Part shown: positions 1-64,000 of the stretch, in pieces
Position numbering within the stretch: position 1 is the first letter of the stretch
How the letters are laid out: every line of letters begins with the position of its first letter
DNA from: Candidatus Thiothrix anitrata
GTDB lineage: Bacteria > Pseudomonadota > Gammaproteobacteria > Thiotrichales > Thiotrichaceae
Length of the DNA stretch: 64,000 nt
Reading direction: 5' to 3'
NCBI RefSeq assembly: GCF_017901155.1
Contig: NZ_CP072800.1
Span: 833,283 to 897,282 of the forward strand
Program-made: the position numbers and the translations under genes
The notes under the pieces: generated by a model
Databases searched by the model: none
Told to the model about the DNA's origin: nothing
What the model saw: the letters and a program-made list of their open reading frames with translations, nothing else

Positions 1-359
1 TCAGGTGTTTCGACCAACTCGCCTTTGACCAGTTGTTCAGGGTCGCTATTGACCACTTCGGAAGTCGGTGCTGCCACAGGTTCTTCAGTGACATCGGCCA
101 CCAATGGCACAGTTTCTTGGATGGTTTCACTAAGATCAGTCATACGCTCAAGGCATTTGCTGACGTAAATAGCTTTAGCCGACTCGGCAATGTCATCTTC
201 TTGTGCATAAGCGTTACACAAGTCAGTCAGAGTTGATGTGGTACTTTCCGCCACTTCGGGCGTTTCTGCCTTAGCGACAGGTTCTTTCTTTTCTTCTGCG
301 TGCACTACTAATGCCATACTCATACTGATCGCCGCCACAGCGATTAAAATGTGTTTCAT
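1..359 (-). CDS. Secreted protein of unknown function, cut by the left window edge
   Basis: The reading frame starts with ATG at 359 and is still open at base 1, so the C-terminus lies outside. The first 22 or so residues are a signal peptide (MKH, then a run of Ile/Ala/Val/Met ending in VVHA before EEKKE). The mature part is acidic and rich in Glu, Thr, Val and Pro, with two cysteines (DLCNAY and SKCLER) that could form a disulfide. I recognise no family. It starts 7 bases after the stop of the HMA gene; an AAAGG inside the end of that gene is a distant possible ribosome site. The two are probably co-transcribed, so a periplasmic role linked to metal handling is possible but unproven. Confidence 0.6.
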   Translation of the reverse strand, partial: MKHILIAVAAISMSMALVVHAEEKKEPVAKAETPEVAESTTSTLTDLCNAYAQEDDIAESAKAIYVSKCLERMTDLSETIQETVPLVADVTEEPVAAPTSEVVNSDPEQLVKGELVETP

Positions 360-366
360 ATGTTCA

Positions 367-654
367 CTAACCTTTGGTATGCATATCAATTCGACCAATG
401 GCACAACTGACGACGGAAATGGCCTTTTCTTTGAAGGCATCAAGACCCGCCACCGTACCACGCTCAGGATAACCCAGCCCAAACAGTATTTTTACCGCAG
501 CGTCATGAACGTCCGTGTCGCTTTGCACCATCACTGTCTGGTTAGCTATATCGACATCAACGGCGGTAATTCGTTCGTCTTCCAATAATTTTTTGGTAAT
601 GGTGTTGGCGCAGCCACCACAACGGATATTTTCTACTTCAATTCGCGTTTCCAT
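367..654 (-). CDS. Heavy-metal-associated (HMA) domain protein, CopZ-like
   Basis: A 95-residue protein that starts like an HMA domain: a beta strand (RIEVENI) followed by the metal-binding motif RCGGCA (CxxC, about residues 12-15) and helix NTITKKLLED. The family binds Cu(I) or similar soft metals through the two cysteines and passes them to P-type ATPases or regulators. The usual Met-x-Cys start of the loop is Arg-Cys here. The last 30 residues (FKEKAISVVSCAIGRIDMHTKG) exceed the roughly 65-residue domain and hold a third cysteine. It has no signal peptide, so it should be cytosolic. The downstream secreted-protein gene begins 7 bases after its stop. No metal ATPase is visible in the window, so the metal is unknown. 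Confidence 0.8.
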   Translation of the reverse strand: METRIEVENIRCGGCANTITKKLLEDERITAVDVDIANQTVMVQSDTDVHDAAVKILFGLGYPERGTVAGLDAFKEKAISVVSCAIGRIDMHTKG

Positions 655-783
655 CGCCGTTCCTCATCGTGTTTTGCTTACACAGAATATGGAAGCACTT
701 GGCAGAAAATACAAGGATTATCCGTTAATTGAGTGTACAAGCCGCTGACTACGTTTAAAAATGCATTACAAACGATTCATTAT

Positions 784-812
784 TTGAAAAATAGCGCATT
801 TTGCATTATATA
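784..812 (+). promoter_or_regulatory. Putative sigma-70 promoter of hipBA, possibly leaderless
   Basis: TTGAAA (784-789) and TATATA (807-812) are separated by 17 bases. The expected transcription start, about 7 bases downstream, falls on the ATG at 819. No Shine-Dalgarno sequence precedes that ATG, so the message may be leaderless. Confidence 0.5.
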
Positions 813-818
813 GTTTAC

Positions 819-1091
819 ATGGATATGCAAGCCTTGGGCGTAACCCTGCGCACTGCCCGTAAACAGCGCAACCTGACCCAAGCCGATCTCAGCGATAAAG
901 TCGGCATGAGCCGCGCCACTTTATCCGCCATTGAAAACGGCACGATTAATGAGGTAGGCATCCGTAAAATCATGGCATTGTGTGCTGTCTTAGGTTTGGA
1001 ATTGCAGGCGCAACCACTGACAACGCGCCGCCCGACCCTGCACACCCTTGTGGATGAAGCACAACACCGTAAAACAGGTCGTAAACCGTGA
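819..1091 (+). CDS. hipB: HipB-type HTH antitoxin/repressor
   Basis: A 90-residue helix-turn-helix protein of the Cro/CI (HTH_3) class. The DNA-binding domain covers about residues 5-60, with LTQADLSDKVGMSRATLSAIENG as helices 2-3. The basic tail ends GRKP. It stands directly before hipA, whose GTG start overlaps its stop, so the two are translationally coupled. In HipBA systems HipB binds and neutralises the HipA kinase and represses the operon. The TTG at 801 is in frame but lies within the promoter, so ATG 819 (or 825) is the likelier start. AT-rich repeats upstream are candidate operators. Confidence 0.85.
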   Translation: MDMQALGVTLRTARKQRNLTQADLSDKVGMSRATLSAIENGTINEVGIRKIMALCAVLGLELQAQPLTTRRPTLHTLVDEAQHRKTGRKP

Positions 1092-2347
1092 GCAAACACC
1101 CGCAAACCGATCAAGGCAGTTTAGCCATTTTTGTGCAAGGTCAATCCTGTGGCACACTCGGACGCAGTGCCGTGCACCCACACACCTATGTGTTTGGTTA
1201 TCACCCGACAACACCCGCCACCCACGCGGTTTCGCTCACCATGCCCGTGATGGCAGATCAATACGGCTACCAGCAGGGCATTCACCCGATTTTTCAGATG
1301 AATCTGCCGGAAGGCGAATTGCGTGAATTGTTACGCAACCGCTTTCAAAAAACCGTGCAGCATTTTGATGACTTAGCCTTGCTAGGAATTGTCGGGCATT
1401 CACAAATCGGGCGGATTCGATTGGCTGCGGTGGGGCAAACACCGGATGCGATGCCATTACAAGATATGCAGCAGTTGCGCACTTACAGCGGCACGGAAGA
1501 TTTATTCACAGAATTGTTGCAACGTTACGCCAGTTATTCGGGGATTTCCGGGGTACAACCCAAAGTGCTGGTGCGTGACAGCCACACCGTCGCCAGCTTG
1601 GCACAACCGGAGCAATTCAGTTACCGCGACGCAACCCACATTATAAAGGCGTGGAATCCCGAACGTTTTCCGCAATTAGCCGCGAATGAATACTTTTGTA
1701 TGCAAGCAGCACGCCACGCTGGTTTAGAAACACCAGAAGTGGAATTGGTGGCGCAAGGGCAATTATTGGTGGTGAAACGCTTCGATCTGGATAACAAAGG
1801 TGGGTATCACGGTTTTGAAGATTTTTGCGTACTCAATGGGCTGGCAACGGATGACAAATACGTGGGTAGTTACCAAGATATTGCCCAGCGCATCCGCCAA
1901 TTTGTCTCACCACATTTGATTCACGAAGCCTTGGAACAGTTTTTCTTATCGTTAACCCTAAGTTGTGCGGTGCAAAATGGCGATGCCCATTTGAAAAATT
2001 TCGGGGTGCTTTACGACGATCCTGAGAGTGAAGTGCGCTTTGCCCCCGCGTTTGACATTGTTTCCACCACGCCTTACATCCCCAACGATACCTTGGCGTT
2101 ATTGTTTGGGGGCAGCAAAGCGTTTCCGAACCGCAAAGCCCTGCTCACGTTTGCGCGGCAGTTTTGCACTATTAATGAACGGCGGGCAAATCGGTTGCTG
2201 GAATGGGTAGTACACGGGCTGGAAACCACCTTACCCGCGTTGCAAGCCTATCAACACGCCAACCCCGAATTTGCCGAGATTGGCGAGCGCATGGTGACGG
2301 TATGGCAAAATGGCATTGCCATGCTGACCGAGCGCGAACAAGATTGA
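1088..2347 (+). CDS. hipA: HipA-family serine/threonine kinase toxin
   Basis: A 419-residue protein of normal length for HipA. It has an N-terminal couple_hipA domain (about 1-110, including FVQGQSCGTLGR). The kinase core has the loop SGISGVQPKVLV (about 148-160), the Ser-containing autophosphorylation region of HipA, then IIKAWNPERFPQLAANE. The catalytic loop is NGDAHLKN (about 298) and the metal-binding motif is AFDIVST. HipA of E. coli phosphorylates glutamyl-tRNA synthetase and causes persistence; the target here is unknown. GTG is the start codon and overlaps the hipB stop (GTGA). All key kinase residues are present, so it looks functional. It ends immediately before the convergent radical-SAM gene with no spacer. 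Confidence 0.92.
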   Translation: MSKHPQTDQGSLAIFVQGQSCGTLGRSAVHPHTYVFGYHPTTPATHAVSLTMPVMADQYGYQQGIHPIFQMNLPEGELRELLRNRFQKTVQHFDDLALLGIVGHSQIGRIRLAAVGQTPDAMPLQDMQQLRTYSGTEDLFTELLQRYASYSGISGVQPKVLVRDSHTVASLAQPEQFSYRDATHIIKAWNPERFPQLAANEYFCMQAARHAGLETPEVELVAQGQLLVVKRFDLDNKGGYHGFEDFCVLNGLATDDKYVGSYQDIAQRIRQFVSPHLIHEALEQFFLSLTLSCAVQNGDAHLKNFGVLYDDPESEVRFAPAFDIVSTTPYIPNDTLALLFGGSKAFPNRKALLTFARQFCTINERRANRLLEWVVHGLETTLPALQAYQHANPEFAEIGERMVTVWQNGIAMLTEREQD

Positions 2348-3853
2348 TCAGGTGTGGCGTAATTGACGCTGATTACGGATAACGCTGCGTTCCTGCGGGG
2401 CATTGCGGCGGAACTCCTTTAAAAACGGCACTTGGCCTTTCTGCCCGGTGCGCGAGTAATCTTCCAGCAACGCAGTTTCCAAGGTTTCACGCGCAATACC
2501 CAAAACTTCCTGCCCGCCCTGATACACCATCACGAATAAGCGTGGCAACGCAATCTGGTGGGTTTGCTGATCTTGTGCATAAATCCACTCTGACAACGCC
2601 CAAAACCGCGCAAACGGCGCGTCACCCAGTAACAGCGGCAATGCCTGCCCGAATCGCCCGGAATTGCCAATCATGTCCCAATAACGCGCAAACCGCCCCA
2701 TTTGCTGAGTAGTGCGAAAATCGGCGCGGTCGGTGCGTAAAATATTGTAGGGCGGCAACGGGTTATACACCATGCCAAAGCTCTCGGTGTGGCGTGTAAT
2801 TGGCGTACCGCGCAACCGTTTCAGAATTCCCACCTGAATTTCATGCGGTGCAAGCGCAAGCAAACGGTCAAAACCCGCACCAAAACTCGCCAAATCTTCC
2901 CCCGGCAACCCAAAAATCAAATCTGTATGCAAATGTGCCGTAGAATTTTCGCGCAACCAGCGAATATTTTCCGCCGATTTGTCATTGTCCTGCTTGCGAC
3001 TGATCAAACTTTGCACTTCTGGATTAAAACTTTGGATGCCAATTTCAAACTGCAAGCTGTTCGGCGGAAAACGGGTAATGCGCTCTTTCAGGGCTTCCGT
3101 CAAGTGATCGGGGATCAACTCGAAGTGCAAAAAAGTTTCTGAATCCAAACGTGCTAAAAAAAAGTCCAGAATCGCAATCGTGGTTTGAATTTTCAGATTA
3201 AAGGTACGATCCACAAACCGAAATTGCCGCAAACCACGCTGCCACAAGGTTTCCATCTCTTCTAAAAATCGCTTTAATTCAAAGGGATAAGCAGTTTTAT
3301 CCAAGGCAGACAGGCAAAATTCACACTTGAACGGGCAACCCCGCGAGGCTTCCACATAGATAAAGCGAGTGCGCAAATCTTCATCGGTGTAGTACTGATA
3401 GGGTGACGATAATTGTGCTAAAGGCACGGGTTCACCCTTAGTAATCTTCTGCAAAGGCCGCTGATCGCGCAATAATTGCTCACAAATTTGCCGAAAACTC
3501 ACTTCCGCCGCGCCAGTGATTAAATAATCAGCGGTTTTCACGATATTTTGCTGTTCCGGTTCGTAACTAACCTCCGGGCCACCCACAATAACCGTCACAT
3601 TAGGAGCTAATTGCTTCAATAAGCTAACCAAGGCCGTTGCCTCAGTAATGTTCCAAATATAGACCCCCAAACCGATGATCTTGGGATTTTCCGCTAACAG
3701 TTGTTCAGCAATATCCAGCGGACGTAACGCAATGGTAAATTCGCGGATCACCGCACGCGCTTGCAGCTCACCCAAGTTTGCATACAAATAACGCAAACCT
3801 AGCGAGGCATGGCTATAGCGGGCATTCAGTGTGGTCAAAATAATATCAGGCAT
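2348..3853 (-). CDS. B12-binding domain / radical SAM protein (DUF4080 type)
   Basis: About 501 residues. The N-terminus (ILTTLNARYSHASLGLRYLYANL) and the following Rossmann-like part (GLGVYIWN, VIVGGPEVSYEP) form a cobalamin-binding domain of roughly 130 residues. The radical SAM cluster motif is CPFKCEFC (CxxxCxxC, about 170-180), followed by a TIM-barrel segment (FVDRTFN, FELIPDHL, QFEIGIQS, HTDLIFGLPGE). The C-terminal region resembles DUF4080. Family members are predicted methyltransferases or rearrangement enzymes; the substrate is unknown. ATG 3853 is preferred over the GTG one codon upstream. It is convergent with hipA, stops adjoining, and no operon partner is visible. Confidence 0.85.
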   Translation of the reverse strand: MPDIILTTLNARYSHASLGLRYLYANLGELQARAVIREFTIALRPLDIAEQLLAENPKIIGLGVYIWNITEATALVSLLKQLAPNVTVIVGGPEVSYEPEQQNIVKTADYLITGAAEVSFRQICEQLLRDQRPLQKITKGEPVPLAQLSSPYQYYTDEDLRTRFIYVEASRGCPFKCEFCLSALDKTAYPFELKRFLEEMETLWQRGLRQFRFVDRTFNLKIQTTIAILDFFLARLDSETFLHFELIPDHLTEALKERITRFPPNSLQFEIGIQSFNPEVQSLISRKQDNDKSAENIRWLRENSTAHLHTDLIFGLPGEDLASFGAGFDRLLALAPHEIQVGILKRLRGTPITRHTESFGMVYNPLPPYNILRTDRADFRTTQQMGRFARYWDMIGNSGRFGQALPLLLGDAPFARFWALSEWIYAQDQQTHQIALPRLFVMVYQGGQEVLGIARETLETALLEDYSRTGQKGQVPFLKEFRRNAPQERSVIRNQRQLRHT

Positions 3854-3856
3854 CAC

Positions 3857-4405
3857 AAACCAAGCTCATTGTCATGGCAGAAGATTCTATCAGTATTCGC
3901 CGATAAACGGTGTGACTACAGAAAAAATACCCTGTCTATTTCAATACCATGAGAAATATTAATTATACGCAATAATATCATGATAAATAAGCGATAAAGT
4001 CATTAAAAAATCATTCTTAAACGCTATAAATAGAACAAAAATTACCCACATGATGACAATGCGATTTTTCTAGTCTACACTCCGTTTCACGTATCTCATT
4101 GTTTGAAAGCATTAATTCATGTTTAACAAGAAAATGCGGGCAAACAATGAGCAGTGGGAAGCGAAAGGATGCGCGTTTCCGTGATAGCAGGTAGCTAATT
4201 CCCGTAGAGAGATTATTTATGTGTCAACAAATTAATAAATCACAAACCGCCCAACAGCAACCCATTGGTCGGAATGTTAAGCAAAGGCTTCCATTAGTAT
4301 ATAACTGTATGCTAATGTCCGCTCCCATCCTTCAATCATACCTTTAAAACCATTCATTAATTTTTCGTTAATTTTCATTTAATCAAACATTTAGGTACAA
4401 TAGTC
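3857..4405. other. 549-base non-coding stretch with a possible structured leader
   Basis: This AT-rich gap has no convincing gene. Around 4137-4195 it becomes G-rich and could fold: GCGGG (about 4137) can pair with CCCGT (about 4191), enclosing a hairpin GGAAGCG/CGTTTCC around 4155-4178. A GGGCAAAC-like string and a GCGAAAGG loop recall cyclic-di-GMP (GEMM) riboswitches, but the full consensus is not there. A 45-codon ORF from 4198 is not supported by a ribosome site. Confidence 0.3.
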
Positions 4406-4795
4406 ATGTTTACTGTAACTCGTTTTCTGGTCGTTGTTGCGCTCGCCTTCGGCGTAGTCGGCACTGCTACCGCAGGAAAAGAGCGGTCAAACAACCTCAT
4501 GGTTACCGCAACAGCTTATAACTCTATTCCGGGACAAACGGATAGCACTCCTGACATCGCCGCTTGGGGCGACCGCCTACGGCCTGGTATGAAAGCCATC
4601 GCCGTTTCTAAAGACCTTCTCAAACACTATGGCTTGTCGCGTGGTGACACCATCAAGATCAAAGGTTTGGAAGGCGAATACACTGTTCTCGACAAAATGC
4701 ATCCCCGCTGGCGCAAAAAGATCGACATCTATATGGGTACTGATCGCCGCGCTGCTAAACGCTGGGGCAGACGTAACGTCGCCATTCACTGGTGA
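4406..4795 (+). CDS. Secreted 3D-domain (double-psi beta-barrel, RlpA/MltA-like) protein
   Basis: A 129-residue protein with a signal peptide (residues 1-23, ending ATAG) and a single 3D domain. Seen in the sequence: VTATAYNSI at the start of the barrel, then AAWGDRLRPGMKAIAVSKDL, GDTIKIKGLEGEYTVLDKM and KKIDIYMG. These are the hallmarks of the barrel seen in lytic transglycosylases, with aspartates at DKM and DIY. Its whole mature part is this domain, so a small periplasmic cell-wall-binding or glycan-cleaving protein is likely. The long upstream region may hold a regulatory leader, and a strong terminator follows 28 bases after the stop, so it is probably monocistronic. Confidence 0.8.
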   Translation: MFTVTRFLVVVALAFGVVGTATAGKERSNNLMVTATAYNSIPGQTDSTPDIAAWGDRLRPGMKAIAVSKDLLKHYGLSRGDTIKIKGLEGEYTVLDKMHPRWRKKIDIYMGTDRRAAKRWGRRNVAIHW

Positions 4796-4823
4796 TACCC
4801 CCGGTATGATAGAAGGATTATCC

Positions 4824-4850
4824 AAAGCCCGCTGAAAAGCGGGCTTTTTT
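4824..4850 (+). terminator. Rho-independent terminator
   Basis: GCCCGC (4827-4832), a six-base loop, GCGGGC (4839-4844), then six Ts. The stem extends with AAA/TTT. It ends the 3D-domain transcript. Confidence 0.9.
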
Positions 4851-4868
4851 CTTGATGGGCGAAGGCTT

Positions 4869-6071
4869 ATGATGCGCCCCATGCAAACCACAGATACTTA
4901 TGATGTCATTATTCTCGGCGCAGGTGCGACAGGTCTCATGTGCGCAGCGCAAGCAGGCAAACGCGGACGGCGCGTGCTGCTGCTCGATAAAGCTGAGAAA
5001 ATTGGCAAAAAAATCCTGATTTCCGGCGGCGGGCGTTGTAACTTCACCAATCTCAACGTCAATCCGGCTGCCTACTTGTCGCAGAACCCGCATTTTTGCA
5101 AATCTGCGCTCAGTCGTTACACCGCGCAAGATTTTCTTAGCCTGATGCGCCAATACCGGCTTACTTGGCACGAAAAGACCTTGGGGCAACTATTCTGCGA
5201 TCAAAAAGCGCCTGCGATTGTCGAAATGCTGTGGGCGGAATGCCGTGCTGCTGACGTAGCGTTGCGCCTCGATACCGAGATTGAGCGCGTTACTCACGAT
5301 GCAGCGGGTTTTGACCTTATCACCACTCAAGGCCATTACCACTGTGAATCGCTAGTTATCGCCACGGGTGGGCCTTCGATTCCTCGCATGGGGTCAACCG
5401 ATTTCGGGTTGCGCATCGCGAAACAGTTTGGCCTGAAAAATATTCCATTCTCGCCCGCCCTCGTACCGTTTACCTTGACGCAAGAAATGCTTGATGGCTT
5501 ATTCGCGGGACTCGCAGGAATCAGCACCGAAATCACTGCTGAATGCGCGGCTGGCGCGTTTCGTGAAAACCTGTTGTTTACCCACCGGGGCTTGAGTGGC
5601 CCGGCAATGCTGCAAATTTCGTCTTACTGGCAAAAAAGTGCGGCTGTCAGGATTAATCTGTTACCGGGTAAACCTGTGTTCACTTGGCTGCAAACCCTGC
5701 AAAAACAGCGTCCCAAGGCCGAATTAAAAACGGTGCTGGCAGAAGTCTTACCCACGCGCCTCGCGCATCGCTTGTGCGAAACCCTGCTTCTCAATCGTCC
5801 GCTAGGGCAATACGGCGAAAAAGCCTTACAAGCTATTGCACAACAATTACAAGCATGGGAAATCACCCCTGCTGGGACAGAAGGAATGCGCACCGCTGAA
5901 GTGAGTTTGGGCGGGGTAAACACGCACGAGCTATCCTCCAAAACGATGGAAGCACGTCAGGTAGATGGTTTATATTTCATCGGAGAAACCGTGGATGTAA
6001 CGGGTTGGCTCGGCGGGTATAACTTTCAGTGGGCATGGTCATCGGGCTGGTGTGCGGGGCAAGCGGTGTAG
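4869..6071 (+). CDS. BaiN/HI0933-family NAD(P)/FAD-dependent oxidoreductase
   Basis: A 400-residue flavoprotein. The N-terminal Rossmann motif is VIILGAGATGLMCAAQAGKRG (about 12-32), followed by the family signature KILISGGGRCNFTN (about 50-63). A second FAD motif (LVIATGGPSIPRMGSTDFG) lies near 165-185. The C-terminus has VSLGGVN, GLYFIGETVDVTGWLGGYNFQWAWSSG, which closes the FAD site. HI0933/YhiN members bind FAD; gut BaiN homologues act on bile-acid intermediates, but the role in proteobacteria is unknown. Starts at 4869, 4872 or 4881 are possible; GAAGG at 4861 fits the first two. It is not obviously in an operon. Confidence 0.85.
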   Translation: MMRPMQTTDTYDVIILGAGATGLMCAAQAGKRGRRVLLLDKAEKIGKKILISGGGRCNFTNLNVNPAAYLSQNPHFCKSALSRYTAQDFLSLMRQYRLTWHEKTLGQLFCDQKAPAIVEMLWAECRAADVALRLDTEIERVTHDAAGFDLITTQGHYHCESLVIATGGPSIPRMGSTDFGLRIAKQFGLKNIPFSPALVPFTLTQEMLDGLFAGLAGISTEITAECAAGAFRENLLFTHRGLSGPAMLQISSYWQKSAAVRINLLPGKPVFTWLQTLQKQRPKAELKTVLAEVLPTRLAHRLCETLLLNRPLGQYGEKALQAIAQQLQAWEITPAGTEGMRTAEVSLGGVNTHELSSKTMEARQVDGLYFIGETVDVTGWLGGYNFQWAWSSGWCAGQAV

Positions 6072-6086
6072 CCCCGCATCCGCCAT

Positions 6087-6386
6087 TTACACGCAGCCAG
6101 TCGGCTTAGGCAAGCCGCCGTATTTAGTGATTGGCTTCATTGGACCAGTCTTCCACTGTGCGAACAGTTCTTTTTGATCCAAATTAATGAATTTGGAAAA
6201 CTTGCGAATCGGTGGCACAACAGCTTGGTCTTCGTAGTATTCACGCGCTTTCATGATTTGATTCCACTTCGCGTCGGTCAATTCCACACCATCCGCTTCT
6301 GCCATCGCTTTGCCGATTTCTGGTGTCCAATCGTCCATGCTCAACAAGTAACCGTCACCATCGCGTCCAGGTATTTCAATGCTCAT
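6087..6386 (-). CDS. TusE/DsrC-family sulfur relay protein with a single C-terminal cysteine
   Basis: A 99-residue protein with the DsrC fold signatures GYLLSMDDWTPEIGKAMAEADGVELTDAKWNQI and PPIRKFSK. It ends in GLPKPTGCV. The penultimate cysteine (CysA) is present. The second DsrC cysteine, normally 11 residues further back, is a threonine (KPITKYGG). Family knowledge: DsrC with both cysteines forms the trisulfide substrate of sulfite reductase, while TusE-like proteins with only CysA carry persulfide sulfur, for example to tRNA 2-thiolation. So this copy should be a sulfur carrier, not the Dsr substrate. AGGAG lies 6 bases before ATG 6386, better than ATG 6389. No dsr or tus genes flank it. 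Confidence 0.85.
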   Translation of the reverse strand: MSIEIPGRDGDGYLLSMDDWTPEIGKAMAEADGVELTDAKWNQIMKAREYYEDQAVVPPIRKFSKFINLDQKELFAQWKTGPMKPITKYGGLPKPTGCV

Positions 6387-6481
6387 CATGATCTCCTCAA
6401 ATGCCTAGTAATTTAATCAAGTATTGTAATGAAATGACAAATAGGGGGTAAGTGTCAATATTCACATCGGGTTTTGGGGGA

Positions 6482-9256
6482 TTAATGCGCCTCATCCCAA
6501 TTATTCCCCACCCCACTCTCCACCAACAATGGCACTGCTAAGGTTGCCGCATTCGTCATCAGCGCAAGCACCTGTTCGCGCACCGTTGCCATCTCGTTTT
6601 CCGGCACTTCAAACACCAGTTCATCGTGCACTTGCATAATCATTTTGGTGCGCAAGCCGCTGTTTTGCAGCCACGCATCCACCGCCAACATTGCTTTCTT
6701 AATAATATCCGCCGCCGTGCCTTGCATTGGTGCATTAATCGCAGTGCGCTCCGCATACTGGCGGGTAGCAGCATTTTTTGAATGAATATCCGGCAGGAAC
6801 AAACGCCGCCCGAACAGCGTTTCCACATAACCTTGGGCGCGTGCCTGTTCGCGGGTGTCATCCATATACTGTTTCACACCGGGGTAACGAGCGAAATACA
6901 GATTGACGTAATCTTGCGCATCGCGCCGATCCACGCCCAACTGTTTTGCCAAGCCAAATGCCGACATCCCGTAAATCAGCCCGAAGTTAATTGCTTTCGC
7001 AGCCCGGCGTTGTTCCGTGGTCACTTCCGCCAACGGTGTACCGAAGACTTCCGCAGCCGTGGCGCGATGCACATCCAGCCCTTGCGCAAACGCATTCAGC
7101 AAACCGGCATCACGGGACAAATGCGCCATAATGCGCAATTCGATCTGGGAATAGTCCGCCGCCAGCAATTGACAGCCGCTTTCCGCGATAAACGCTTGGC
7201 GAATGCGCCGCCCTTCCTCATTGCGGATCGGAATATTCTGCAAATTTGGGTCTGACGACGACAACCGCCCGGTCGAAGCCACCGCCTGATGGTAAGAGGT
7301 ATGCACCCGCCCGGTACGCGGGTTAATTTGCTGCGGCAATTTGTCGGTGTAAGTGGATTTGAGTTTCGCCAACCCGCGATGCACCAAAATAAGCTTGGGC
7401 AATTCATGCCCCATGTCCGCGAGTTCTTCCAGCACATCTTCAGCGGTAGACGGCTGACCCTTAGGCGTTTTGCGCGGCGCGGTCAAACCGAGCTTGGTGT
7501 AAAGAATTTCCCCCAATTGCTTGGGTGAGGCAAGGTTAAATTCCTGCCCCGCCGCCGCGTAAGCCTCCAACATCACGGAATGCATCCGCGTTTCGAGTTC
7601 TTGGCTGTGACGCGCCAACATCGCCGCGTCGACTTTCACCCCATTGCGCTCAATCGTCGACAGCACGCTCACCAGCGGCACTTCCACGCTTTCGTAGAGC
7701 TTGCGTTGCCCGTCGAGGGCTTGCAGTTGCGCCCAGAAATGCTGGTGCAAGCGCAGGGTGTAATCGGCATCTTCCGTCGCATACGGGGTGGCTTGTTCCA
7801 GCGCGACTTGATTAAACGTCAGTTGGTTTTTGCCCTTCCCAGCAATATCCGCAAAGCTGATGGTGGTATGGTTGAGGTGTTTGGCACACAGCGTGTCGAA
7901 ATCGTGGCGGCTGGCGGTGGAATCCAATACATACGATTGCAGCATAGTGTCGTGCGCAATGCCACGCAAAGTAATACCGTGATTCAGCAAGACGCTGCGG
8001 TCGTATTTGAGGTTTTGCCCGATCTTGCGAATAGCAGGGTCTTCCAGCAAGGGCTTGAGTTGCGCCAACACTGCTTCACGGTTGAGTTGTGGTGGTGCGC
8101 CGAGGTAATCGTGCGCCAATGGCAGGTAAGCGGCTTCACCCGCTGCAATCGCAAAAGACACGCCGACGATTTGCGCTTCCATGTAGTCGAGGCTGGTGGT
8201 TTCGGTGTCGAAGGCGAATTCGGCGGCGACTTGTAGGCGGGTTAGCCAAGCGTTTAGGTCGGGTTGCGACAAAATACAGGTGTAAGCAGCGTTGCCGCTG
8301 CTATCCCCCCCATCCCCAGCCCTTCCCCCGCAAGGGGAGCAGGGAGCGAAGAGGTCGCCAGTCGCGCCTTCTTGTTCCTTCACCCCTTGCGGGGGAAGGT
8401 TAGGATGGGGGGTAGCGGCGAGAGCCGCCAATCTTGTCCGAAACCCATACCGCTCATACAATCCCCGCAAGGTTTCCACGTCCGGCGGAGCAAACGCCAG
8501 CGTTTCCGGCTGCAAATCCAGTTCCACATCGCACTTAATCGTGACCAGCTCGAAAGACAGCGGCAAATGCGCCAAGGCTTCGCGCAGGTTTTCGCCGATT
8601 TTGCCTTTGAACTCGGCGGCTCGCGCCATAATGTTTTCCAGCGAACCGTATTCCTCCAACCATTTGACCGCTGTTTTGGGGCCAACTTTGTTGACACCGG
8701 GGACGTTATCCACGGTATCGCCAATCAGGGCAAGGTAATCGCGGATGCGTTCTGGTGCGACCCCGAATTTTTCCACCACGCCAGCGGGGTCGGCGTAATG
8801 CCCGCTCATGGTGTTGATCAGGTGAACGCGCTCATCCACCAATTGCGCCATGTCTTTGTCGCCGGTGGAAATAATCACTTTGCCGTCGTATTGCACCGCC
8901 AATGTGCCGATTACGTCGTCGGCTTCCACGTCAGGAATAATCAGCAGCGGGTAGCCTTGCGCTCGGATAATCGCCAGCAACGGTTCGATCTGGCAGCGCA
9001 AATCGTCCGGCATCGGTGGGCGGTTGGCTTTGTATTGCGGGTAAAGGTCATCGCGGAAGGTTTTGCCGGGTGCGTCGAAAATCACCGCCATGTGTTCGGG
9101 GTCGTAATCCTTACGCAATTTATCCAGCATATTCAACACGCCGTGCATTGCGCCGGTGGGTTCGCCGTGTGCATTGGTCAGCGGGGGGAGCGCGTGGAAA
9201 GCGCGGAACAGGTAGGATGAACCGTCAACAAGGACGAGCGGTTTGGTCGATTTCAT
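6482..9256 (-). CDS. polA: DNA polymerase I
   Basis: A 924-residue three-domain PolA. The 5'-nuclease domain covers about 1-280 (VDGSSYLFRAFHAL, DEVEADDVIGTLA-type motifs, GDTVDNVPGV). The 3'-5' exonuclease domain from about 335 keeps DTETTSLD, NLKYDRSVL and YATEDADYTL, so proofreading residues are intact. The polymerase domain has motif A DYSQIELR (about 700), motif B RRAAKAINFGLIYG, and motif C HDELVFE (about 879). Between the two nuclease domains a stretch of about 40 residues (roughly 282-324) is encoded by a palindromic repeat and is rich in Gly and Pro. It is translationally coupled to tpm, overlapping by ATGA. Confidence 0.97.
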   Translation of the reverse strand: MKSTKPLVLVDGSSYLFRAFHALPPLTNAHGEPTGAMHGVLNMLDKLRKDYDPEHMAVIFDAPGKTFRDDLYPQYKANRPPMPDDLRCQIEPLLAIIRAQGYPLLIIPDVEADDVIGTLAVQYDGKVIISTGDKDMAQLVDERVHLINTMSGHYADPAGVVEKFGVAPERIRDYLALIGDTVDNVPGVNKVGPKTAVKWLEEYGSLENIMARAAEFKGKIGENLREALAHLPLSFELVTIKCDVELDLQPETLAFAPPDVETLRGLYERYGFRTRLAALAATPHPNLPPQGVKEQEGATGDLFAPCSPCGGRAGDGGDSSGNAAYTCILSQPDLNAWLTRLQVAAEFAFDTETTSLDYMEAQIVGVSFAIAAGEAAYLPLAHDYLGAPPQLNREAVLAQLKPLLEDPAIRKIGQNLKYDRSVLLNHGITLRGIAHDTMLQSYVLDSTASRHDFDTLCAKHLNHTTISFADIAGKGKNQLTFNQVALEQATPYATEDADYTLRLHQHFWAQLQALDGQRKLYESVEVPLVSVLSTIERNGVKVDAAMLARHSQELETRMHSVMLEAYAAAGQEFNLASPKQLGEILYTKLGLTAPRKTPKGQPSTAEDVLEELADMGHELPKLILVHRGLAKLKSTYTDKLPQQINPRTGRVHTSYHQAVASTGRLSSSDPNLQNIPIRNEEGRRIRQAFIAESGCQLLAADYSQIELRIMAHLSRDAGLLNAFAQGLDVHRATAAEVFGTPLAEVTTEQRRAAKAINFGLIYGMSAFGLAKQLGVDRRDAQDYVNLYFARYPGVKQYMDDTREQARAQGYVETLFGRRLFLPDIHSKNAATRQYAERTAINAPMQGTAADIIKKAMLAVDAWLQNSGLRTKMIMQVHDELVFEVPENEMATVREQVLALMTNAATLAVPLLVESGVGNNWDEAH
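8305..8412. repeat. 108-bp REP-like palindromic element inserted in frame in polA
   Basis: CCTTCCCCCGCAAGGGG (8321-8337) and its exact inverse complement (8383-8399) are flanked by outer arms CCCCCCATCC and GGATGGGGGG. The element is exactly 36 codons long and open in the polA frame. The same 17-mer recurs at 43581-43597 between yidC and mnmE. Confidence 0.85.
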
Positions 9257-9915
9257 GCGGTTTTTTCCTGCAACACGTAGACTTTTTCTTCGAGATTGGT
9301 TAACCCGCGCTGGCGGAAACCGGGGCTGTCATCCAGCGCATCGGTCACAAACAATAAGCTGACAGCCAATGCATCCGCATACAACGCCTGCACCTCCGCT
9401 TCATCCACCGTAAACGGCGGGCCATTCATCTGTTGCTGATCGTATTCCAGCGTAATCAATAAAGTGCGGCAGTGCGCCGGTAAAATCTGGATTAAATGTT
9501 GGGCATAACGCTCACGCATTGCCGGTGGCAAGGCAATTAACGAAGCGCGGTCAAACGCCCCCGCACACTGCGCCACTTCCGCCGCACTTAATGCAAAGAA
9601 ATCACCCAACCAAATCACCAGACCATCAGCCTCCCAACGCTGTAACGCGCCATGCGTGGTAATCGTCGGTTCTAAACGATTTTCCGCAAAAAAATCACGC
9701 ACCGCAATCGGGCTTAATTCCACCCCAGTCACGCCGTAACCTTGCGCTCGTAACCACAATAAATCTTGGCTTTTGCCACACAGCGGCACGAAAATATTGC
9801 TCCCAGCGGGAATCTGCAATTGATCCCAAAACGCCTGCAAGTGGTTGTTAAAATCGTCTTGGTGAAAACCGATTTGATTCTGTTCCCAACGTTCTAACCA
9901 AAAATCTGTATGCAT
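9253..9915 (-). CDS. tpm: Thiopurine S-methyltransferase family protein
   Basis: About 220 residues. The start MHTDFWLERWEQNQIGFHQ is typical of bacterial TPMT. The SAM-binding part has VPLCGKSQDLLWL, GYGVTGVELSPIAV and DFFAL, followed by FDRASLIALPP and MRERYAQHL. The family methylates thiols, tellurite or selenite species with S-adenosylmethionine in the cytosol; the natural substrate is not settled. The ATG at 9915 has GGAG 9 bases upstream and fits the family's N-terminus; an in-frame ATG at 9951 would add 12 unconserved residues. Its stop overlaps the polA start (ATGA), so both are probably one transcript. Confidence 0.9.
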   Translation of the reverse strand: MHTDFWLERWEQNQIGFHQDDFNNHLQAFWDQLQIPAGSNIFVPLCGKSQDLLWLRAQGYGVTGVELSPIAVRDFFAENRLEPTITTHGALQRWEADGLVIWLGDFFALSAAEVAQCAGAFDRASLIALPPAMRERYAQHLIQILPAHCRTLLITLEYDQQQMNGPPFTVDEAEVQALYADALAVSLLFVTDALDDSPGFRQRGLTNLEEKVYVLQEKTA

Positions 9916-10063
9916 CCTGAATCTCCAAGAAAAAACCGACCAAAGGTGCAATGAATCTGCTTATAGGGGTTAAAAAACTTTGTCTTATATTTACCACAAC
10001 AACCTGTGTACTATAAGCAACAGTTAGTTGGTCTCTTCAATCATTTGAAAAAAGGGCAAAATC

Positions 10064-11077
10064 ATGGGTGGCGCAAATTTTTCCCATTTCCCCGATAACG
10101 TCCGGGTTGCCAGCGTACAATATTTACAGGGGCAAATCCGTGCGTTTGACGATTTTAGCAAACAACTGGAACACTGGATCAGCACCGCTGCCGAACAACA
10201 GGCGGATTTTGTGATATTTCCCGAACATTTTACTCAGCAATTGTTGAGTTTATCACCGCGTAAACCCAGCAGCGGTGAAGCACTCGCCATCCTCAATCAT
10301 TATACGTTTAAGATTGAAAAAAGCCTGCGACGTTTCGCCAGTAAATACCGCATTAACGTGATTGGTGGCAGTCATTTAATCAGCCGTCCCAATGGTCAGG
10401 TGGAAAACGTCTGTTTAATCGCGTTACGTGATGGCAGTTTGCACCACCGTGCAAAAATCCATATTCCCGAAGCCGAAAGCCGCACATGGAGTACCTGTTC
10501 GGGCGATGCTGCCGACGCGCTGGAAACCGATTGTGGCACAATTGGCATTTTATTGGGGCAAGACGTGGAAAGCCCAGAACTGGCGCGGCGTTTGGTTAAC
10601 CAAGGCGCGGGTTTATTATTCACCCCACACTGCACCACTTTGCGCGAACATTACCTGCGGCTACGCCATGCCGCACAGGCTCGTGCCTTGGAAAATCCGG
10701 CGTATGTGATTTTGAGCGGCAATGTGGGCTACTTGCAGGGCGTGAGCGGCATGGGCAGTCAATACGCTCAAAACGTGGTGTTAAGTGCCTGCGATTTCAG
10801 CCATTCCCACGACGGTGTTATCAGCGAAGGAGCTCCGAATACCGAAATGCTGTTAGTCGCGGACTTACAACCGGAAATTTTATGCCAAACACACACTCGC
10901 AGTGCCCGTCTCACTTGGTCGCGGGAAAGGCTGCCACCAGCGGACTTGTTTACTGCAAGACCACGTTATAAGCAGTTAAATCCGCAACACCTTGGCGTTG
11001 CACCATCACCTGCACCTGTTGCCTCGGCTTATAATGTGTCAATGCCAACATTAAATCGCTCATACTCATCACACTAA
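10064..11077 (+). CDS. Nitrilase-superfamily protein lacking the catalytic cysteine
   Basis: A 337-residue carbon-nitrogen hydrolase fold. Motifs: VRVASVQY at the first strand, the Glu of the triad in VIFPEHF (about 51-57), the Lys in HRAKIHIPE, and the nucleophile region GILLGQDVESPELAR (about 163-177). In active members this reads like GxxxCxDxxxPE; here the cysteine position is glycine. It should therefore not hydrolyse amides or nitriles by the known mechanism and may be a binding or regulatory protein. The last 40 or so residues, after DLFTARPRY, are read from DNA antisense to the neighbouring ChaN-like gene (128-bp convergent overlap), which suggests loss of an earlier stop. AAGGG lies before the ATG. 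Confidence 0.75.
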   Translation: MGGANFSHFPDNVRVASVQYLQGQIRAFDDFSKQLEHWISTAAEQQADFVIFPEHFTQQLLSLSPRKPSSGEALAILNHYTFKIEKSLRRFASKYRINVIGGSHLISRPNGQVENVCLIALRDGSLHHRAKIHIPEAESRTWSTCSGDAADALETDCGTIGILLGQDVESPELARRLVNQGAGLLFTPHCTTLREHYLRLRHAAQARALENPAYVILSGNVGYLQGVSGMGSQYAQNVVLSACDFSHSHDGVISEGAPNTEMLLVADLQPEILCQTHTRSARLTWSRERLPPADLFTARPRYKQLNPQHLGVAPSPAPVASAYNVSMPTLNRSYSSH

Positions 11078-12107
11078 GGCCATCAATGGCGGTAATGCGA
11101 TCACCCTTTTGTAGCCCAGCGCGTTGTGCCGCACTGTTTTCCAGCATTGCACCGATCGTTACCGCATTGGGGGCAGTGTTTAGCTTAACCCCTAAACGAC
11201 CGGTAGGGGGTAATGAAAACGGTTTGCTCAATAGGTGATAATCCACCGCATCGGCCTGTATATCACTTTCATCGCTGCTGACAACGGTAGTTACGCTGAT
11301 GTCAGGGCGTTGTTGGATTACATCTTGTGGAATGCCTGCACCGTGGCTGATATGCCCAGAGCCTGAAAACACCACCATGCGCCACTGCGGATTGGGTTGT
11401 AAAAAGCGGATAACGTTCTGCGCCATGGTTTCATCCCACACCCGTTGCACCAACATGAAATTATCCAGTTGATGCTGTCCACCAGCGTGTTGCTCAAACA
11501 CTTTTTCCAAACGTGAACGGTAAGCTGGATCAGGTGGTGTGATACTGGCGGGCAATTGTGCACGTTGTGACGACGACAAGGCTTCCAAACCACCTTGGGC
11601 AATTTTACGGGTGAGTTCTGTGGGAGCGTTCAAAGCCATGACCGGCAAACCGTTGGCTTTAGCGTATTCCATAATCGGGCGCAACATGCGGTAGTCGTAA
11701 CGCCAGCGATCAAAATATTCGGTACGGCGCAGCAATTCGGCTTCGTCAATTTTACCTGCTAACCAAGCATCCACGACTGGCTGAAACGGTTGCTGAAACC
11801 ATTCCACCCCAATCGCTAGGTGCGGATTACGCTGATGCAACGCCCGTAAAATCGCCAATTGGTTCAAATGATGGTCATAACGGTCGTGCGTTTCCCCAAC
11901 AAACACCACGCGGTGCGTATCTAACGCTTCAATAAACGCAGGGAATGCTAAATGCTGACCATCATGTAAGGCTTGCGGCTGATAATTCCCCAGCCACGCA
12001 AAGACATCCTGCACATGGCGGTGTTCTAAAACGGCGGCATTAACGTTTGCCGCCCAGCAAACCAAAGCCACGCAACACGCGGCAAGCCACTTACGCTTTA
12101 TTGTCAT
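10950..12107 (-). CDS. ChaN-like (haem-uptake/Tiki fold) protein with C-terminal PDZ domain
   Basis: 385 residues. The signal peptide is about 1-24 (ending ANVNA). The ChaN domain follows (about 55-280) with VVFVGETHDRYDHHLNQL, AIGVEWFQQPFQPVVD and ALNAPTELTRKIAQGG, and VVFSGSGHISHGAGIP near the end. ChaN dimers bind haem and the fold is related to erythromycin esterase/TIKI proteins. The last 90 residues form a PDZ domain (GRLGVKLN, ENSAAQRAGLQKGDRITAIDG, QVQVMVQRQG), which usually binds C-terminal peptides. It is therefore a periplasmic or membrane-tethered protein. Its 3' 128 bp overlap the convergent nitrilase-like gene. The PDZ end is complete, so this frame is the older of the two. Confidence 0.85.
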   Translation of the reverse strand: MTIKRKWLAACCVALVCWAANVNAAVLEHRHVQDVFAWLGNYQPQALHDGQHLAFPAFIEALDTHRVVFVGETHDRYDHHLNQLAILRALHQRNPHLAIGVEWFQQPFQPVVDAWLAGKIDEAELLRRTEYFDRWRYDYRMLRPIMEYAKANGLPVMALNAPTELTRKIAQGGLEALSSSQRAQLPASITPPDPAYRSRLEKVFEQHAGGQHQLDNFMLVQRVWDETMAQNVIRFLQPNPQWRMVVFSGSGHISHGAGIPQDVIQQRPDISVTTVVSSDESDIQADAVDYHLLSKPFSLPPTGRLGVKLNTAPNAVTIGAMLENSAAQRAGLQKGDRITAIDGLSVMSMSDLMLALTHYKPRQQVQVMVQRQGVADLTAYNVVLQ

Positions 12108-12238
12108 ACGGGGAACACCCTTAAACCCTAGTAACTGAGGAATTTTGATTAAATCAACCGCAGTTTACCATATCCCACGTTAGCGGTTGGTGCATTTCCG
12201 ATAAAGCCAAGGGTTAACACTGACTAACGCATCGCACC

Positions 12239-12970
12239 TCACCAACGGTAAGTCACACCTGCGTAAGTTCCCCACACAGTGCTGCGCTCCACTAACGGAC
12301 TATCGGTAATCGCGCTGCCGTAATGGGTGGCATCCACTCCGCCGACTAGGGTAAGTTTCGGGGTTAAGGCTTTCTGTAAGGTCAAACCGGTTTTCAACGC
12401 TACCGCTGAACCCGCCTGATACGCAGGGCGACCGGCTTTGACTTCAGCCGCATCCACACCCACGTAATAATCGGTCAATTTGCTGGATAACCATTGCGCT
12501 TCCACATACGGGCGCACGCTGGCTTGATGCGGTGCGGGGTTGTGGGTGTAACGTAATTTTGCTTGCGTACCTTTGTGGGCATTGGCTACGTCTTGCGCCA
12601 CATCGACATTTGCCACACCGCTAGGTAATTTCCACGCGCCACCGACCCGCACATTGACGGCACGGTCTAATTTGCGCATATCACTCAGGGTTTGGCTATC
12701 GCCACGCTCGTGATCCCATTCATCCAAGCCTGCGCCCACGTAAAATTCGCGCTGTGGTGCTTTGCTGAATGACCAAGTGATCCCCGGAATGTCAAAACCG
12801 CTGTTATCCAACTTGACCGGACGCGCACTGATGACTGTATCGCCATCAACAAACGGGGATTGGTTGGCGGTGACGGCTAAACCTACGTCCCAAGTGCGGG
12901 GAGCGGCAGTTTCTGCGTGTGCGTAGAGTGGGAATAAACAAGCAATCAGGGGCAGAAGTTTGTAAGGCAT
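12239..12970 (-). CDS. MipA/OmpV-family outer membrane protein
   Basis: 243 residues with a signal peptide (PYKLLPLIACLFPLYAHA) and alternating beta-barrel-like strands. It has the MipA-type pieces AVTANQSPFVDGDT, FDIPGITWSFSK and EFYVGAGLDEW. It ends in the aromatic-terminal strand AGVTYRW, as expected for insertion by the BAM complex. MipA/OmpV proteins scaffold murein enzymes or act as porin-like receptors; the role here is unknown. It starts about 20 bases after the small gene that ends the rtcB operon. A strong hairpin within that small gene should block read-through, so it probably has its own promoter. Confidence 0.75.
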   Translation of the reverse strand: MPYKLLPLIACLFPLYAHAETAAPRTWDVGLAVTANQSPFVDGDTVISARPVKLDNSGFDIPGITWSFSKAPQREFYVGAGLDEWDHERGDSQTLSDMRKLDRAVNVRVGGAWKLPSGVANVDVAQDVANAHKGTQAKLRYTHNPAPHQASVRPYVEAQWLSSKLTDYYVGVDAAEVKAGRPAYQAGSAVALKTGLTLQKALTPKLTLVGGVDATHYGSAITDSPLVERSTVWGTYAGVTYRW

Positions 12971-12990
12971 GATTAGGCTTCCTAAAGGGT

Positions 12991-13197
12991 TCAGGCTGCC
13001 AGTTTAGTACAAGTGAGAAGTGTGGGGTTAAAAAAATCGGGGGCGGAAAATCCGCCCCCTGCTTTATCCACCAGCTTACGTAACTGGCGTTTGTCTTCCT
13101 GCCGTTTGGCAGAATTACTTTTGACGTGCGCCCCACCCCGATGAATAAACAGGTGGTGTGCGACCGGATTGCGGCTACGCCGCTGCTTGTTTGCCAT
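12991..13197 (-). CDS. Small basic protein whose gene contains an internal terminator
   Basis: A 68-residue protein starting MANKQRRSRNPVAHHLF, with IHRGGAHVKSNSAKRQEDKRQLRKL in the middle. It is very rich in Arg/Lys, which suits RNA or ribosome binding. No stop codon occurs before a 9-bp GC-rich hairpin with a 7-base U tract (13030-13059), so most transcripts should end inside the coding region, around codon 55. This is the arrangement of arfA in E. coli and brfA in Bacillus, whose non-stop messages are controlled by tmRNA. I do not recognise the sequence as either, so a ribosome-rescue role is inference. The ATG overlaps the preceding 317-residue gene by 23 bases and belongs to the rtcB operon. 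Confidence 0.65.
   Translation of the reverse strand: MANKQRRSRNPVAHHLFIHRGGAHVKSNSAKRQEDKRQLRKLVDKAGGGFSAPDFFNPTLLTCTKLAA
13030..13059 (-). terminator. Intrinsic terminator inside the small basic gene
   Basis: Read on the minus strand: GGGGGCGGA, a 3-base loop, TCCGCCCCC, then CGA and seven Ts. The 9-bp stem and U tract make it one of the strongest terminators in the window. It lies in frame within the coding sequence at 12991-13197. Confidence 0.9.
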
Positions 13198-14128
13198 ACG
13201 ATTTCTCCTGTGTTGGCAGTTTGAACCATTGCGCCTTACCGTGCCGTTGCAGGTAATGCAGATACCGGACAGGTTTGAGGAAGTCCGGGGCTTCGCTGGT
13301 TTTGACGAAGCAAAACTTTTTGGGCAATTCGGTATACAAATAACGCGGCGGCTTGCCGTATTCGTAATAACGCTCAATCCCCTTGAGGCGGTTTCCGGTA
13401 TCGTAGCTGTGATAAAACACTTCACGAATACCCAATTCACGGCGAATAAAGCACAAGACTGCGGTCAAGATTGCCTCATCCCAGACGTTTGCGTAGGGGC
13501 GCAATAAAGCGCGGTATTGCTGCATATTGTGTTCGCCATACAATACGTCCTGACTATAACTCGCCACATTTTTCACCCAATCGGACTGAATTTCTTCGAT
13601 CAACGCCTGATTACTGGCGAAATCGAGGTCGATCCGCGCCCATGCCAAGGTTTCCAATTTGCCATCTTTGCGCACCGGATGCCCGTGATAGGAAAACGGT
13701 GCAACGTCACCCTCGGTATCAATCAGCGTTTTAAAGTGCTGGTGATGGTCATTGGCGAAATTCAATTGCAACACCAGATCGTAACCGGTGCGGCAAATCT
13801 GTTTCCAATGGCGGTCATCCTTGTCATCCGTGCCCCACTCATCCAGTGTGAGGATGAAATTCAGCGGTTTGTGGTCGCGGTATTGCGCAATCACAGTCTC
13901 CAGATGCCACGGCTCCAACCGCCCTTTGCCAGCCAACGCCAAGGCTTCGATGACAATTGGTTTGGTCAACAATTTGGCGTAAGGGGAACGGCGTAACGCC
14001 GCAATCCCCATGCCATTGCCGATGTAATCCTTGAGCAATTGCAGCGCGTAGCTCTCCGGTGCGTAGCGGAACACCGTGCGGTTGCCGCTCAAGCATTCGC
14101 GGATCAGTTCAACTTGGGTTTTTTCCAT
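13175..14128 (-). CDS. Unknown 317-residue protein in the rtcB operon
   Basis: I do not recognise a family. It appears soluble, with no signal peptide or membrane segment. It has a helical N-terminus (EKTQVELIRECLSGN), then ALAGKGRLEPWHLETV, FILTLDEWGTDD and YDLVLQLNFANDHHQH. A compact acidic/aromatic middle follows (WARIDLDFASNQALIEEIQSDW), and then DTGNRLKGI and ELPKKFCFVKT. EEIQSDWVKN resembles a motif in DNA- or RNA-acting proteins, but I cannot place it. AGGAG sits 6 bases before the ATG, 39 bases after the rtcB stop, so it is surely co-expressed with rtcB. An accessory role in RNA repair is inferred from context only. Confidence 0.8.
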   Translation of the reverse strand: MEKTQVELIRECLSGNRTVFRYAPESYALQLLKDYIGNGMGIAALRRSPYAKLLTKPIVIEALALAGKGRLEPWHLETVIAQYRDHKPLNFILTLDEWGTDDKDDRHWKQICRTGYDLVLQLNFANDHHQHFKTLIDTEGDVAPFSYHGHPVRKDGKLETLAWARIDLDFASNQALIEEIQSDWVKNVASYSQDVLYGEHNMQQYRALLRPYANVWDEAILTAVLCFIRRELGIREVFYHSYDTGNRLKGIERYYEYGKPPRYLYTELPKKFCFVKTSEAPDFLKPVRYLHYLQRHGKAQWFKLPTQEKSYGKQAAA

Positions 14129-14167
14129 TGGTTGCTCCTTGAAGAGGGCGTATGCAATACGCGCCTA

Positions 14168-15370
14168 CTAACCTTTCACGCAAATCACTTGACGCAATGT
14201 ATGTACGACCTCGACCAGATCGCTTTGGTTCTGCATCACCACGTCGATGTCCTTGTACGCACCGGGAATTTCATCGACCACGCCTTTGTCCTTGCGGCAT
14301 TCGATCCCCTTGGTCTGGGCTTCCAGATCGCCGGTGTTGAAACGCCGTTTGGCTTCGGTGCGGCTCATGCGTCGCCCTGCACCGTGCGAGCACGAACAGA
14401 ACGATTGTTCGTTGCCCAAGCCACGCACAATGTACGATTTCGCACCCATGCTGCCGGGAATAATGCCAAGCTGCCCCAATTGCGCACTGATTGCGCCTTT
14501 GCGGGTCAGGTAGACTTCCGCACCGAAGTGCGTTTCCTTTTGCACGTAATTGTGGTGGCAGTTGATCGCTTCGCGGGTGGTGGTAAACGCAGGTAAGGCT
14601 TTGCTGCGTTGCAACGCATCCAATACCAAGCGCATCATTTCGCGGCGATTGACCAGCGCGTAATCCTGCGCCCAATCGACGGCTTCCACGTAATCATCGA
14701 AATGCTTAGTGCCTTCGGTGAAGTAGGCGAGGTCTTTGTCCGGCAATTGACCGAGTTCCCGCCCCACATCCTTTTTGGCTTTTTCGATGAAATAACGCCC
14801 GATGGCATTGCCAACCCCGCGACTGCCGGAATGCAGCATCACCCACACGTCATCGCTTTCGTCGATGCACAGCTCGATAAAATGGTTGCCGCCGCCGAGT
14901 GTGCCGAGTTGCTTACCCCATTGACGGTGAAAGTTTTTCAACATTTTCACCAGTCCGGGGTGCTTGTCGGTAATCACATCCAGATGCTTACCCATATTAT
15001 TGAGCGTCGAACCGTTGATGCTGGGGCGTTCGTGTTCGTCAAAACCGGTCGGCACACGCTGTTCAATCGCGCTGCGAATGCTGTACAAGTTGTCAGGCAA
15101 GTCGTGGGCTTTGAGCGATAACCGTACCGCGTTCATTCCACAACCAATATCCACACCGACGGCAGCAGGAATAATCGCGCCACGGGTGGGAATCACCGAA
15201 CCCACGGTCGCACCAATGCCGTGATGCACGTCTGGCATCGCTGCAATGTGGCTGTGGATGAAGGGCAGTTGCGACAGATTTCCCAATTGTGTCAGCGAGC
15301 CGCTATCCACATCGTCAGTAAAAATCTTGACCGGAACCCTGCCCTTGTTGAGCATAAAACTGATAGGCAT
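14168..15370 (-). CDS. rtcB: RtcB-family RNA ligase
   Basis: About 400 residues from ATG 15370. RtcB joins 2',3'-cyclic phosphate (or 3'-phosphate) to 5'-hydroxyl RNA ends using GTP and Mn(II). Seen: KIFTDDVDSGSLTQL, HSHIAAMPDVHHGIGATVGSVIPT, VGVDIGCGMNAVR (the Asp/Cys metal ligands), LGGGNHFIEL, VMLHSGSRGVGN, and SFCSCSHGAGRRMSR with the histidine that takes GMP. All catalytic motifs are intact. An upstream in-frame ATG (15517) would add 49 residues, but they are encoded by the structured leader and lack family similarity. There is no rtcR (sigma-54 activator) or rtcA here; control by leader attenuation seems more likely. Confidence 0.93.
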   Translation of the reverse strand: MPISFMLNKGRVPVKIFTDDVDSGSLTQLGNLSQLPFIHSHIAAMPDVHHGIGATVGSVIPTRGAIIPAAVGVDIGCGMNAVRLSLKAHDLPDNLYSIRSAIEQRVPTGFDEHERPSINGSTLNNMGKHLDVITDKHPGLVKMLKNFHRQWGKQLGTLGGGNHFIELCIDESDDVWVMLHSGSRGVGNAIGRYFIEKAKKDVGRELGQLPDKDLAYFTEGTKHFDDYVEAVDWAQDYALVNRREMMRLVLDALQRSKALPAFTTTREAINCHHNYVQKETHFGAEVYLTRKGAISAQLGQLGIIPGSMGAKSYIVRGLGNEQSFCSCSHGAGRRMSRTEAKRRFNTGDLEAQTKGIECRKDKGVVDEIPGAYKDIDVVMQNQSDLVEVVHTLRQVICVKG

Positions 15371-15408
15371 AAAAAAACCCCGTTGGTTTTTAGGCCATCC
15401 GGGGTTTT
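15371..15408 (-). terminator. Terminator-like hairpin abutting the rtcB start codon
   Basis: On the minus strand AAAACCCCG and CGGGGTTTT (+ strand 15400-15408 and 15374-15382) pair around a loop that itself closes TGG/CCA. Seven Us follow and then directly the ATG. The 3' arm carries the only Shine-Dalgarno-like GGGG. A competing pairing exists: CATCCGG at 15443-15449 (as read on the minus strand) is fully complementary to CCGGATG at 15396-15402, part of the 5' arm. That is attenuator/antiterminator geometry. Confidence 0.7.
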
Positions 15409-15485
15409 CGACATGCTGCACACGAAGCACCGCATTCTTACGCCGGATGACTGACATCAGTCCCCCGGCACAAGCGCGGGAGACA

Positions 15486-15524
15486 CTAGTTAAGTAAACT
15501 GCTCCGTATTTGTTCATTCAGCAT
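15486..15524 (-). CDS. Possible 12-codon leader peptide upstream of rtcB
   Basis: ATG at 15524 opens a 12-codon frame (MLNEQIRSSLLN) that ends at TAG. GGAG stands 7 bases upstream, a better ribosome site than rtcB itself has. It lies between the promoter and the leader hairpins. Translation of it would cover the 5' arm of an 8-bp long-range stem (15519-15526 with 15411-15418). Confidence 0.4.
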   Translation of the reverse strand: MLNEQIRSSLLN

Positions 15525-15561
15525 GTTGTGTCTCCGTAGTTGCGGTTGATAATGAGGGAAA

Positions 15562-15589
15562 AGTGTAGCGTAAAAACAACAGATGTCAA
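15562..15589 (-). promoter_or_regulatory. Sigma-70 promoter of the rtcB operon
   Basis: On the minus strand TTGACA (15589-15584) and TACACT (15567-15562) are 16 bases apart. Transcription would begin near 15555 and give a leader of about 185 bases before rtcB. Confidence 0.7.
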
Positions 15590-15666
15590 TAGGGTGTAAC
15601 GTGCCGCCAGTCGTGAGAAAATGCCCTCATAACCTGCCACCGCCTTAAATACCGGAGTTCAGTGGG

Positions 15667-18021
15667 ATGATTGCTCAGCGCATTCGTATTAACGGCCTAG
15701 TTCAAGGTGTCGGCTTTCGCCCCAATGTTTGGCGACTGGCGCAGATGTGCGGCATTGCTGGCACGGTATGCAATGACAGCAGTGGCGTGCTGATTGAAGC
15801 TTGGGGCAACGAAGCCGCACTGGTTGCATTCCAGCAGCAATTACGCACGGCTATTCCGCCATTAGCACGGATTGATGCGATGCAAATCATGGTGTTTCAT
15901 GGTGATTGCCCTCACGCCGATTTCCGTATTGTAGCTAGTGCTAGGGGTGAAATTCACACGGCTGTGGTGGCAGATGCGGCCATTTGCCCCGCTTGCCTTG
16001 CAGATATTTTCGATGCCAATAACCGCCGTTACCGTTACCCGTTTACCAATTGCACGCATTGCGGGCCGCGCTTGAGCATTGTGCGCAGCATTCCTTACGA
16101 TCGTGCCAATACCAGTATGGCAGGTTTTCCGCAGTGCCCTGAGTGTTTGCGTGAATACACCGATCCGGCTGATCGCCGCTTCCATGCGCAACCCAATGCC
16201 TGCCCGACGTGTGGCCCGCAGGCATGGTTGGAAGCTATGACAGGGCACCGCATTGCTCCCGGCATGGGTGAACGTGATTGCCTTGATACCTGCAATCGTT
16301 TATTACGTGAAGGCTTTATTGTTGCGTTGATGGGATTGGGGGGCGTGCATCTGGTGTGTGATGCGACCAATGCAACAGCGGTGGCAAACTTACGGCAACG
16401 CAAACGCCGTTATCAAAAACCGCTGGCTCTGATGGCACGCGATTTGAGTGTGATTCGACAATATTGCGATGTCAGTGAGGAAGCGGCGGTATTATTACAA
16501 AGTAAATACGCGCCGATTGTGTTGTTGGAAGCCAAAGTAAGGTTAGCCGGGGTATCCGACGTTCCTCTGCTTGGTTTCATGCTGCCTTATACCCCGCTGC
16601 ACGCGCTGTTATTGGAAGCGTGGAGCACGCCATTGGTGATGACCAGTGCCAATCTCAGTGAAGAATCTCAGTGCATTAGCCTAGAGGAAACGCGCCAGCG
16701 GATGCAGGGTATTGCCGACTATTTATTGTTACACAACCGCCCTATTGTGAATCGCGTCGATGATTCCGTAGCGCGAATTGTTGGCGGCAAACCCCGTTTA
16801 TTGCGCCGTGCACGAGGCTACGCGCCGGAACCTATGCATTTACCGCCGGGTTTTGCGGATGAACCAGCACTGCTTGCGATGGGGAGCGAGCTTAAAAATA
16901 CCTTTGCACTGGTGCGAGATGGGCAAGTCATTGTTTCGCAGCATTTGGGTGATCTTGAGGATGCACGTACCGGGCGTGAATACCTCCATACCTTGCAGCT
17001 TTACCGCGATTTGTTCCAACACCAGCCACAAGCCATTGTGGTCGATAAGCATCCGGGTTACCGCTCCTCCCAAGTCGGGCAGCAATGGGCGCGGCAACAC
17101 ACTTTGCCGGTACTTGAGGTGCAACACCATCATGCCCACGTAGCGGCTTGCATGGCGGACAATCATTGGCCGTTAGCGGGCGGTAAAGTCTTGGGCATTG
17201 TGCTGGATGGGCTAGGTTACGGCGATGATGGCACGCTTTGGGGTGGCGAATTTTTGCTGACAGATTACCTCGGTTATCAGCGCGTCGGGTATTTCAAACC
17301 CGTAGCTATGCCCGGTGGTACACAGGCGATTTTGCAACCTTGGCGTAATACTTGGGCGCATTTATACGCGCTTGGCTGGCGTGAAATAGCAGATAAGTTT
17401 GCAGGGCTGGCGTTACTGCAATTCCTGCAACAACAACCGTTGGTAACCTTGGAAACCATGCTGGCACGCGGTCTGAATTCACCGTTAAGCAGTTCCTGCG
17501 GACGATTGTTTGATGCGGTGGCGGCAGCACTTGATTGCAGCCGCGTTAACATTAGCTACGAAGGGCAGGCCGCCATTGAACTCGAAGCCTTAGCCGCTGC
17601 TGCGTCTGATGGGATTCAGCCCTACCCATTTGCTATTAGTAAAAATACAGCCAATTGTTGGGAAATTGACCCGGCTCCATTGTGGTACGCATTACTCAAC
17701 GACCTGCAAATGGGGGTGGAACGTACAACGGTTGCGGCGCGTTTTCACCAAGGCTTGATCGAGGTAATTACTGAATTGGTGCAACGCTTGTGTGTGGAAT
17801 ATCCGGTGATTCAAGCGGTCGCATTATCTGGCGGCGTGTTTCAAAACGCACTGATGTTTGCGGGGATTAGCCAGCAGTTAACCGCTGCGGGAATGCGCGT
17901 TTTGACTCACCAATACTTACCGACGAACGATGGCGGCATTGCGTTGGGACAGGCGGTAATTGGGGCAGCATCTTTAAACGGGCAAGCAAGAACCTGCCCG
18001 TTCCTAACCAGTGCAATATGA
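15667..18021 (+). CDS. hypF: [NiFe]-hydrogenase maturation carbamoyltransferase HypF
   Basis: 784 residues with the four HypF parts in order. An acylphosphatase domain (about 1-90) carries GLVQGVGFRPNVWRL. Two zinc fingers (CPACLADI...CTHCGP and CPECLREY...CPTCGP) cover about 105-185. A YrdC-like nucleotide domain (about 200-380) has KRRYQKPLALMARD and MTSANLSEE. A Kae1-like domain (about 400-784) holds the metal motif HHHAHVAACMAD (about 485) and VALSGGVFQN. HypF makes thiocarbamate on HypE from carbamoyl phosphate, the source of the hydrogenase CN ligands. No other hyp or hydrogenase gene is in the window, which is unusual for hypF. It is divergent from the rtcB operon. Confidence 0.95.
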   Translation: MIAQRIRINGLVQGVGFRPNVWRLAQMCGIAGTVCNDSSGVLIEAWGNEAALVAFQQQLRTAIPPLARIDAMQIMVFHGDCPHADFRIVASARGEIHTAVVADAAICPACLADIFDANNRRYRYPFTNCTHCGPRLSIVRSIPYDRANTSMAGFPQCPECLREYTDPADRRFHAQPNACPTCGPQAWLEAMTGHRIAPGMGERDCLDTCNRLLREGFIVALMGLGGVHLVCDATNATAVANLRQRKRRYQKPLALMARDLSVIRQYCDVSEEAAVLLQSKYAPIVLLEAKVRLAGVSDVPLLGFMLPYTPLHALLLEAWSTPLVMTSANLSEESQCISLEETRQRMQGIADYLLLHNRPIVNRVDDSVARIVGGKPRLLRRARGYAPEPMHLPPGFADEPALLAMGSELKNTFALVRDGQVIVSQHLGDLEDARTGREYLHTLQLYRDLFQHQPQAIVVDKHPGYRSSQVGQQWARQHTLPVLEVQHHHAHVAACMADNHWPLAGGKVLGIVLDGLGYGDDGTLWGGEFLLTDYLGYQRVGYFKPVAMPGGTQAILQPWRNTWAHLYALGWREIADKFAGLALLQFLQQQPLVTLETMLARGLNSPLSSSCGRLFDAVAAALDCSRVNISYEGQAAIELEALAAAASDGIQPYPFAISKNTANCWEIDPAPLWYALLNDLQMGVERTTVAARFHQGLIEVITELVQRLCVEYPVIQAVALSGGVFQNALMFAGISQQLTAAGMRVLTHQYLPTNDGGIALGQAVIGAASLNGQARTCPFLTSAI

Positions 18022-18034
18022 CCTTGGGTAATCC

Positions 18035-19885
18035 TTACTTTTCCAATTGGGTCACATCACGCACTGCGCCGCGTGAAGCCGAAGTCGTCATTGCTGCATA
18101 CGCCTTCAACGCGGCACTCACGTAACGTTCACGGTTCACTGGCTTCCAACCAGCTTTGCCAAGTGCCTCCATCGCCGCACGCCGGGTTGTCAGCACTTCA
18201 TCGCTAACACGCACGTTGATGGTGCGGTTGGGGATGTCGATGTCGATCATATCGCCTTCTTCCACCAAACCAATCGCGCCGCCTTCCGCTGCTTCCGGGG
18301 AAACGTGCCCGATGGACAAGCCCGAAGTGCCGCCGGAAAAACGCCCGTCAGTGATCAACGCACACGCCTTGCCCAAGCCTTTGGACTTGATGTAGGAAGT
18401 GGGGTAAAGCATTTCCTGCATTCCAGGACCGCCGCGAGGGCCTTCGTAGCGGATCAATACAATGTCACCCGCGACGATTTTATCACCGAGAATGCCTGCT
18501 ACCGCGTCATCTTGCGATTCAAAAATACGCGCAGGGCCGGAGAATTTGAGGATACTATCATCCACTCCAGCGGTTTTGACCACACAACCATCCAGCGCGA
18601 TATTACCGAACAATACCGCCAAACCGCCTTCGGTACTGTAAGCGTGGGCTTTGTCGCGGATACAGCCGTTTTCGCGGTCAATATCCAAGGTATCCCAGCG
18701 TTTGCTTTGGCTGAACGCCACTTGTGTCGGCACTCCACCGGGGCCTGCGCGGAAAAATTCATGGCGTTTGGCATCGTCAGTCAGGCACACATCCCACAAT
18801 GACAAGGCTTCCGCCATATTGGTCGCATGGACGGTACTGACTTCACGGTGCAACAATCCGGCGCGGTCTAGTTCGCCAAGAATGCCGAATACCCCGCCCG
18901 CACGGTGTACGTCTTCCATGTGGTAAAGCTGAGTGGAAGGTGCCACTTTACACAATTGCGGCACTTTGCGTGACAAGCGGTCAATGTCGTTCATGGTGAA
19001 ATTCACCCCTGCCTCTTCCGCCGCTGCCAGCAAATGCAGGATGGTATTGGTAGACCCCCCCATCGCAATGTCCAAACACATCGCGTTTTCAAACGCCTCA
19101 AAGGTGGCAATCGAGCGTGGTAATACGGATGCATCATCCTGTTCGTAATAACGTTTCGCCAAGCCCACAACGATACGCCCCGCTTCGAGGAACAAGCGTT
19201 TGCGGTCGGAATGCGTTGCCAGTGTCGAACCATTCCCCGGCAAACTCAAGCCGAGTGCTTCGGTCAAACAGTTCATCGAATTGGCGGTAAACATGCCGGA
19301 ACACGAGCCGCAAGTCGGGCAGGCGGAACGCTCCATTATTTCCACATTTTCGTCGCTTTCGGCACTGTTGGCGGCAGAAACCATCGCATCCACCAAATCC
19401 AGTTTCACCAGCTTACCGCCGATGACCGCTTTGCCGGATTCCATCGGCCCGCCGGAGACGAAAACGGTGGGAATGTTCAAGCGCATGGCGGCATTTAACA
19501 TCCCCGGCGTGATCTTGTCGCAGTTGGAAATGCACACCAGCGCATCGGCACAATGCGCGTTGACCATGTATTCCACTGCATCAGCGATCAGCTCGCGGGA
19601 AGGCAGCGAATACAACATCCCGCCATGCCCCATTGCAATGCCATCATCCACCGCAATCGTGTTGAATTCTTTGGCGACACCACCAGCGGCTTCAATTTCA
19701 CGCGCTACCAGTTGCCCCATGTCTTTGAGGTGGACATGCCCCGGTACGAACTGGGTAAATGAATTAGCAATCGCGATAATGGGTTTCTGGAAGTCTGCAT
19801 CGGTCATGCCGGTGGCACGCCACAAAGCGCGTGCGCCAGCCATATTGCGACCACCAGTGGAAGTGCGGGAACGGTAAACGGGCAT
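18035..19885 (-). CDS. ilvD: Dihydroxy-acid dehydratase
   Basis: 616 residues, the normal length for the long IlvD type. It converts 2,3-dihydroxy-isovalerate or -methylvalerate to the 2-keto acid in valine/isoleucine synthesis, using an iron-sulfur cluster and Mg. Cluster cysteines: [12 protein letters not shown] (about 122) and [26 protein letters not shown] (about 190-215), plus [11 protein letters not shown] and [23 protein letters not shown] near the C-terminus. ATG 19885 has AGGAG 6 bases upstream. It is a single gene, convergent with hypF (14-bp gap). Confidence 0.97.
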
Positions 19886-20002
19886 GGTGTACTCCTGACA
19901 ACATCTTGCAAAGTGGCATTCTAACGCGGGGAGGGGGGTGCGTGATAGATTCTTAACAGTGATTTACTGACTAGTGCTGATACTGACACGCTTCTGGATC
20001 AG

Positions 20003-20200
20003 AACTGGACTTTACAGCCCGTTACGGCTGCACTGGTTGGAAAGCCACGGTTTTGAATCGCTGTTCCTCGACTCCGACGCATAGCATGGCATTGCGAGCG
20101 GCAGGCAGCGAGTGGGGAAAATGCTGTACCGCAAAATCCAGCACTCCCACGCGCTCATCTGCCTGCTCAGTGAGCCTTGGCTGGCTTCGATGTGCCGTTG
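20003..20200 (+). pseudogene. Remnant of a second TIR-STAND gene
   Basis: This stretch repeats the start of the gene at 22025. The shared upstream block CTGGACTTTACAGCCC is followed, after an internal deletion, by a copy of the TIR core (LHWLESHGFESLFLDSDA) with an in-frame TAG. Frame-shifted pieces equivalent to ALICLLSEPWLAS come next. It is cut off at GGCTTCG, where half a REP element follows. It is a dead copy, more diverged than the intact gene 2 kb away. Confidence 0.8.
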
Positions 20201-20218
20201 CCTGAGCGGAGTCGAAGA
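20187..20218. repeat. Half copy of the CTTCGACTCCGCTCAG REP element
   Basis: CTGAGCGGAGTCGAAG (20203-20218), preceded by the same GTGCCGTTGC linker as the full palindrome at 25691-25743. The left arm is reduced to TTCGA. Confidence 0.75.
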
Positions 20219-20271
20219 CAACATCGCCACTCAAATGCCAGTCACGTCCACCCGCTCCCCATCCGTCAGCA

Positions 20272-21906
20272 TCAGCCAAGCACGAAGCTTGGGTAAGGCG
20301 GCAATTGCAGACAATTGTAAATAACCTTGCACCTGCGCAATCCCCTCCTGCTTTTTGGCTTCCCAACCGGCTGCGCCATCGCCTTTTTTAGTATATTCTG
20401 GTATTTGACCGCAAACGGGCTGCGTTCCAGCAACAGCACATCAGGGTATTTCTTATCCATTTCACGTTCGCTATGGATGAAATAAATCGGAAATTGGTAC
20501 AGCAGCGTCAACAGCAGGGTTTTGATGTGCTTTTCATCCAGCTTGATCAGGTCGCGGTTGGAAAGCCCTGCCAATACCTGCTGCATTTCCACTGCCAAGG
20601 GTTGCAAATCACCTTGCAATGCCAGTGTTTCAATCGCCACAGGGAGGGTTTGATTGGACAGTTTCAGTTGATTGCGCTGTTCCAGTTCCACCTTGAAATA
20701 CTGGAAATACAGTTCGCGGATAACGTGATTGGGAATAGCAAAACGGGTCTGGGTCATGGTTTCACCACTGATGGTGACAAAGCCCATATACGCCAACAAG
20801 CTGATGAAATCGTTGCGATCGAAGTGCTTATCCAGCTCAAATTTGCGTTGCTGTACTGCCAACACGTCACCGTTATTGATCAAATCGTTCAGCACCTGAT
20901 AATTGGCATCACGGTCGCCAATCTGGAATAACGCCATGATCTTGCGGTAGTCGGAGGCAATATTCTCATCCAACATCCGTTTGGGGTAGGTGCAGTTGTC
21001 GCGATCAAAATGCTTGGCGAAATACAGCACCATGTCTGAATAGAATACCGTTTCATTGGCATCCACATGGAAACGGTAGCCGTTGTACCAATCCGTAACA
21101 TCCGCCATCAAGGTATCCGTTTCCAAACCACATTGATCGGCTAATGGTTGCAGTAGACCTTGCGTTTCTAGGTGGGTGAAGCCCATCGCCGCATTGAAAC
21201 CGGCGTGAATGGAGAGGTTTTCCGCGATATTGAAACCGCTGGTGAGGCTATCCAACATCAACGGCGTAACGCCGGTAACAAACAGTCGGTCTAACACGCC
21301 CGTCATGGTGGCACTTTTCAGCACTTCATAGAAGCTGCGCACGAAACCGCCCTTACCCATGATGCATTGGAATAATGAGAGGTCTTCCGCCAGCAGGGTG
21401 TTGGCGAAATGGTCGTATTCGTCGATCAGCAGCAGGATTTTTTGCCCTGCCATTTTCACCGCTTCAAAGAAAATACGGATTTTTTCTTCAGGTGCAGCTT
21501 TTCCTGAAATACGGGCAAATACCTCAGGCGCGTAGCCATAACGGTGTAAAAAGTCCCCCAGACTGGTATTGACCGAAGCAGCAAAACCTTCATATACCCG
21601 TTCGGGAGTGGCGGTGGCAATCCCGCTGAAATCCATCAGCAGCACCTGATAGCTGTTTTTCAATGGCGTGGGGTATTGCCCAATGTACAGCTTGCCAAAC
21701 AGTGCTTCAAATTCATGCTGGTGCGCCATATCGTAATAGTGCCACAGCATGGACACAAACAGGCTTTTACCAAAGCGGCGCGGGCGCAGCAGAAAATGGT
21801 AGCTGCCTGCGGTTTCCAGTTGGGCAATGTAGGCGGTCTTGTCGATGTAGACATAACCACCCGTAATGACTTTTTTGAAATTGCTTTCGCCGTAGGGGAT
21901 TTTCAT
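20272..21906 (-). CDS. AAA-ATPase-like / PD-(D/E)XK nuclease family protein, damaged C-terminus
   Basis: 544 residues as read. The N-terminal AAA-like ATPase domain (PF09820 type) starts KIPYGESNFKKVITGGYVYIDKTAYI. It has the P-loop LLRPRRFGKSLFVSML (about 39-54) and Walker B ILLLIDEYDHFAN (about 155-167). The C-terminal PDDEXK_9-type nuclease keeps YPDVLLLERSPFAVKYQ, but the following ELK strand is missing. The frame shifts near 20397, so the last 42 residues are out of frame. The other frame continues as KKGDGAAGWEAKKQEG up to a stop at 20231. Loss of about 16 bases would explain both. The nuclease is therefore probably inactive. This family is common in many copies and has unknown function; DEAD-like and defence contexts have been proposed. 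Confidence 0.8.
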   Translation of the reverse strand: MKIPYGESNFKKVITGGYVYIDKTAYIAQLETAGSYHFLLRPRRFGKSLFVSMLWHYYDMAHQHEFEALFGKLYIGQYPTPLKNSYQVLLMDFSGIATATPERVYEGFAASVNTSLGDFLHRYGYAPEVFARISGKAAPEEKIRIFFEAVKMAGQKILLLIDEYDHFANTLLAEDLSLFQCIMGKGGFVRSFYEVLKSATMTGVLDRLFVTGVTPLMLDSLTSGFNIAENLSIHAGFNAAMGFTHLETQGLLQPLADQCGLETDTLMADVTDWYNGYRFHVDANETVFYSDMVLYFAKHFDRDNCTYPKRMLDENIASDYRKIMALFQIGDRDANYQVLNDLINNGDVLAVQQRKFELDKHFDRNDFISLLAYMGFVTISGETMTQTRFAIPNHVIRELYFQYFKVELEQRNQLKLSNQTLPVAIETLALQGDLQPLAVEMQQVLAGLSNRDLIKLDEKHIKTLLLTLLYQFPIYFIHSEREMDKKYPDVLLLERSPFAVKYQNILKKAMAQPVGKPKSRRGLRRCKVIYNCLQLPPYPSFVLG

Positions 21907-22024
21907 GCAGTTGCTATCCGTCAGATGCCTGTGTTTACAGTGTAGCGGATTCTAGCACCTTACTGGACTTTACAGCCCATTACGGCTATAAAACAGCCAT
22001 CCCCAACCACACAAGGGCTTGCTT

Positions 22025-25000
22025 GTGGCACTCATTTTCATCAGCCATTCCACCAAAGACAAGGCGGAAGCACTCCAGCTTATGCATTGGCTAGAAAGCC
22101 ACGGCTTTGAATCGCTATTCCTCGATTCTGATGCACGGCATGGCATTGCGGTGGGCAGTGAGTGGGAAAAAGTGCTGTACCGCGAAATCCAGCGTTCCCA
22201 CGCGCTGATTTGCCTACTGAGTGAGCACTGGCTGGCTTCGCAGTGGTGCGGGTTTGAATTCATGCAGGCGCGTGCCTTGGGCAAAACCATTTTCCCGCTG
22301 CGCATCCAACCCGGCTTGCAAACCACAGTGGCAGCCGACCTCCAGTACCTTGACCTGACAAAAGACCGCACTGATGCGCTGCAACGCCTGCACGCTCAGC
22401 TTACCGAAATGACCCTCACCCTTCAGCAACGCTTTGACTGGGACAAAACCCGCCCGCCGTTCCCCGGTATGCTGGCGTTTGAAGCGGAAGATGCCCCGGT
22501 ATTTTTCGGGCGCGACCACGAAACCAACCAGTTGCGCGAACGCCTTAATCAGCACCGTACTTTGGGCAATGCCAGTGTGCTGCTGATGCTGGCGGCTTCC
22601 GGTGCAGGCAAATCCTCACTGCTGAAAGCCGGGTTATTGCCGCGTTTGCGCCGCGATACCCGCCACTGGATCGTGCTGGAAGCCTTGCGCCCAGAACGCG
22701 AACCGCTGCGTAAACTGGCGCAAGTGCTGGCGACTGCCAACGGCACGCCGCAACAAGCCGCTGACCTCTACGCCCAGTTGCAGGGTGAACAGGCACTGCC
22801 CGCCCTGCGTGATTACCTTGAGCAATTGCGTACCCCGAATGCTCAATGGGATGCCACGGTGCTACTGAGCATTGACCAAGCCGAAGAACTGTTCACTACC
22901 GCCGAGCCGCAACAAACCCAAGCCCTGTTTCAACTGTTGCTGGCGGCACAACAGGCAAAACTACCGCTGCTGACCCTGATGGCAATGCGCAGCGACTATC
23001 TGGCAGCCTTGCAAGCCCAAGTGAGTGAAACTGGCGCACTGGAAACCAGCCTGTTCGCGCTTGACCCCTTGCCACTGGAACGGGTTAGCGACCTGATCCG
23101 TGGTCCGGCGGGAGTGGTGGGGTTGACGGTTGAAGACGGTTTGGTGACTGCCGCCACCCACGATGCGGCTACCGCTGACGCATTGCCGCTGTTGGCGTTT
23201 GCCTTGCGTGAACTGTACGAACGCTTCGGCGCGGATGGCGACCTGACGCTGGACGAATACCACCGCCTCGGTTCTGAGCGCCTCAACCCGCTGGAAAATG
23301 CCGTGCAGCACAAAGCCAGTGCAGCCATTCAGCCCGACCGCTTGGGGGAGGCAGCACAGCAAGCCTTGCGTGATGCCTTCATTCCGCATCTAGTACGGGT
23401 CAATGACGCGGGCGACTACGTGCGCCAAGCGGCGGATTGGCAAGCCCTGCCTGCCGCTGCTCACCCGCTGCTCGACAAACTCACCAATGCTCGCCTGCTG
23501 GTGCAACGTAGTGCCAACGGCATCAAGCGGGTGGAAGTGGCGCACGAAGCCCTGTTACGCCACTGGCAATTACTCAACGGCTGGCTGCGCGAAGAACACG
23601 ACTTCCTGCTCGGCAAACAACAACTCGAACACAGCCTACGCGAATGGCAACGTCTGCCCGACGCGCACAAAGACAAGGGGCTGTTGCAGGGCATTGCGCT
23701 GGAACGGGCGCGGGAATGGCTGTTTGCCAACCGCTCCGGTTTGAGTGCAGACGAACGCGCCTACATCCAGCACAGCCACCAAGCCGAAGAGCGGCGACGC
23801 AAGGGGCAACGCAACCGCCTGATTGGTTTCATCGCCACCCTGAGCGTGGTTGCCGCCATTGCGGTGTGGCAACAACAAAAAACCGCCCAAGCCCTCAACG
23901 AAGCCAATACCCTGATCAAGTTCATCAACTACGACCTGCGCGACAAGCTCGAACCCATCGGGCGGCTCGACATCATGCAGGACATCCAGTCACGGGTAAC
24001 GGCTTATTACAACAACCTCGGCGATAGCGTCCAAGGCGATGATCTAGAACGCCAACGTGCCACCAACCTGTTACAACAAGCCGACACACTGGCAGCCCAA
24101 GGCAAACTACCGGAAGCCGAAAAACTGTACCGCGAAGCCCTCCAATCCGACCAGCAACGTGCCGACAACGACCCCAACAATACCGACTGGCAACGCGACC
24201 TCTCCGTCAGCCTGGAAAAGATCGGCGACATCCTCACAGCGCAGGGCAAGCTCGACGACGCCAAAGCCGTGTTTGAGAAAAGCATGAACATCCGCCAAAC
24301 GCTCGCCGACAACGACCCCAGCAATGCCGGATGGCAACGCGACCTCTCCGTCAGCCTTAACAAGATCGGCGACATCCTCACAGCGCAGGGCCAGCTCGAC
24401 GACGCCAAAGCCGTGTTTGAGAAAAGCCAACGTATTTTCCAAACGCTGGCGGACAACGACCCCAGCAATGCCGGATGGCAACGCGACCTCTCCGTCAGCC
24501 TAGAAAAGATCGGCAACATCCTCACCACGCAGGGCAAGCTCGACGACGCCAAAGCCGTGTTTCAGAAAAGCATGAACATCCGCCAAACGCTGGCGGACAA
24601 CGACCCCAGCAATGCCGGATGGCAACGCGACCTCTCCGTCAGCCTAGAAAAGATCGGCAACATCCTCACCACGCAGGGCAAGCTCGACGACGCCAAAGCC
24701 GTGTTTCAGAAAAGCATGAACATCCGCCAAACGCTCGCCGACAACGACCCCAGCAATGCCGGATGGCAACGCGACCTCTCCATCAGCCTTAACAAGATCG
24801 GCGACATCCTCACAGCGCAGGGCCAGCTCGACGACGCCAAAGCCGTGTTTCAGAAAAGCATGAACATCCGCCAAACGCTGGCGGACAACGACCCCAGCAA
24901 TGCCGAATGGCAACGCGACCTCTCCATCAGCCTTAACAAGATCGGCGACATCCTCACAGCGCAGGGCAAGCTCGACGACGCCAAAGCCGTGTTTGAGAAA

Positions 25001-25678
25001 AGTCTGACTATCGACCAAACGCTGGCGGACAACGACCCCAGCAATGCCGGATGGCAACGCGACCTCTCCGTCAGCCTAGAAAAGATCGGCGACATCCTCC
25101 AAGCGCAGGGCAAGCTCGACGACGCCAAAGCCGTGTTTCAGAAAAGCATGAACATCCGCCAAACGCTGGCGGACAACGACCCCAGCAATGCCGGATGGCA
25201 ACGCGACCTCTCCGTCAGCCTTAACAAGATCGGCAACATCCTCACAGCGCAGGGCAAGCTCGACGACGCCAAAGCCGTGTTTCAGAAAAGCATGAACATC
25301 CGCCAAACGCTGGCGGACAACGACCCCAGCAATGCCGGATGGCAACGCGACCTCTCCGTCAGCCTTAACAAGATCGGCGATATCCTCCAAGCGCAGGGCA
25401 AGCTCGACGACGCCAAAGCCGTGTTTCAGAAAAGCATGAACATCCGCCAAACGCTGGCGGACAACGACCCCAGCAATGCCGGATGGCAATTTGATTTATT
25501 CGTTTCACATCAGAGATTGATGTTGATAGCACTTGAACAAGGCGACAAGGGACAGGCACGGCAACACATAAAGGCTTCACTAGCGATCTTGGAGCCACTG
25601 GAAAAAGCAGGATTGTTGAACGCATCCCAGCAAAAATGGCCGGAGGATATGAGAAAGCGGTTAAAGGAACTGGAGTAA
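22025..25678 (+). CDS. TIR-STAND NTPase-TPR repeat protein
   Basis: About 1217 residues. TIR domain (1-140): ALIFISHSTKDKAEAL at its start and SQWCGFEFMQA with the likely NADase glutamate. STAND NTPase (about 165-560): PFFGRDHE-like entry (VFFGRDHETNQL), Walker A AASGAGKSSLLKAG (about 192), Walker B LLSIDQAEEL (about 282), and the nSTAND1 end region VEVAHEALLRHWQLLNGWL. A membrane segment follows (FIATLSVVAAIAVW, about 601-616), then nine 48-residue TPR-like repeats and one degenerate unit. Such proteins resemble STAND immune sensors in which a repeat region senses and TIR destroys NAD+; the trigger here is unknown. GTG 22025 with AAGGG 7 bases upstream is the better start; an in-frame TTG at 22019 is too close to it. 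Confidence 0.88.
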   Translation: MALIFISHSTKDKAEALQLMHWLESHGFESLFLDSDARHGIAVGSEWEKVLYREIQRSHALICLLSEHWLASQWCGFEFMQARALGKTIFPLRIQPGLQTTVAADLQYLDLTKDRTDALQRLHAQLTEMTLTLQQRFDWDKTRPPFPGMLAFEAEDAPVFFGRDHETNQLRERLNQHRTLGNASVLLMLAASGAGKSSLLKAGLLPRLRRDTRHWIVLEALRPEREPLRKLAQVLATANGTPQQAADLYAQLQGEQALPALRDYLEQLRTPNAQWDATVLLSIDQAEELFTTAEPQQTQALFQLLLAAQQAKLPLLTLMAMRSDYLAALQAQVSETGALETSLFALDPLPLERVSDLIRGPAGVVGLTVEDGLVTAATHDAATADALPLLAFALRELYERFGADGDLTLDEYHRLGSERLNPLENAVQHKASAAIQPDRLGEAAQQALRDAFIPHLVRVNDAGDYVRQAADWQALPAAAHPLLDKLTNARLLVQRSANGIKRVEVAHEALLRHWQLLNGWLREEHDFLLGKQQLEHSLREWQRLPDAHKDKGLLQGIALERAREWLFANRSGLSADERAYIQHSHQAEERRRKGQRNRLIGFIATLSVVAAIAVWQQQKTAQALNEANTLIKFINYDLRDKLEPIGRLDIMQDIQSRVTAYYNNLGDSVQGDDLERQRATNLLQQADTLAAQGKLPEAEKLYREALQSDQQRADNDPNNTDWQRDLSVSLEKIGDILTAQGKLDDAKAVFEKSMNIRQTLADNDPSNAGWQRDLSVSLNKIGDILTAQGQLDDAKAVFEKSQRIFQTLADNDPSNAGWQRDLSVSLEKIGNILTTQGKLDDAKAVFQKSMNIRQTLADNDPSNAGWQRDLSVSLEKIGNILTTQGKLDDAKAVFQKSMNIRQTLADNDPSNAGWQRDLSISLNKIGDILTAQGQLDDAKAVFQKSMNIRQTLADNDPSNAEWQRDLSISLNKIGDILTAQGKLDDAKAVFEKSLTIDQTLADNDPSNAGWQRDLSVSLEKIGDILQAQGKLDDAKAVFQKSMNIRQTLADNDPSNAGWQRDLSVSLNKIGNILTAQGKLDDAKAVFQKSMNIRQTLADNDPSNAGWQRDLSVSLNKIGDILQAQGKLDDAKAVFQKSMNIRQTLADNDPSNAGWQFDLFVSHQRLMLIALEQGDKGQARQHIKASLAILEPLEKAGLLNASQQKWPEDMRKRLKELE
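24191..25486 (+). repeat. Nine tandem 144-bp coding repeats
   Basis: Each 48-codon unit begins QRDLS(V/I)SL and ends NDPSNAGW. Units differ mainly at Asn/Glu-Lys-Ile, Gly-Asp/Asn, Thr/Gln and Lys/Gln positions. The near identity at DNA level implies recent expansion or gene conversion, and copy number probably varies between strains. Confidence 0.95.
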
Positions 25679-25690
25679 TTGCCTGAACCC

Positions 25691-25743
25691 GGCTTCGACT
25701 CCGCTCAGCCAGCGCACGTGCCGTTGCCTGAGCGGGGTCGAAG
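25691..25743. repeat. REP-like palindrome after the TIR-STAND gene
   Basis: CTTCGACTCCGCTCAG (25693-25708) pairs with CTGAGCGGGGTCGAAG (25728-25743), 15 of 16 positions, around a 19-base loop. It lies between two convergent genes and may also act as a terminator or mRNA end. Confidence 0.85.
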
Positions 25744-25753
25744 GTAACATCGC

Positions 25754-26599
25754 CTAACCCAACCGCTCCACCAACCCCTGAAAATACCCCTGCGACCATA
25801 TTTCCAACCGTTCCGGTTGCTTGATAAAACGGGCGACATCTTGCTTGGCTTGCTGAAAATCGACCTGCTCAACCCGTTGCCGCAGCAGTTCCCGCACCTT
25901 TTCCACACTCACGCTGTCCCGCCCCACAAGCTGCCCGCTTTGCTGGGCGCGTTGCAAAAAGTGGCTCAGGTGAACCCGATGCCCATGCCGCACATACCAT
26001 TCAAAATCATACCAGTCGCGCCCCTTCACCCGATCTTGCCACCGCCGATACAGCAGGGCGTGCAGTTTGCCCGCGAACAGATCGCCAATCTGGAAACATT
26101 TCACGTAAAACGAAAACGGCAGCAACAGCAGCTTTTCTTCCGTGCCAAACCCCAACGGCGGCTGGGTATCGACCTCAAACTTGATCTTGATCGGGAGCGG
26201 CGGCGACCAACTTTGGGCGTATTCCCCCTGAATCTGCAACAGGTGGATGGCCGTATTGCTTTTCAGAAACGCCGACTCGACCGCCGTCTGCCGGATTTTC
26301 TGTTTAGCAGAAACCTCGACCTGAATCCCCAGCGCATGGAATTCCTTGCGGATGGCGGCAAAATACGGCTCCAACGAAAAATCCGCGTCGGCTTGCAGCA
26401 GCGAAAAATCCAAGTCTTCCGAAAAGCGGTCAAGCTGATAGAAAATCCGCAACGCTGTACCACCGTAAAAGGCCGCTTTCTGGAAGAAACCACCGCGATA
26501 CAGCCCCGCTAGCGCAATTTCCTGCATAACTTCGCGCAACGCCTGATAGTGTGATTCCGCGTCAGTAATCGGGTAACGCTGGAGCATGGCTTCAATCAT
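25754..26599 (-). CDS. abiEii: AbiEii-type nucleotidyltransferase toxin
   Basis: 281 residues. The nucleotidyltransferase signature is FYGGTALRIFYQLDRFSEDLDFSLL (about 43-67), with GG-T and D-L-D metal ligands. KIKFEVDT follows with the third acidic residue, and then VKCFQIGDLFAGKLHALLYR, the AbiEii helical part. In type IV AbiE systems the toxin transfers nucleotides (to tRNA in the studied MenT relatives) and causes abortive phage infection or stasis. Its start overlaps the antitoxin gene by 8 bases, the antitoxin being first. Length and motifs are complete, so it looks active. Confidence 0.88.
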   Translation of the reverse strand: MIEAMLQRYPITDAESHYQALREVMQEIALAGLYRGGFFQKAAFYGGTALRIFYQLDRFSEDLDFSLLQADADFSLEPYFAAIRKEFHALGIQVEVSAKQKIRQTAVESAFLKSNTAIHLLQIQGEYAQSWSPPLPIKIKFEVDTQPPLGFGTEEKLLLLPFSFYVKCFQIGDLFAGKLHALLYRRWQDRVKGRDWYDFEWYVRHGHRVHLSHFLQRAQQSGQLVGRDSVSVEKVRELLRQRVEQVDFQQAKQDVARFIKQPERLEIWSQGYFQGLVERLG

Positions 26600-27227
26600 G
26601 TTGCAATGCCTCCACTAATTGGCACAGATGCGCCAACATCGCCGTTTTGTAACCACTATGGGCGCAGGCGTGTAAACGGACGGCATCAAGACTGTGCAAA
26701 TCGCTTTCCTCCAAGCGCAAATTTTCCAGCAGGTAGCCTTGCATGGCACTGACCGACTGAATCCGCAATCCGGGGGTAGCCACCAGCACATCACACAGGG
26801 CTTTTTCCGGGGTAGCCGCCATGAACGCCACATCCCCTTCCTGCACGAAGGTCAAACCAGTGGCGTAATAGCGTGCCGGAATGGCGGCATAACTGAACCT
26901 GCCCAACGCAGTACTGACATGGCGGGAACGTTCCAGACACATGGAGGTGATTTCTTCCACTCGTTCGGTCATCCAGCCGTAATACGCCAGCATCCACTCG
27001 CGGGAAACGTAGCTGGGGCCATGCAAGTGATTGGCAGCCAAGCCGCGAGACACCGACCAAGCCGCCTTGCCGCCCAAGGTATACAAGCCTTTTTTCAGCG
27101 GCAGCAGCTCGGCTTTCGCCAGCATGTCACTGATTTTATCGTTCGGGCGAGCGTAATCCTTCAACAGGGCGGTGAGGGTTGAATGATTGAAAATATGGCT
27201 TTGCAAGGGAAGGTGGATACTGTTCAT
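26592..27227 (-). CDS. abiEi: AbiEi-family antitoxin
   Basis: 211 residues from ATG 27227. The N-terminal winged helix (about 13-50: LTALLKDYARPNDKISDMLAKAELLPLKKGLYTL) is the DNA-binding antitoxin domain. The C-terminal part (SYVSREWMLAYYGWMTERVE, FVQEGDVAFMAATPEKALCDVLV) is the AbiEi dimer/antitoxin region. AbiEi represses its own promoter by binding inverted repeats. A TTG at 27245 would add six residues, but it precedes the promoter -10 box TATAAT (27234-27239), so it is not a start. The ATG follows the -10 box by 7 bases, so the transcript may be leaderless. Confidence 0.87.
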   Translation of the reverse strand: MNSIHLPLQSHIFNHSTLTALLKDYARPNDKISDMLAKAELLPLKKGLYTLGGKAAWSVSRGLAANHLHGPSYVSREWMLAYYGWMTERVEEITSMCLERSRHVSTALGRFSYAAIPARYYATGLTFVQEGDVAFMAATPEKALCDVLVATPGLRIQSVSAMQGYLLENLRLEESDLHSLDAVRLHACAHSGYKTAMLAHLCQLVEALQHD

Positions 27228-27233
27228 GAGGGT

Positions 27234-27274
27234 AATTATAGGCAAATTTGACAGGATAGTCGGATATTTTCCGA
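27234..27274 (-). promoter_or_regulatory. abiE promoter -10 and inverted repeat
   Basis: TATAAT on the minus strand at 27239-27234, with the palindrome TCGGATATTTTCCGA (27260-27274) just upstream in the -35 area. This is the position expected for AbiEi autorepression. The -35 match is poor. Confidence 0.55.
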
Positions 27275-27388
27275 TTATAGATACAAATTTAACTCAACTC
27301 TAATATTTTCCCCATTCTCAACCATCCCCATACCTAGTATCCTGCACGCCTTGAGACACCGCGTCATCTCCACACCAGCAGGAACACC

Positions 27389-29287
27389 ATGACCGATAAG
27401 CTTTGGAATCTTGATACCGCACGCCGCTTGTACAGCATTGCGCATTGGGGCGATGGTTATTTCGACATTAACACCGCTGGCAATGTTGCCATGTGCGTAC
27501 CCGGCAACCCTTCGCAGCAAGTGGATTTGCACGCTTTAGCAATGCGCGTCCACAACGAAGAAGGGATGCGTTTTCCATTGCTGGTACGCTTTGTCAATGT
27601 GTTACACGATCGGGTGCAACGCTTGCAGGCGGCGTTTAACCAAGCGATTGCCGATTGTGGGCAGCACAGCCATTACACCGCGATTTACCCGATCAAGGTG
27701 AATCAGCAACGTAGCGTGGTACAGGAAATCGTCAAAGGCGGCGGTGAACAAGTTGGTTTGGAAGCCGGTAGTAAGCCCGAACTCATGGCGGTATTAGGTT
27801 CAGCTCCGGCAGGTAGCACGATTATCTGCAACGGCTATAAAGACCGCGAATATTTGCGCCTCGCCCTGATTGGGCGGCAGATGGGACATCGCATTTACAT
27901 TGTGATTGAAAAACCGTCGGAATTGCCGGAAACCCTAGAAGAAGCCGCCAAACTTGGCATCGAACCGCTGCTGGGAATTCGGGTGCGCTTGTATTCGCTC
28001 GGTAAAGGCAAATGGCAGAATACCGGTGGTGAAAAATCCAAATTTGGGCTTTCCGCCGCGCAAGCCCTACACATGATCGAGCATTTGCAAACGGCGGGTA
28101 AACTCGATTGCCTGCAATTGCTGCATTTTCACATGGGTTCGCAGATTGCCAATATTCAGGATATTCAGCGCGGAATGCGTGAAGCCAGCCGTTATTTCGC
28201 GGAATTGCACCGTTTGGGCGCGGCGATTCGCGTGGTCGATGTCGGCGGTGGTTTGGGCGTGGATTATGACGGTTCGCGTTCACGCAATGATTGCTCGATC
28301 AATTACAGCTTGCAGGAATACGCCAATACCATCGTGCGCAGCGTGCAGGATGTATGCGAGGAATATGAACTGCCATTCCCCGATTTCATCTCAGAATCCG
28401 GGCGCGGCTTAAGTGCGCACCACGCGGTGTTGATTACCAACGTGATTGATACCGACCCGGAACAGCCGGAAGCCGTACCGGTACTGCGTGAGCCGGATGA
28501 TGCTGACCCGATGATTTTGCACAATCTGTATCGTTTGTATCACAATCGTAAGCAATTACCGCCATCAGAAATTTACCATGATGCGGCGTATTGGCTGGAT
28601 GAAGCGCACGGGATGTATGCGCACGGCTCGATTGATTTGAATCAGCGGGCGAGGGCAGAGGAGTTCCACCGCGCGATTTGTTACCAATTATTGCGCAAGG
28701 CGGAATTATTTGACGCATTGGAGCCGGAAATTCAGGTCAGCCTTCGGGAAAAATTGGCAGATAAATATTTCTGCAATTTCTCGCTGTTCCAGTCGATGCC
28801 GGATGCTTGGGCGATTGAGCAAATCTTCCCGATTATGCCGTTGCACCGCTTACAGGAATCCCCTGATCGCCGGGTAACGCTGCAAGATTTAACCTGTGAT
28901 TCTGACGGTACGGTATCCAATTACGTGGAAAGCGGGCGGCTGGAAACCACCCTGGCATTGCATTCACTGCAAAAAGGCCAGCCGTATTTGCTGGGAATTT
29001 TCATGGTGGGTGCGTATCAGGAAATTCTGGGCGATTTGCACAATTTGTTCGGGGATACCGATTCGATCAATGTGGAACTGCTCAATGATGGCAGTTATCG
29101 CTTGTCAGAACCGGAGCGCGGCGACACCATTGATGAATTGTTGCGTTACGTGCATTTCGAGCCGAAGGATTTACTGGCACAATGCCGCCGTAAACTGGCA
29201 ACAGCCGTGAACGACAGCGACCGACAAAAAATGTTATTGCGCGAAATCGAAGCGGGTTTAATCGGTTATACTTACTTGGAAGATTAA
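27389..29287 (+). CDS. speA: Biosynthetic arginine decarboxylase
   Basis: 632 residues, normal for SpeA. It is a fold-III PLP enzyme that converts arginine to agmatine for putrescine synthesis. PLP lysine is in AIYPIKVNQQ (about 100), and the phosphate site is HFHMGSQIANI with VDVGGGLGVDYDG (about 248-292). The active-site acidic region is FISESGRGLSAHHAV. It ends GLIGYTYLED. AGGA stands before the ATG. The abiE promoter is divergent 115 bases upstream, and the AbiEi palindrome might affect both. A small membrane-protein gene follows after 22 bases. Confidence 0.97.
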   Translation: MTDKLWNLDTARRLYSIAHWGDGYFDINTAGNVAMCVPGNPSQQVDLHALAMRVHNEEGMRFPLLVRFVNVLHDRVQRLQAAFNQAIADCGQHSHYTAIYPIKVNQQRSVVQEIVKGGGEQVGLEAGSKPELMAVLGSAPAGSTIICNGYKDREYLRLALIGRQMGHRIYIVIEKPSELPETLEEAAKLGIEPLLGIRVRLYSLGKGKWQNTGGEKSKFGLSAAQALHMIEHLQTAGKLDCLQLLHFHMGSQIANIQDIQRGMREASRYFAELHRLGAAIRVVDVGGGLGVDYDGSRSRNDCSINYSLQEYANTIVRSVQDVCEEYELPFPDFISESGRGLSAHHAVLITNVIDTDPEQPEAVPVLREPDDADPMILHNLYRLYHNRKQLPPSEIYHDAAYWLDEAHGMYAHGSIDLNQRARAEEFHRAICYQLLRKAELFDALEPEIQVSLREKLADKYFCNFSLFQSMPDAWAIEQIFPIMPLHRLQESPDRRVTLQDLTCDSDGTVSNYVESGRLETTLALHSLQKGQPYLLGIFMVGAYQEILGDLHNLFGDTDSINVELLNDGSYRLSEPERGDTIDELLRYVHFEPKDLLAQCRRKLATAVNDSDRQKMLLREIEAGLIGYTYLED

Positions 29288-29309
29288 TCGCGGGCAACAC
29301 GAGGAAATT

Positions 29310-30043
29310 ATGGAATACGTACTGCTGGGTGCATTGTTGGTCGGGGTTTTATTATTTTGGCAGGCTGGTTAGCCGTGGTGATTAAAGGTTTCCAACGCCA
29401 CGCCGTTACCGGAGTCGTTGCCCTGATTCCCGTACTGAATGTTGTTACCCTGCCTTCGCTATGGCATCGAGTATCTGCGTGGGTAATCATTGGGTTTGTC
29501 GGTTTATTAATCGCGGTGGGTGCTTGGTTAGGTGGGGCACAAACCCAATTGCAGCAACATACCCAGCACTTACTTTCAACTGATGCTGAACCAGCACCAA
29601 CGCAAGCGGCAGAGATTCCCGTCACACCAGCACCAACTCAAACACCAGTTGCGCCTGCCACACCAGCCACCCCGACGCTCACCGTATCAATACCATTACA
29701 GCCCGCAGCACTAACACCCACACCAGTACCGGAAGCAGAAGTAGCGCAAACGCCGCAAACACCGGAGGCGGCTTCCATCACCGCAACTCAAGCGTTGCCG
29801 ACAAAAGCACTGTATCACATGGTTTTTGAGACATTACCGCTGAATAAACTGGGTGAACATCTCGGTGCTTACCTGCGAATTATTCAAAAAGATGGCAAAC
29901 GCCGTGAAGGTAAACTCCAAAACGTCACCAATACCGAAATTACGTTGGAAGAACGTGAAGCAGGTGAGATGAAAACTCAGACACTCAAGCTCAGCGATCT
30001 GCGCGAGGTTTCGGTTATGCGCAATCAACAAGACAAAGAGTAA
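29310..30043 (+). CDS. Membrane-anchored protein, apparent single-base frameshift near 29355
   Basis: ATG 29310 (GAGG five bases upstream) opens MEYVLLGALLVGVLLF, which stops at 29372. The continuation LAGWLAVVIKGFQRHAV is in the -1 frame from 29357 (TTG). Adding one T to the TTTT run at about 29354-29357 restores a single gene. The restored protein has two membrane segments (about 3-25, and SAWVIIGFVGLLIAVGAWLGG). A Pro/Thr/Ala-rich spacer rich in TPAP-type pairs follows. A C-terminal soluble domain has LGAYLRIIQKDGKRREGKLQNVTNTEITLEE, reminiscent of Sm/ribosome-maturation-like strands. The function is unknown. It is coupled to ycgL (TAATG). Confidence 0.65.
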
Positions 30044-30300
30044 TGACCACCATGCAATGCTACGTTTATCGCAGCCGCCGTAAACCGGGTTCTTTTTTAT
30101 TTCTGGCGGAACGGGACAATTTCAAACCCGTGCCACCCGCATTGCTGGATATTTTTGGTGTGCCTGAGTTTTCGTTTGAATTTGATGTCAGCGTAGACCG
30201 CACCCTGATGATAAAGGCGGACACGGCTGAAGTCCGCCGATTGATAACGGCTAATGGCTTTTTCCTGCAATTACCACCCTCCGAAGAACGCCCGTGTTAG
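30043..30300 (+). CDS. ycgL: YcgL-domain protein
   Basis: 85 residues (82 if ATG 30052 is used). It matches the gammaproteobacterial YcgL family: CYVYRSRRKPGSFLFLAERDNFKPVPPALLDIFGVPEFSFEFDV, then LMIKADTAEVRRLITANGFFLQLPP. The fold is a small alpha/beta domain of unknown function. The start overlaps the previous stop by one base, so it is translated with the upstream membrane-protein gene, downstream of speA. Confidence 0.88.
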   Translation: MTTMQCYVYRSRRKPGSFLFLAERDNFKPVPPALLDIFGVPEFSFEFDVSVDRTLMIKADTAEVRRLITANGFFLQLPPSEERPC

Positions 30301-30319
30301 GGGCGTGCTGCGAGAACGA

Positions 30320-31219
30320 TTAGTCCATTGCTAACACAATGCTGTTAAGTGTTCCCTTGCTGACGGTAAATGCACGGCTGCGTTGTTTACCATTAAGCGT
30401 GGCTACCGCCTCATAATGACCGGGCGGAACCACTAATGAAGCACTGTGACGCTCAGGGGAGGCAACTTCCCGCCGCCCTGATTGACCATCCAGCCGAAAC
30501 ACTTTCCAGCTCATGGGACGCATTGCTGGCGTATTACCAAGGGTTGCTAGCAAATTCACGCGCCCGGTAGGAATGTCCATGCGTGTTAAGGCACTCGCAC
30601 CATTTCCCACACGTACACGTACTAACTGCTGTGCATCACCAATGTGCGCCAATACATCGTACTCACCTTCCGGCACAATCGCTTGGAAGCGGGTGACACG
30701 CTCATGGGACAGAATTTTTTCGGGAGGAATACCTGCTTTAACCGCAAATACTTCCCACGCCGCCAACAAGCCACTTTCACCCTGTAAACGCCCAATGCGC
30801 GGGTTAAAAGTGGTTACCGCCAACTTGCCTTGCTGGACACTCACGCTAGTATTTTCGCGATAAGCCCCAATCGTTAGGGTAATCTGGTATTGACCATTAG
30901 GCAGGGTAAAACCCAGTTTCTGCCCGTACAAACGCGTGTTTACGGCATTGCCTGAGGCATGAATATCCCAAGCAATCTCGGTATCGGTCAACGCCAAGCC
31001 ACTAGGCAGGCTGACATTTAATGCCAAGTTTTGCTCAGTCATTGGTGAAGGGTAGGTGGCTGCGGTGGGAGCAATACCCTTAATAGCCACATGAGGAGCT
31101 GTTTCAACACGCCGGAACATACCACCGGGAGCAACAGCTACCGCCGTTACGCTGAATGTAATTAATACCACGAGTAACACTAGGCGCAACGCACCTGCTG
31201 AAAACCATTGATTATTCAT
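30320..31219 (-). CDS. Exported protein with repeated beta-sandwich modules, function unknown
   Basis: 299 residues. A membrane/signal segment (LRLVLLVVLITFSVTAVAVAPG, about 11-32) is followed by three or more similar beta modules that share a pattern. The pattern is an uncleaved tail of the type (L)PNGQYQITLTIGAYRE, PEGEYDVLAHIGDAQQLV, PPGHYEAVATLNGKQRS, each preceded by a WxVF-type strand (WEVFAVKAG, WKVFRLDGQ). This resembles carboxypeptidase-regulatory-like domains. I do not know the family name. It stands alone and is convergent with ycgL. Confidence 0.7.
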   Translation of the reverse strand: MNNQWFSAGALRLVLLVVLITFSVTAVAVAPGGMFRRVETAPHVAIKGIAPTAATYPSPMTEQNLALNVSLPSGLALTDTEIAWDIHASGNAVNTRLYGQKLGFTLPNGQYQITLTIGAYRENTSVSVQQGKLAVTTFNPRIGRLQGESGLLAAWEVFAVKAGIPPEKILSHERVTRFQAIVPEGEYDVLAHIGDAQQLVRVRVGNGASALTRMDIPTGRVNLLATLGNTPAMRPMSWKVFRLDGQSGRREVASPERHSASLVVPPGHYEAVATLNGKQRSRAFTVSKGTLNSIVLAMD

Positions 31220-31508
31220 GGAAGCCTTCCTTGCTCAGCATGTTATAGGGGCTGATTCCCGTTCCCCTGTTTGTGGATGCATTGGAGATGCCCGAAGACC
31301 TTCGGACGAATTATTATTTTGCCCTTTCATAGACTTTATACCGCGTTCTGACACAAGCCCAATGGAATGATATTATCGCGGTGATAACAAGGGTTAACCG
31401 ACTAACTCAACGGTTAGCACGCTAAGCGGACGGATACTAAGGGGACTAACGTGCTGCTCTGTCAGAAGTTGACAGAACCAAACCAACAGGACGCAACCAA
31501 CCGTTAAA

Positions 31509-31973
31509 CTAACGTTCAGTTACAAAGGGAAAGACGGCTTGTAATTTACCGTCCGGTGTCTCTATCGCAAGTGTCGCCTGCCATTCCATTGTTTCAAGCG
31601 TACAGACTGGCAGAACCAATGTTCCCGTTAAAGAGGCTGCGGCCTCGGTACGCAACTCTGCCCGCTGATAACCCATGAACATATTGACCCCCTCAACCAC
31701 TACTTGTGCCGAGTGATGCACGGGAATGCCATTGACATCAACCTGCACCATCAATTCTTTCATCAGGGGAATATGCGCCGGGGTAAACTGAAAGCGCACC
31801 GAACGCCCGGCATTATCTGCCGCAACACACGGTGCAAGGTGCAGATCACAGGGTTGTTGCAGCGTTAAGTGGTGAACCACGGATACACTTTTCGGTGTTT
31901 TATTGAGTAAAAAATAACCCAATGCAGCCGCCAAGGCCACCACAAACCCAACGATAAACACCCAAGGTTTCAT
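31509..31973 (-). CDS. Membrane-anchored small periplasmic protein, unknown
   Basis: 154 residues. One N-terminal membrane helix (VFIVGFVVALAAALGYFLL) is followed by a periplasmic beta-rich domain. Two cysteines (QQPCDLHLAPCVA) suggest a disulfide, and a third occurs in VLPVCTLETMEW. The start overlaps the xthA stop (ATGA), so it is co-transcribed with xthA. No assigned function. Confidence 0.75.
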   Translation of the reverse strand: MKPWVFIVGFVVALAAALGYFLLNKTPKSVSVVHHLTLQQPCDLHLAPCVAADNAGRSVRFQFTPAHIPLMKELMVQVDVNGIPVHHSAQVVVEGVNMFMGYQRAELRTEAAASLTGTLVLPVCTLETMEWQATLAIETPDGKLQAVFPFVTER

Positions 31974-32737
31974 ACGGAAAACTCCGCCACTACCGGCGTA
32001 TGATCCGACGGCTTTTCCCAGGTGCGCGGTTCACGGTCAATCACACACGACTCGCAAGCATCCGCTAAGGGCTTGCTGGCAAGAATCAAATCAATCCGCA
32101 ACCCGTGATTGCGCCGGAAACCACCGCCACGGTAATCCCACCAGCTAAAGCTTTTGTCCGGCTGGGTAAACTGACGGAAGGTATCGCTTAAACCCAATGC
32201 TTGAATCGCTTGCAACGCCGCACGTTCAGCAGGGGAGCAAAGGATGCCTTCACCCCACGCCACCGGGTCATGCACATCGCGGTCTTCCGGGGCAATATTG
32301 AAATCGCCCAGCACCATCAATGACGGATACAACGCGGCTTGTTGCTGCAACCACGCGGTCACTTTCGCCAGCCAATCGAGCTTGTAAGCGTATTTGTCCG
32401 AGCCAACTTCCGCGCCGTTGACCACGTACAAATTCACTACGCGCACGCCATCAATCGTCGCGGCAAGAATGCGGCGTTGTGGGTCGTCTAAATCTGGGAT
32501 GTCAGTAACAACGTCGATGGCGAGTGATTTACTCAAAATCGCCACGCCGTTATAGGTTTTCTGCCCAGCGAATACCGCGTTGTAACCAGCGGCTTCAAGC
32601 TCTGCCAGCGGGAACTGCTCATCGACTGTTTTGGTTTCCTGAATCGCTAATACGTCAGGTTGGGCTGCTTCCAGCCATTGCAATACGTGAGGCAAGCGTA
32701 CCCGCAGCGAATTGACGTTCCATGTCGCAATCTTCAT
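31970..32737 (-). CDS. xthA: Exodeoxyribonuclease III
   Basis: 255 residues of the Mg-dependent exonuclease-endonuclease-phosphatase fold. Motifs: IATWNVNSLRVRLPHVLQWL, LAIQETKTVDEQFP (catalytic Glu), VVNLYVVNGAEVGS, LMVLGDFNIAPEDRDVHDP, HGLRIDLILAS and SDHTPVVAEF with the catalytic Asp-His. It cleaves AP sites and trims 3' ends in base-excision repair. It overlaps prlC by ATGA, so prlC, xthA and the small membrane gene form one leftward transcript that probably continues from gyrB. Confidence 0.95.
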   Translation of the reverse strand: MKIATWNVNSLRVRLPHVLQWLEAAQPDVLAIQETKTVDEQFPLAELEAAGYNAVFAGQKTYNGVAILSKSLAIDVVTDIPDLDDPQRRILAATIDGVRVVNLYVVNGAEVGSDKYAYKLDWLAKVTAWLQQQAALYPSLMVLGDFNIAPEDRDVHDPVAWGEGILCSPAERAALQAIQALGLSDTFRQFTQPDKSFSWWDYRGGGFRRNHGLRIDLILASKPLADACESCVIDREPRTWEKPSDHTPVVAEFSV

Positions 32738-34780
32738 ACGGTAAGACCGCTATGACGGAGCAGGGCATCGGCAGAAGGTTTACGCCCACGGAATGCAACA
32801 AACGATTCCATTGCTTTGCGCGAACCACCGACTTGCAGCACTTCTTTCAGGAAGGCTTCACCCACGCCCGCATCAAACAAACCTTCTTCTTCAAAGCGAG
32901 CAAACGCATCCGCCGACAACACTTCCGCCCACTTGTAGCTGTAATAGCCTGCTGCGTAACCACCGGCAAATACGTGGGTGAAACTGTTCGGCATCCGGTT
33001 AAACGCGGGGGGTTTAATTACTGCCACTTGCGCCAACACTTCCTGACGCAGGGCTTCCAGCTTACCCGGTTCTGCCGCTTGCGGGTCGAGATGTAAACGC
33101 ATATCAAACAGCGCAAATTCCAATTGGCGCACGGTTCCCATCGCTGTTTGGAAATGACGCGCTGCCTGCATTTTCTGGAACAAGGCTTCCGGCAAGGTTT
33201 CACCGGTTTGCCAATGCGCCGCGATCATATCCAACACATTGCGTTCCCAGCACCAGTTTTCCATGAACTGGCTCGGTAACTCCACTGCATCCCATTCCAC
33301 CCATTGATTCCGGCAATATCGGGGTAATCGACTTGGGTGAGCATGTGGTGCAAACCGTGTCCGAATTCGTGGAACAGTGTCACCACTTCATCGTGGGTAA
33401 ACAGCGCAGGTTTGTCGCCAACCGGTGCGCTGCTATTGCAAGTCATGAATGCCACCGGAATTTGCAACCCATCGGCACGTCGGAACCGGCCACAGAAATC
33501 GCTCATCCACGCCCCGCCGCGCTTGTGCTGACGTGCGTACAAATCCAGATAGAAACACGCTTGCACCGTATCGGTACGGTCATACACCAAGTAGAAACGC
33601 ACGTCAGAATGCCACAAATCAATGTGCGCAGTCTGTTGCTCGATACGCACCCCAAAGAGCTTGCTCACCAACGCAAACAGTCCTGCAATCACGCGATCAG
33701 CCGGGAAGTAGGGCTTCAAATCTTCGTCGGTGAAATCAAATCGCGCTTGTTTCATCTTTTCACTGACGTAGCCCACATCCCACGCCTGCACCTCATCCAG
33801 CCCCAAATGTTCCCGCGCAAACGCCTGCACTTCGGCAAACTCGGCTTCAGCAAACGACTTGGCTTTGTGTGCAAGGTCTTGGAGGAAATCCAACACCTGT
33901 TGCGGGCTTTCTGCCATCTTGGTTGCCAGCGACAATTCGGCGTAATTCGCATAGCCGAGCAGGGTGGCTTCTTCGTGACGCAAACGCAGAATATCGCGCA
34001 TCACCTGAGCATTATCCCATTCAGGATTCGCACCCAAATCCGACGCACGGGAGGTATACGCACGGTAAACTTCCGCTCGTAATTCACGGTTATCCGCGTA
34101 AGTCATGACCGGGAAGTAAGAAGGGAATTGCAGGGTAATCACCCAGCCTTCCAAATCGCGCTGTTTGGCGGTTTGCGCTGCCATTTCCAACGCTGATTCC
34201 GGCAAACCCGCCAATTCATTCACATCCAGAATTTGCTTTGTCCAAGCATTGGTGGCATCCAGCACATTGTCAGAAAAGCGTGAATTCAGTTGCGAAAGCT
34301 CCTGACTGATAGCGCGGTAACGTTCCTTTTGTTCCGCTGGCAACGCCACGCCAGAGAGTTTGAAACCCAGCAAACTGTCATCCAGACTTTTTTGCTGCGC
34401 GGCATCCAGCGAGGTATCGCTTTCCCGAATCGCCTGAATCGCTTGAAACAATTGCGCATTCTGCCCCATTTCGGTGTGGTAATCGCTGAGGCGTGACAGG
34501 TTGGCATTGTATTCCTTGCGCAACGCTTCACTGTTCGCCACCGCATTCAAATGACTGACGGGCGACCACATCCGCTCCAAACGGTTGCTGGCTTCGTTCA
34601 AGGGCGCAACCAGATTGTTCCACGTGAAACCGGCAGTTTGTGCCAAGGTTTGCACCAAATCCGCACGATTGTCGTTAAGCACCACATCCAACGCTGGGGT
34701 GACATGTTCAGGCTTGATTTGTGAGAACAGCGGCAGTTTGCTGATGTCCAGCAGGGGATTTTCTTGTTCCACGTGAAACC

Positions 34781-34784
<4 letters not shown>
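32734..34784 (-). CDS. prlC: Oligopeptidase A (M3 family), broken by one frameshift
   Basis: The first part (34784-33300) runs from [18 protein letters not shown] to the zinc motif [11 protein letters not shown] and then leaves frame after DIAGING. The second part continues in another frame with [15 protein letters not shown], which holds the third zinc ligand, and ends [15 protein letters not shown]. Restoring a fourth C in the CCC run at 33300-33302 (+ strand) rejoins them into a protein of about 680 residues, the usual length. PrlC is a cytosolic zinc endopeptidase that degrades oligopeptides and cleaved signal peptides. The GTG start overlaps the gyrB stop (GTGA) and lies in a parS-like site. 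Confidence 0.88.
34765..34780. promoter_or_regulatory. parS-like site in the prlC start region
   Basis: TGTTCCACGTGAAACC differs from the canonical TGTTTCACGTGAAACA at two positions. It encodes the FHVEQ of the PrlC N-terminus. Confidence 0.7.
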
Positions 34785-38343
<3,559 letters not shown>

Positions 38344-38361
38344 GCGCTTGCGTACCGGAAC

Positions 38362-39470
38362 TTACAGGCGAATGGGCATAATGACGTTGCGCACGCTTTC
38401 ATCGTCAGGATCGGTGAGTAACGCACTGCTTTCTGGTGAATTGCAATGCAGGCACAAGGTTTCACCCTGCAAATGGTTCACTGCATCCAGTAAATAAGTC
38501 ACATTGAAACCAATGCTGAATTCTTTACCCACATAATTGACATCCAGCTCGTCACTTGCAGTTTCTTGCTCAGGATTGTGGGCTTGAACCTGCAATACGT
38601 GATCATGCAGTGATAAACGCACCCCCCGGAATTTTTCATTGGACAAAATGGCGACGCGATTGAGCATGTCTTTAAAGGTTTTACGGTCTAAATCAACTTG
38701 TACTTGACCACTCGGTGGTACCGCAGCACGGTAATCAGGGTAACGCCCATCAATCAGCTTCGTGGTAAAGCGTAAGTTGTCCAATTGCACCCGTAAATGG
38801 TTTTGGCTGGATTGAATCTGGATAGGCACTTGGGAATCCGCTTTTAACAGCCGTGAAAGCTCCAACACGCCCTTGCGCGGGATAATCAGTTGTCGTGGCT
38901 GGGTAATCGCTGGCAACGCCATAGGGAAGAAGCACAGGGCTAAACGGTGGCCATCAGTAGCGACCGTGCGCACACCTTCTTCGGTGACTTCCAATAACAT
39001 GCCATTGAGGTAATAACGCACGTCTTGGTTAGCCATGGCAAACGCGGTGCGCTCTAACAAATGTTTAAACTGGTTTTCCGGCAATTCAAAGCTTTGTAAT
39101 TCACCAATGTCTTCCAGCTCAGGGAATTCACTGGCGGGCAGGGTAGCCAGTTCAAAACGACTCCGGCCTGAAGTTAAGCGGGCGCGTTTGTCCGCTTGAA
39201 TTTCGAGATTGACAATGCTTTCCGCCGGTAACGATTTGCAAATGTCTGCAAGCTTACGGGCAGGCAGGGTGATTTCACCATCTGCACCATCCATCAATAA
39301 GCTTTGGGTAGCTATTTCCAACTCCAGATCCGTACCCGCCAGAAACAACGTGTGCCATCAATGCGTAACAACACATTTTCCAGAATAGGTGCCGTATGGC
39401 GTTTTTCAATCGCACCCAAGGTCGATTGCAGGGATTCAAGCAAGGTTTCGCGCGTTTGTGTCAGTCTCAT
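38362..39470 (-). CDS. dnaN: DNA polymerase III sliding clamp (beta), one apparent frameshift
   Basis: ATG 39470 begins MRLTQTRETLLESLQSTLGAI and continues through RHTAPILENVLLRIDGT. The frame is then lost at about 39351-39352, where one base is missing. The rest, LFLAGTDLELEIATQ to RNVIMPIRL, is in the next frame. The corrected protein is about 369 residues, as in other gammaproteobacteria, with three clamp domains and the typical C-terminal MPIRL. DnaN encircles DNA and tethers polymerases. It is essential, so a sequencing error is the likely cause of the break. Confidence 0.95.
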
Positions 39471-39689
39471 TAGATTCTATCTTATATATAAAAGTTAGTA
39501 GTCATAATAAAGCAAGGCAGTTTTGGTGGATACTTTCGATAGCTAACTGATTTACTTTGCCAATTTGCCCTAATCGGGTTGTGGAAAAAGCCTGTGGATA
39601 GTTTGGTGCAATTTGTCGATTACCTGTGGATAGAATTCCATCCACTGATTATCCACAGATTACTCCTTGGTTTGTTCGGGTGTTTGTCC
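39471..39689. other. Candidate origin of replication (oriC)
   Basis: The gap between dnaN and dnaA holds a perfect DnaA box TTATCCACA (39649-39657) and two 8-of-9 boxes in the opposite sense (TGTGGATAG at 39593-39601 and 39625-39633, 32 bases apart). A weaker TGTGGAAAA lies near 39580. An AT-rich segment (39472-39510, including TTATATATAAAAG) could be the unwinding element. Confidence 0.75.
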
Positions 39690-41078
39690 TCAGCTTGTTA
39701 GAGTACGTAATAGGATGCGATAGTCCTCATCCAGTTTGGGATCGGAGTCGCGTAATTCTGCTACTTTACGTTGAGCGTGTAATACGGTGGTGTGATCACG
39801 TCCACCAAAATCTTCGCCAATTTCAGGTAGGCTGTGATTGGTTAATTCCTTGGCTAAGGCCATTGCAATTTGTCGGGGACGAGCCACCGAACGGTTGCGT
39901 CGTTGCGAGTCCATATCAGTGATACGGATATTGTAGTATTGCGAGACACTTTTTTTGATGTTCGCAATAGATACCATCTTATCTTGGCTAGCTAACTGGT
40001 CACGCAGAACTTCCTGTACAAAGTCGAGAGTGATTTGGGTGACACACTTCAGGCGCATACTAGCAATCACGCGTTGCAGTGCGCCCTCTAAGTCACGGAT
40101 GTTGGAGTGGAAGCGTTTGCCAATGAAAAAGCTGACATCATTGGGTAAACGCAAACCTGCATCTTCGGCCTTTTTGCGTAGAATTGCGACACGGGTTTCC
40201 ATATCGGGGGATTCGATTTGTACGGTGAGTCCCCAGTTGAAGCGGGTTTTGAGTCGGTCTTCAATGCCTTCCAAATCACGCGGGAAGCGATCTCCAGCAA
40301 TGATGATGCGTTTTTGCCCCTCCAGTAATGCATTGAATGTATGGAAGAACTCTTCCATGGAGCGGTCTTTACCTGCGATGAATTGAATATCATCAATCAG
40401 GAGTGCATCGACACTGCGGTAATGCAGTTTGAATTCTTCCATGCTGGAATTACGAATGGCAGAAATCATGTCATTCACAAAGCGTTCGGCGTAGACATAG
40501 ATCACGCGTGCTCCGGGTTCCCGTTCCAGTATCAGGTTGCCAATGGCGTGAATCAGGTGGGTTTTCCCCAAGCCCACACCACCGTAAATGAATAATGGGT
40601 TATAACCACTGTCATCACGTTCTCCTACTTGTTGTGCGGCGGCACATGCCAATTGGTTGGATTTTCCTTGTACGAAATTGGCAAAACTCATGCGCGGGTT
40701 GAGTGTGTTTGAAAAGCGTTCACTAACCGGGGCAGGTTTTGCTTGTGAAGTTTGGTTTGGAGAGGCGGGAGGACGCTGTTCACGAATGCTTAATGTTTCC
40801 TGTGGGGAAACGTTCATGTCAGGGCGGTTACGTGTTGTTGGAGTGGATGAACCGATTTGCAACAGTACATCAAAGTCCTGATGACCACTTAAAATGCGGG
40901 CGTGGAATAAAATTCGCGGCAGGTATTGTTCGTGAACTTGCTGTAACACAATGGTATTGGGGGCGAGCAAGTATAAAGCTTGACGTTTTTCCACAGCATG
41001 TAGGGCACGTAGCCAAGTGTTTATTTCGTGGTCAGGGACTTCCTGTTCCAATTGTTGTAAGCATTGTTGCCAGAGCAT
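39690..41078 (-). CDS. dnaA: Chromosomal replication initiator DnaA
   Basis: 462 residues with the four DnaA domains. Domain I is MLWQQCLQQLEQEVPDHEINTWL. Domain II is a short variable linker. Domain III (AAA+) has Walker A GGVGLGKTHLIHAIGN (about 166) and Walker B ALLIDDIQFIAGKD, plus the sensor GDRFPRDLEGIEDRLKTRFNWGL. Domain IV is the HTH with MALAKELTNHSLPEIGEDFGGRDHTTVLHA (about 415-445). ATP-DnaA binds the boxes found on both sides of the gene. It starts the leftward dnaA-dnaN-recF-gyrB cluster. No strong ribosome site is visible before ATG 41078. Confidence 0.97.
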   Translation of the reverse strand: MLWQQCLQQLEQEVPDHEINTWLRALHAVEKRQALYLLAPNTIVLQQVHEQYLPRILFHARILSGHQDFDVLLQIGSSTPTTRNRPDMNVSPQETLSIREQRPPASPNQTSQAKPAPVSERFSNTLNPRMSFANFVQGKSNQLACAAAQQVGERDDSGYNPLFIYGGVGLGKTHLIHAIGNLILEREPGARVIYVYAERFVNDMISAIRNSSMEEFKLHYRSVDALLIDDIQFIAGKDRSMEEFFHTFNALLEGQKRIIIAGDRFPRDLEGIEDRLKTRFNWGLTVQIESPDMETRVAILRKKAEDAGLRLPNDVSFFIGKRFHSNIRDLEGALQRVIASMRLKCVTQITLDFVQEVLRDQLASQDKMVSIANIKKSVSQYYNIRITDMDSQRRNRSVARPRQIAMALAKELTNHSLPEIGEDFGGRDHTTVLHAQRKVAELRDSDPKLDEDYRILLRTLTS

Positions 41079-41313
41079 AAAAAGGAATCCGGGGTGGTTG
41101 AGACAGGTGGTGTTGCGTTGTGTTAGAACTGAGTAATTATAGACGGGCTACGGAGTTATCCACAAGCATAAGCTATCGCCAAGTCTTGATGACTGGCTTG
41201 ACAAAATAGAGGCAATCCCTTAATGTGCCTCACCTTTTTGTCTCCCGCCGCAACTGGAAAAATTTCTGGGGCGTAATGAGCAACTGATTTATTGAATTAA
41301 CTGGTGACTTGTC
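41079..41313. promoter_or_regulatory. dnaA-rpmH intergenic region with a DnaA box and rpmH promoter
   Basis: A perfect TTATCCACA lies at 41156-41164. TTGACA (41198-41203) stands 17 bases before TAATGT (41221-41226), a likely sigma-70 promoter for rpmH. The DnaA box may mediate dnaA autoregulation or be part of the origin. Confidence 0.65.
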
Positions 41314-41448
41314 ATGAAAAGAACCTTCCAACCGAGCAAAATCCACCGCGCCCGTACTCACGGTTTTCGTGCACGCATGGCAACTGCTGATGGTCGTAAA
41401 ATATTGAGTGCGCGTCGTGCCAAGGGTCGTGCACGTCTGATTCCATAA
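41314..41448 (+). CDS. rpmH: 50S ribosomal protein L34
   Basis: 44 residues, [20 protein letters not shown] at the start and [11 protein letters not shown] at the end, the universal L34 pattern and length. It is rich in Arg/Lys and binds 23S rRNA in the large subunit. It is first in rpmH-rnpA-yidC-mnmE, divergent from dnaA, as in most bacteria. Too short for many gene callers but certain. Confidence 0.98.
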
Positions 41449-41452
41449 GATT

Positions 41453-41857
41453 TTGGATGCAGGTCACTCAGAAGTCGTAAGCTTTCCGCGTGAGGTGCGC
41501 CTGACTCGTGAGGTTGAGTTCCAACGAGTATTCCAACACGGTAAACGCCTGCACGCGAATGGTCTGAATGCTAGAGCCGCAGTTAACACTGTAGGCTTTC
41601 CGCGTTTAGGAATGGCAATCGCAAAAAAAGCTTTAAGGCGCGCGCATGAGCGTAATCGCATTAAACGTTTGGTGCGAGAGAGCTTTCGCCACCATCAAAG
41701 CACCCTGCCTGCTATCGATTTGGTGATTATGTGCCGTTCCGAGGTACTTTCAATGAGCAATTTTGAGCTTTTCCAGCAATTGGAAGGTTTATGGTTGCGC
41801 CTGCACAAGCTATACTCTGCTGGGCTGGGCAAACCCGATGAGGTTGTCCTTCCCTAA
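41453..41857 (+). CDS. rnpA: Ribonuclease P protein component
   Basis: About 134 residues from TTG 41453, four bases after the rpmH stop. Family pieces: VRLTREVEFQRVFQHGKRLHANGL, PRLGMAIAKKALRRAHERNRIKRLVRESFRHHQ (the conserved RNR RNA-binding helix), and DLVIMCRSEV. It assists RNase P RNA in maturing tRNA 5' ends. No ATG is available in this frame near the start, so TTG (or the GTG of EVRLT at about 41492) must be used. The next gene is yidC; the usual yidD between them is absent. Confidence 0.93.
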   Translation: MDAGHSEVVSFPREVRLTREVEFQRVFQHGKRLHANGLNARAAVNTVGFPRLGMAIAKKALRRAHERNRIKRLVRESFRHHQSTLPAIDLVIMCRSEVLSMSNFELFQQLEGLWLRLHKLYSAGLGKPDEVVLP

Positions 41858-41884
41858 CCCGTCAATAACCGGATTGCTTTACCC

Positions 41885-43564
41885 ATGGATTCGCAACGTC
41901 CCTTCCTGTATCTCACCCTGCTGTTCATGCTGTTCCTAATTTGGACTACTTGGCAACAGGATCATGCTCCTACACCGCCTGCAACCGCAGCTAGTAGTGT
42001 GACTAGTACCTCCGATGGTGGCGTTGCCCAGCAAGATGTACCGACACAAGGTAATATCCCTGCTTTGCCGACACAATCGAGCGTTCCGGGAACACCAGCT
42101 TCTGATGCCATCGGTGGTGGTCAAGTATTGACTGTGCGTACCGATACTTTGACATTACGCATTAATACCCGTGGTGGTGAAGTGTTAGAGGCCGATTTGC
42201 CTACCTTTCCGGTAAGTCTAGATACGCCTGATAAATTGGTACGAATTCTTGATAGTAACGGACGTAATTACGTTGCTCAGTCTGGGTTACAGCATCTGAG
42301 CGTGGAAGGCCAAGATGTTAAAACTCTTGCACCTGATCATTTGGCTACCTACACCGCTGCACAAACTGAATATACCTTGGCTGATGGACAGGATGAGTTG
42401 GTCGTCCCGCTGACATGGCAGGGTGCTAATGGTGTTACCGTTACTAAACGTTTCACGTTCAAGCGCGGTAGCTTCCTCGTTAATGTTGAGCATGAAATTA
42501 ACAATGCCTCCCCCTCAACTTGGAGCGGTACGGAATACCGTCAGCTTAAGCACGGGCATGTAGAAAGCGGCAATATGCTGTTTGGTATCTACGCTTACAC
42601 CGGCGGTGCTTATTACCGTGACGGAGCTTACGGCAAGCTGTCTTTCGGTGATATGCAAGACAAAAACTTGAATGAGACCGTGACCGGCGGCTGGGTAGCC
42701 ATGCAAGAGCATTACTTCCTGAGTGCTTGGATTCCGCCGCGTGATGAAACCAGCCAATATTACAGCATGGTCAGCCAAGCGCAGGGTGTTAAAGGCTATG
42801 TGTTGGGGATGCGTAGCCCGGTTTTACAAGTGGCACCGGGAGCAACCGGCAAGTTCAACACCGGTTTTTATGTGGGGCCAAAAAATCAGGATATTCTTGA
42901 AGGCATTGCCAGTGGTCTGGATTTGACCGTTGATTACGGTATTTTCGCCTTCATTTCCAAGCCGATTTTCTGGACGATGCAGGTCATCCACAGCGTGGTG
43001 GGTAACTGGGGCTGGACGATTATTTTCTTGACCTTATTCATTAAGTTGCTGTTCTTCTACCCGTCAGCCATGAGCTATAAGTCGATGGCAAAAATGAAGG
43101 CGGTTGCTCCCAAGATTAAGGAAATCAATGAGCGTTTTGCGAATGACGCGCAAGGCAAGCAAAAAGCCATGATGGACATTTACCGTAAGGAAAAGATTAA
43201 CCCGTTGGGTGGTTGTTTGCCGATTTTGATTCAGATTCCGGTCTTCATGGGCTTGTACTGGGTGCTGTTGGAAAGCGTGGAATTGCGCCAAGCACCCTGG
43301 TTGCTGTGGTACAAAGACTTGTCGATTATGGATCCGTACTTCGTGCTGCCATTGATTATGGGTGCGTCGATGTGGGTACAGCAAAAGCTCAACCCGCCAC
43401 CGGCTGACCCGATGCAGCAGAAAATCTTCCAGTTCATGCCGATTATTTTCACGGTTATGTTCTTGTGGTTCCCAGCGGGTCTGGTGTTGTACTGGGTGGT
43501 CAATAACGTGTTGTCGATTGCCCAGCAGTGGTACATCAACAAGAAAATTGTTGGACATGCTTGA
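41885..43564 (+). CDS. yidC: Membrane protein insertase YidC
   Basis: 559 residues. N-terminal membrane helix (FLYLTLLFMLFLIWTTWQQ), a Thr/Ser/Pro-rich linker, and the periplasmic beta-sandwich P1 domain (about 80-330). The conserved 60K insertase core follows, with helices near GNWGWTIIFLTLFIKLLFFY, then the cytoplasmic coiled coil KMKAVAPKIKEINERFANDAQGKQKAMMDIYRKEKINPLGGCLPILIQIPVFMGLYWVL. The end is LPLIMGASMWVQQKLNPPP and LYWVVNNVLSIAQQWYI. YidC inserts and folds inner-membrane proteins, alone or with Sec. The full length and hydrophilic groove Arg (FIK/R region) are as in the family. Confidence 0.97.
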   Translation: MDSQRPFLYLTLLFMLFLIWTTWQQDHAPTPPATAASSVTSTSDGGVAQQDVPTQGNIPALPTQSSVPGTPASDAIGGGQVLTVRTDTLTLRINTRGGEVLEADLPTFPVSLDTPDKLVRILDSNGRNYVAQSGLQHLSVEGQDVKTLAPDHLATYTAAQTEYTLADGQDELVVPLTWQGANGVTVTKRFTFKRGSFLVNVEHEINNASPSTWSGTEYRQLKHGHVESGNMLFGIYAYTGGAYYRDGAYGKLSFGDMQDKNLNETVTGGWVAMQEHYFLSAWIPPRDETSQYYSMVSQAQGVKGYVLGMRSPVLQVAPGATGKFNTGFYVGPKNQDILEGIASGLDLTVDYGIFAFISKPIFWTMQVIHSVVGNWGWTIIFLTLFIKLLFFYPSAMSYKSMAKMKAVAPKIKEINERFANDAQGKQKAMMDIYRKEKINPLGGCLPILIQIPVFMGLYWVLLESVELRQAPWLLWYKDLSIMDPYFVLPLIMGASMWVQQKLNPPPADPMQQKIFQFMPIIFTVMFLWFPAGLVLYWVVNNVLSIAQQWYINKKIVGHA

Positions 43565-43567
43565 TTA

Positions 43568-43603
43568 CCCCCCATCCCAGCCTTCCCCCGCAAGGGGGGA
43601 AGG
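43568..43603. repeat. REP-like hairpin between yidC and mnmE
   Basis: CCTTCCCCCGCAAGGGG (43581-43597), identical to the 17-mer inside polA. It forms a hairpin CCTTCCCCC/GGGGGGAAGG with loop GCAA and is preceded by CCCATCCCAG. No U tract, so it is probably not a terminator on its own. Confidence 0.85.
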
Positions 43604-43611
43604 TGTAAGAA

Positions 43612-43627
43612 TGTTTCATGTGGAACA
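43612..43627. promoter_or_regulatory. parS-like site at the start of mnmE
   Basis: TGTTTCATGTGGAACA has two mismatches to the canonical site. It overlaps the mnmE start and forms a seven-codon ORF (MFHVEQS) with a better ribosome site than mnmE. Confidence 0.6.
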
Positions 43628-44958
43628 ATCCTGACACTATCGTTGCCGTAGCCACGCCGCCGGGTCGCGGTGGGGTTGGGATTATCCGGCTTTCCGGCAA
43701 GCTTGTTCCTGAGCTTGCCGTTGCTATTCTTGGCTCTCTGCCCTCCCCGCGTAAGGCGGTTCACCGTTTGTTCAAAGCTGCCGATGGCACGGCGTTGGAT
43801 GATGGTATTGCACTGTATTTCCCCGCACCGCATTCATTCACTGGTGAAGACGTGTTAGAGCTGCAAGGGCATGGCGGCACGGTGGTGTTGGATATGCTGC
43901 TCAAACGTTGCCTGGCTGTGGGTGCGCGGCTGGCTCGCCCCGGTGAATTTTCCGAACGTGCCTTTTTAAATGACAAGCTGGATTTGGCACAAGCCGAAGC
44001 GATTGCCGATTTGATTGATTCGGGATCGGAACAGGCGGCGCGGTCGGCATTGCGTTCCTTGCAGGGGGAATTTTCCGCTGCGGTGAATGTGCTGCTCACG
44101 GGTTTGATTGAATTGCGGGTGTATGTGGAAGCGGCGTTGGATTTTCCCGATGAGGAAATCGACTTTCTCGCGGATGTCGCGGTGACTAACCGGCTGGAAA
44201 GCATTAAGCAGCAATTGCAGACGATTTTCCTGAAAGCACGGCAAGGCAGTTTATTGCGCGATGGAATGCATTTAGTGATCGTGGGCAGACCCAATGCGGG
44301 CAAGTCGAGTTTGCTGAATGCCTTGGCGGGGCAAGAAACCGCGATTGTGACCGACATTGCCGGAACGACCCGCGATGTATTGCGCGAACGCATTAACCTT
44401 GACGGAATGCCGCTGCACATTGTCGATACGGCTGGCTTGCGCGAAAGTGATGATCCGGTGGAAAAGATCGGCATTGAACGTGCTTGGGCAGAAATTGCCA
44501 AGGCGGATTTGATCCTGTTGCTGGTGGATGATACCCGTCATGACGAACCGGAAAACGCGGACATTCTGGCACGTTTGCCCCCTCACCTGCCACGCATTAC
44601 TGTCCACAATAAAGTGGATTTGAGTGGCAAGCCACCCGGTAAACAAGGCGAACACCTGTATATTTCCGCCAAACAGGCGTTGGGAATTGATGCCTTACGC
44701 GCCGAGTTGAAAACGCGGATGGGCTATCAGGGCGAAGCGGAAGGTACTTTCATGGCGCGGCGGCGGCATTTGCAGGCGTTGGAAGCAACGCAGGCGGCGG
44801 TGGAACGGGCGGAGTTGCAGTTGCGTGAATTCAATGCGGGGGAATTGATGGCGGAAGAGTTGCGTACCGCGCAGGATGCGTTGGGGCAGATCACCGGGCG
44901 GTTTACGCCAGATGATTTGCTGGGGGAAATATTCTCGAATTTTTGTATCGGCAAGTAG
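43618..44958 (+). CDS. mnmE: tRNA modification GTPase MnmE (TrmE)
   Basis: 446 residues. N-terminal tetrahydrofolate-binding domain ([21 protein letters not shown], then [17 protein letters not shown] and [27 protein letters not shown]). The G domain is inserted in the helical part: G1 [14 protein letters not shown] (about 222), G2/G3 AGTTRDV and DTAGLRES, G4 NKVD. It ends with the catalytic CIGK. With MnmG it makes cmnm5U34 in tRNA. ATG 43618 gives MWNNPDTIV; an upstream ATG 43611 in another frame reads MFHVEQS and would need a one-base change to join. The 3' end is the integration site of the island (TTTTGTATCGGCAAGTAG). Confidence 0.96.
44941..44958 (+). repeat. attL-like core at the mnmE 3' end
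   Basis: TTTTGTATCGGCAAGTAG, the last 18 bases of mnmE. The matching copy is at 62415-62432 (16 of 18 identical). SGI1-type elements use the same 3' end of mnmE/thdF. Confidence 0.88.
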
Positions 44959-45081
44959 TCTATTCACTAGCTAGTGCAGGTAACGCAAAATATCAGTATT
45001 GCAATCGACGTAAGATAATGATTTTAATGAAATTCATTGCATATATTGCAAACTAGCACAGATTGACACCAGCCGATTTAT

Positions 45082-45102
45082 GGCATACAAGTAGGCATAC
45101 AA
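45082..45102 (+). repeat. Left subterminal GGCATACAA pair
   Basis: Two GGCATACAA copies 12 bases apart (45082 and 45094), followed by CGTATGCC and GTATGCC inverted copies up to the int start. They match the right-end pair at 62357-62377 and could be integrase arm sites or int operators. Confidence 0.75.
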
Positions 45103-45124
45103 AACAACGTATGCCAAGGACTGT

Positions 45125-46363
45125 ATGCCAACCATCACCAAACCACTGACACCTACCACCATCGGCAACTTGAAGCCCAAAACGAACCGTTACCCTAAGG
45201 CGGATGGCGGATGCACCGGGCTGTTTATCGAAGTCATGCCTTCAGGTTCAAAAATCTGGCGTTACCGCTATACCTTGAACGGTGAACGGCAATCCCCTGT
45301 TACGATTGGTAGTTACCCATCAATCACTATTGAGGCAGCGCGGGAACGTGGGCGCAAATACGCGGCAATGGTGGCGCAAGGCATTTCCCCAGTGACGGAT
45401 GCGAAAAAAGACCGTGGTGCAGCCCTTGCACTGGATACGGTCAAAGCATTTGGAGTGCATTGGTTTGAAACACAGATTGCGGATAAGTCAGAGGATTACC
45501 GCAAAACGACGTTACGCACACTGGAAAAAGATATTTACCCGATGATTGGCAACAAGCCGATGGGGGAAGTGATTTCCGGCGATGTGATGGCGATTTGCGA
45601 CAAGATCAAAGGTCGGGGTTCACCACAAGCGGCATTGTTGGCGCGTAATGTCATCAAGCGGATGTACGACTATGCGATTGTCCGGCAAGTGGCTTCTGTT
45701 AATCCCGCAAGGATGCTGATAGCGCGTTATGTTGCCACACAAAGCAGCCGTGAACGGGTATTGTCACCGGAAGAAATGGGTAAGGTGATGCGGGCAATTT
45801 ACCGTTCGGATATGCCCCGCCCTAACAAGTTGGCATTGCACCTGCTTTGCATCACGATGCTTCGTAAAAGTGAATTGATAAATGCTGAATGGTCAGAGTT
45901 CGATTTTGAGGCGGGTATCTGGCGCATTCCGGCAGTGCGGATGAAAATGGATAAAGAGCATTGGGTTTATCTGTCTACGCAAGCGGTCGGGATGTTCAAG
46001 GAACTGAAAGCGTTGGCTACCAGTGAGGTTTATGTTTTTCCGTCACGGCATGGGCGCGAAGACAAGCCTATCTGCAAATCCACTTTGAATCAGGCTATCA
46101 AGATGCTGGATACGGATGTGCAGCATTTTGTGTTGCACGACTTCCGGCGCACGGCTTCCACACACTTGCATGAAATGGGAATGCCTAGCGATGCCATAGA
46201 AAAGGCACTGGCGCACCAGATTGGGGGGATCAAGGGCGTTTACAACCGGGCGCAATATGGCGAAGAACGCAAAAAGCTGTTGCAGCTATGGGCGGATTTT
46301 GTGGATGCACAGATTGAAAACGGGCGCACATCCATCATCGGCAACTTTGCAAAATCGGAATAA
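45125..46363 (+). CDS. int: Tyrosine integrase (P4/DUF4102 type)
   Basis: 412 residues. The N-terminal DUF4102 arm-binding domain (about 1-90: LTPTTIGNLKPK, DGGCTGLFIEVMPSGSKIWRYRY, ITIEAARERG), a SAM-like core-binding domain (about 95-200), and the catalytic domain. Catalytic residues: Arg in MLRKSELINAEW (about 246), HDFRRTAS (about 337-344), His in ALAHQIGG and Tyr in GVYNRAQYG (about 372). It would recombine the 18-bp mnmE core. The gene lies 166 bases inside the left end. Repeats of GGCATACAA/GTATGCC overlap its promoter region and may autoregulate it. Confidence 0.95.
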   Translation: MPTITKPLTPTTIGNLKPKTNRYPKADGGCTGLFIEVMPSGSKIWRYRYTLNGERQSPVTIGSYPSITIEAARERGRKYAAMVAQGISPVTDAKKDRGAALALDTVKAFGVHWFETQIADKSEDYRKTTLRTLEKDIYPMIGNKPMGEVISGDVMAICDKIKGRGSPQAALLARNVIKRMYDYAIVRQVASVNPARMLIARYVATQSSRERVLSPEEMGKVMRAIYRSDMPRPNKLALHLLCITMLRKSELINAEWSEFDFEAGIWRIPAVRMKMDKEHWVYLSTQAVGMFKELKALATSEVYVFPSRHGREDKPICKSTLNQAIKMLDTDVQHFVLHDFRRTASTHLHEMGMPSDAIEKALAHQIGGIKGVYNRAQYGEERKKLLQLWADFVDAQIENGRTSIIGNFAKSE

Positions 46364-46373
46364 GGAGAGCGTT

Positions 46374-47030
46374 ATGGATGATGCTTGGCGTGAGCGTTCA
46401 AGGCAAATTAAGAGCCAATTTGCAGCAAGAGATGCCCTTACGGAGTTATTCCTAACCCGGAAAATTGTTGTGACCTATAGCGATGAAGAAGAGCGCGATA
46501 GGTTAAATGCCCAGCGTATGCAGGAAGCGAAACAACAACATGAACAAATTGCACAAATACTAGAGCCGTGTGGAAGCTGGGATGCAGGGGCAATTATTCA
46601 TTTGATTGAGCGGTTGCAGTACAAAGCAGAAAACATGATTTCCGAAGCGCGTGTGTTAGGAATGACAACAGAACCCAGTGTTTTGCTGCAATACGGTATC
46701 AGTAAGGATGATGTGGATACGGTTATCGCTGTCCATGAACATATCAGGAAATTGAAGGATGACGAACATACAGAAGTCAAAAGGAATATAACAAGCAATG
46801 CAGGCAAAAGGCGGCATGAAAAAGAAGAAGATATGGCTATCTCTGATTTAAAGCCATTGTATGAGCGGTTTATCTCACCAAACAACAAGATGCTTAATGT
46901 TAAGGGTAAAGTGATCCCGCGTGACCAATGGGGTGCAGAAACATTTTGTAAATTCTGTGAAGAGGCAAAAGCCGGATATGGAAAGAAAATGCTTAAGAAG
47001 GTCTATAAAGCCTTATCCTCTACAGCGTAG
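46374..47030 (+). CDS. Unknown helical island protein
   Basis: 218 residues from ATG 46374, with AAGGAG 8 bases upstream and 10 bases after int. It is mostly charged helix (EEERDRLNAQRMQEAKQQHEQIAQIL, KYKAENMISEARVLG-like, HIRKLKDDEHTEVKR), so coiled coils are likely. No membrane segment, no motif I recognise. It could be an int accessory factor by position only. The longer frame from 46221 overlaps int and is not used. Confidence 0.7.
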   Translation: MDDAWRERSRQIKSQFAARDALTELFLTRKIVVTYSDEEERDRLNAQRMQEAKQQHEQIAQILEPCGSWDAGAIIHLIERLQYKAENMISEARVLGMTTEPSVLLQYGISKDDVDTVIAVHEHIRKLKDDEHTEVKRNITSNAGKRRHEKEEDMAISDLKPLYERFISPNNKMLNVKGKVIPRDQWGAETFCKFCEEAKAGYGKKMLKKVYKALSSTA

Positions 47031-47123
47031 GGGCTAATCCTTTACATGGTATAGGGCTAACTGAGCCTGATTAATCGTTGATTTAATACAGCCATTGCAA
47101 CTAACCACAAGGATACACACGCA

Positions 47124-47357
47124 ATGGCAAACAAGCCCAAACAAGGCAAAACCACACCTGACGCATTACCGAAAACGGGGTATTCACGCTGGCAGCAACT
47201 AGAGCCGTTCATGCCGTTTTCGCGGGAAACATGGCGGTTACTGGTGCTGGATGGCAAAGCACCGAAACCGACCTACCTTAGTAAACGCTGCAAAATCTAC
47301 CCGAATGCGGAAGTACATAAATGGTTTACTGACCCGAAAAATTACCGGGCAAATTAG
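47124..47357 (+). CDS. AlpA-like DNA-binding protein (copy 1)
   Basis: 77 residues: TGYSRWQQLEPFMPFSRETWRLLVLDGKAPKPTYLSKRC then KIYPNAEVHKWFTDPKNYR. This is the winged-helix pattern of AlpA/excisionase-like proteins, with a recognition helix SRETWRLL and a wing near PTYLSKR. AlpA of P4-like elements activates int and promotes excision. A second copy with about 75 percent identity lies at 58698-58934. It starts a short rightward gene set with the winged-helix gene 2 bases further on. Confidence 0.85.
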   Translation: MANKPKQGKTTPDALPKTGYSRWQQLEPFMPFSRETWRLLVLDGKAPKPTYLSKRCKIYPNAEVHKWFTDPKNYRAN

Positions 47358-47359
47358 CC

Positions 47360-47938
47360 ATGAAGCCGCGTAAAGAAAGACCTAGTGCAAAATGGGGCAG
47401 AGGCGGTTTCAACGCCTTTCCTCATAGTGTGTTAGCTTCTGAAAAATTCGCAACATTATCGCCACAAGCAACCAAGTTACTGACTGATTTGTTATCGCAA
47501 TATCGTGGCAGCAATAACGGTGATTTGTGTGCAGCAATGAGCCTAATGGAACGGCGGGGGTGGAAGTCAAAAGCAGGTCTTGCTAACGCATTGAAAGGGC
47601 TTCTTGATACAGGATTTGTGATTTTGACCCGCCAAGGTGGAAGAAACAGCCCAAACCTGTACGCACTCAGTTTCTACGCTATTGATGACTGTCTGGACAA
47701 ACAAGGTTTCAGCAAGTTTGACCCTGATTTAGGTATCAAATCAGCAGCATCACCACGTAATGATTGGTTACGCGATACACCTGCACCTGACTTGGAAAAG
47801 GCGAAAGCAGAAGCCAAAAAGCTCAAGAAACAAACTGATATTATCGACTTGAAAAACCACTTGAAGGCAAACCCTAATGACAAATATGCCGACAACTACC
47901 GCAAGGCAATTGAAGAGTATGAACGACAAGCAAAATAA
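47360..47938 (+). CDS. Winged-helix protein, possible island replication initiator
   Basis: 192 residues. Residues about 15-110 form a winged-helix-like domain: FNAFPHSVLASEKFATLSPQATKLLTDLLSQY, RGSNNGDLCAAMSLMERRGW, then GFVILTRQGGRNSPNLYALSFYAIDDC. The C-terminus is charged helix (LEKAKAEAKKLKK, NYRKAIEEYERQAK). The four palindromes at 47947-48077 begin 8 bases after its stop, typical for an initiator acting on iterons beside its own gene. That role is inference; a transcription regulator is the alternative. It is coupled to the AlpA-like gene. Confidence 0.7.
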   Translation: MKPRKERPSAKWGRGGFNAFPHSVLASEKFATLSPQATKLLTDLLSQYRGSNNGDLCAAMSLMERRGWKSKAGLANALKGLLDTGFVILTRQGGRNSPNLYALSFYAIDDCLDKQGFSKFDPDLGIKSAASPRNDWLRDTPAPDLEKAKAEAKKLKKQTDIIDLKNHLKANPNDKYADNYRKAIEEYERQAK

Positions 47939-47946
47939 AATTCCTG

Positions 47947-48077
47947 CCCCACATTTGGGGCAATTGCTTTCTGATTACCCCGTATTTGGGGCAATGGGAA
48001 TAAGGCTAATGCACTCATTGCCCCACATTTGGGGTAGTCAGGCGATTTCAGGGATTTTCCTTGCCCCATATTTGGGG
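47947..48077. repeat. Four helically phased 14-bp palindromes (iteron-like)
   Basis: CCCCACATTTGGGG at 47947, CCCCGTATTTGGGG at 47978, CCCCACATTTGGGG at 48021 and CCCCATATTTGGGG at 48064, all in the same orientation. Starts are 31, 43 and 43 bases apart, close to 3, 4 and 4 helical turns. An AT-rich TTTATATATA follows at about 48081. Confidence 0.9.
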
Positions 48078-48142
48078 TGCTTTATATATAAGCCATCTAT
48101 CCCTGATATTTTGGCTGTGTATCAACAGATTTGAGGTGTTTT

Positions 48143-48763
48143 ATGCGATACAAACACGACCGGCACACTGAGCAACATTCAGCGTTCCAAATGAATGCGG
48201 TGGCAGCAGAAACCTACCGCGATTCATCGGGGCATGATGGTTGTGCGGAATTGACTATGATGGAAGATGCAGAGGAAATAGCCAGCGGCAATCTGTCGAG
48301 CATTGATGGGCGTTTGATAGCACAAGCCGTCACGCTGGATACGGTGTTTACGGAATTGCTTGGACGGGCGCATACCGCGATGAGCTACGGCAGTGAGGGA
48401 GTAGTCGGTGCAGAACGCTATTTACGGTGGGCATTCAAAGCACAAGCGCAATCAGCTAACACCATGAAGATTCTGGTAGAGATGAAACAGCCGAAAAGCA
48501 TCACGATTGCTAATCAGGCGAATATTGCACGTAACCAAATTGTGACCACTCACCCCCCTACTATGGACAATCACACACGCGGAAATTTGCAGGCTGATGG
48601 TGGGGGTGTAAAAATGCCAAACGAACTAATACAAATCGGGGATATTGACCATGCCACGTTGGACACCAGAAGCGCGGGAACTCCATTCAATTTTGATGAA
48701 AACCAAGATACGGCTATGGCAACCGTGGCGGCAATCAACAGGCGCAAAAACAACGGAAGGTAA
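48143..48763 (+). CDS. Unknown island protein
   Basis: 206 residues from ATG 48143 (GAGG 6 bases upstream). It starts MRYKHDRHTEQHSAFQMNAVA. The central helix region has LDTVFTELLGRAHTAMSYGSEGVVGAERYLRWAFKAQAQSANTMKILVEM, then PKSITIANQANIARNQIV. This pattern occurs in conserved hypothetical proteins next to the STG-type protein below, but I know no function. Its last 113 bases overlap the next gene in another frame, so both depend on the same DNA there. Confidence 0.75.
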   Translation: MRYKHDRHTEQHSAFQMNAVAAETYRDSSGHDGCAELTMMEDAEEIASGNLSSIDGRLIAQAVTLDTVFTELLGRAHTAMSYGSEGVVGAERYLRWAFKAQAQSANTMKILVEMKQPKSITIANQANIARNQIVTTHPPTMDNHTRGNLQADGGGVKMPNELIQIGDIDHATLDTRSAGTPFNFDENQDTAMATVAAINRRKNNGR

Positions 48764-48899
48764 GGCGCGTAGTTCCCGCAATGCCTACAAGCACGGTTGC
48801 TGTTCACAAGAATCTATCCAGATGATGCGGGAGGTTCGGGAAATGATTCGACACAACAACCAAGCGTTTCAACGCATGGGGCAAACGGATTTCTGGTAG
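48651..48899 (+). CDS. Small STG/EGKARSS-motif protein
   Basis: 82 residues from ATG 48651. Conserved pattern: PRWTPEARELHSILM, then WQPWRQSTGAKTTEGKARSSRNAYKHGCCS, a motif (PWxxSTGxxTxEGKARSSxNAxKHG) shared by many small bacterial and phage proteins of unknown role. It is strongly basic, so nucleic-acid binding is possible. It overlaps the preceding gene by 113 bases. The motif makes this frame real in spite of the overlap. Confidence 0.75.
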   Translation: MPRWTPEARELHSILMKTKIRLWQPWRQSTGAKTTEGKARSSRNAYKHGCCSQESIQMMREVREMIRHNNQAFQRMGQTDFW

Positions 48900-48959
48900 A
48901 CTCTTTGCCATACAACACCCTTCCGGGAAAACCTTGCCGACTGATTGCGAGTATCAACC

Positions 48960-49508
48960 ATGATCGACGAAAAGCCGCGTAAAACGCTGTCTATCACGCG
49001 CAAGTCTGCCAGCTCTACGGCACAGGCAGAAAATGACGGCAACGCGCCTACGGGCATCAAGCGCACCGGAAAGCGCATCATTACCCGTGAGCAATTGCCA
49101 GATGTGCAGAAACCCGGCATACCCAAGAAACCGCCTAAAAAGCCCAACAAGCCAACGCAGGGTAAACGCCCACGGCAATCGCTAAAACCCAAGAAAACGC
49201 CGCCTAGCGAATTACGGGCGTGTGAATTGAATGATTCGCTGAATGGGTTTGCGGTGTGGCTTCAGCGTCAACCGTTGGCGTTGGGGATCGAAAAGCAGGT
49301 ATTTCGCTACATTGCCGATCATCACTTGAGTGCATCCAAACGGGTGGTGCAACGCTTGCTGTATGCTCATACGCACCGACGTGACTACTTGCAAGCGGTG
49401 GCAGCGGGCGGGATGCGTTACGGGTTGGATGGGCAGGAAGCCGAAGCGATTACGGCAGCAGAATGTGATTATGCAGGGCAGATGCTGGCAAGCTCTTCCC
49501 TGTTGTAG
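48960..49508 (+). CDS. ProQ/FinO-family RNA-binding protein
   Basis: About 182 residues. The N-terminal 85 residues are disordered and rich in Lys, Pro and Thr (KPGIPKKPPKKPNKPTQGKRP). The C-terminal ProQ/FinO domain (about 90-175) has LALGIEKQVFRYIADHHLSASKRVVQRLLYAHTHRRDYLQAVAAGGMRYGLDGQEAEAIT. The family binds structured small RNAs and 3' ends; FinO controls plasmid transfer through FinP. On an island it may regulate element genes or a small RNA, but no partner RNA is identified. ATG 48960 is preferred over TTG 48945. It precedes hsdM by 76 bases. Confidence 0.8.
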   Translation: MIDEKPRKTLSITRKSASSTAQAENDGNAPTGIKRTGKRIITREQLPDVQKPGIPKKPPKKPNKPTQGKRPRQSLKPKKTPPSELRACELNDSLNGFAVWLQRQPLALGIEKQVFRYIADHHLSASKRVVQRLLYAHTHRRDYLQAVAAGGMRYGLDGQEAEAITAAECDYAGQMLASSSLL

Positions 49509-49584
49509 GCTACTTCTTAGCTGTTGCTGCATTTTCGTCTGCAATCGCGTATATATAAACCTCCTTCATTTTGACTTATGCCCC

Positions 49585-51801
49585 ATGTCCGAAAACACCC
49601 TGAACAACCACAGTGATCTTGTCTGGAAAATTGCCGAAATACTCCGTGGTACTTATCGTCCACCGCAATACCGCCGGGTAATGATCCCCATGATCGTGTT
49701 GCGCCGTCTGGATTGTGTGTTGGAGGCAACGCGGGAACAGGTAAAAACCGAGCTTGCCAAATCAATTTACCAGTCCATGCCGCCCGCCAAGGTGGAAGAA
49801 ACCATCAATAAAAAGCTAGGGATTCCCTTCCACAATAATAGCGATTTCAGCTTCAAGAAATTGTTGGATGATGCGGACAAGTTGGAAACCAACCTCAATA
49901 AATTCATTAGCAGTTTCTCGCTGACGGCGCGGCGCATTCTGGAAAAATTCGAGTTCGATAAGGAAATCACCAAGATGGAAGATGCCAACCGCCTATACGA
50001 GGTGGTCAAGGCATTTGCCGATATGGATTTGCACCCCGACCGCCTCAGTAATCTGGAAATGGGTTACATCTTTGAGGATTTGGTGCGGCGTTTCAACGAA
50101 CAGGCGAATGAGGAAGCCGGGGATCACTTCACCCCCCGCGAAGTCATCAACCTGATGGTGAATCTGGTGTTTGCCAGCGGTGGCGATCAGGATACGACGT
50201 TTGAAGACAGCAAGCGCATCACGGTATATGACCCGACGTGTGGAACGGGGGGAATGCTGTCCGAGGCGGAAAAGTTTATCAAAGCACTGAATAATAAAGC
50301 TGAAGTGCATTTATTTGGGCAGGAGTACAACGCCGAATCTTACGCTATCTGCGGTTCTGACTTGATGATTAAGAACGAGCCAACCCAAAACATTGTCTAC
50401 GGTGACACCTTGGGTACGGGGCGTTCTAAGCCGGACAGTGATTTTGTGGATGGTGATGGGCATCCTAACCAGAAATTCCATTACCTGCTGGCGAATCCGC
50501 CGTTTGGGGTGGAGTGGAAGAATCAGCAGAAGCATGTCACAGACGAATACAAAACAGGCGGTTTTAACGGGCGTTTCGGGGCGGGTTTGCCGCGTATCAA
50601 TGATGGGGCGTTGCTGTTTTTACTGCACATGATTTCCAAGATGCGCCCGGTAACGAATAAGGATAATGGGGCGCGGATTGCGGTGGTGTTCAATGGTTCG
50701 CCCTTGTTTACCGGCGATGCGGGCAGCGGTGAAAGCAATATCCGCCGCTGGATCATAGAAAATGATTGGCTGGAGGCAGTGGTGGGTTTGCCCGACCAAT
50801 TGTTTTACAACACTGGCATTTATACCTACGTGTGGATTTTGAGCAATAACAAAGCCCCAGCGCGGCTCGGCAAGGTGCAACTGATTAACGCCACCCAGTT
50901 CTTTGTCAAAATGAAAAAGAGTTTGGGCAATAAGCGCAATGAAATCGGCAATGGGCAAGGTAACAAACCCGACCATATCGCGGAAATCACCCGCATTTAC
51001 AACGATTTCAAGGATGATGATACCCGTGTGTTGGCGGCGGGTGAAAAGGCGGTGAAAGTCAGCAAAGTGTTCCGCAATCAGGATTTTGCTTATCTGAAAC
51101 TGACGGTGGAGCGTCCGTTACGCTTGAATTTCCGCGTGGATGATGAACGACTCCAGCGTTTTATGCGGGGCAGTTATTTCGTCGGTTTGCCCTATTCCAG
51201 CAAGCGCGTGGATTTGAAAGGGCAGCAAGCGGATATTGCGGCGGGTAAGGCGCGTCAGGCAGAAATTTTGTCCGTGCTGGTGGGGATGAAGGCAGCATTT
51301 GCCGACGGTCAGTTGGTGCGGGATCGTGCCGAATTCAGCAAGCAACTGAAAGCCGCGTTTACCAAGGCAGACGTGAAAACCGATGCGGCGTTATTGAAAG
51401 CCCTACTATTACCGAATGCGTTGGGGGAACGTGACCCACAAGCGAAACCTTGTATTGCCAGCCTTGGCGGGTTTGAGCCTGACCCTGAATTGCGCGATAC
51501 CGAACAAGTGCCGCTGCCTGCGGCTATAGCGTTACCTTTGCCTATCGGTTACGACGAAAAGGACAGCAAGGCGAAACTGATTGCTTTGGTCAAGGTGCAT
51601 TGCAATGACTACCTCAAACGTGAAGTGTTGCCGTACCGTGCGGATGCGTGGATTGATTTTGAAAAGACCAAGATCGGTTATGAAATCCCGTTTACCCGCC
51701 ATTTCTACGAGTACCAAGCTCCGCGTCCGCTGGCGGTGATTGGGCAGGAAGTCAAAGAGCTTGAAGCCGAAATTGCACGGATGCTGGAAGGAGTCATTTA
51801 A
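49585..51801 (+). CDS. hsdM: Type I restriction-modification system, methyltransferase subunit
   Basis: 738 residues from ATG 49585 (MSENTLNNHSDLVWKIAEILRG). HsdM N-terminal helical domain (about 1-170), then the N6-adenine methylase domain. SAM motif DPTCGTGGMLSEAE (about 216) and catalytic motif IV LANPPFGVEWKN (about 302, NPPF). It is longer than typical 500-residue HsdM because the C-terminus (about 500-738) carries an extra domain, ending EVKELEAEIARMLEGV. With HsdS it methylates the target site. Its stop overlaps the hsdS start (TAATG). A longer frame from 49330 overlaps the ProQ gene and lacks family similarity. Confidence 0.95.
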   Translation: MSENTLNNHSDLVWKIAEILRGTYRPPQYRRVMIPMIVLRRLDCVLEATREQVKTELAKSIYQSMPPAKVEETINKKLGIPFHNNSDFSFKKLLDDADKLETNLNKFISSFSLTARRILEKFEFDKEITKMEDANRLYEVVKAFADMDLHPDRLSNLEMGYIFEDLVRRFNEQANEEAGDHFTPREVINLMVNLVFASGGDQDTTFEDSKRITVYDPTCGTGGMLSEAEKFIKALNNKAEVHLFGQEYNAESYAICGSDLMIKNEPTQNIVYGDTLGTGRSKPDSDFVDGDGHPNQKFHYLLANPPFGVEWKNQQKHVTDEYKTGGFNGRFGAGLPRINDGALLFLLHMISKMRPVTNKDNGARIAVVFNGSPLFTGDAGSGESNIRRWIIENDWLEAVVGLPDQLFYNTGIYTYVWILSNNKAPARLGKVQLINATQFFVKMKKSLGNKRNEIGNGQGNKPDHIAEITRIYNDFKDDDTRVLAAGEKAVKVSKVFRNQDFAYLKLTVERPLRLNFRVDDERLQRFMRGSYFVGLPYSSKRVDLKGQQADIAAGKARQAEILSVLVGMKAAFADGQLVRDRAEFSKQLKAAFTKADVKTDAALLKALLLPNALGERDPQAKPCIASLGGFEPDPELRDTEQVPLPAAIALPLPIGYDEKDSKAKLIALVKVHCNDYLKREVLPYRADAWIDFEKTKIGYEIPFTRHFYEYQAPRPLAVIGQEVKELEAEIARMLEGVI

Positions 51802-53168
51802 TGGACTACCCCGCGTATCCCGTCTACCGCGAATCCGGCATCGAATGGCTCGGCAAAATCCCCGACCATTGGGAATTAAAAAAATTTCGCTTTTTATTTT
51901 CCTTTGGTAGGGGGTTGGGAATAACAAAGGAAAATTTGTTAGATGAAGGTGTGCCATGTATTAACTATGGAGAGATTCACTCAAAATATGGATTTGAGGT
52001 TATTCCTGAAAAGCACCCGCTAAAATGCGTTACTCCAGACTATTTGGAAACTGGCACTAGCTCACTATTAAGTGCTGGAGATTTTATTTTTGCTGATACA
52101 TCGGAAGATATTGAGGGTTCAGGTAACTTCTCGCACTTAAATAGTGATATACCTACCTTTGCTGGTTATCATACAGTCATAGCCAGACCGATTTCTAATG
52201 ATTTTCCTCGCTACATAGCTTATCTTTTTGATTCTTTGCCTTATAGATTCCAAATAAGAAAAACTGTATCAGGTGTCAAAGTATTCAGCATTACTCAAGC
52301 AATTTTGAAAAACTGTTATTTATGGCTACCTAAAAAAACAGAACAAATTCAAATTGCCCAATTCCTTGACCACAAAACCCAGCAAATCGACCAGCTTCTT
52401 GCCAAGAAACAAACCCTGATCGACAAGCTCAACGAGCAGCGGATTGCACTGATCACCCATGCCGTGAGCAAAGGCTTGAACCCTGATGTAACGCTGGAGG
52501 ATTCCGGCGTGGAGTGGCTGGGGGAAGTGCCGGAGCATTGGGAAGTTGTAAAACTTTCTTATCGCTATGAAGTTCTATTGGGAAAAATGCTGGATGATAA
52601 AAGAATAACGGGTGACTTCTTGGGCGAATACCTGAGAAATACCGATGTCCAGTGGGGCAGAATAAACTATGAGAGCTTGCCTCAAATGGATTTTCGCCCA
52701 GATGAGTATGAGCGTTACTCCATAAAAAAAGGAGATTTAGTCGTTTGTGAAGGTGGCGAGATTGGACGGTGTGCAATATGGGAAAGAGAAACACCATGTT
52801 TCTACCAGAAAGCATTGCATCGTTTACGGCCTGTTGATCCCAAAAACGATAATGCCCGATTTATGTTTTACGTCTTGTTCGATGCAGTTCATCAAGAACG
52901 ATTCATTAATGGGGCAAGTAAAGCAACGATAGCACATCTTCCCGCAGAAACATTTCGTCAGTATCGCTTTGCATATCCACCGATGATAGAGCAACGGGAA
53001 ATTGTTGAGTATTTGGATAGGGAGACGGTGCGGATTGATCGGATGGTGGAGTTGAATCAGCAGACGATTGATAAGCTCAAGGAGTACCGGACTGCGCTGA
53101 TTACGGCAGCGGTCACGGGTAAGATTGATTTGCGGACGTGGCAAAAGATGGAAACCAAAGGGGCGTGA
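51801..53168 (+). CDS. hsdS: Type I restriction-modification system, specificity subunit
   Basis: 455 residues with two target recognition domains, each followed by a conserved helix. TRD1 is about 10-170 (ESGIEWLGKIPDHWELKKFRF), helix QIQIAQFLDHKTQQIDQLLAKKQTLIDKLNEQRIALITHAVSKGL (about 185-230). TRD2 is about 235-410 (DSGVEWLGEVPEHWEVVKL), helix EIVEYLDRETVRIDRMVELNQQTIDKLKEYRTALITAAVTGKID. This symmetry gives a bipartite recognition sequence that cannot be read from the gene. The AT content of the TRD1 middle differs from its neighbours, as is usual for swapped TRDs. The stop is followed by the antitoxin-like gene within 3 bases. Confidence 0.95.
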   Translation: MDYPAYPVYRESGIEWLGKIPDHWELKKFRFLFSFGRGLGITKENLLDEGVPCINYGEIHSKYGFEVIPEKHPLKCVTPDYLETGTSSLLSAGDFIFADTSEDIEGSGNFSHLNSDIPTFAGYHTVIARPISNDFPRYIAYLFDSLPYRFQIRKTVSGVKVFSITQAILKNCYLWLPKKTEQIQIAQFLDHKTQQIDQLLAKKQTLIDKLNEQRIALITHAVSKGLNPDVTLEDSGVEWLGEVPEHWEVVKLSYRYEVLLGKMLDDKRITGDFLGEYLRNTDVQWGRINYESLPQMDFRPDEYERYSIKKGDLVVCEGGEIGRCAIWERETPCFYQKALHRLRPVDPKNDNARFMFYVLFDAVHQERFINGASKATIAHLPAETFRQYRFAYPPMIEQREIVEYLDRETVRIDRMVELNQQTIDKLKEYRTALITAAVTGKIDLRTWQKMETKGA

Positions 53169-53171
53169 GTG

Positions 53172-54185
53172 ATGGCTAAAGACTTAACAAACTCAGTGGT
53201 TGAACGGCAAAATATCTTAAACAATCACTATGCCCTAACCAAGGCTGAAGAACATCTTGGATTGGGAGGTATAGAGTTTAAAGGTGAGTATGTTTTCACC
53301 AAGCAACAGGTGATGGAATTATTTGCTATCAGCGATACAACGGTAGAACGCTATATCGTAGCGCATGGTGAAGAACTGAGAAGTAACGGTTACATACTCC
53401 TTAAAGGAAAAAATCTTAAGGAATTCAAGGAATTATGTAATGTCTCCTTCATTAATGAAGGTAACAAAGTACCCATGCTAGGGCTGTTCAACTTCCGTGC
53501 CGTGCTAAATTTAGCCATGCTGTTGACCGAAAGCGAACGAGCGAAAGCTATCCGTAGTCGCTTGCTGGATATTGTACTAGATGTGTTGGCTGAGCGAGTG
53601 GGTGGAAAAACAACTTATATCAACCAACGTGATGAACATTATCTGCTAGCCGCTTATCAGGAAGAGGGATACCGCAAGCAGTTCACCGACGCGCTGGATA
53701 ATTTTGTCGAAGGTAATCAGTACAAATATGGGCGTTTTACCAATCTTATTTATCAAAGCATCTTTCGTGAAAATGCGGCTGAATACCGCCAGATTTTGAA
53801 TCTCAATGAACATGATGGTACACGAGAAACCATGTATTCCGAGGTTTTGACCCTGATCGCTAGTTATGAATCCGGTATCGCCCATGAGCTTGAACGTGAA
53901 TCCCAACGTCTTGGACGCAAGTTGACCCAAAAAGAAACAACTGCCCTATTCAAAACCTTTGAAGCACATCCATTATTCAAACCGTTGATGCTGGATGCTC
54001 GTACCAAAATGGCGAGCCGTGACTTATGTTTTCGGGATGCGTTGCATCAACGCCTTGAGGCTTATATCCAGTCGGTTCCTCAAGGCGACTTTGAGCGGTT
54101 TCTGGGAGAAACCAGCAAGTCGCTAGAGGAACGCTTGAATGACCCGGAAACCTTGGCAGTATTCAAGCGTTTGAAGGATCGTTGA
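53172..54185 (+). CDS. DNA-binding protein paired with Doc toxin, probable antitoxin
   Basis: 337 residues from ATG 53172 (AAGGGG 8 bases upstream). N-terminus: helix-turn-helix-like GEYVFTKQQVMELFAISDTTVERYIVAHGEELRSNGYILLKGKNLKEF. The second part has GLFNFRAVLNLAMLLTESERAKAIRSRLLDIVLDVLAERVGGKTTYI, similar to the regulators found beside type I restriction genes and Fic/Doc toxins. It lies between hsdS and the Doc gene, one base from the latter. I infer an antitoxin or autoregulator role; a RhuM-like role is the alternative. Confidence 0.7.
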   Translation: MAKDLTNSVVERQNILNNHYALTKAEEHLGLGGIEFKGEYVFTKQQVMELFAISDTTVERYIVAHGEELRSNGYILLKGKNLKEFKELCNVSFINEGNKVPMLGLFNFRAVLNLAMLLTESERAKAIRSRLLDIVLDVLAERVGGKTTYINQRDEHYLLAAYQEEGYRKQFTDALDNFVEGNQYKYGRFTNLIYQSIFRENAAEYRQILNLNEHDGTRETMYSEVLTLIASYESGIAHELERESQRLGRKLTQKETTALFKTFEAHPLFKPLMLDARTKMASRDLCFRDALHQRLEAYIQSVPQGDFERFLGETSKSLEERLNDPETLAVFKRLKDR

Positions 54186-54186
54186 G

Positions 54187-54636
54187 ATGGATGACTTGCC
54201 CATTTTCTACTTTGATCTTGCCCATGCCATTGAGGTTCACGATTGGATTATTGAACATTCGGGTGGTTTGCACGGAATACGTGACTTGAATCCACTGGAA
54301 AGCGTTCTCGATCATATCCAGAATGATGGCTACTATCCGGGCATTATCCCAAAATTGACCCACTTGGTATTTTCTATCAACAAGTTCCATGCCTTCAATG
54401 ATGGTAACAAACGTTCCAGCATTGCTTTGGGAACGTTTTTTCTGGCGTTAAATGGCTATGATTATTGCATCAAGAAGTTCGTGCTGGAAATGGAAAATAT
54501 GGCGGTTTGGGTAGCTGATGGCAAGATTGGCAAAGACTTGCTAGAGCGTATTATTGAGTCCATTTTGCTGGAAACAGATTATAGTGAAACACTCAAACTG
54601 GAAATTCTGGATTGTTTACAACGAGGGCAAGCCTGA
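54187..54636 (+). CDS. doc: Death-on-curing (Doc/Fic) family toxin
   Basis: 149 residues. Doc signature: GIRDLNPLESVLDHIQND and the catalytic loop HAFNDGNKRSSIALGTFFLALNGY (HxFxDGNKR, about 70-80). Phage P1 Doc phosphorylates EF-Tu; relatives AMPylate targets. The full motif is present, so it should be active and need its antitoxin. Its stop overlaps the hsdR start (TGATG), so it is translated as part of the restriction operon. Confidence 0.92.
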   Translation: MDDLPIFYFDLAHAIEVHDWIIEHSGGLHGIRDLNPLESVLDHIQNDGYYPGIIPKLTHLVFSINKFHAFNDGNKRSSIALGTFFLALNGYDYCIKKFVLEMENMAVWVADGKIGKDLLERIIESILLETDYSETLKLEILDCLQRGQA

Positions 54637-57600
54637 TGCCAGCCGGAAAGACCCATACCGAAGACCGTTTTGAAGCTGCCATCGAAGCGGATTTGCTGGA
54701 ATTGGGCGGTTATGTTCCCGATGACAATCCTTATGACAAGGCTTACGCCTTCAAGCCCGATAGCGTCCTACGTTTCATCGAAGCGACGCAACCTAAACAA
54801 TGGCAGGCATTTCAGCGCATCCACTCTGACAACAGTCGCAAGCATCTGCTGGAAAGCCTGCACAAAGAGCTTGCCAATAAGGGCATGTTGCACGTCCTAC
54901 GCCACGGTTATAAGTGTTTGGGCAAGCCATTTCGAGTTGCCTACTTCGCTCCCAATAACCAACTGAACCCAGATACGTGGAAGCTGTACGCTGAAAATCA
55001 CCTCAGTGTCACCCGCCAGCTTTATTTCAGTGAACAGGACAGCAAATCACTGGATATGGTGCTGTTCCTGAATGGTTTACCCATTGCTACGCTGGAACTT
55101 AAAAATGAAATGTCGGGTAGTGAAACGGTAGAGAATGCGAAAAAGCAGTACAAAGAAGATCGCAACCCCAAGGAATTGCTGTTTACCTTCAAACGGCGGG
55201 CATTGGTGCATTTTGCAGTGGATACCACTCAGGTTTACATGACCACCGAACTGAAGGGAAAACAGACCCATTTCCTGCCGTTCAATCGTGGGTACAAACA
55301 CGGGGCAGGTAATCCCCCGGTTGAAAATGCGTATGCTACGGCTTATTTGTGGCGTGAGGTGTTAGCGCGTGACAGCCTGTTGTCGATTCTCGGCAAATTC
55401 ATGCACCTGCAAGTGGAAGAGAAAAAGCTGTATAGCCCGACAGGGATTACCCGCATTCAGAAAGAAATGCTGATTTTCCCGCGTTATCACCAACTGGATG
55501 TGGTGCGTAAATTGGTTGCCCATACCCGTGCTGTGGGTGCGGGGCGTAATTACCTGATTCAACATTCTGCCGGTTCGGGGAAATCCAATTCCATCGCGTG
55601 GTTGGCGCATCATCTGGCAAGTTTGCACAATGCAGCGGATGAAAAGATATTCGATACCACCATAGTGGTCACAGACCGGCGGGTACTGGATCAGCAGTTA
55701 CAGAAAACCATCTACCAGTTTGAACACAAGGAAGGGGTCATCAAGCGCATCGACGAAAATACTCGCCAATTGGTAGATGCACTGACCAGCCACACTCCAA
55801 TAATTATTTGCACCTTGCAGAAATTCCCGTTTGTAGTCGAAACCATCGACAAGCTCAACAAAGAAAATGCTGAACAAGTCGATGGTGATAAAGGGGCTTA
55901 TCAGCCGTTGCAGTGGAGTACCAAGGGCAAACGCTTTGCCGTGATCGTGGATGAGGCGCACAGTTCCCAAACGGGTGAAAATGCGATGGATTTGAAAGGT
56001 ATCCTCAATCAGGAGGGTATTCAGGAAGCCGCCAAGCAGTACCTAGAAGCACATTACGATGAATATGGCGATGTAGAAGGCGATATTGACCCGCTGGAAT
56101 CGGCTGTGCGTACCATGATGAAACGCGGTAAGCAGGAAAACATCAGTTTTTTCGGCTTTACCGCCACCCCCAAATACAAAACCAAGTATATCTTTGATGA
56201 GCCGGGGGTCAGTGGTAAAGCACCGTTTCACGAATACACCATGAAACAGGCGATTGAAGAGAAATTCATCCTTGATGTGTTGGCGAATTACACCACTTAC
56301 GACACGTTTTACCAGCTCAAACTGAAAAGCGAAGATGACCCGGAAGTGGTGCGAACCCCGACCACCAAGGCATTGATGCGTTTTGCGTCCTTACACCCAA
56401 CGGTCATCCAGCAAAAAACCGAAATCATCATTGAACATTTCCGCCAACACGTCCGGGCTAAAATCGCGGGACGTGCCAAGGCGATGGTGGTGACGGAATC
56501 ACGCTTACACGCGGTACGCTACAAACGCGCTTTTGATGCTTACATCCAGAAAAAAGGCTACACCGACGTGCGTACCTTGGTTGCCTTTTCGGGTACGGTC
56601 AATGATAAGGATATTCCCGGCAGCAGCTTTACCGAAGTGCAAATGAACAAGGGCATCAATGAACAGGAATTACCGGAACAATTCGATAGCAATGAATATC
56701 AAGTATTGTTGGTGGCAGAAAAATACCAGACTGGTTTTGACCAGCCGTATCTGCACACCATGTACGTGGATAAGTGCCTGTCCGGGATTCAGGCAGTCCA
56801 AACCCTGTCACGCCTGAACCGAACCTGTGCGGGCAAAACCGATACCTTTGTGTTGGATTTCAGGAATAAGACCGACGACATCTACAAGGCATTCAAACCC
56901 TTTTATGAAGTCACCCAAGCAGAAGATTTGCTGGATGCGCACAAGCTCTATAACTTGCAGCATCAGGTGATGGAATACTGTTTATTCACAGTGGATGATA
57001 CCTTGAGTTTTTACCGCTGCTTTGACCCGCTCAAAGATAAAATCAACCCGAAAGACCACGCGAAAATGAATAGCTTGCTAGACAAGGCTGTCGTGCGTTT
57101 TTGTGCATTGGAGGAAGCCCAACAAAATCAATTCAAAAGCCAGTTGGTCAATTTCCGCAATACCTACGCTTTTCTGTCACAAGTGATCCCGTTTCAAGAT
57201 CAAGAACTGGAAATGTTGTACGTCTATGCCCGCTTTTTGCTAACCAAACTGCCACGCCGACCCTTTGTCGATACCGAGAGGGTTGATGATCTGGTTGACC
57301 TTGAATTTTATCGTGCTGAGAAGCAGGAAGCACAGCGCATCCAACTGAATGACGGCAAAGAGGCTGACCCACTGAAAGCACCCACCGATGTGGGAACAGG
57401 GGGCGGTAAAGATGAACGGGTTGCCCTTTCGCGCCTGATTGACTTGCTGAATGAGCGTTTCGGTGGTGATTTTACCCAAGCGGATGAGCTTTTCTTCAAC
57501 CAGATTCAACAGCAGGCAGTAGAAGATACTACCCTGCAACAAGCCGCTAAGGTCAACAGCTTCGAGGACTTCAAAAGCCTACTGAAAGAAGCTTTGAATG

Positions 57601-57755
57601 GGCTAATTGTCGAGCGCATGGATGACAATGAAGCCCTGTTTGCCCGTATGATGGCTGACGATGAATTCAACTCAACCGCTTTCGACTGGATGGCAGAGCG
57701 GATTTATCGGCAACTGGATAAGCCGGATAGCGGGGATGATGATCAGACAGATTAA
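54636..57755 (+). CDS. hsdR: Type I restriction-modification system, endonuclease/translocase subunit
   Basis: 1039 residues from ATG 54636. PD-(D/E)XK nuclease near the N-terminus: VLFLNGLPIATLELKNEMSG (about 145-165). SF2 helicase: QHSAGSGKSNSIAWLAHHL (Walker A, about 308), TTIVVTDRRVLDQQLQ, VDEAHSSQTG (DEAH-like, about 437), FFGFTATPKYKT, AEKYQTGFDQPYLHTMYVDK, VQTLSRLNRTCAGK. It cuts distant from the site after ATP-driven translocation on unmodified DNA. The start overlaps the Doc stop. All motor and nuclease motifs are intact, so the system should restrict DNA. Confidence 0.95.
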   Translation: MPAGKTHTEDRFEAAIEADLLELGGYVPDDNPYDKAYAFKPDSVLRFIEATQPKQWQAFQRIHSDNSRKHLLESLHKELANKGMLHVLRHGYKCLGKPFRVAYFAPNNQLNPDTWKLYAENHLSVTRQLYFSEQDSKSLDMVLFLNGLPIATLELKNEMSGSETVENAKKQYKEDRNPKELLFTFKRRALVHFAVDTTQVYMTTELKGKQTHFLPFNRGYKHGAGNPPVENAYATAYLWREVLARDSLLSILGKFMHLQVEEKKLYSPTGITRIQKEMLIFPRYHQLDVVRKLVAHTRAVGAGRNYLIQHSAGSGKSNSIAWLAHHLASLHNAADEKIFDTTIVVTDRRVLDQQLQKTIYQFEHKEGVIKRIDENTRQLVDALTSHTPIIICTLQKFPFVVETIDKLNKENAEQVDGDKGAYQPLQWSTKGKRFAVIVDEAHSSQTGENAMDLKGILNQEGIQEAAKQYLEAHYDEYGDVEGDIDPLESAVRTMMKRGKQENISFFGFTATPKYKTKYIFDEPGVSGKAPFHEYTMKQAIEEKFILDVLANYTTYDTFYQLKLKSEDDPEVVRTPTTKALMRFASLHPTVIQQKTEIIIEHFRQHVRAKIAGRAKAMVVTESRLHAVRYKRAFDAYIQKKGYTDVRTLVAFSGTVNDKDIPGSSFTEVQMNKGINEQELPEQFDSNEYQVLLVAEKYQTGFDQPYLHTMYVDKCLSGIQAVQTLSRLNRTCAGKTDTFVLDFRNKTDDIYKAFKPFYEVTQAEDLLDAHKLYNLQHQVMEYCLFTVDDTLSFYRCFDPLKDKINPKDHAKMNSLLDKAVVRFCALEEAQQNQFKSQLVNFRNTYAFLSQVIPFQDQELEMLYVYARFLLTKLPRRPFVDTERVDDLVDLEFYRAEKQEAQRIQLNDGKEADPLKAPTDVGTGGGKDERVALSRLIDLLNERFGGDFTQADELFFNQIQQQAVEDTTLQQAAKVNSFEDFKSLLKEALNGLIVERMDDNEALFARMMADDEFNSTAFDWMAERIYRQLDKPDSGDDDQTD

Positions 57756-58087
57756 CGGTCAAGCCTTAATTGTTATACACTGATGGCAAGCCCTGCTGTC
57801 CACGAAGCCTTAAGTTCCACTTGGGATACGTTTCACCTCTGTGAAACATAGTGGCAGCGGGGTTATTTCCTCGCTCATGTCTTCCCATCAAGAACCAATC
57901 AAGAAAATACACCGTAAAAACAGCCTTAACTCATTGATTTTTGGCTATCTGGTTGAATGTTGATCATTTTGAATCAAAACACGATCAAGAAATTTCATTC
58001 ATGCCCAACTGGGATGAAATCGCCTTTGCTTCGTGCTGTGTCATAACAAGATATAACAGAATTTGCCTAAATTCAGCCATTAGGTGA
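57756..58087. other. Non-coding gap with inverted repeats
   Basis: No gene is supported. GTTTCAC-CTCT-GTGAAAC (57830-57847) is a perfect 7-bp inverted repeat, and TTTTGAATCAAAA (57967-57979) another. They are candidate operators before the next gene set. Confidence 0.5.
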
Positions 58088-58369
58088 TTGCAGCGCGGCG
58101 AATTCTGCCCTATCCTAAAAAAGCAGCCCGACCAACGGGCAGCAACTGCAAAATTCTGGGACTGTTATACCCATCTTTGGCGGCAATACCGCCACAGCGA
58201 CGCAGGCGGTTTTTTTACGCCTGTAGACTACGCATCATCGGTTTTGCCGGGTATGCGTGGACTACAACACCGCTTCGGCGGAAAGAAGCGCGTCGTTTTC
58301 CAAAGAGACGATAACAGTACCCGGCAACTTTGCCCAATGTTAAAACTTTCTTTGGAGAATCAGCGATGA
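58088..58369 (+). CDS. Possible Ash/Icd-like small ORF
   Basis: A 93-codon frame in which the pieces QRAATAKFWDCYTHLWRQY, DYASSVLPGMRGLQHRFGGKK recall the Ash/Icd-like ORFs of P4-type elements. A second frame (58084-58314) overlaps it, and the DNA also forms hairpins (GCCCGACCAACGGGC near 58127), so the strand may act mainly as an RNA (as the P4 CI RNA region does). I see no good ribosome site. It overlaps the next gene by 4 bases. Confidence 0.3.
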   Translation: MQRGEFCPILKKQPDQRAATAKFWDCYTHLWRQYRHSDAGGFFTPVDYASSVLPGMRGLQHRFGGKKRVVFQRDDNSTRQLCPMLKLSLENQR

Positions 58370-58701
58370 ACGCTAACCCTATGGGCGCATTGCGTCCTGC
58401 ACATGGCTATCTGCCCGCCTTCCCGCGTGTGCCAACAGCCGCACGTAAACCCAAAAAACGCCCGCTTACCTATCGCCGTACCGATACCGGCTTGATTGCC
58501 TACCATCACCGCCAACCCGTTGCATGGATCGTGCAAGGCTACCATTCAGGTCAATTGAACCAACAGCCGAAAACCTGCCATTTTGTCGATGTGGCATACC
58601 ACCGCCAAACCACCCACGGCATCAACCTTGAAACCGCCGATTTTGAGACAGTCACGCAAGCCGTCACCTTCATCAATGGCGTGTTTGGGGGTGCTGCATG
58701 A
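58366..58701 (+). CDS. Unknown 111-residue island protein
   Basis: ATG 58366 with GGAG upstream. N-terminus rich in Pro/Arg/Lys (PRVPTAARKPKKRPLTYRR), then TGLIAYHHRQPVAWIVQGYHSGQ and HFVDVAYHRQTTHGINLETADFETVTQAVTFINGVFGG. It is probably soluble. The function is unknown. Its stop overlaps the start of the second AlpA-like gene (ATGA); it opens a run of ATGA-coupled genes to 60075. Confidence 0.7.
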   Translation: MNANPMGALRPAHGYLPAFPRVPTAARKPKKRPLTYRRTDTGLIAYHHRQPVAWIVQGYHSGQLNQQPKTCHFVDVAYHRQTTHGINLETADFETVTQAVTFINGVFGGAA

Positions 58702-58934
58702 AAACCCATACACCCGCCCCCCAATTGCCCAACACAGGCTATTCACGCTGGCAACAACTTGCCCCATTCATGCCCTTTTCACGCGAAACATGGCGGTTAT
58801 TGGTCAAAGCAGGCAAAGCCCCCCAGCCGACTTACCTTAGCAAACGCTGCAAAATCTACCCGAATGCGGAAGTGCATCGCTGGTTTGCTGACCCCAACAA
58901 TTACCGCACCCAACGGCAAGGGGGTGAAGCATGA
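58698..58934 (+). CDS. AlpA-like DNA-binding protein (copy 2)
   Basis: 78 residues, clearly a paralogue of 47124-47357: TGYSRWQQLAPFMPFSRETWRLLVKAGKAPQPTYLSKRC then KIYPNAEVHRWFADPNNYR. The differences are mostly in the N-terminal 12 residues and the tail (QRQGGEA). Two AlpA copies in one island suggest either duplication or two nested elements with separate excision or replication control. It is coupled at both ends by ATGA overlaps. Confidence 0.85.
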   Translation: MKTHTPAPQLPNTGYSRWQQLAPFMPFSRETWRLLVKAGKAPQPTYLSKRCKIYPNAEVHRWFADPNNYRTQRQGGEA

Positions 58935-59803
58935 GCCTTGCCCGTGATTTGATTGATGCAGCATTGGCAGCGGATTTGACGCAAAACGAATTGCGCGTCT
59001 TCCTTGCCCTGTTCCGCCAAACGCTATGCTACGGCAAAACCGCCGACCCTTTGAACATGAAGCGATTGGCAACCCTAACCGCCATCCGTAAAGATCGGCT
59101 TGCCCCGGCGATTGCTGGCGTAACCGACAAAGGTTTGTTTGCGGCGCAACCTCACCCCGCGTTTGAGTTTGAATACCGCATCCCGGCGGATTTTCTCGCA
59201 GCGTACCCCGATGGTTTTTTTGTGCCTGCCCTTCCAAAAAACGGGGAGGCTTTCCGTTTTTCGGGCGAAACTTCCGAAAAATGGGAACATACATCTATAT
59301 ACCTTACTTCCTCTAACCTTACCCCTACCACTACCCCGCCGCCGGAAATTCCCCCAACGGATGCTAGTCGCCGTGGTGATTTGTCAGTCAACAGCGAAGC
59401 GCAAGCCTTGCCCTATCCTGCCAGTTTTGGCAAGCAAGGGCGCAAATCCGCCGCCCGCATTCTCGACGGTTTGACCCCGGACAATGCCCGCGATTGCCTG
59501 CTGTTGCTTTCCAGTGCGATGGATGCAGGAAAAGTAAAATCCCCCTTGGGCTATTTGCACCAACTCGCACAAGCCGCCCGTGGCGGTACGCTGGATTGCA
59601 GCGCATTACAGGCACACCAGCAAGCCGCGCAAAACCGTACCGATACCGAGCGCACCGCCCAATTACGCGCCTTGCTGGATGATATACGCGGGCTGGATGC
59701 ACTGTTTGCCCATGCGGGAATGCCAATGGATGCCATCACCGCAGCCAAACGCGCCGTATTGATTGCCGAATACAACGCCATCCGGCAGGCGGTGCAAGCA
59801 TGA
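58931..59803 (+). CDS. Winged-helix replication-type protein
   Basis: 290 residues. The N-terminal part (about 5-90: DLIDAALAADLTQNELRVFLALFRQTLCYGKTADPLNMKRLATLTAIRKDRLAPAIAGVTDKGLF) resembles the winged-helix domain of phage replication protein O. A Pro/Thr-rich linker follows (TPTTTPPPEIPPTD), then a helical C-terminus (RILDGLTPDNARDCLLLLSSAMDAGKVKSPLGYLHQLAQAARGG), reminiscent of primase/helicase-loader tails. A role in island replication is inferred. It overlaps both neighbours by four bases. Confidence 0.65.
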   Translation: MSLARDLIDAALAADLTQNELRVFLALFRQTLCYGKTADPLNMKRLATLTAIRKDRLAPAIAGVTDKGLFAAQPHPAFEFEYRIPADFLAAYPDGFFVPALPKNGEAFRFSGETSEKWEHTSIYLTSSNLTPTTTPPPEIPPTDASRRGDLSVNSEAQALPYPASFGKQGRKSAARILDGLTPDNARDCLLLLSSAMDAGKVKSPLGYLHQLAQAARGGTLDCSALQAHQQAAQNRTDTERTAQLRALLDDIRGLDALFAHAGMPMDAITAAKRAVLIAEYNAIRQAVQA

Positions 59804-60075
59804 ATAACCTAACCGCTTTGCTTGCTGCTGTTGAATGGGATGTGGTGTATCAGACCATCGGCAAACTGTTAACGCTGTTGGCTTGCTTGTATTGCTGCTA
59901 CGTCATGGGTAATTACGGGTATGCCTTGGGTTTGCTGTCTGCTTTGCTATTGGCGGGATCATCCACCCTGCTTTGCTTGTTTTTTACCGCATTCACTTGG
60001 GCTTTCATTCGAGTTGAACCGGGTAAAAGCCTGATCGGCATTATTGGCGCGGTTTGCGCCGCAATGGTGGTGTGA
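59800..60075 (+). CDS. Small integral membrane protein
   Basis: 91 residues with three hydrophobic stretches: LLTLLACLYCCYVMGNYGYALGL, LSALLLAGSSTLLCLFFTAFTWAF and LIGIIGAVCAAMVV. It looks like a three-helix inner-membrane protein. No family recognised. It is coupled to the winged-helix gene (ATGA) and ends 8 bases before the larger membrane protein, so the two may form a complex. Confidence 0.7.
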   Translation: MNNLTALLAAVEWDVVYQTIGKLLTLLACLYCCYVMGNYGYALGLLSALLLAGSSTLLCLFFTAFTWAFIRVEPGKSLIGIIGAVCAAMVV

Positions 60076-60083
60076 GGTGCAAC

Positions 60084-61457
60084 ATGAATACTGAAATCGA
60101 AATCCGCAAAAAGATTGAATGGCATCTGGCGAAGATTGCCGACCTGAAAAGGCATCTGGCTTACATTGATGGCTTGCTGGCAACATCCAAATGGTTAACC
60201 TTCCTGCTGTTCCTGGCGTTCACCTTATCGCTGTATTTGGGCGATATTCTGCACCTGCAAACGCTGATTACCAGCTTTATGGGCAGCGCACCGGGCTTTA
60301 GCTTTTACCTGATCATTTGCCTGATGCTGGCGTATGTATTGGCAGGTATCAAACACGCGGCATACTCGCACATGGCAATGTTTGGGCGCGTGTTGGCAAT
60401 TGTTGCCGTGGTGGTATCAATGGGCTTGCTGGCGGAAGTGTTTCAATCCAGTGGCAATCAGGATACCAAAGCGCGGGTAGTGATGGAAAACAGCGCGGAA
60501 TTCAAAGCCGCCGTGAATGCCAATCCATTGGCGGGTTTGAATCTATCGGGCAATACCGGCAATTTAACCCGCTTGCAAGGCGAACTTGCCGAAGCGCAAA
60601 GCTACCTGAAAAGTTGCAAGAAAACCTGCCATATCCAGCAAGCCAAAGTGGATAAGCTGAATGCACAGATTGCCGCAGAACAAGCCGTGAATGCCGACCA
60701 TGCCAGCAATCTTGCCACCCTCACCCAGACGGCACTGCAAGCGCAAACCGAGCGTATCCGGCACATTGAGGAAAAGGGTTATAACCCTACGATCCGCAGC
60801 ATTGCCAGCATTACGGGTTTGCAGATTGCCACCGCTATTGTGTTGGTGATGCTGTTCATTTCCGCACAGTTTGAAACCTTGCATTACTGGCTATCGGAAA
60901 TGAAAGCGCGGGCATTGATGGCTTTGGATGGCGTACAAGCCGCGTTGGTGCGTTTGGAGGTGGAATACTTTCAGGCAACCGGGCTGGAATTTGACGGCAG
61001 CGCACATGCAGATTTAGAGCCGATTAACCGACCTGCCCCACGGTCACGGCAGGAAGACAAAACGGACTTTGGTTTCATCCCGCAAACTGCAAGCATGGCG
61101 CACAGTAGCGTTACGCCTGCCCTGTTCAAATGGCAGCAACAACCCGCACATGACAAACCCCGCAACGGTTTAGGCTTCATCGGCTTTGTTGACCCCGATA
61201 AACCAAAATCCCTACATGGGCATGTATTACATGGGCATGTAGCACCAGAACCAATAGCGGAAACCATTGTGTTGACTAGCCCGAATGCGCGGGAAGGGCA
61301 GGAAGACAAGGAAAGCATTTGCCCGCAATGCGGCGCACGTTTCCGCAAGGTCAACAAGCAACACCGTTTCTGTTGTTCTACATGCCGCGATAGCTGGCAC
61401 AACCAACAACAACCACAGCGGTTACGTTATCAAGGTATCCGCAAGCAACGGCAGTGA
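60084..61457 (+). CDS. Membrane protein with coiled coil and C-terminal zinc ribbon
   Basis: 457 residues. Two to three N-terminal membrane helices (WLTFLLFLAFTLSLYLGDI, FSFYLIICLMLAYVLAG, VLAIVAVVVSMGLLAEVF). A periplasmic or cytoplasmic coiled coil follows (about 160-250, LQGELAEAQSYLKSC and QAKVDKLNAQIAAEQAV), then another helix (IATAIVLVMLFISAQ). The tail is disordered and Pro-rich, with a duplicated HGHV, and then a zinc motif: CPQCGARFRKVNKQHRFCCSTCRDSWHN. This zinc ribbon is common in element-encoded regulators. The combination is unusual and I do not know a family. It is co-expressed with the preceding operon. Confidence 0.7.
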   Translation: MNTEIEIRKKIEWHLAKIADLKRHLAYIDGLLATSKWLTFLLFLAFTLSLYLGDILHLQTLITSFMGSAPGFSFYLIICLMLAYVLAGIKHAAYSHMAMFGRVLAIVAVVVSMGLLAEVFQSSGNQDTKARVVMENSAEFKAAVNANPLAGLNLSGNTGNLTRLQGELAEAQSYLKSCKKTCHIQQAKVDKLNAQIAAEQAVNADHASNLATLTQTALQAQTERIRHIEEKGYNPTIRSIASITGLQIATAIVLVMLFISAQFETLHYWLSEMKARALMALDGVQAALVRLEVEYFQATGLEFDGSAHADLEPINRPAPRSRQEDKTDFGFIPQTASMAHSSVTPALFKWQQQPAHDKPRNGLGFIGFVDPDKPKSLHGHVLHGHVAPEPIAETIVLTSPNAREGQEDKESICPQCGARFRKVNKQHRFCCSTCRDSWHNQQQPQRLRYQGIRKQRQ

Positions 61458-61568
61458 TTCATCAACAATGGGGGCGGGTAGTGATGCCTTGCCCCTGCAA
61501 ATAGGGTTTACCCATGTTAGAGACTCAAACACCCATCAAAAACCCTCTAAATAGGGTTTATTTTATAG

Positions 61569-61590
61569 TTTTTAGATGGTATTCTAAAAA
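61569..61590. promoter_or_regulatory. Inverted repeat before the recombinase gene
   Basis: TTTTTAGA and TCTAAAAA separated by TGGTAT, followed by further TTAGA half-sites (61593-61612). Direct repeats AAATAGGGTTTA at 61499 and 61550 lie upstream. A likely res-type binding site or operator for the recombinase. Confidence 0.65.
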
Positions 61591-61625
61591 CACTTAGAGC
61601 TTATTTAGAAGATTAGGGGGAATTT

Positions 61626-62177
61626 ATGGCTATCGTTGGTTATGCAAGGGTATCGAGTGTTGATCAAGACCACACCACTCAAGTGGAGCGGTTACAGGCG
61701 GCAGGTTGCAAACGGGTATTCAGCGAAAAGAAAAGCGGTACAAGCAAGCAAGGGCGTGATGCGTTGGATGAATGCCTGCAATGGATGCGCGAAGGCGATA
61801 CACTGGCAGTCACGAAAATTGACCGTCTGGCACGTTCCGCCCGTGACCTGCATAATATGGTGCATGAACTGGAAGAACGCGAAATTTCCTTGATGGTGCT
61901 GGATCAGGCGATTGATACCCGCACACCCACGGGTAAAGCCTTTTTGGGTATGCTGGCAATCTTCGCAGAATTTGAAACCAACATCCGCAAGGAACGGCAA
62001 TCAGAAGGCATTGCGAAAGCGAAAGCCGAAGGCGTTTATACTGGACGCAAGCCAACCGCCAAAGCGAAGAAAGCGCAAATAGAAGCATTGTTGGCGCAAG
62101 GCATGAGCAAGCCCAAGGTTGCCAAAGAGCTAGGCATCTGTGTGGCAAGCGTCTACAACGCACTGAAAGAGGCATAG
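61626..62177 (+). CDS. Serine recombinase (resolvase/invertase family)
   Basis: 183 residues. Catalytic domain: IVGYARVSSVDQDHTTQVERLQAAGC with the nucleophilic Ser (about 10), then DTLAVTKIDRLARSARDL and FAEFETNIRKERQSEGI. The C-terminal HTH (GRKPTAKAKKAQIEALLAQGMSKPKVAKELGICVASVYNAL) binds the res half-sites. It resolves cointegrates or inverts DNA; on an island it may resolve multimers or stabilise the element. GGGGG upstream at 61617 serves as ribosome site. Direct and inverted repeats (61499-61612) immediately upstream fit a res site. Confidence 0.93.
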   Translation: MAIVGYARVSSVDQDHTTQVERLQAAGCKRVFSEKKSGTSKQGRDALDECLQWMREGDTLAVTKIDRLARSARDLHNMVHELEEREISLMVLDQAIDTRTPTGKAFLGMLAIFAEFETNIRKERQSEGIAKAKAEGVYTGRKPTAKAKKAQIEALLAQGMSKPKVAKELGICVASVYNALKEA

Positions 62178-62180
62178 AGC

Positions 62181-62318
62181 ATGGACATTAACGAAATGGC
62201 TGATAAGGTCATGGGTATACTTCGCAAGCTGGAAGAAGACACCAAAGAAGCAGCGAAGGAGGGGGCGCAATCGCCCCCGGAACAACCGAAAGAGTCAGAA
62301 AAGCCGGAAAATGCTTGA
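62181..62318 (+). CDS. 45-residue charged protein after the recombinase
   Basis: MDINEMADKVMGILRKLEED, then TKEAAKEGAQSPPEQPKESEKPENA. A short acidic helix plus a disordered tail. The start lies 3 bases after the recombinase stop, with AGAGGC upstream, so it is likely translated. The DNA has a 7-bp hairpin (GGGGGCG/CGCCCCC, 62261-62278) without a U tract. No known function. Confidence 0.5.
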   Translation: MDINEMADKVMGILRKLEEDTKEAAKEGAQSPPEQPKESEKPENA

Positions 62319-62356
62319 AAGTGACTTTAAGCTATTGGCATACAAGATGGCATACA

Positions 62357-62377
62357 AGCCACGTAAGCTTTATTCAA
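62357..62377 (+). repeat. Right subterminal GGCATACAA pair
   Basis: Two GGCATACAA copies 12 bases apart (62357, 62369), 38 bases inside the right att copy. Matches the pair at 45082-45102. Confidence 0.8.
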
Positions 62378-62414
62378 GTAATTGTTATATATGTTATTAA
62401 TTTATAATTCTAGC

Positions 62415-62432
62415 TTTTGTATCGGAAAGTAA
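62415..62432 (+). repeat. attR-like core
   Basis: TTTTGTATCGGAAAGTAA, 16 of 18 identical to the mnmE 3' end at 44941-44958. Chromosomal genes resume 8 bases to the right. Confidence 0.88.
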
Positions 62433-62440
62433 ACGCTTTT

Positions 62441-62722
62441 TCATTCCCTTGAACGCCGATATTCCATGGGAACATGCGGTTCACAAATGCGCCATGCCTG
62501 TTGAATATCATGCGCGGCGCGTTCCAAGTGCAGGCTACATTCTTGCAAATGTCCACCCAGTTTGAAGCGTTGCCGCGCAAGGTCAGCATTCGCATCCCGC
62601 TGGAGTTTCTCACTCAGTAGGTGCAATAAATCCGCGAGTGAATCGTAAAACAAATCACCGATTTCCTCAGCTAATTGTTCCGGGCTGCCTTGGTAGTTTT
62701 TGAGGGTATGGGTATGTTTCAT
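62441..62722 (-). CDS. Small helical protein upstream of the island edge, unknown
   Basis: 93 residues, mostly helix: SPEQLAEEIGDLFYDSLADLLHLLSEKLQRDANADLARQRFKL, then LGGHLQECSLHLERAAHDIQQAWRICEPHV. Soluble. The start overlaps the nadV stop by four bases (ATGA on the minus strand), so it follows nadV in one transcript. A similar small gene is not known to me. It is the first chromosomal gene beyond the island's right end. Confidence 0.7.
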   Translation of the reverse strand: MKHTHTLKNYQGSPEQLAEEIGDLFYDSLADLLHLLSEKLQRDANADLARQRFKLGGHLQECSLHLERAAHDIQQAWRICEPHVPMEYRRSRE

Positions 62723-64000
62723 GCTTGATTACTCCTTGTGCGAATCACGTCAAAACCATCATCCACCAACAATTCACCATTACGGAACACGGGGCGCAGC
62801 AAATTACTTTCCCACGACAGTGCATCCTCGCGGACAGTCTTGATTACGCCCGCATCCCGGATCACCGCCAGTCGTCCGCGTTTGGAATGCTTGCCGGAAT
62901 CTGTGACCGGCTGCTTATACACATCGCGCCACGCGCCATTGATTTGCATCGCCGAAGCCTTCATAGCAAAGCGCAAGGTATCGCGATTAACCTTCTGCAA
63001 TAGCCCGCCGCCCATGCCAAACGCCACGTTTTCGGTGGAAAAGCCCGCCTGTTGAATGCGTTGCAAAATCACGCCGATGGAATCCACATCCACCCCATCG
63101 CCCTGAATCACGCGCACGCAATCGCTCAACACTTTGTAGCCCTTGCTGTTTACGCGACCACCGAATTCGGCATACAAACGCTCCAGCACTTCCGGCACGA
63201 TCTCTTCCGGCACGCCGGAATCGGGGCGAATCACCACGGTTGCGCCGCTGTTTTCGACTTGCGCCCGCAATTGCTTGCCCCAAATCTCGGAAACGGCCTG
63301 GTAAATGTCGTAGGAATCGGAGACGACCGCGAGCAATTTTCCTGCTTGCCCGAATTGTTGCAGCATATTGGCGTAAGCATCCGCTTCGCCTTCGCGTCCC
63401 CATGCGGTAATGGTGGAATGTTCTGCCGCCGGGATCGAAAAGCCTGCCATATCCGCGCCGTAGTATTTACGCGCCGCCAGCAATGCCACGACCGTATCGC
63501 CACCCATGAAATTGACTAAATGCGCCATACCGCCGAGGGCGGCGGATTCGTGCGAAGACACCCCACGTGCGCCGAAGTCATGCAGCTTGAACGGCAACTC
63601 TGCCGCCGGATTGTCGCAAGTCGTTTCGAGGGATTGGCGAATGGCTTGCTTGACCTGCCATGACAGCGTGGCAACCGTGGTGGGATACCATACCGCCCGC
63701 AGCAACGCCGTTTCCAGATAAGAGGTTAGCCAAAACGCTTGCGGGTCAGTATTGCGGATTTGCACCAACGCATTGCCGGTAGGAACTATCATGCCTTCGG
63801 GCAATGCTTGGATTTCAATCGGCAAAAAACCACCGTGTTGCTGCACAATTTGTTCCCAGCCTTCACGGAAAAATGGCACGCCGTGCGCGGCAAACAACGC
63901 CTCCGCCTCATCAATATCCGCCGTAGTGACAGGCTTGAGCAGGTATTCTTTGATGAACGCCTGCAAACCAAAAAACAGCGTTTGCGGAAATTCCCCGCCG
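62719..64000 (-). CDS. nadV: Nicotinamide phosphoribosyltransferase, N-terminus beyond the right edge
   Basis: At least 427 residues are visible. The frame is open to base 64000, where it reads GEFPQTLFFGLQAFIKEYL, a conserved NAMPT segment, so the true start lies outside the window; the TTG at 63966 is not it. Motifs: LHDFGARGVSSHESAALGGMAHLVNFMGGDTVVALLAARKYYG, VVSDSYDIYQAVSEIWG, VVIRPDSG with the phosphate-binding Asp, and QGDGVDVDSIGVIL, FGMGGGLLQKVNRDTLRFAMK. It makes NMN from nicotinamide and PRPP for NAD salvage. It is interesting beside a TIR-type NAD consumer elsewhere in the window, but that link is speculation. Confidence 0.93.
   Translation of the reverse strand, partial: GGEFPQTLFFGLQAFIKEYLLKPVTTADIDEAEALFAAHGVPFFREGWEQIVQQHGGFLPIEIQALPEGMIVPTGNALVQIRNTDPQAFWLTSYLETALLRAVWYPTTVATLSWQVKQAIRQSLETTCDNPAAELPFKLHDFGARGVSSHESAALGGMAHLVNFMGGDTVVALLAARKYYGADMAGFSIPAAEHSTITAWGREGEADAYANMLQQFGQAGKLLAVVSDSYDIYQAVSEIWGKQLRAQVENSGATVVIRPDSGVPEEIVPEVLERLYAEFGGRVNSKGYKVLSDCVRVIQGDGVDVDSIGVILQRIQQAGFSTENVAFGMGGGLLQKVNRDTLRFAMKASAMQINGAWRDVYKQPVTDSGKHSKRGRLAVIRDAGVIKTVREDALSWESNLLRPVFRNGELLVDDGFDVIRTRSNQA

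Follow-up and report, generated by a model that had tools for sequence, protein, structure and literature searches.

The segment at positions 47947-48097 of the 64,000-nucleotide stretch of Candidatus Thiothrix anitrata DNA analysed here (hereafter, the window) is, judging from comparative sequence analysis, most likely an origin of replication (oriV) that belongs to an integrative mobile element, with the 192-aa protein encoded upstream of it as its initiator. The four palindromes in this segment would very probably be docking sites for this replication-starting protein of the island itself, and the module as a whole appears to be one of a broad, seemingly undescribed group found in Proteobacteria. 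The hallmarks of an iteron-type origin that are seen here are the repeated candidate initiator sites beside an initiator-like gene and the adjacent AT-rich region of low stability. The proposed role of the 192-aa winged-helix protein (47360..47938, forward strand) draws on a structural model, weak family similarity, and covariation between the protein and the sites.

Four sites and a box within an integrated island

The sequence-only reading had pointed to four 14-bp sites with start-to-start spacings of 31, 43 and 43 bp, placed directly after a winged-helix gene and before an AT-rich tract, and each of these particulars was reproduced. The sites occupy positions 47947-47960 (CCCCACATTTGGGG), 47978-47991 (CCCCGTATTTGGGG), 48021-48034 (again CCCCACATTTGGGG) and 48064-48077 (CCCCATATTTGGGG), all on the forward strand; the stop codon of the 192-aa gene precedes site 1 by 8 bp, and site 4 abuts the AT-rich tract (48078..48097, forward strand; TGCTTTATATATAAGCCATC), the putative melt box, i.e. 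the DNA unwinding element, for which the family weight matrix reads tACACCTTTaTAg..nTACCA. The GC content of this tract is 30% (48079-48098) as compared to 48.6% for the island. The only exact matches to the CCCCNYATTTGGGG sites in the 3.55-Mb genome are these four: the exact pattern CCCCNNATTTGGGG has no further copy on either strand of the 3,546,315 bp, with one match for the backward control, and no site was found, at up to two mismatches, between the box and the right end of the island.

In a comparison of 95 genomes, the own genome included, the 192-aa gene was found in two others, both of the same genus (G008 and G009), with 94% and 91% identity. Lack of conservation of the sites or of their spacing in related islands had been named as what would speak against the proposal; both same-genus islands that were found retain the four sites, with identical spacings, and the same AT tract. 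The further claim that all sites share one orientation has little meaning for near-palindromes: site 1 of G008 reads the other way round (CCCCAAATACGGGG), which is what a site that acts as a palindrome would allow. In G009, the DNA similarity ends just after the box (GCTTTATATATAAGCCATCT) and resumes at the ProQ gene, with the DNA of the 206-aa ORF in between showing no match; hence, the gene, the array and the box look like one module, with the next gene outside it.

The island that carries the module comprises ~17 kb (about 45080 to 62358), lies ~120 bp downstream of mnmE and is bounded by a 12-bp direct repeat, the two copies of which, at 45080..45091 (ATGGCATACAAG) and 62347..62358, both on the forward strand, are the presumed left and right attachment sites. 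From left to right, the island contains genes for a tyrosine integrase (45125..46363, forward strand; Pfam Phage_integrase, 1.3e-26), an ORF without assignment, a 77-aa protein of unassigned function (47124..47357, forward strand) and the 192-aa protein, then the four sites, the AT-rich box, the 206-aa ORF, a gene for a ProQ/FinO-domain protein, a cluster of type I restriction-modification genes that includes a Fic gene, and a right block with a Phage_rep_O protein and a resolvase. The 77-aa gene occupies the position of the AlpA genes in some relatives; a Pfam search with its product gave no match, AlpA included. Among the ORFs of the island that were scanned, none was recognisable as a primase or a replicative helicase, and no repeat family of at least three copies was found near the second Phage_rep_O-like gene of the island (58931-59803).

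Several other features of the island were observed along the way. The DNA of the 77-aa gene (47165-47347) seems to be duplicated at 58726-58906, as the copies of one in the relatives align with the other at 82-84%; the right-hand copy adjoins the Phage_rep_O (PF04492) protein. The right block is common to G008 and G009, and much of the middle cargo is not. The ProQ/FinO-domain gene (48960-49508) overlaps the start of the HsdM ORF, and the Fic gene (54187-54636) sits within the type I restriction-modification cluster. The sequence CCCTNNAAATAGGGTTTA occurs twice (61493-61510 and 61543-61560) upstream of the resolvase gene (61626-62177) and is, possibly, the operator of the resolvase itself. The sole Rfam match in the island is the DUF3800-VIII RNA (57787-57866; 51.1 bits, gathering threshold 40.2).

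The 192-aa protein and its covariation with the sites

In an AlphaFold (AF2) model of the 192-aa protein, made without DNA (pLDDT 88.8), a helix at residues 71-84 immediately precedes a two-stranded wing and is taken here as the putative recognition helix, with residues 71-72 at its start; beyond the winged helix, the model contains only two extra helices, 145-170 and 177-191. The window protein has no match in Pfam or NCBIfam and a single, marginal one in PHROG, to a family without known function (0.14). Members of the set A4, which comprises P0001 and 79 of the 82 filtered proteins, have PHROG matches headed by a DnaD-like entry (32/80) and two replication-initiation families (22/80 and 19/80). 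RepA_N is not among the 13 Pfam families matched by members of the set A2; Pfam MarR_2 is matched by 3 of 15 members (best 5e-4). The best profile match in the PDB is a RepA_N initiator (E 0.005), followed by the MarR-type ZitR regulators (0.008), and the top Foldseek matches are RepA_N N-terminal domains, including a Rep-DNA complex (best E 3.6e-3, none below 1e-3), with PLE RepA, DnaD and many transcription regulators lower in the list. These weak profile and fold matches point to the RepA_N/DnaD/phage-O initiators, and the protein is described here as RepA_N-like, not as a member of RepA_N.

A winged-helix protein on iterons could also serve segregation, the four sites being then a centromere-like partition site of the TubR/tubC type. 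This is very unlikely: tubC uses iterons, and TubR is present among the lower-ranked fold matches (4asn, rank 43), but neither the window ORFs that were scanned nor the downstream Pfam families listed (25 of 64) included a recognisable filament-forming partner, and a low-stability box that ends an array is a feature of origins.

The proposed pairing of the initiator with its iterons is supported indirectly by the covariation of the two. The set used consists of 77 protein-iteron pairs, namely the 80 rows of A4 minus three low-scoring loci. Mutual information with the iterons is highest for residue 72, followed by residues 71, 93, 73 and 68, and every one of the eight strongest residue-position pairs involves one of these five residues. 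After correction for overall identity, the pair 71-72 ranks first among 133 adjacent pairs (r 0.26), and it is also first among the protein pairs that are less than 50% identical (r 0.23). Inspection by eye shows that the residues at these two positions go with particular half-sites: CACG accompanies Arg-Asp in 7 of 8 rows, all 8 rows with Lys-Asp have GACCCG or GCCCCG, and TACG is present in all 9 rows where Pro or Glu precedes Asp or Glu. In a version of the test that employed raw 18-mers and compared residues 66-73, a range chosen after the mutual-information result, with the rest of the protein, residues 102 and 56 came out on top; the signal of residue 102, where the column is nearly invariant, is probably an artefact, and residue 56 remains without explanation. 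On the whole, these patterns of covariation suggest that the iterons are bound by the neighbouring protein family.

The box and the array in relatives

Homologues of the 192-aa protein are present in 18 of 369 genomes of the class and, by profile search, in 26 of 398 sampled genomes of the phylum, the own genome being included in both counts; a single-protein scan of viral contigs yielded 19 pattern matches and no relatives among them. The sequence-only reading had suggested a search for the motif next to homologous genes. When this search was run, the geometry turned out to be conserved far more widely than in the same-genus islands, and the iteron sequence did not: the relatives from Pseudomonadota share the layout, with the array after the gene and then the melt box, and differ in the sequence of the repeats, and in some of them the iterons lie partly or wholly within the 3' end of the gene. 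The DNA after the gene was taken from 80 genome loci (the best 80 of 234) and 36 IMG/VR loci; L033, L046 and L051 are repeats of L013, L020 and L019, and L025 and L173 are one locus. The remark that no described iteron has this sequence is consistent with the open-access literature searched, in which no description of the 192-aa protein family or of the melt box was found either; given that the iteron sequence is element-specific among the relatives, the absence of a described match for CCCCNYATTTGGGG is to be expected.

In nearly all of these loci, element-specific repeats are followed by ACACCTTTATAG..TACCA, the conserved plan of the box being ACACCT, an AT-rich stretch, and TACCA. A regular expression for this plan matched 78 of the 80 genome loci (best 80 of 234), which are not a blind test because the expression was written after reading the genome downstream sequences, and 35 of the 36 IMG/VR loci, which were unread before the test but include near-duplicates. 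The corresponding controls gave, for the genome loci (best 80 of 234) and the viral loci, respectively, 13/80 and 6/36 matches on the reverse strand, 15/78 and 3/35 upstream, and 15.4 and 5.6 in shuffles. After dropping three low scorers, 76 genome loci (best 80 of 234) and 34 viral loci remain, the latter forming 23 groups at 80% identity; thus, the 113 matches minus L056, L099 and L122 (low score), plus the window, make up the 111 loci considered below. L056 has a box-like sequence missed by the regular expression. In the first class set (L013-L031), the box is present in 17 of 19 loci, and among the loci of the phylum search (L166-L173) it is matched in 6 of 8, in one case well inside the gene; a recognised box is absent from the distant homologues L025, L031, L172 and L173, and also from the Cupriavidus locus L008, where the repeats are present. 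A phage-annotated element, vB_Pae_U1, has the box together with GGTACAGAAACTGTACC repeats. The least stable 12-bp window of 600 bp falls at the box in 79 of the 111 loci, a result that is partly built in, since the regular expression demands A/T.

The reverse test started from the box: a strict form, CACCTTTATA-N2-7-TACCA, was searched in 369 genomes and found at 15 places in 14 genomes (6 in the backward control). Of the 14 places inspected, 4 are known rep loci and 10 have no array within 140 bp, so this search gave no sign that the box is shared with other initiator families; the strict box recovers no more than 4 of the 18 rep-bearing genomes, which makes the test an insensitive one.

The sequence-only reading had left the choice between a replication origin and a cooperative operator, and the former fits the sequences well, whereas the latter fits poorly. 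If the protein on the four sites controlled the downstream genes, the TTTATATAT box would be the -10 region of a promoter; in favour of this are the likeness of the box to a -10 element, the winged-helix nature of the protein, the resemblance of some family members and fold matches to transcription regulators, and the first downstream gene of the window, which is co-directional and whose small cluster is represented in 6 of 114 loci. Nevertheless, an operator or promoter appears improbable. No sigma-70-like site is found in 46900-48300, with 2.4 expected, and the box is anywhere between 15 and 19 nt long (C[CT] to CCA, 111 loci) while its ends, ACACCT and TACCA, are conserved, which would be more in keeping with an unwinding element recognised at its two ends than with a -10 hexamer. 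Furthermore, the first downstream ORF (ORFs being called mechanically) lies on the other strand at 36 of the 114 loci, there is no general downstream gene family, the largest cluster being that of 13/114 loci, and G009 keeps the sites and the box although the DNA of the window's downstream ORF has no match there.

The array itself has a recurrent geometry. In 109 of the 111 loci, the 18-mer that adjoins the box is found again upstream, with 318 copies at up to 6 mismatches versus 22.0 expected, a statistic that, like the phasing, is inflated by shared ancestry; downstream of the box, 14 copies were found versus 15.4 expected (111 loci), and, in the absence of a downstream excess, the array is one-sided. 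A further copy is located at -43..-45 bp in 81 of the 111 loci and at -34 in 15, and exactly four copies (up to 5 mismatches, within 140 bp) are present in 61. The claim that the spacing is close to whole helical turns gained support at the level of the family: the copy distances favour 10.6-10.8 bp per turn, and the phasing at 10.2-11.0 bp over 42 distinct layouts reaches R 0.67, as compared to a maximum of 0.34 in 5,000 simulated draws that ignore kinship; with each distinct distance taken once (n=31), R is 0.53 at 10.5 bp. Distances of 44, 54, 87, 96, 109, 118 and 131 are near whole turns, and those of 34, 67, 77-78 and 99 fit less well. An array of transcription terminators, suggested by sites 1 and 4 passing a scan for terminator-like structures (3 matches, 1.8 expected), is the least credible of the readings, as it would leave the helical register, the conserved box and the covariation with protein residues unexplained, and the dyad symmetry is weak in the repeats of some relatives (0.4-0.5 of positions in L034 and L120).

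The genes around the array bear on yet another reading, namely that it is a packaging (cos/pac) site or a site of recombination control (excisionase arm sites) of a satellite-like element. Some relatives adjoin capsid, protease or portal genes. Among 145 ORFs downstream of the array, from 51 of 114 loci, 5 match Phage_capsid and 2 match N6_Mtase (Pfam). With PADLOC, the downstream ORFs gave matches to several models of restriction-modification and of other defence systems. There is also an integrase gene nearby; the BLAST cluster of the integrase is present in 60 of 114 loci, nearly always upstream, and one A2 member weakly matches a head-maturation-protease PHROG (0.008). Yet the array adjoins an initiator-like gene and is ~2.9 kb away from the nearer attachment repeat, no terminase was recognised by Pfam in the window ORFs scanned, and there is no packaging family among the 16 PHROGs matched by A4 members, which makes a role in packaging or recombination hardly probable. 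In one relative, L009 (PP003913.1), a CDS annotated as DNA primase (4221-4826) overlaps part of the iterons and the box (~4292) and, hence, may be misannotated.

Comparison with known replicons and implications

The closest parallels to the proposed origin come from satellites and phages. In the Vibrio cholerae PLE replicon, an integrated satellite likewise encodes a winged-helix initiator that acts on semi-palindromic iterons, and the RepA_N domain and the origin covary between elements, but RepA has a conserved C-terminal domain, the iterons are three and of ~30 bp, the integrase is a large serine recombinase, and replication needs the phage ICP1 (PMC7145576, PMC8263062). Here, the conserved part of the protein is little more than a DNA-binding domain, the integrase is of the tyrosine type, the iterons are shorter, typically four, and mostly 43-45 bp apart at the box end, and the box is conserved; the N-terminal domain of PLE RepA (4ro3) ranks 47th in the fold search. 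The origins of Gram-negative PICIs are also located directly 3' of the initiator gene, with iterons beside an AT-rich region, an integrase gene upstream and, as in some relatives here, AlpA; they are described as having iterons in two sets, one to either side of the AT-rich region, and a pri/rep module (PMC6092414), whereas in the window the iterons are on one side only. Of the PICI gene set int, alpA and primase, the window island has the integrase, with no Pfam match to AlpA and no primase recognised; for PICMI and helper-embedded PICI satellites, primase-based replication is described.

The lambda origin resembles the array in its iterons, which are four imperfect inverted repeats, in the AT-rich tract that comes after them, and in an initiator of the O-like class, but the lambda iterons are inside gene O (PMC7466680), whereas the window array comes after the stop codon, with a spacing of ~43 bp, and its AT box is a sequence conserved across elements. 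The RepA_N plasmid initiators of Firmicutes (pSK41, pTZ2162; 4pt7, 4pql, 5kbj), which use semi-palindromic iterons, are the best fold and profile matches, but the matches are weak, the host phylum is different, and no RepA_N C-terminal domain was recognised; in the RepA_N initiators, this is a separate domain, proposed to have host-specific functions. The iterons of RepA_N plasmids are usually within the rep gene.

The following sequence of events can be envisaged. After excision, dimers of the initiator would occupy the four iterons along a single face of the DNA, bend or wrap the segment, and melt the TTTATATAT box, whereupon a replicative helicase would be recruited from the host or a helper phage. 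Since the box is kept while the iterons change completely, it may be recognised in single-stranded form, either by the initiator or by the helicase loader of the host; sequence-specific binding to one strand of the unwinding element is known for plasmid Rep proteins (PMC4081077). With the iteron sequence of each element presumably matched to residues 71-72 of its initiator, co-resident elements would be spared cross-firing.

We would give an even chance to the broader view that these modules represent a single, apparently unnamed replicon type spread across the mobile islands of Pseudomonadota, with a minimal, mostly one-domain initiator, the first two recognition-helix residues of which set the iterons by a readable code, typically four helically registered iterons, and a near-universal conserved melt box. 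A RepA_N initiator in a Gram-negative element has been called surprising, the family being rare there (PMC7145576); the group described here looks like a large and diverse proteobacterial counterpart to RepA_N that resides in integrated elements, some of them with restriction-modification or capsid genes. For annotators, it would offer a signature by which the origins of many "hypothetical" islands can be recognised in the sequence, and predict which islands share initiator specificity, so that, if the code is true, the incompatibility groups of such elements would be predictable from sequence, and the natural series of initiator-iteron pairs would lend itself to the study of how recognition specificity evolves.
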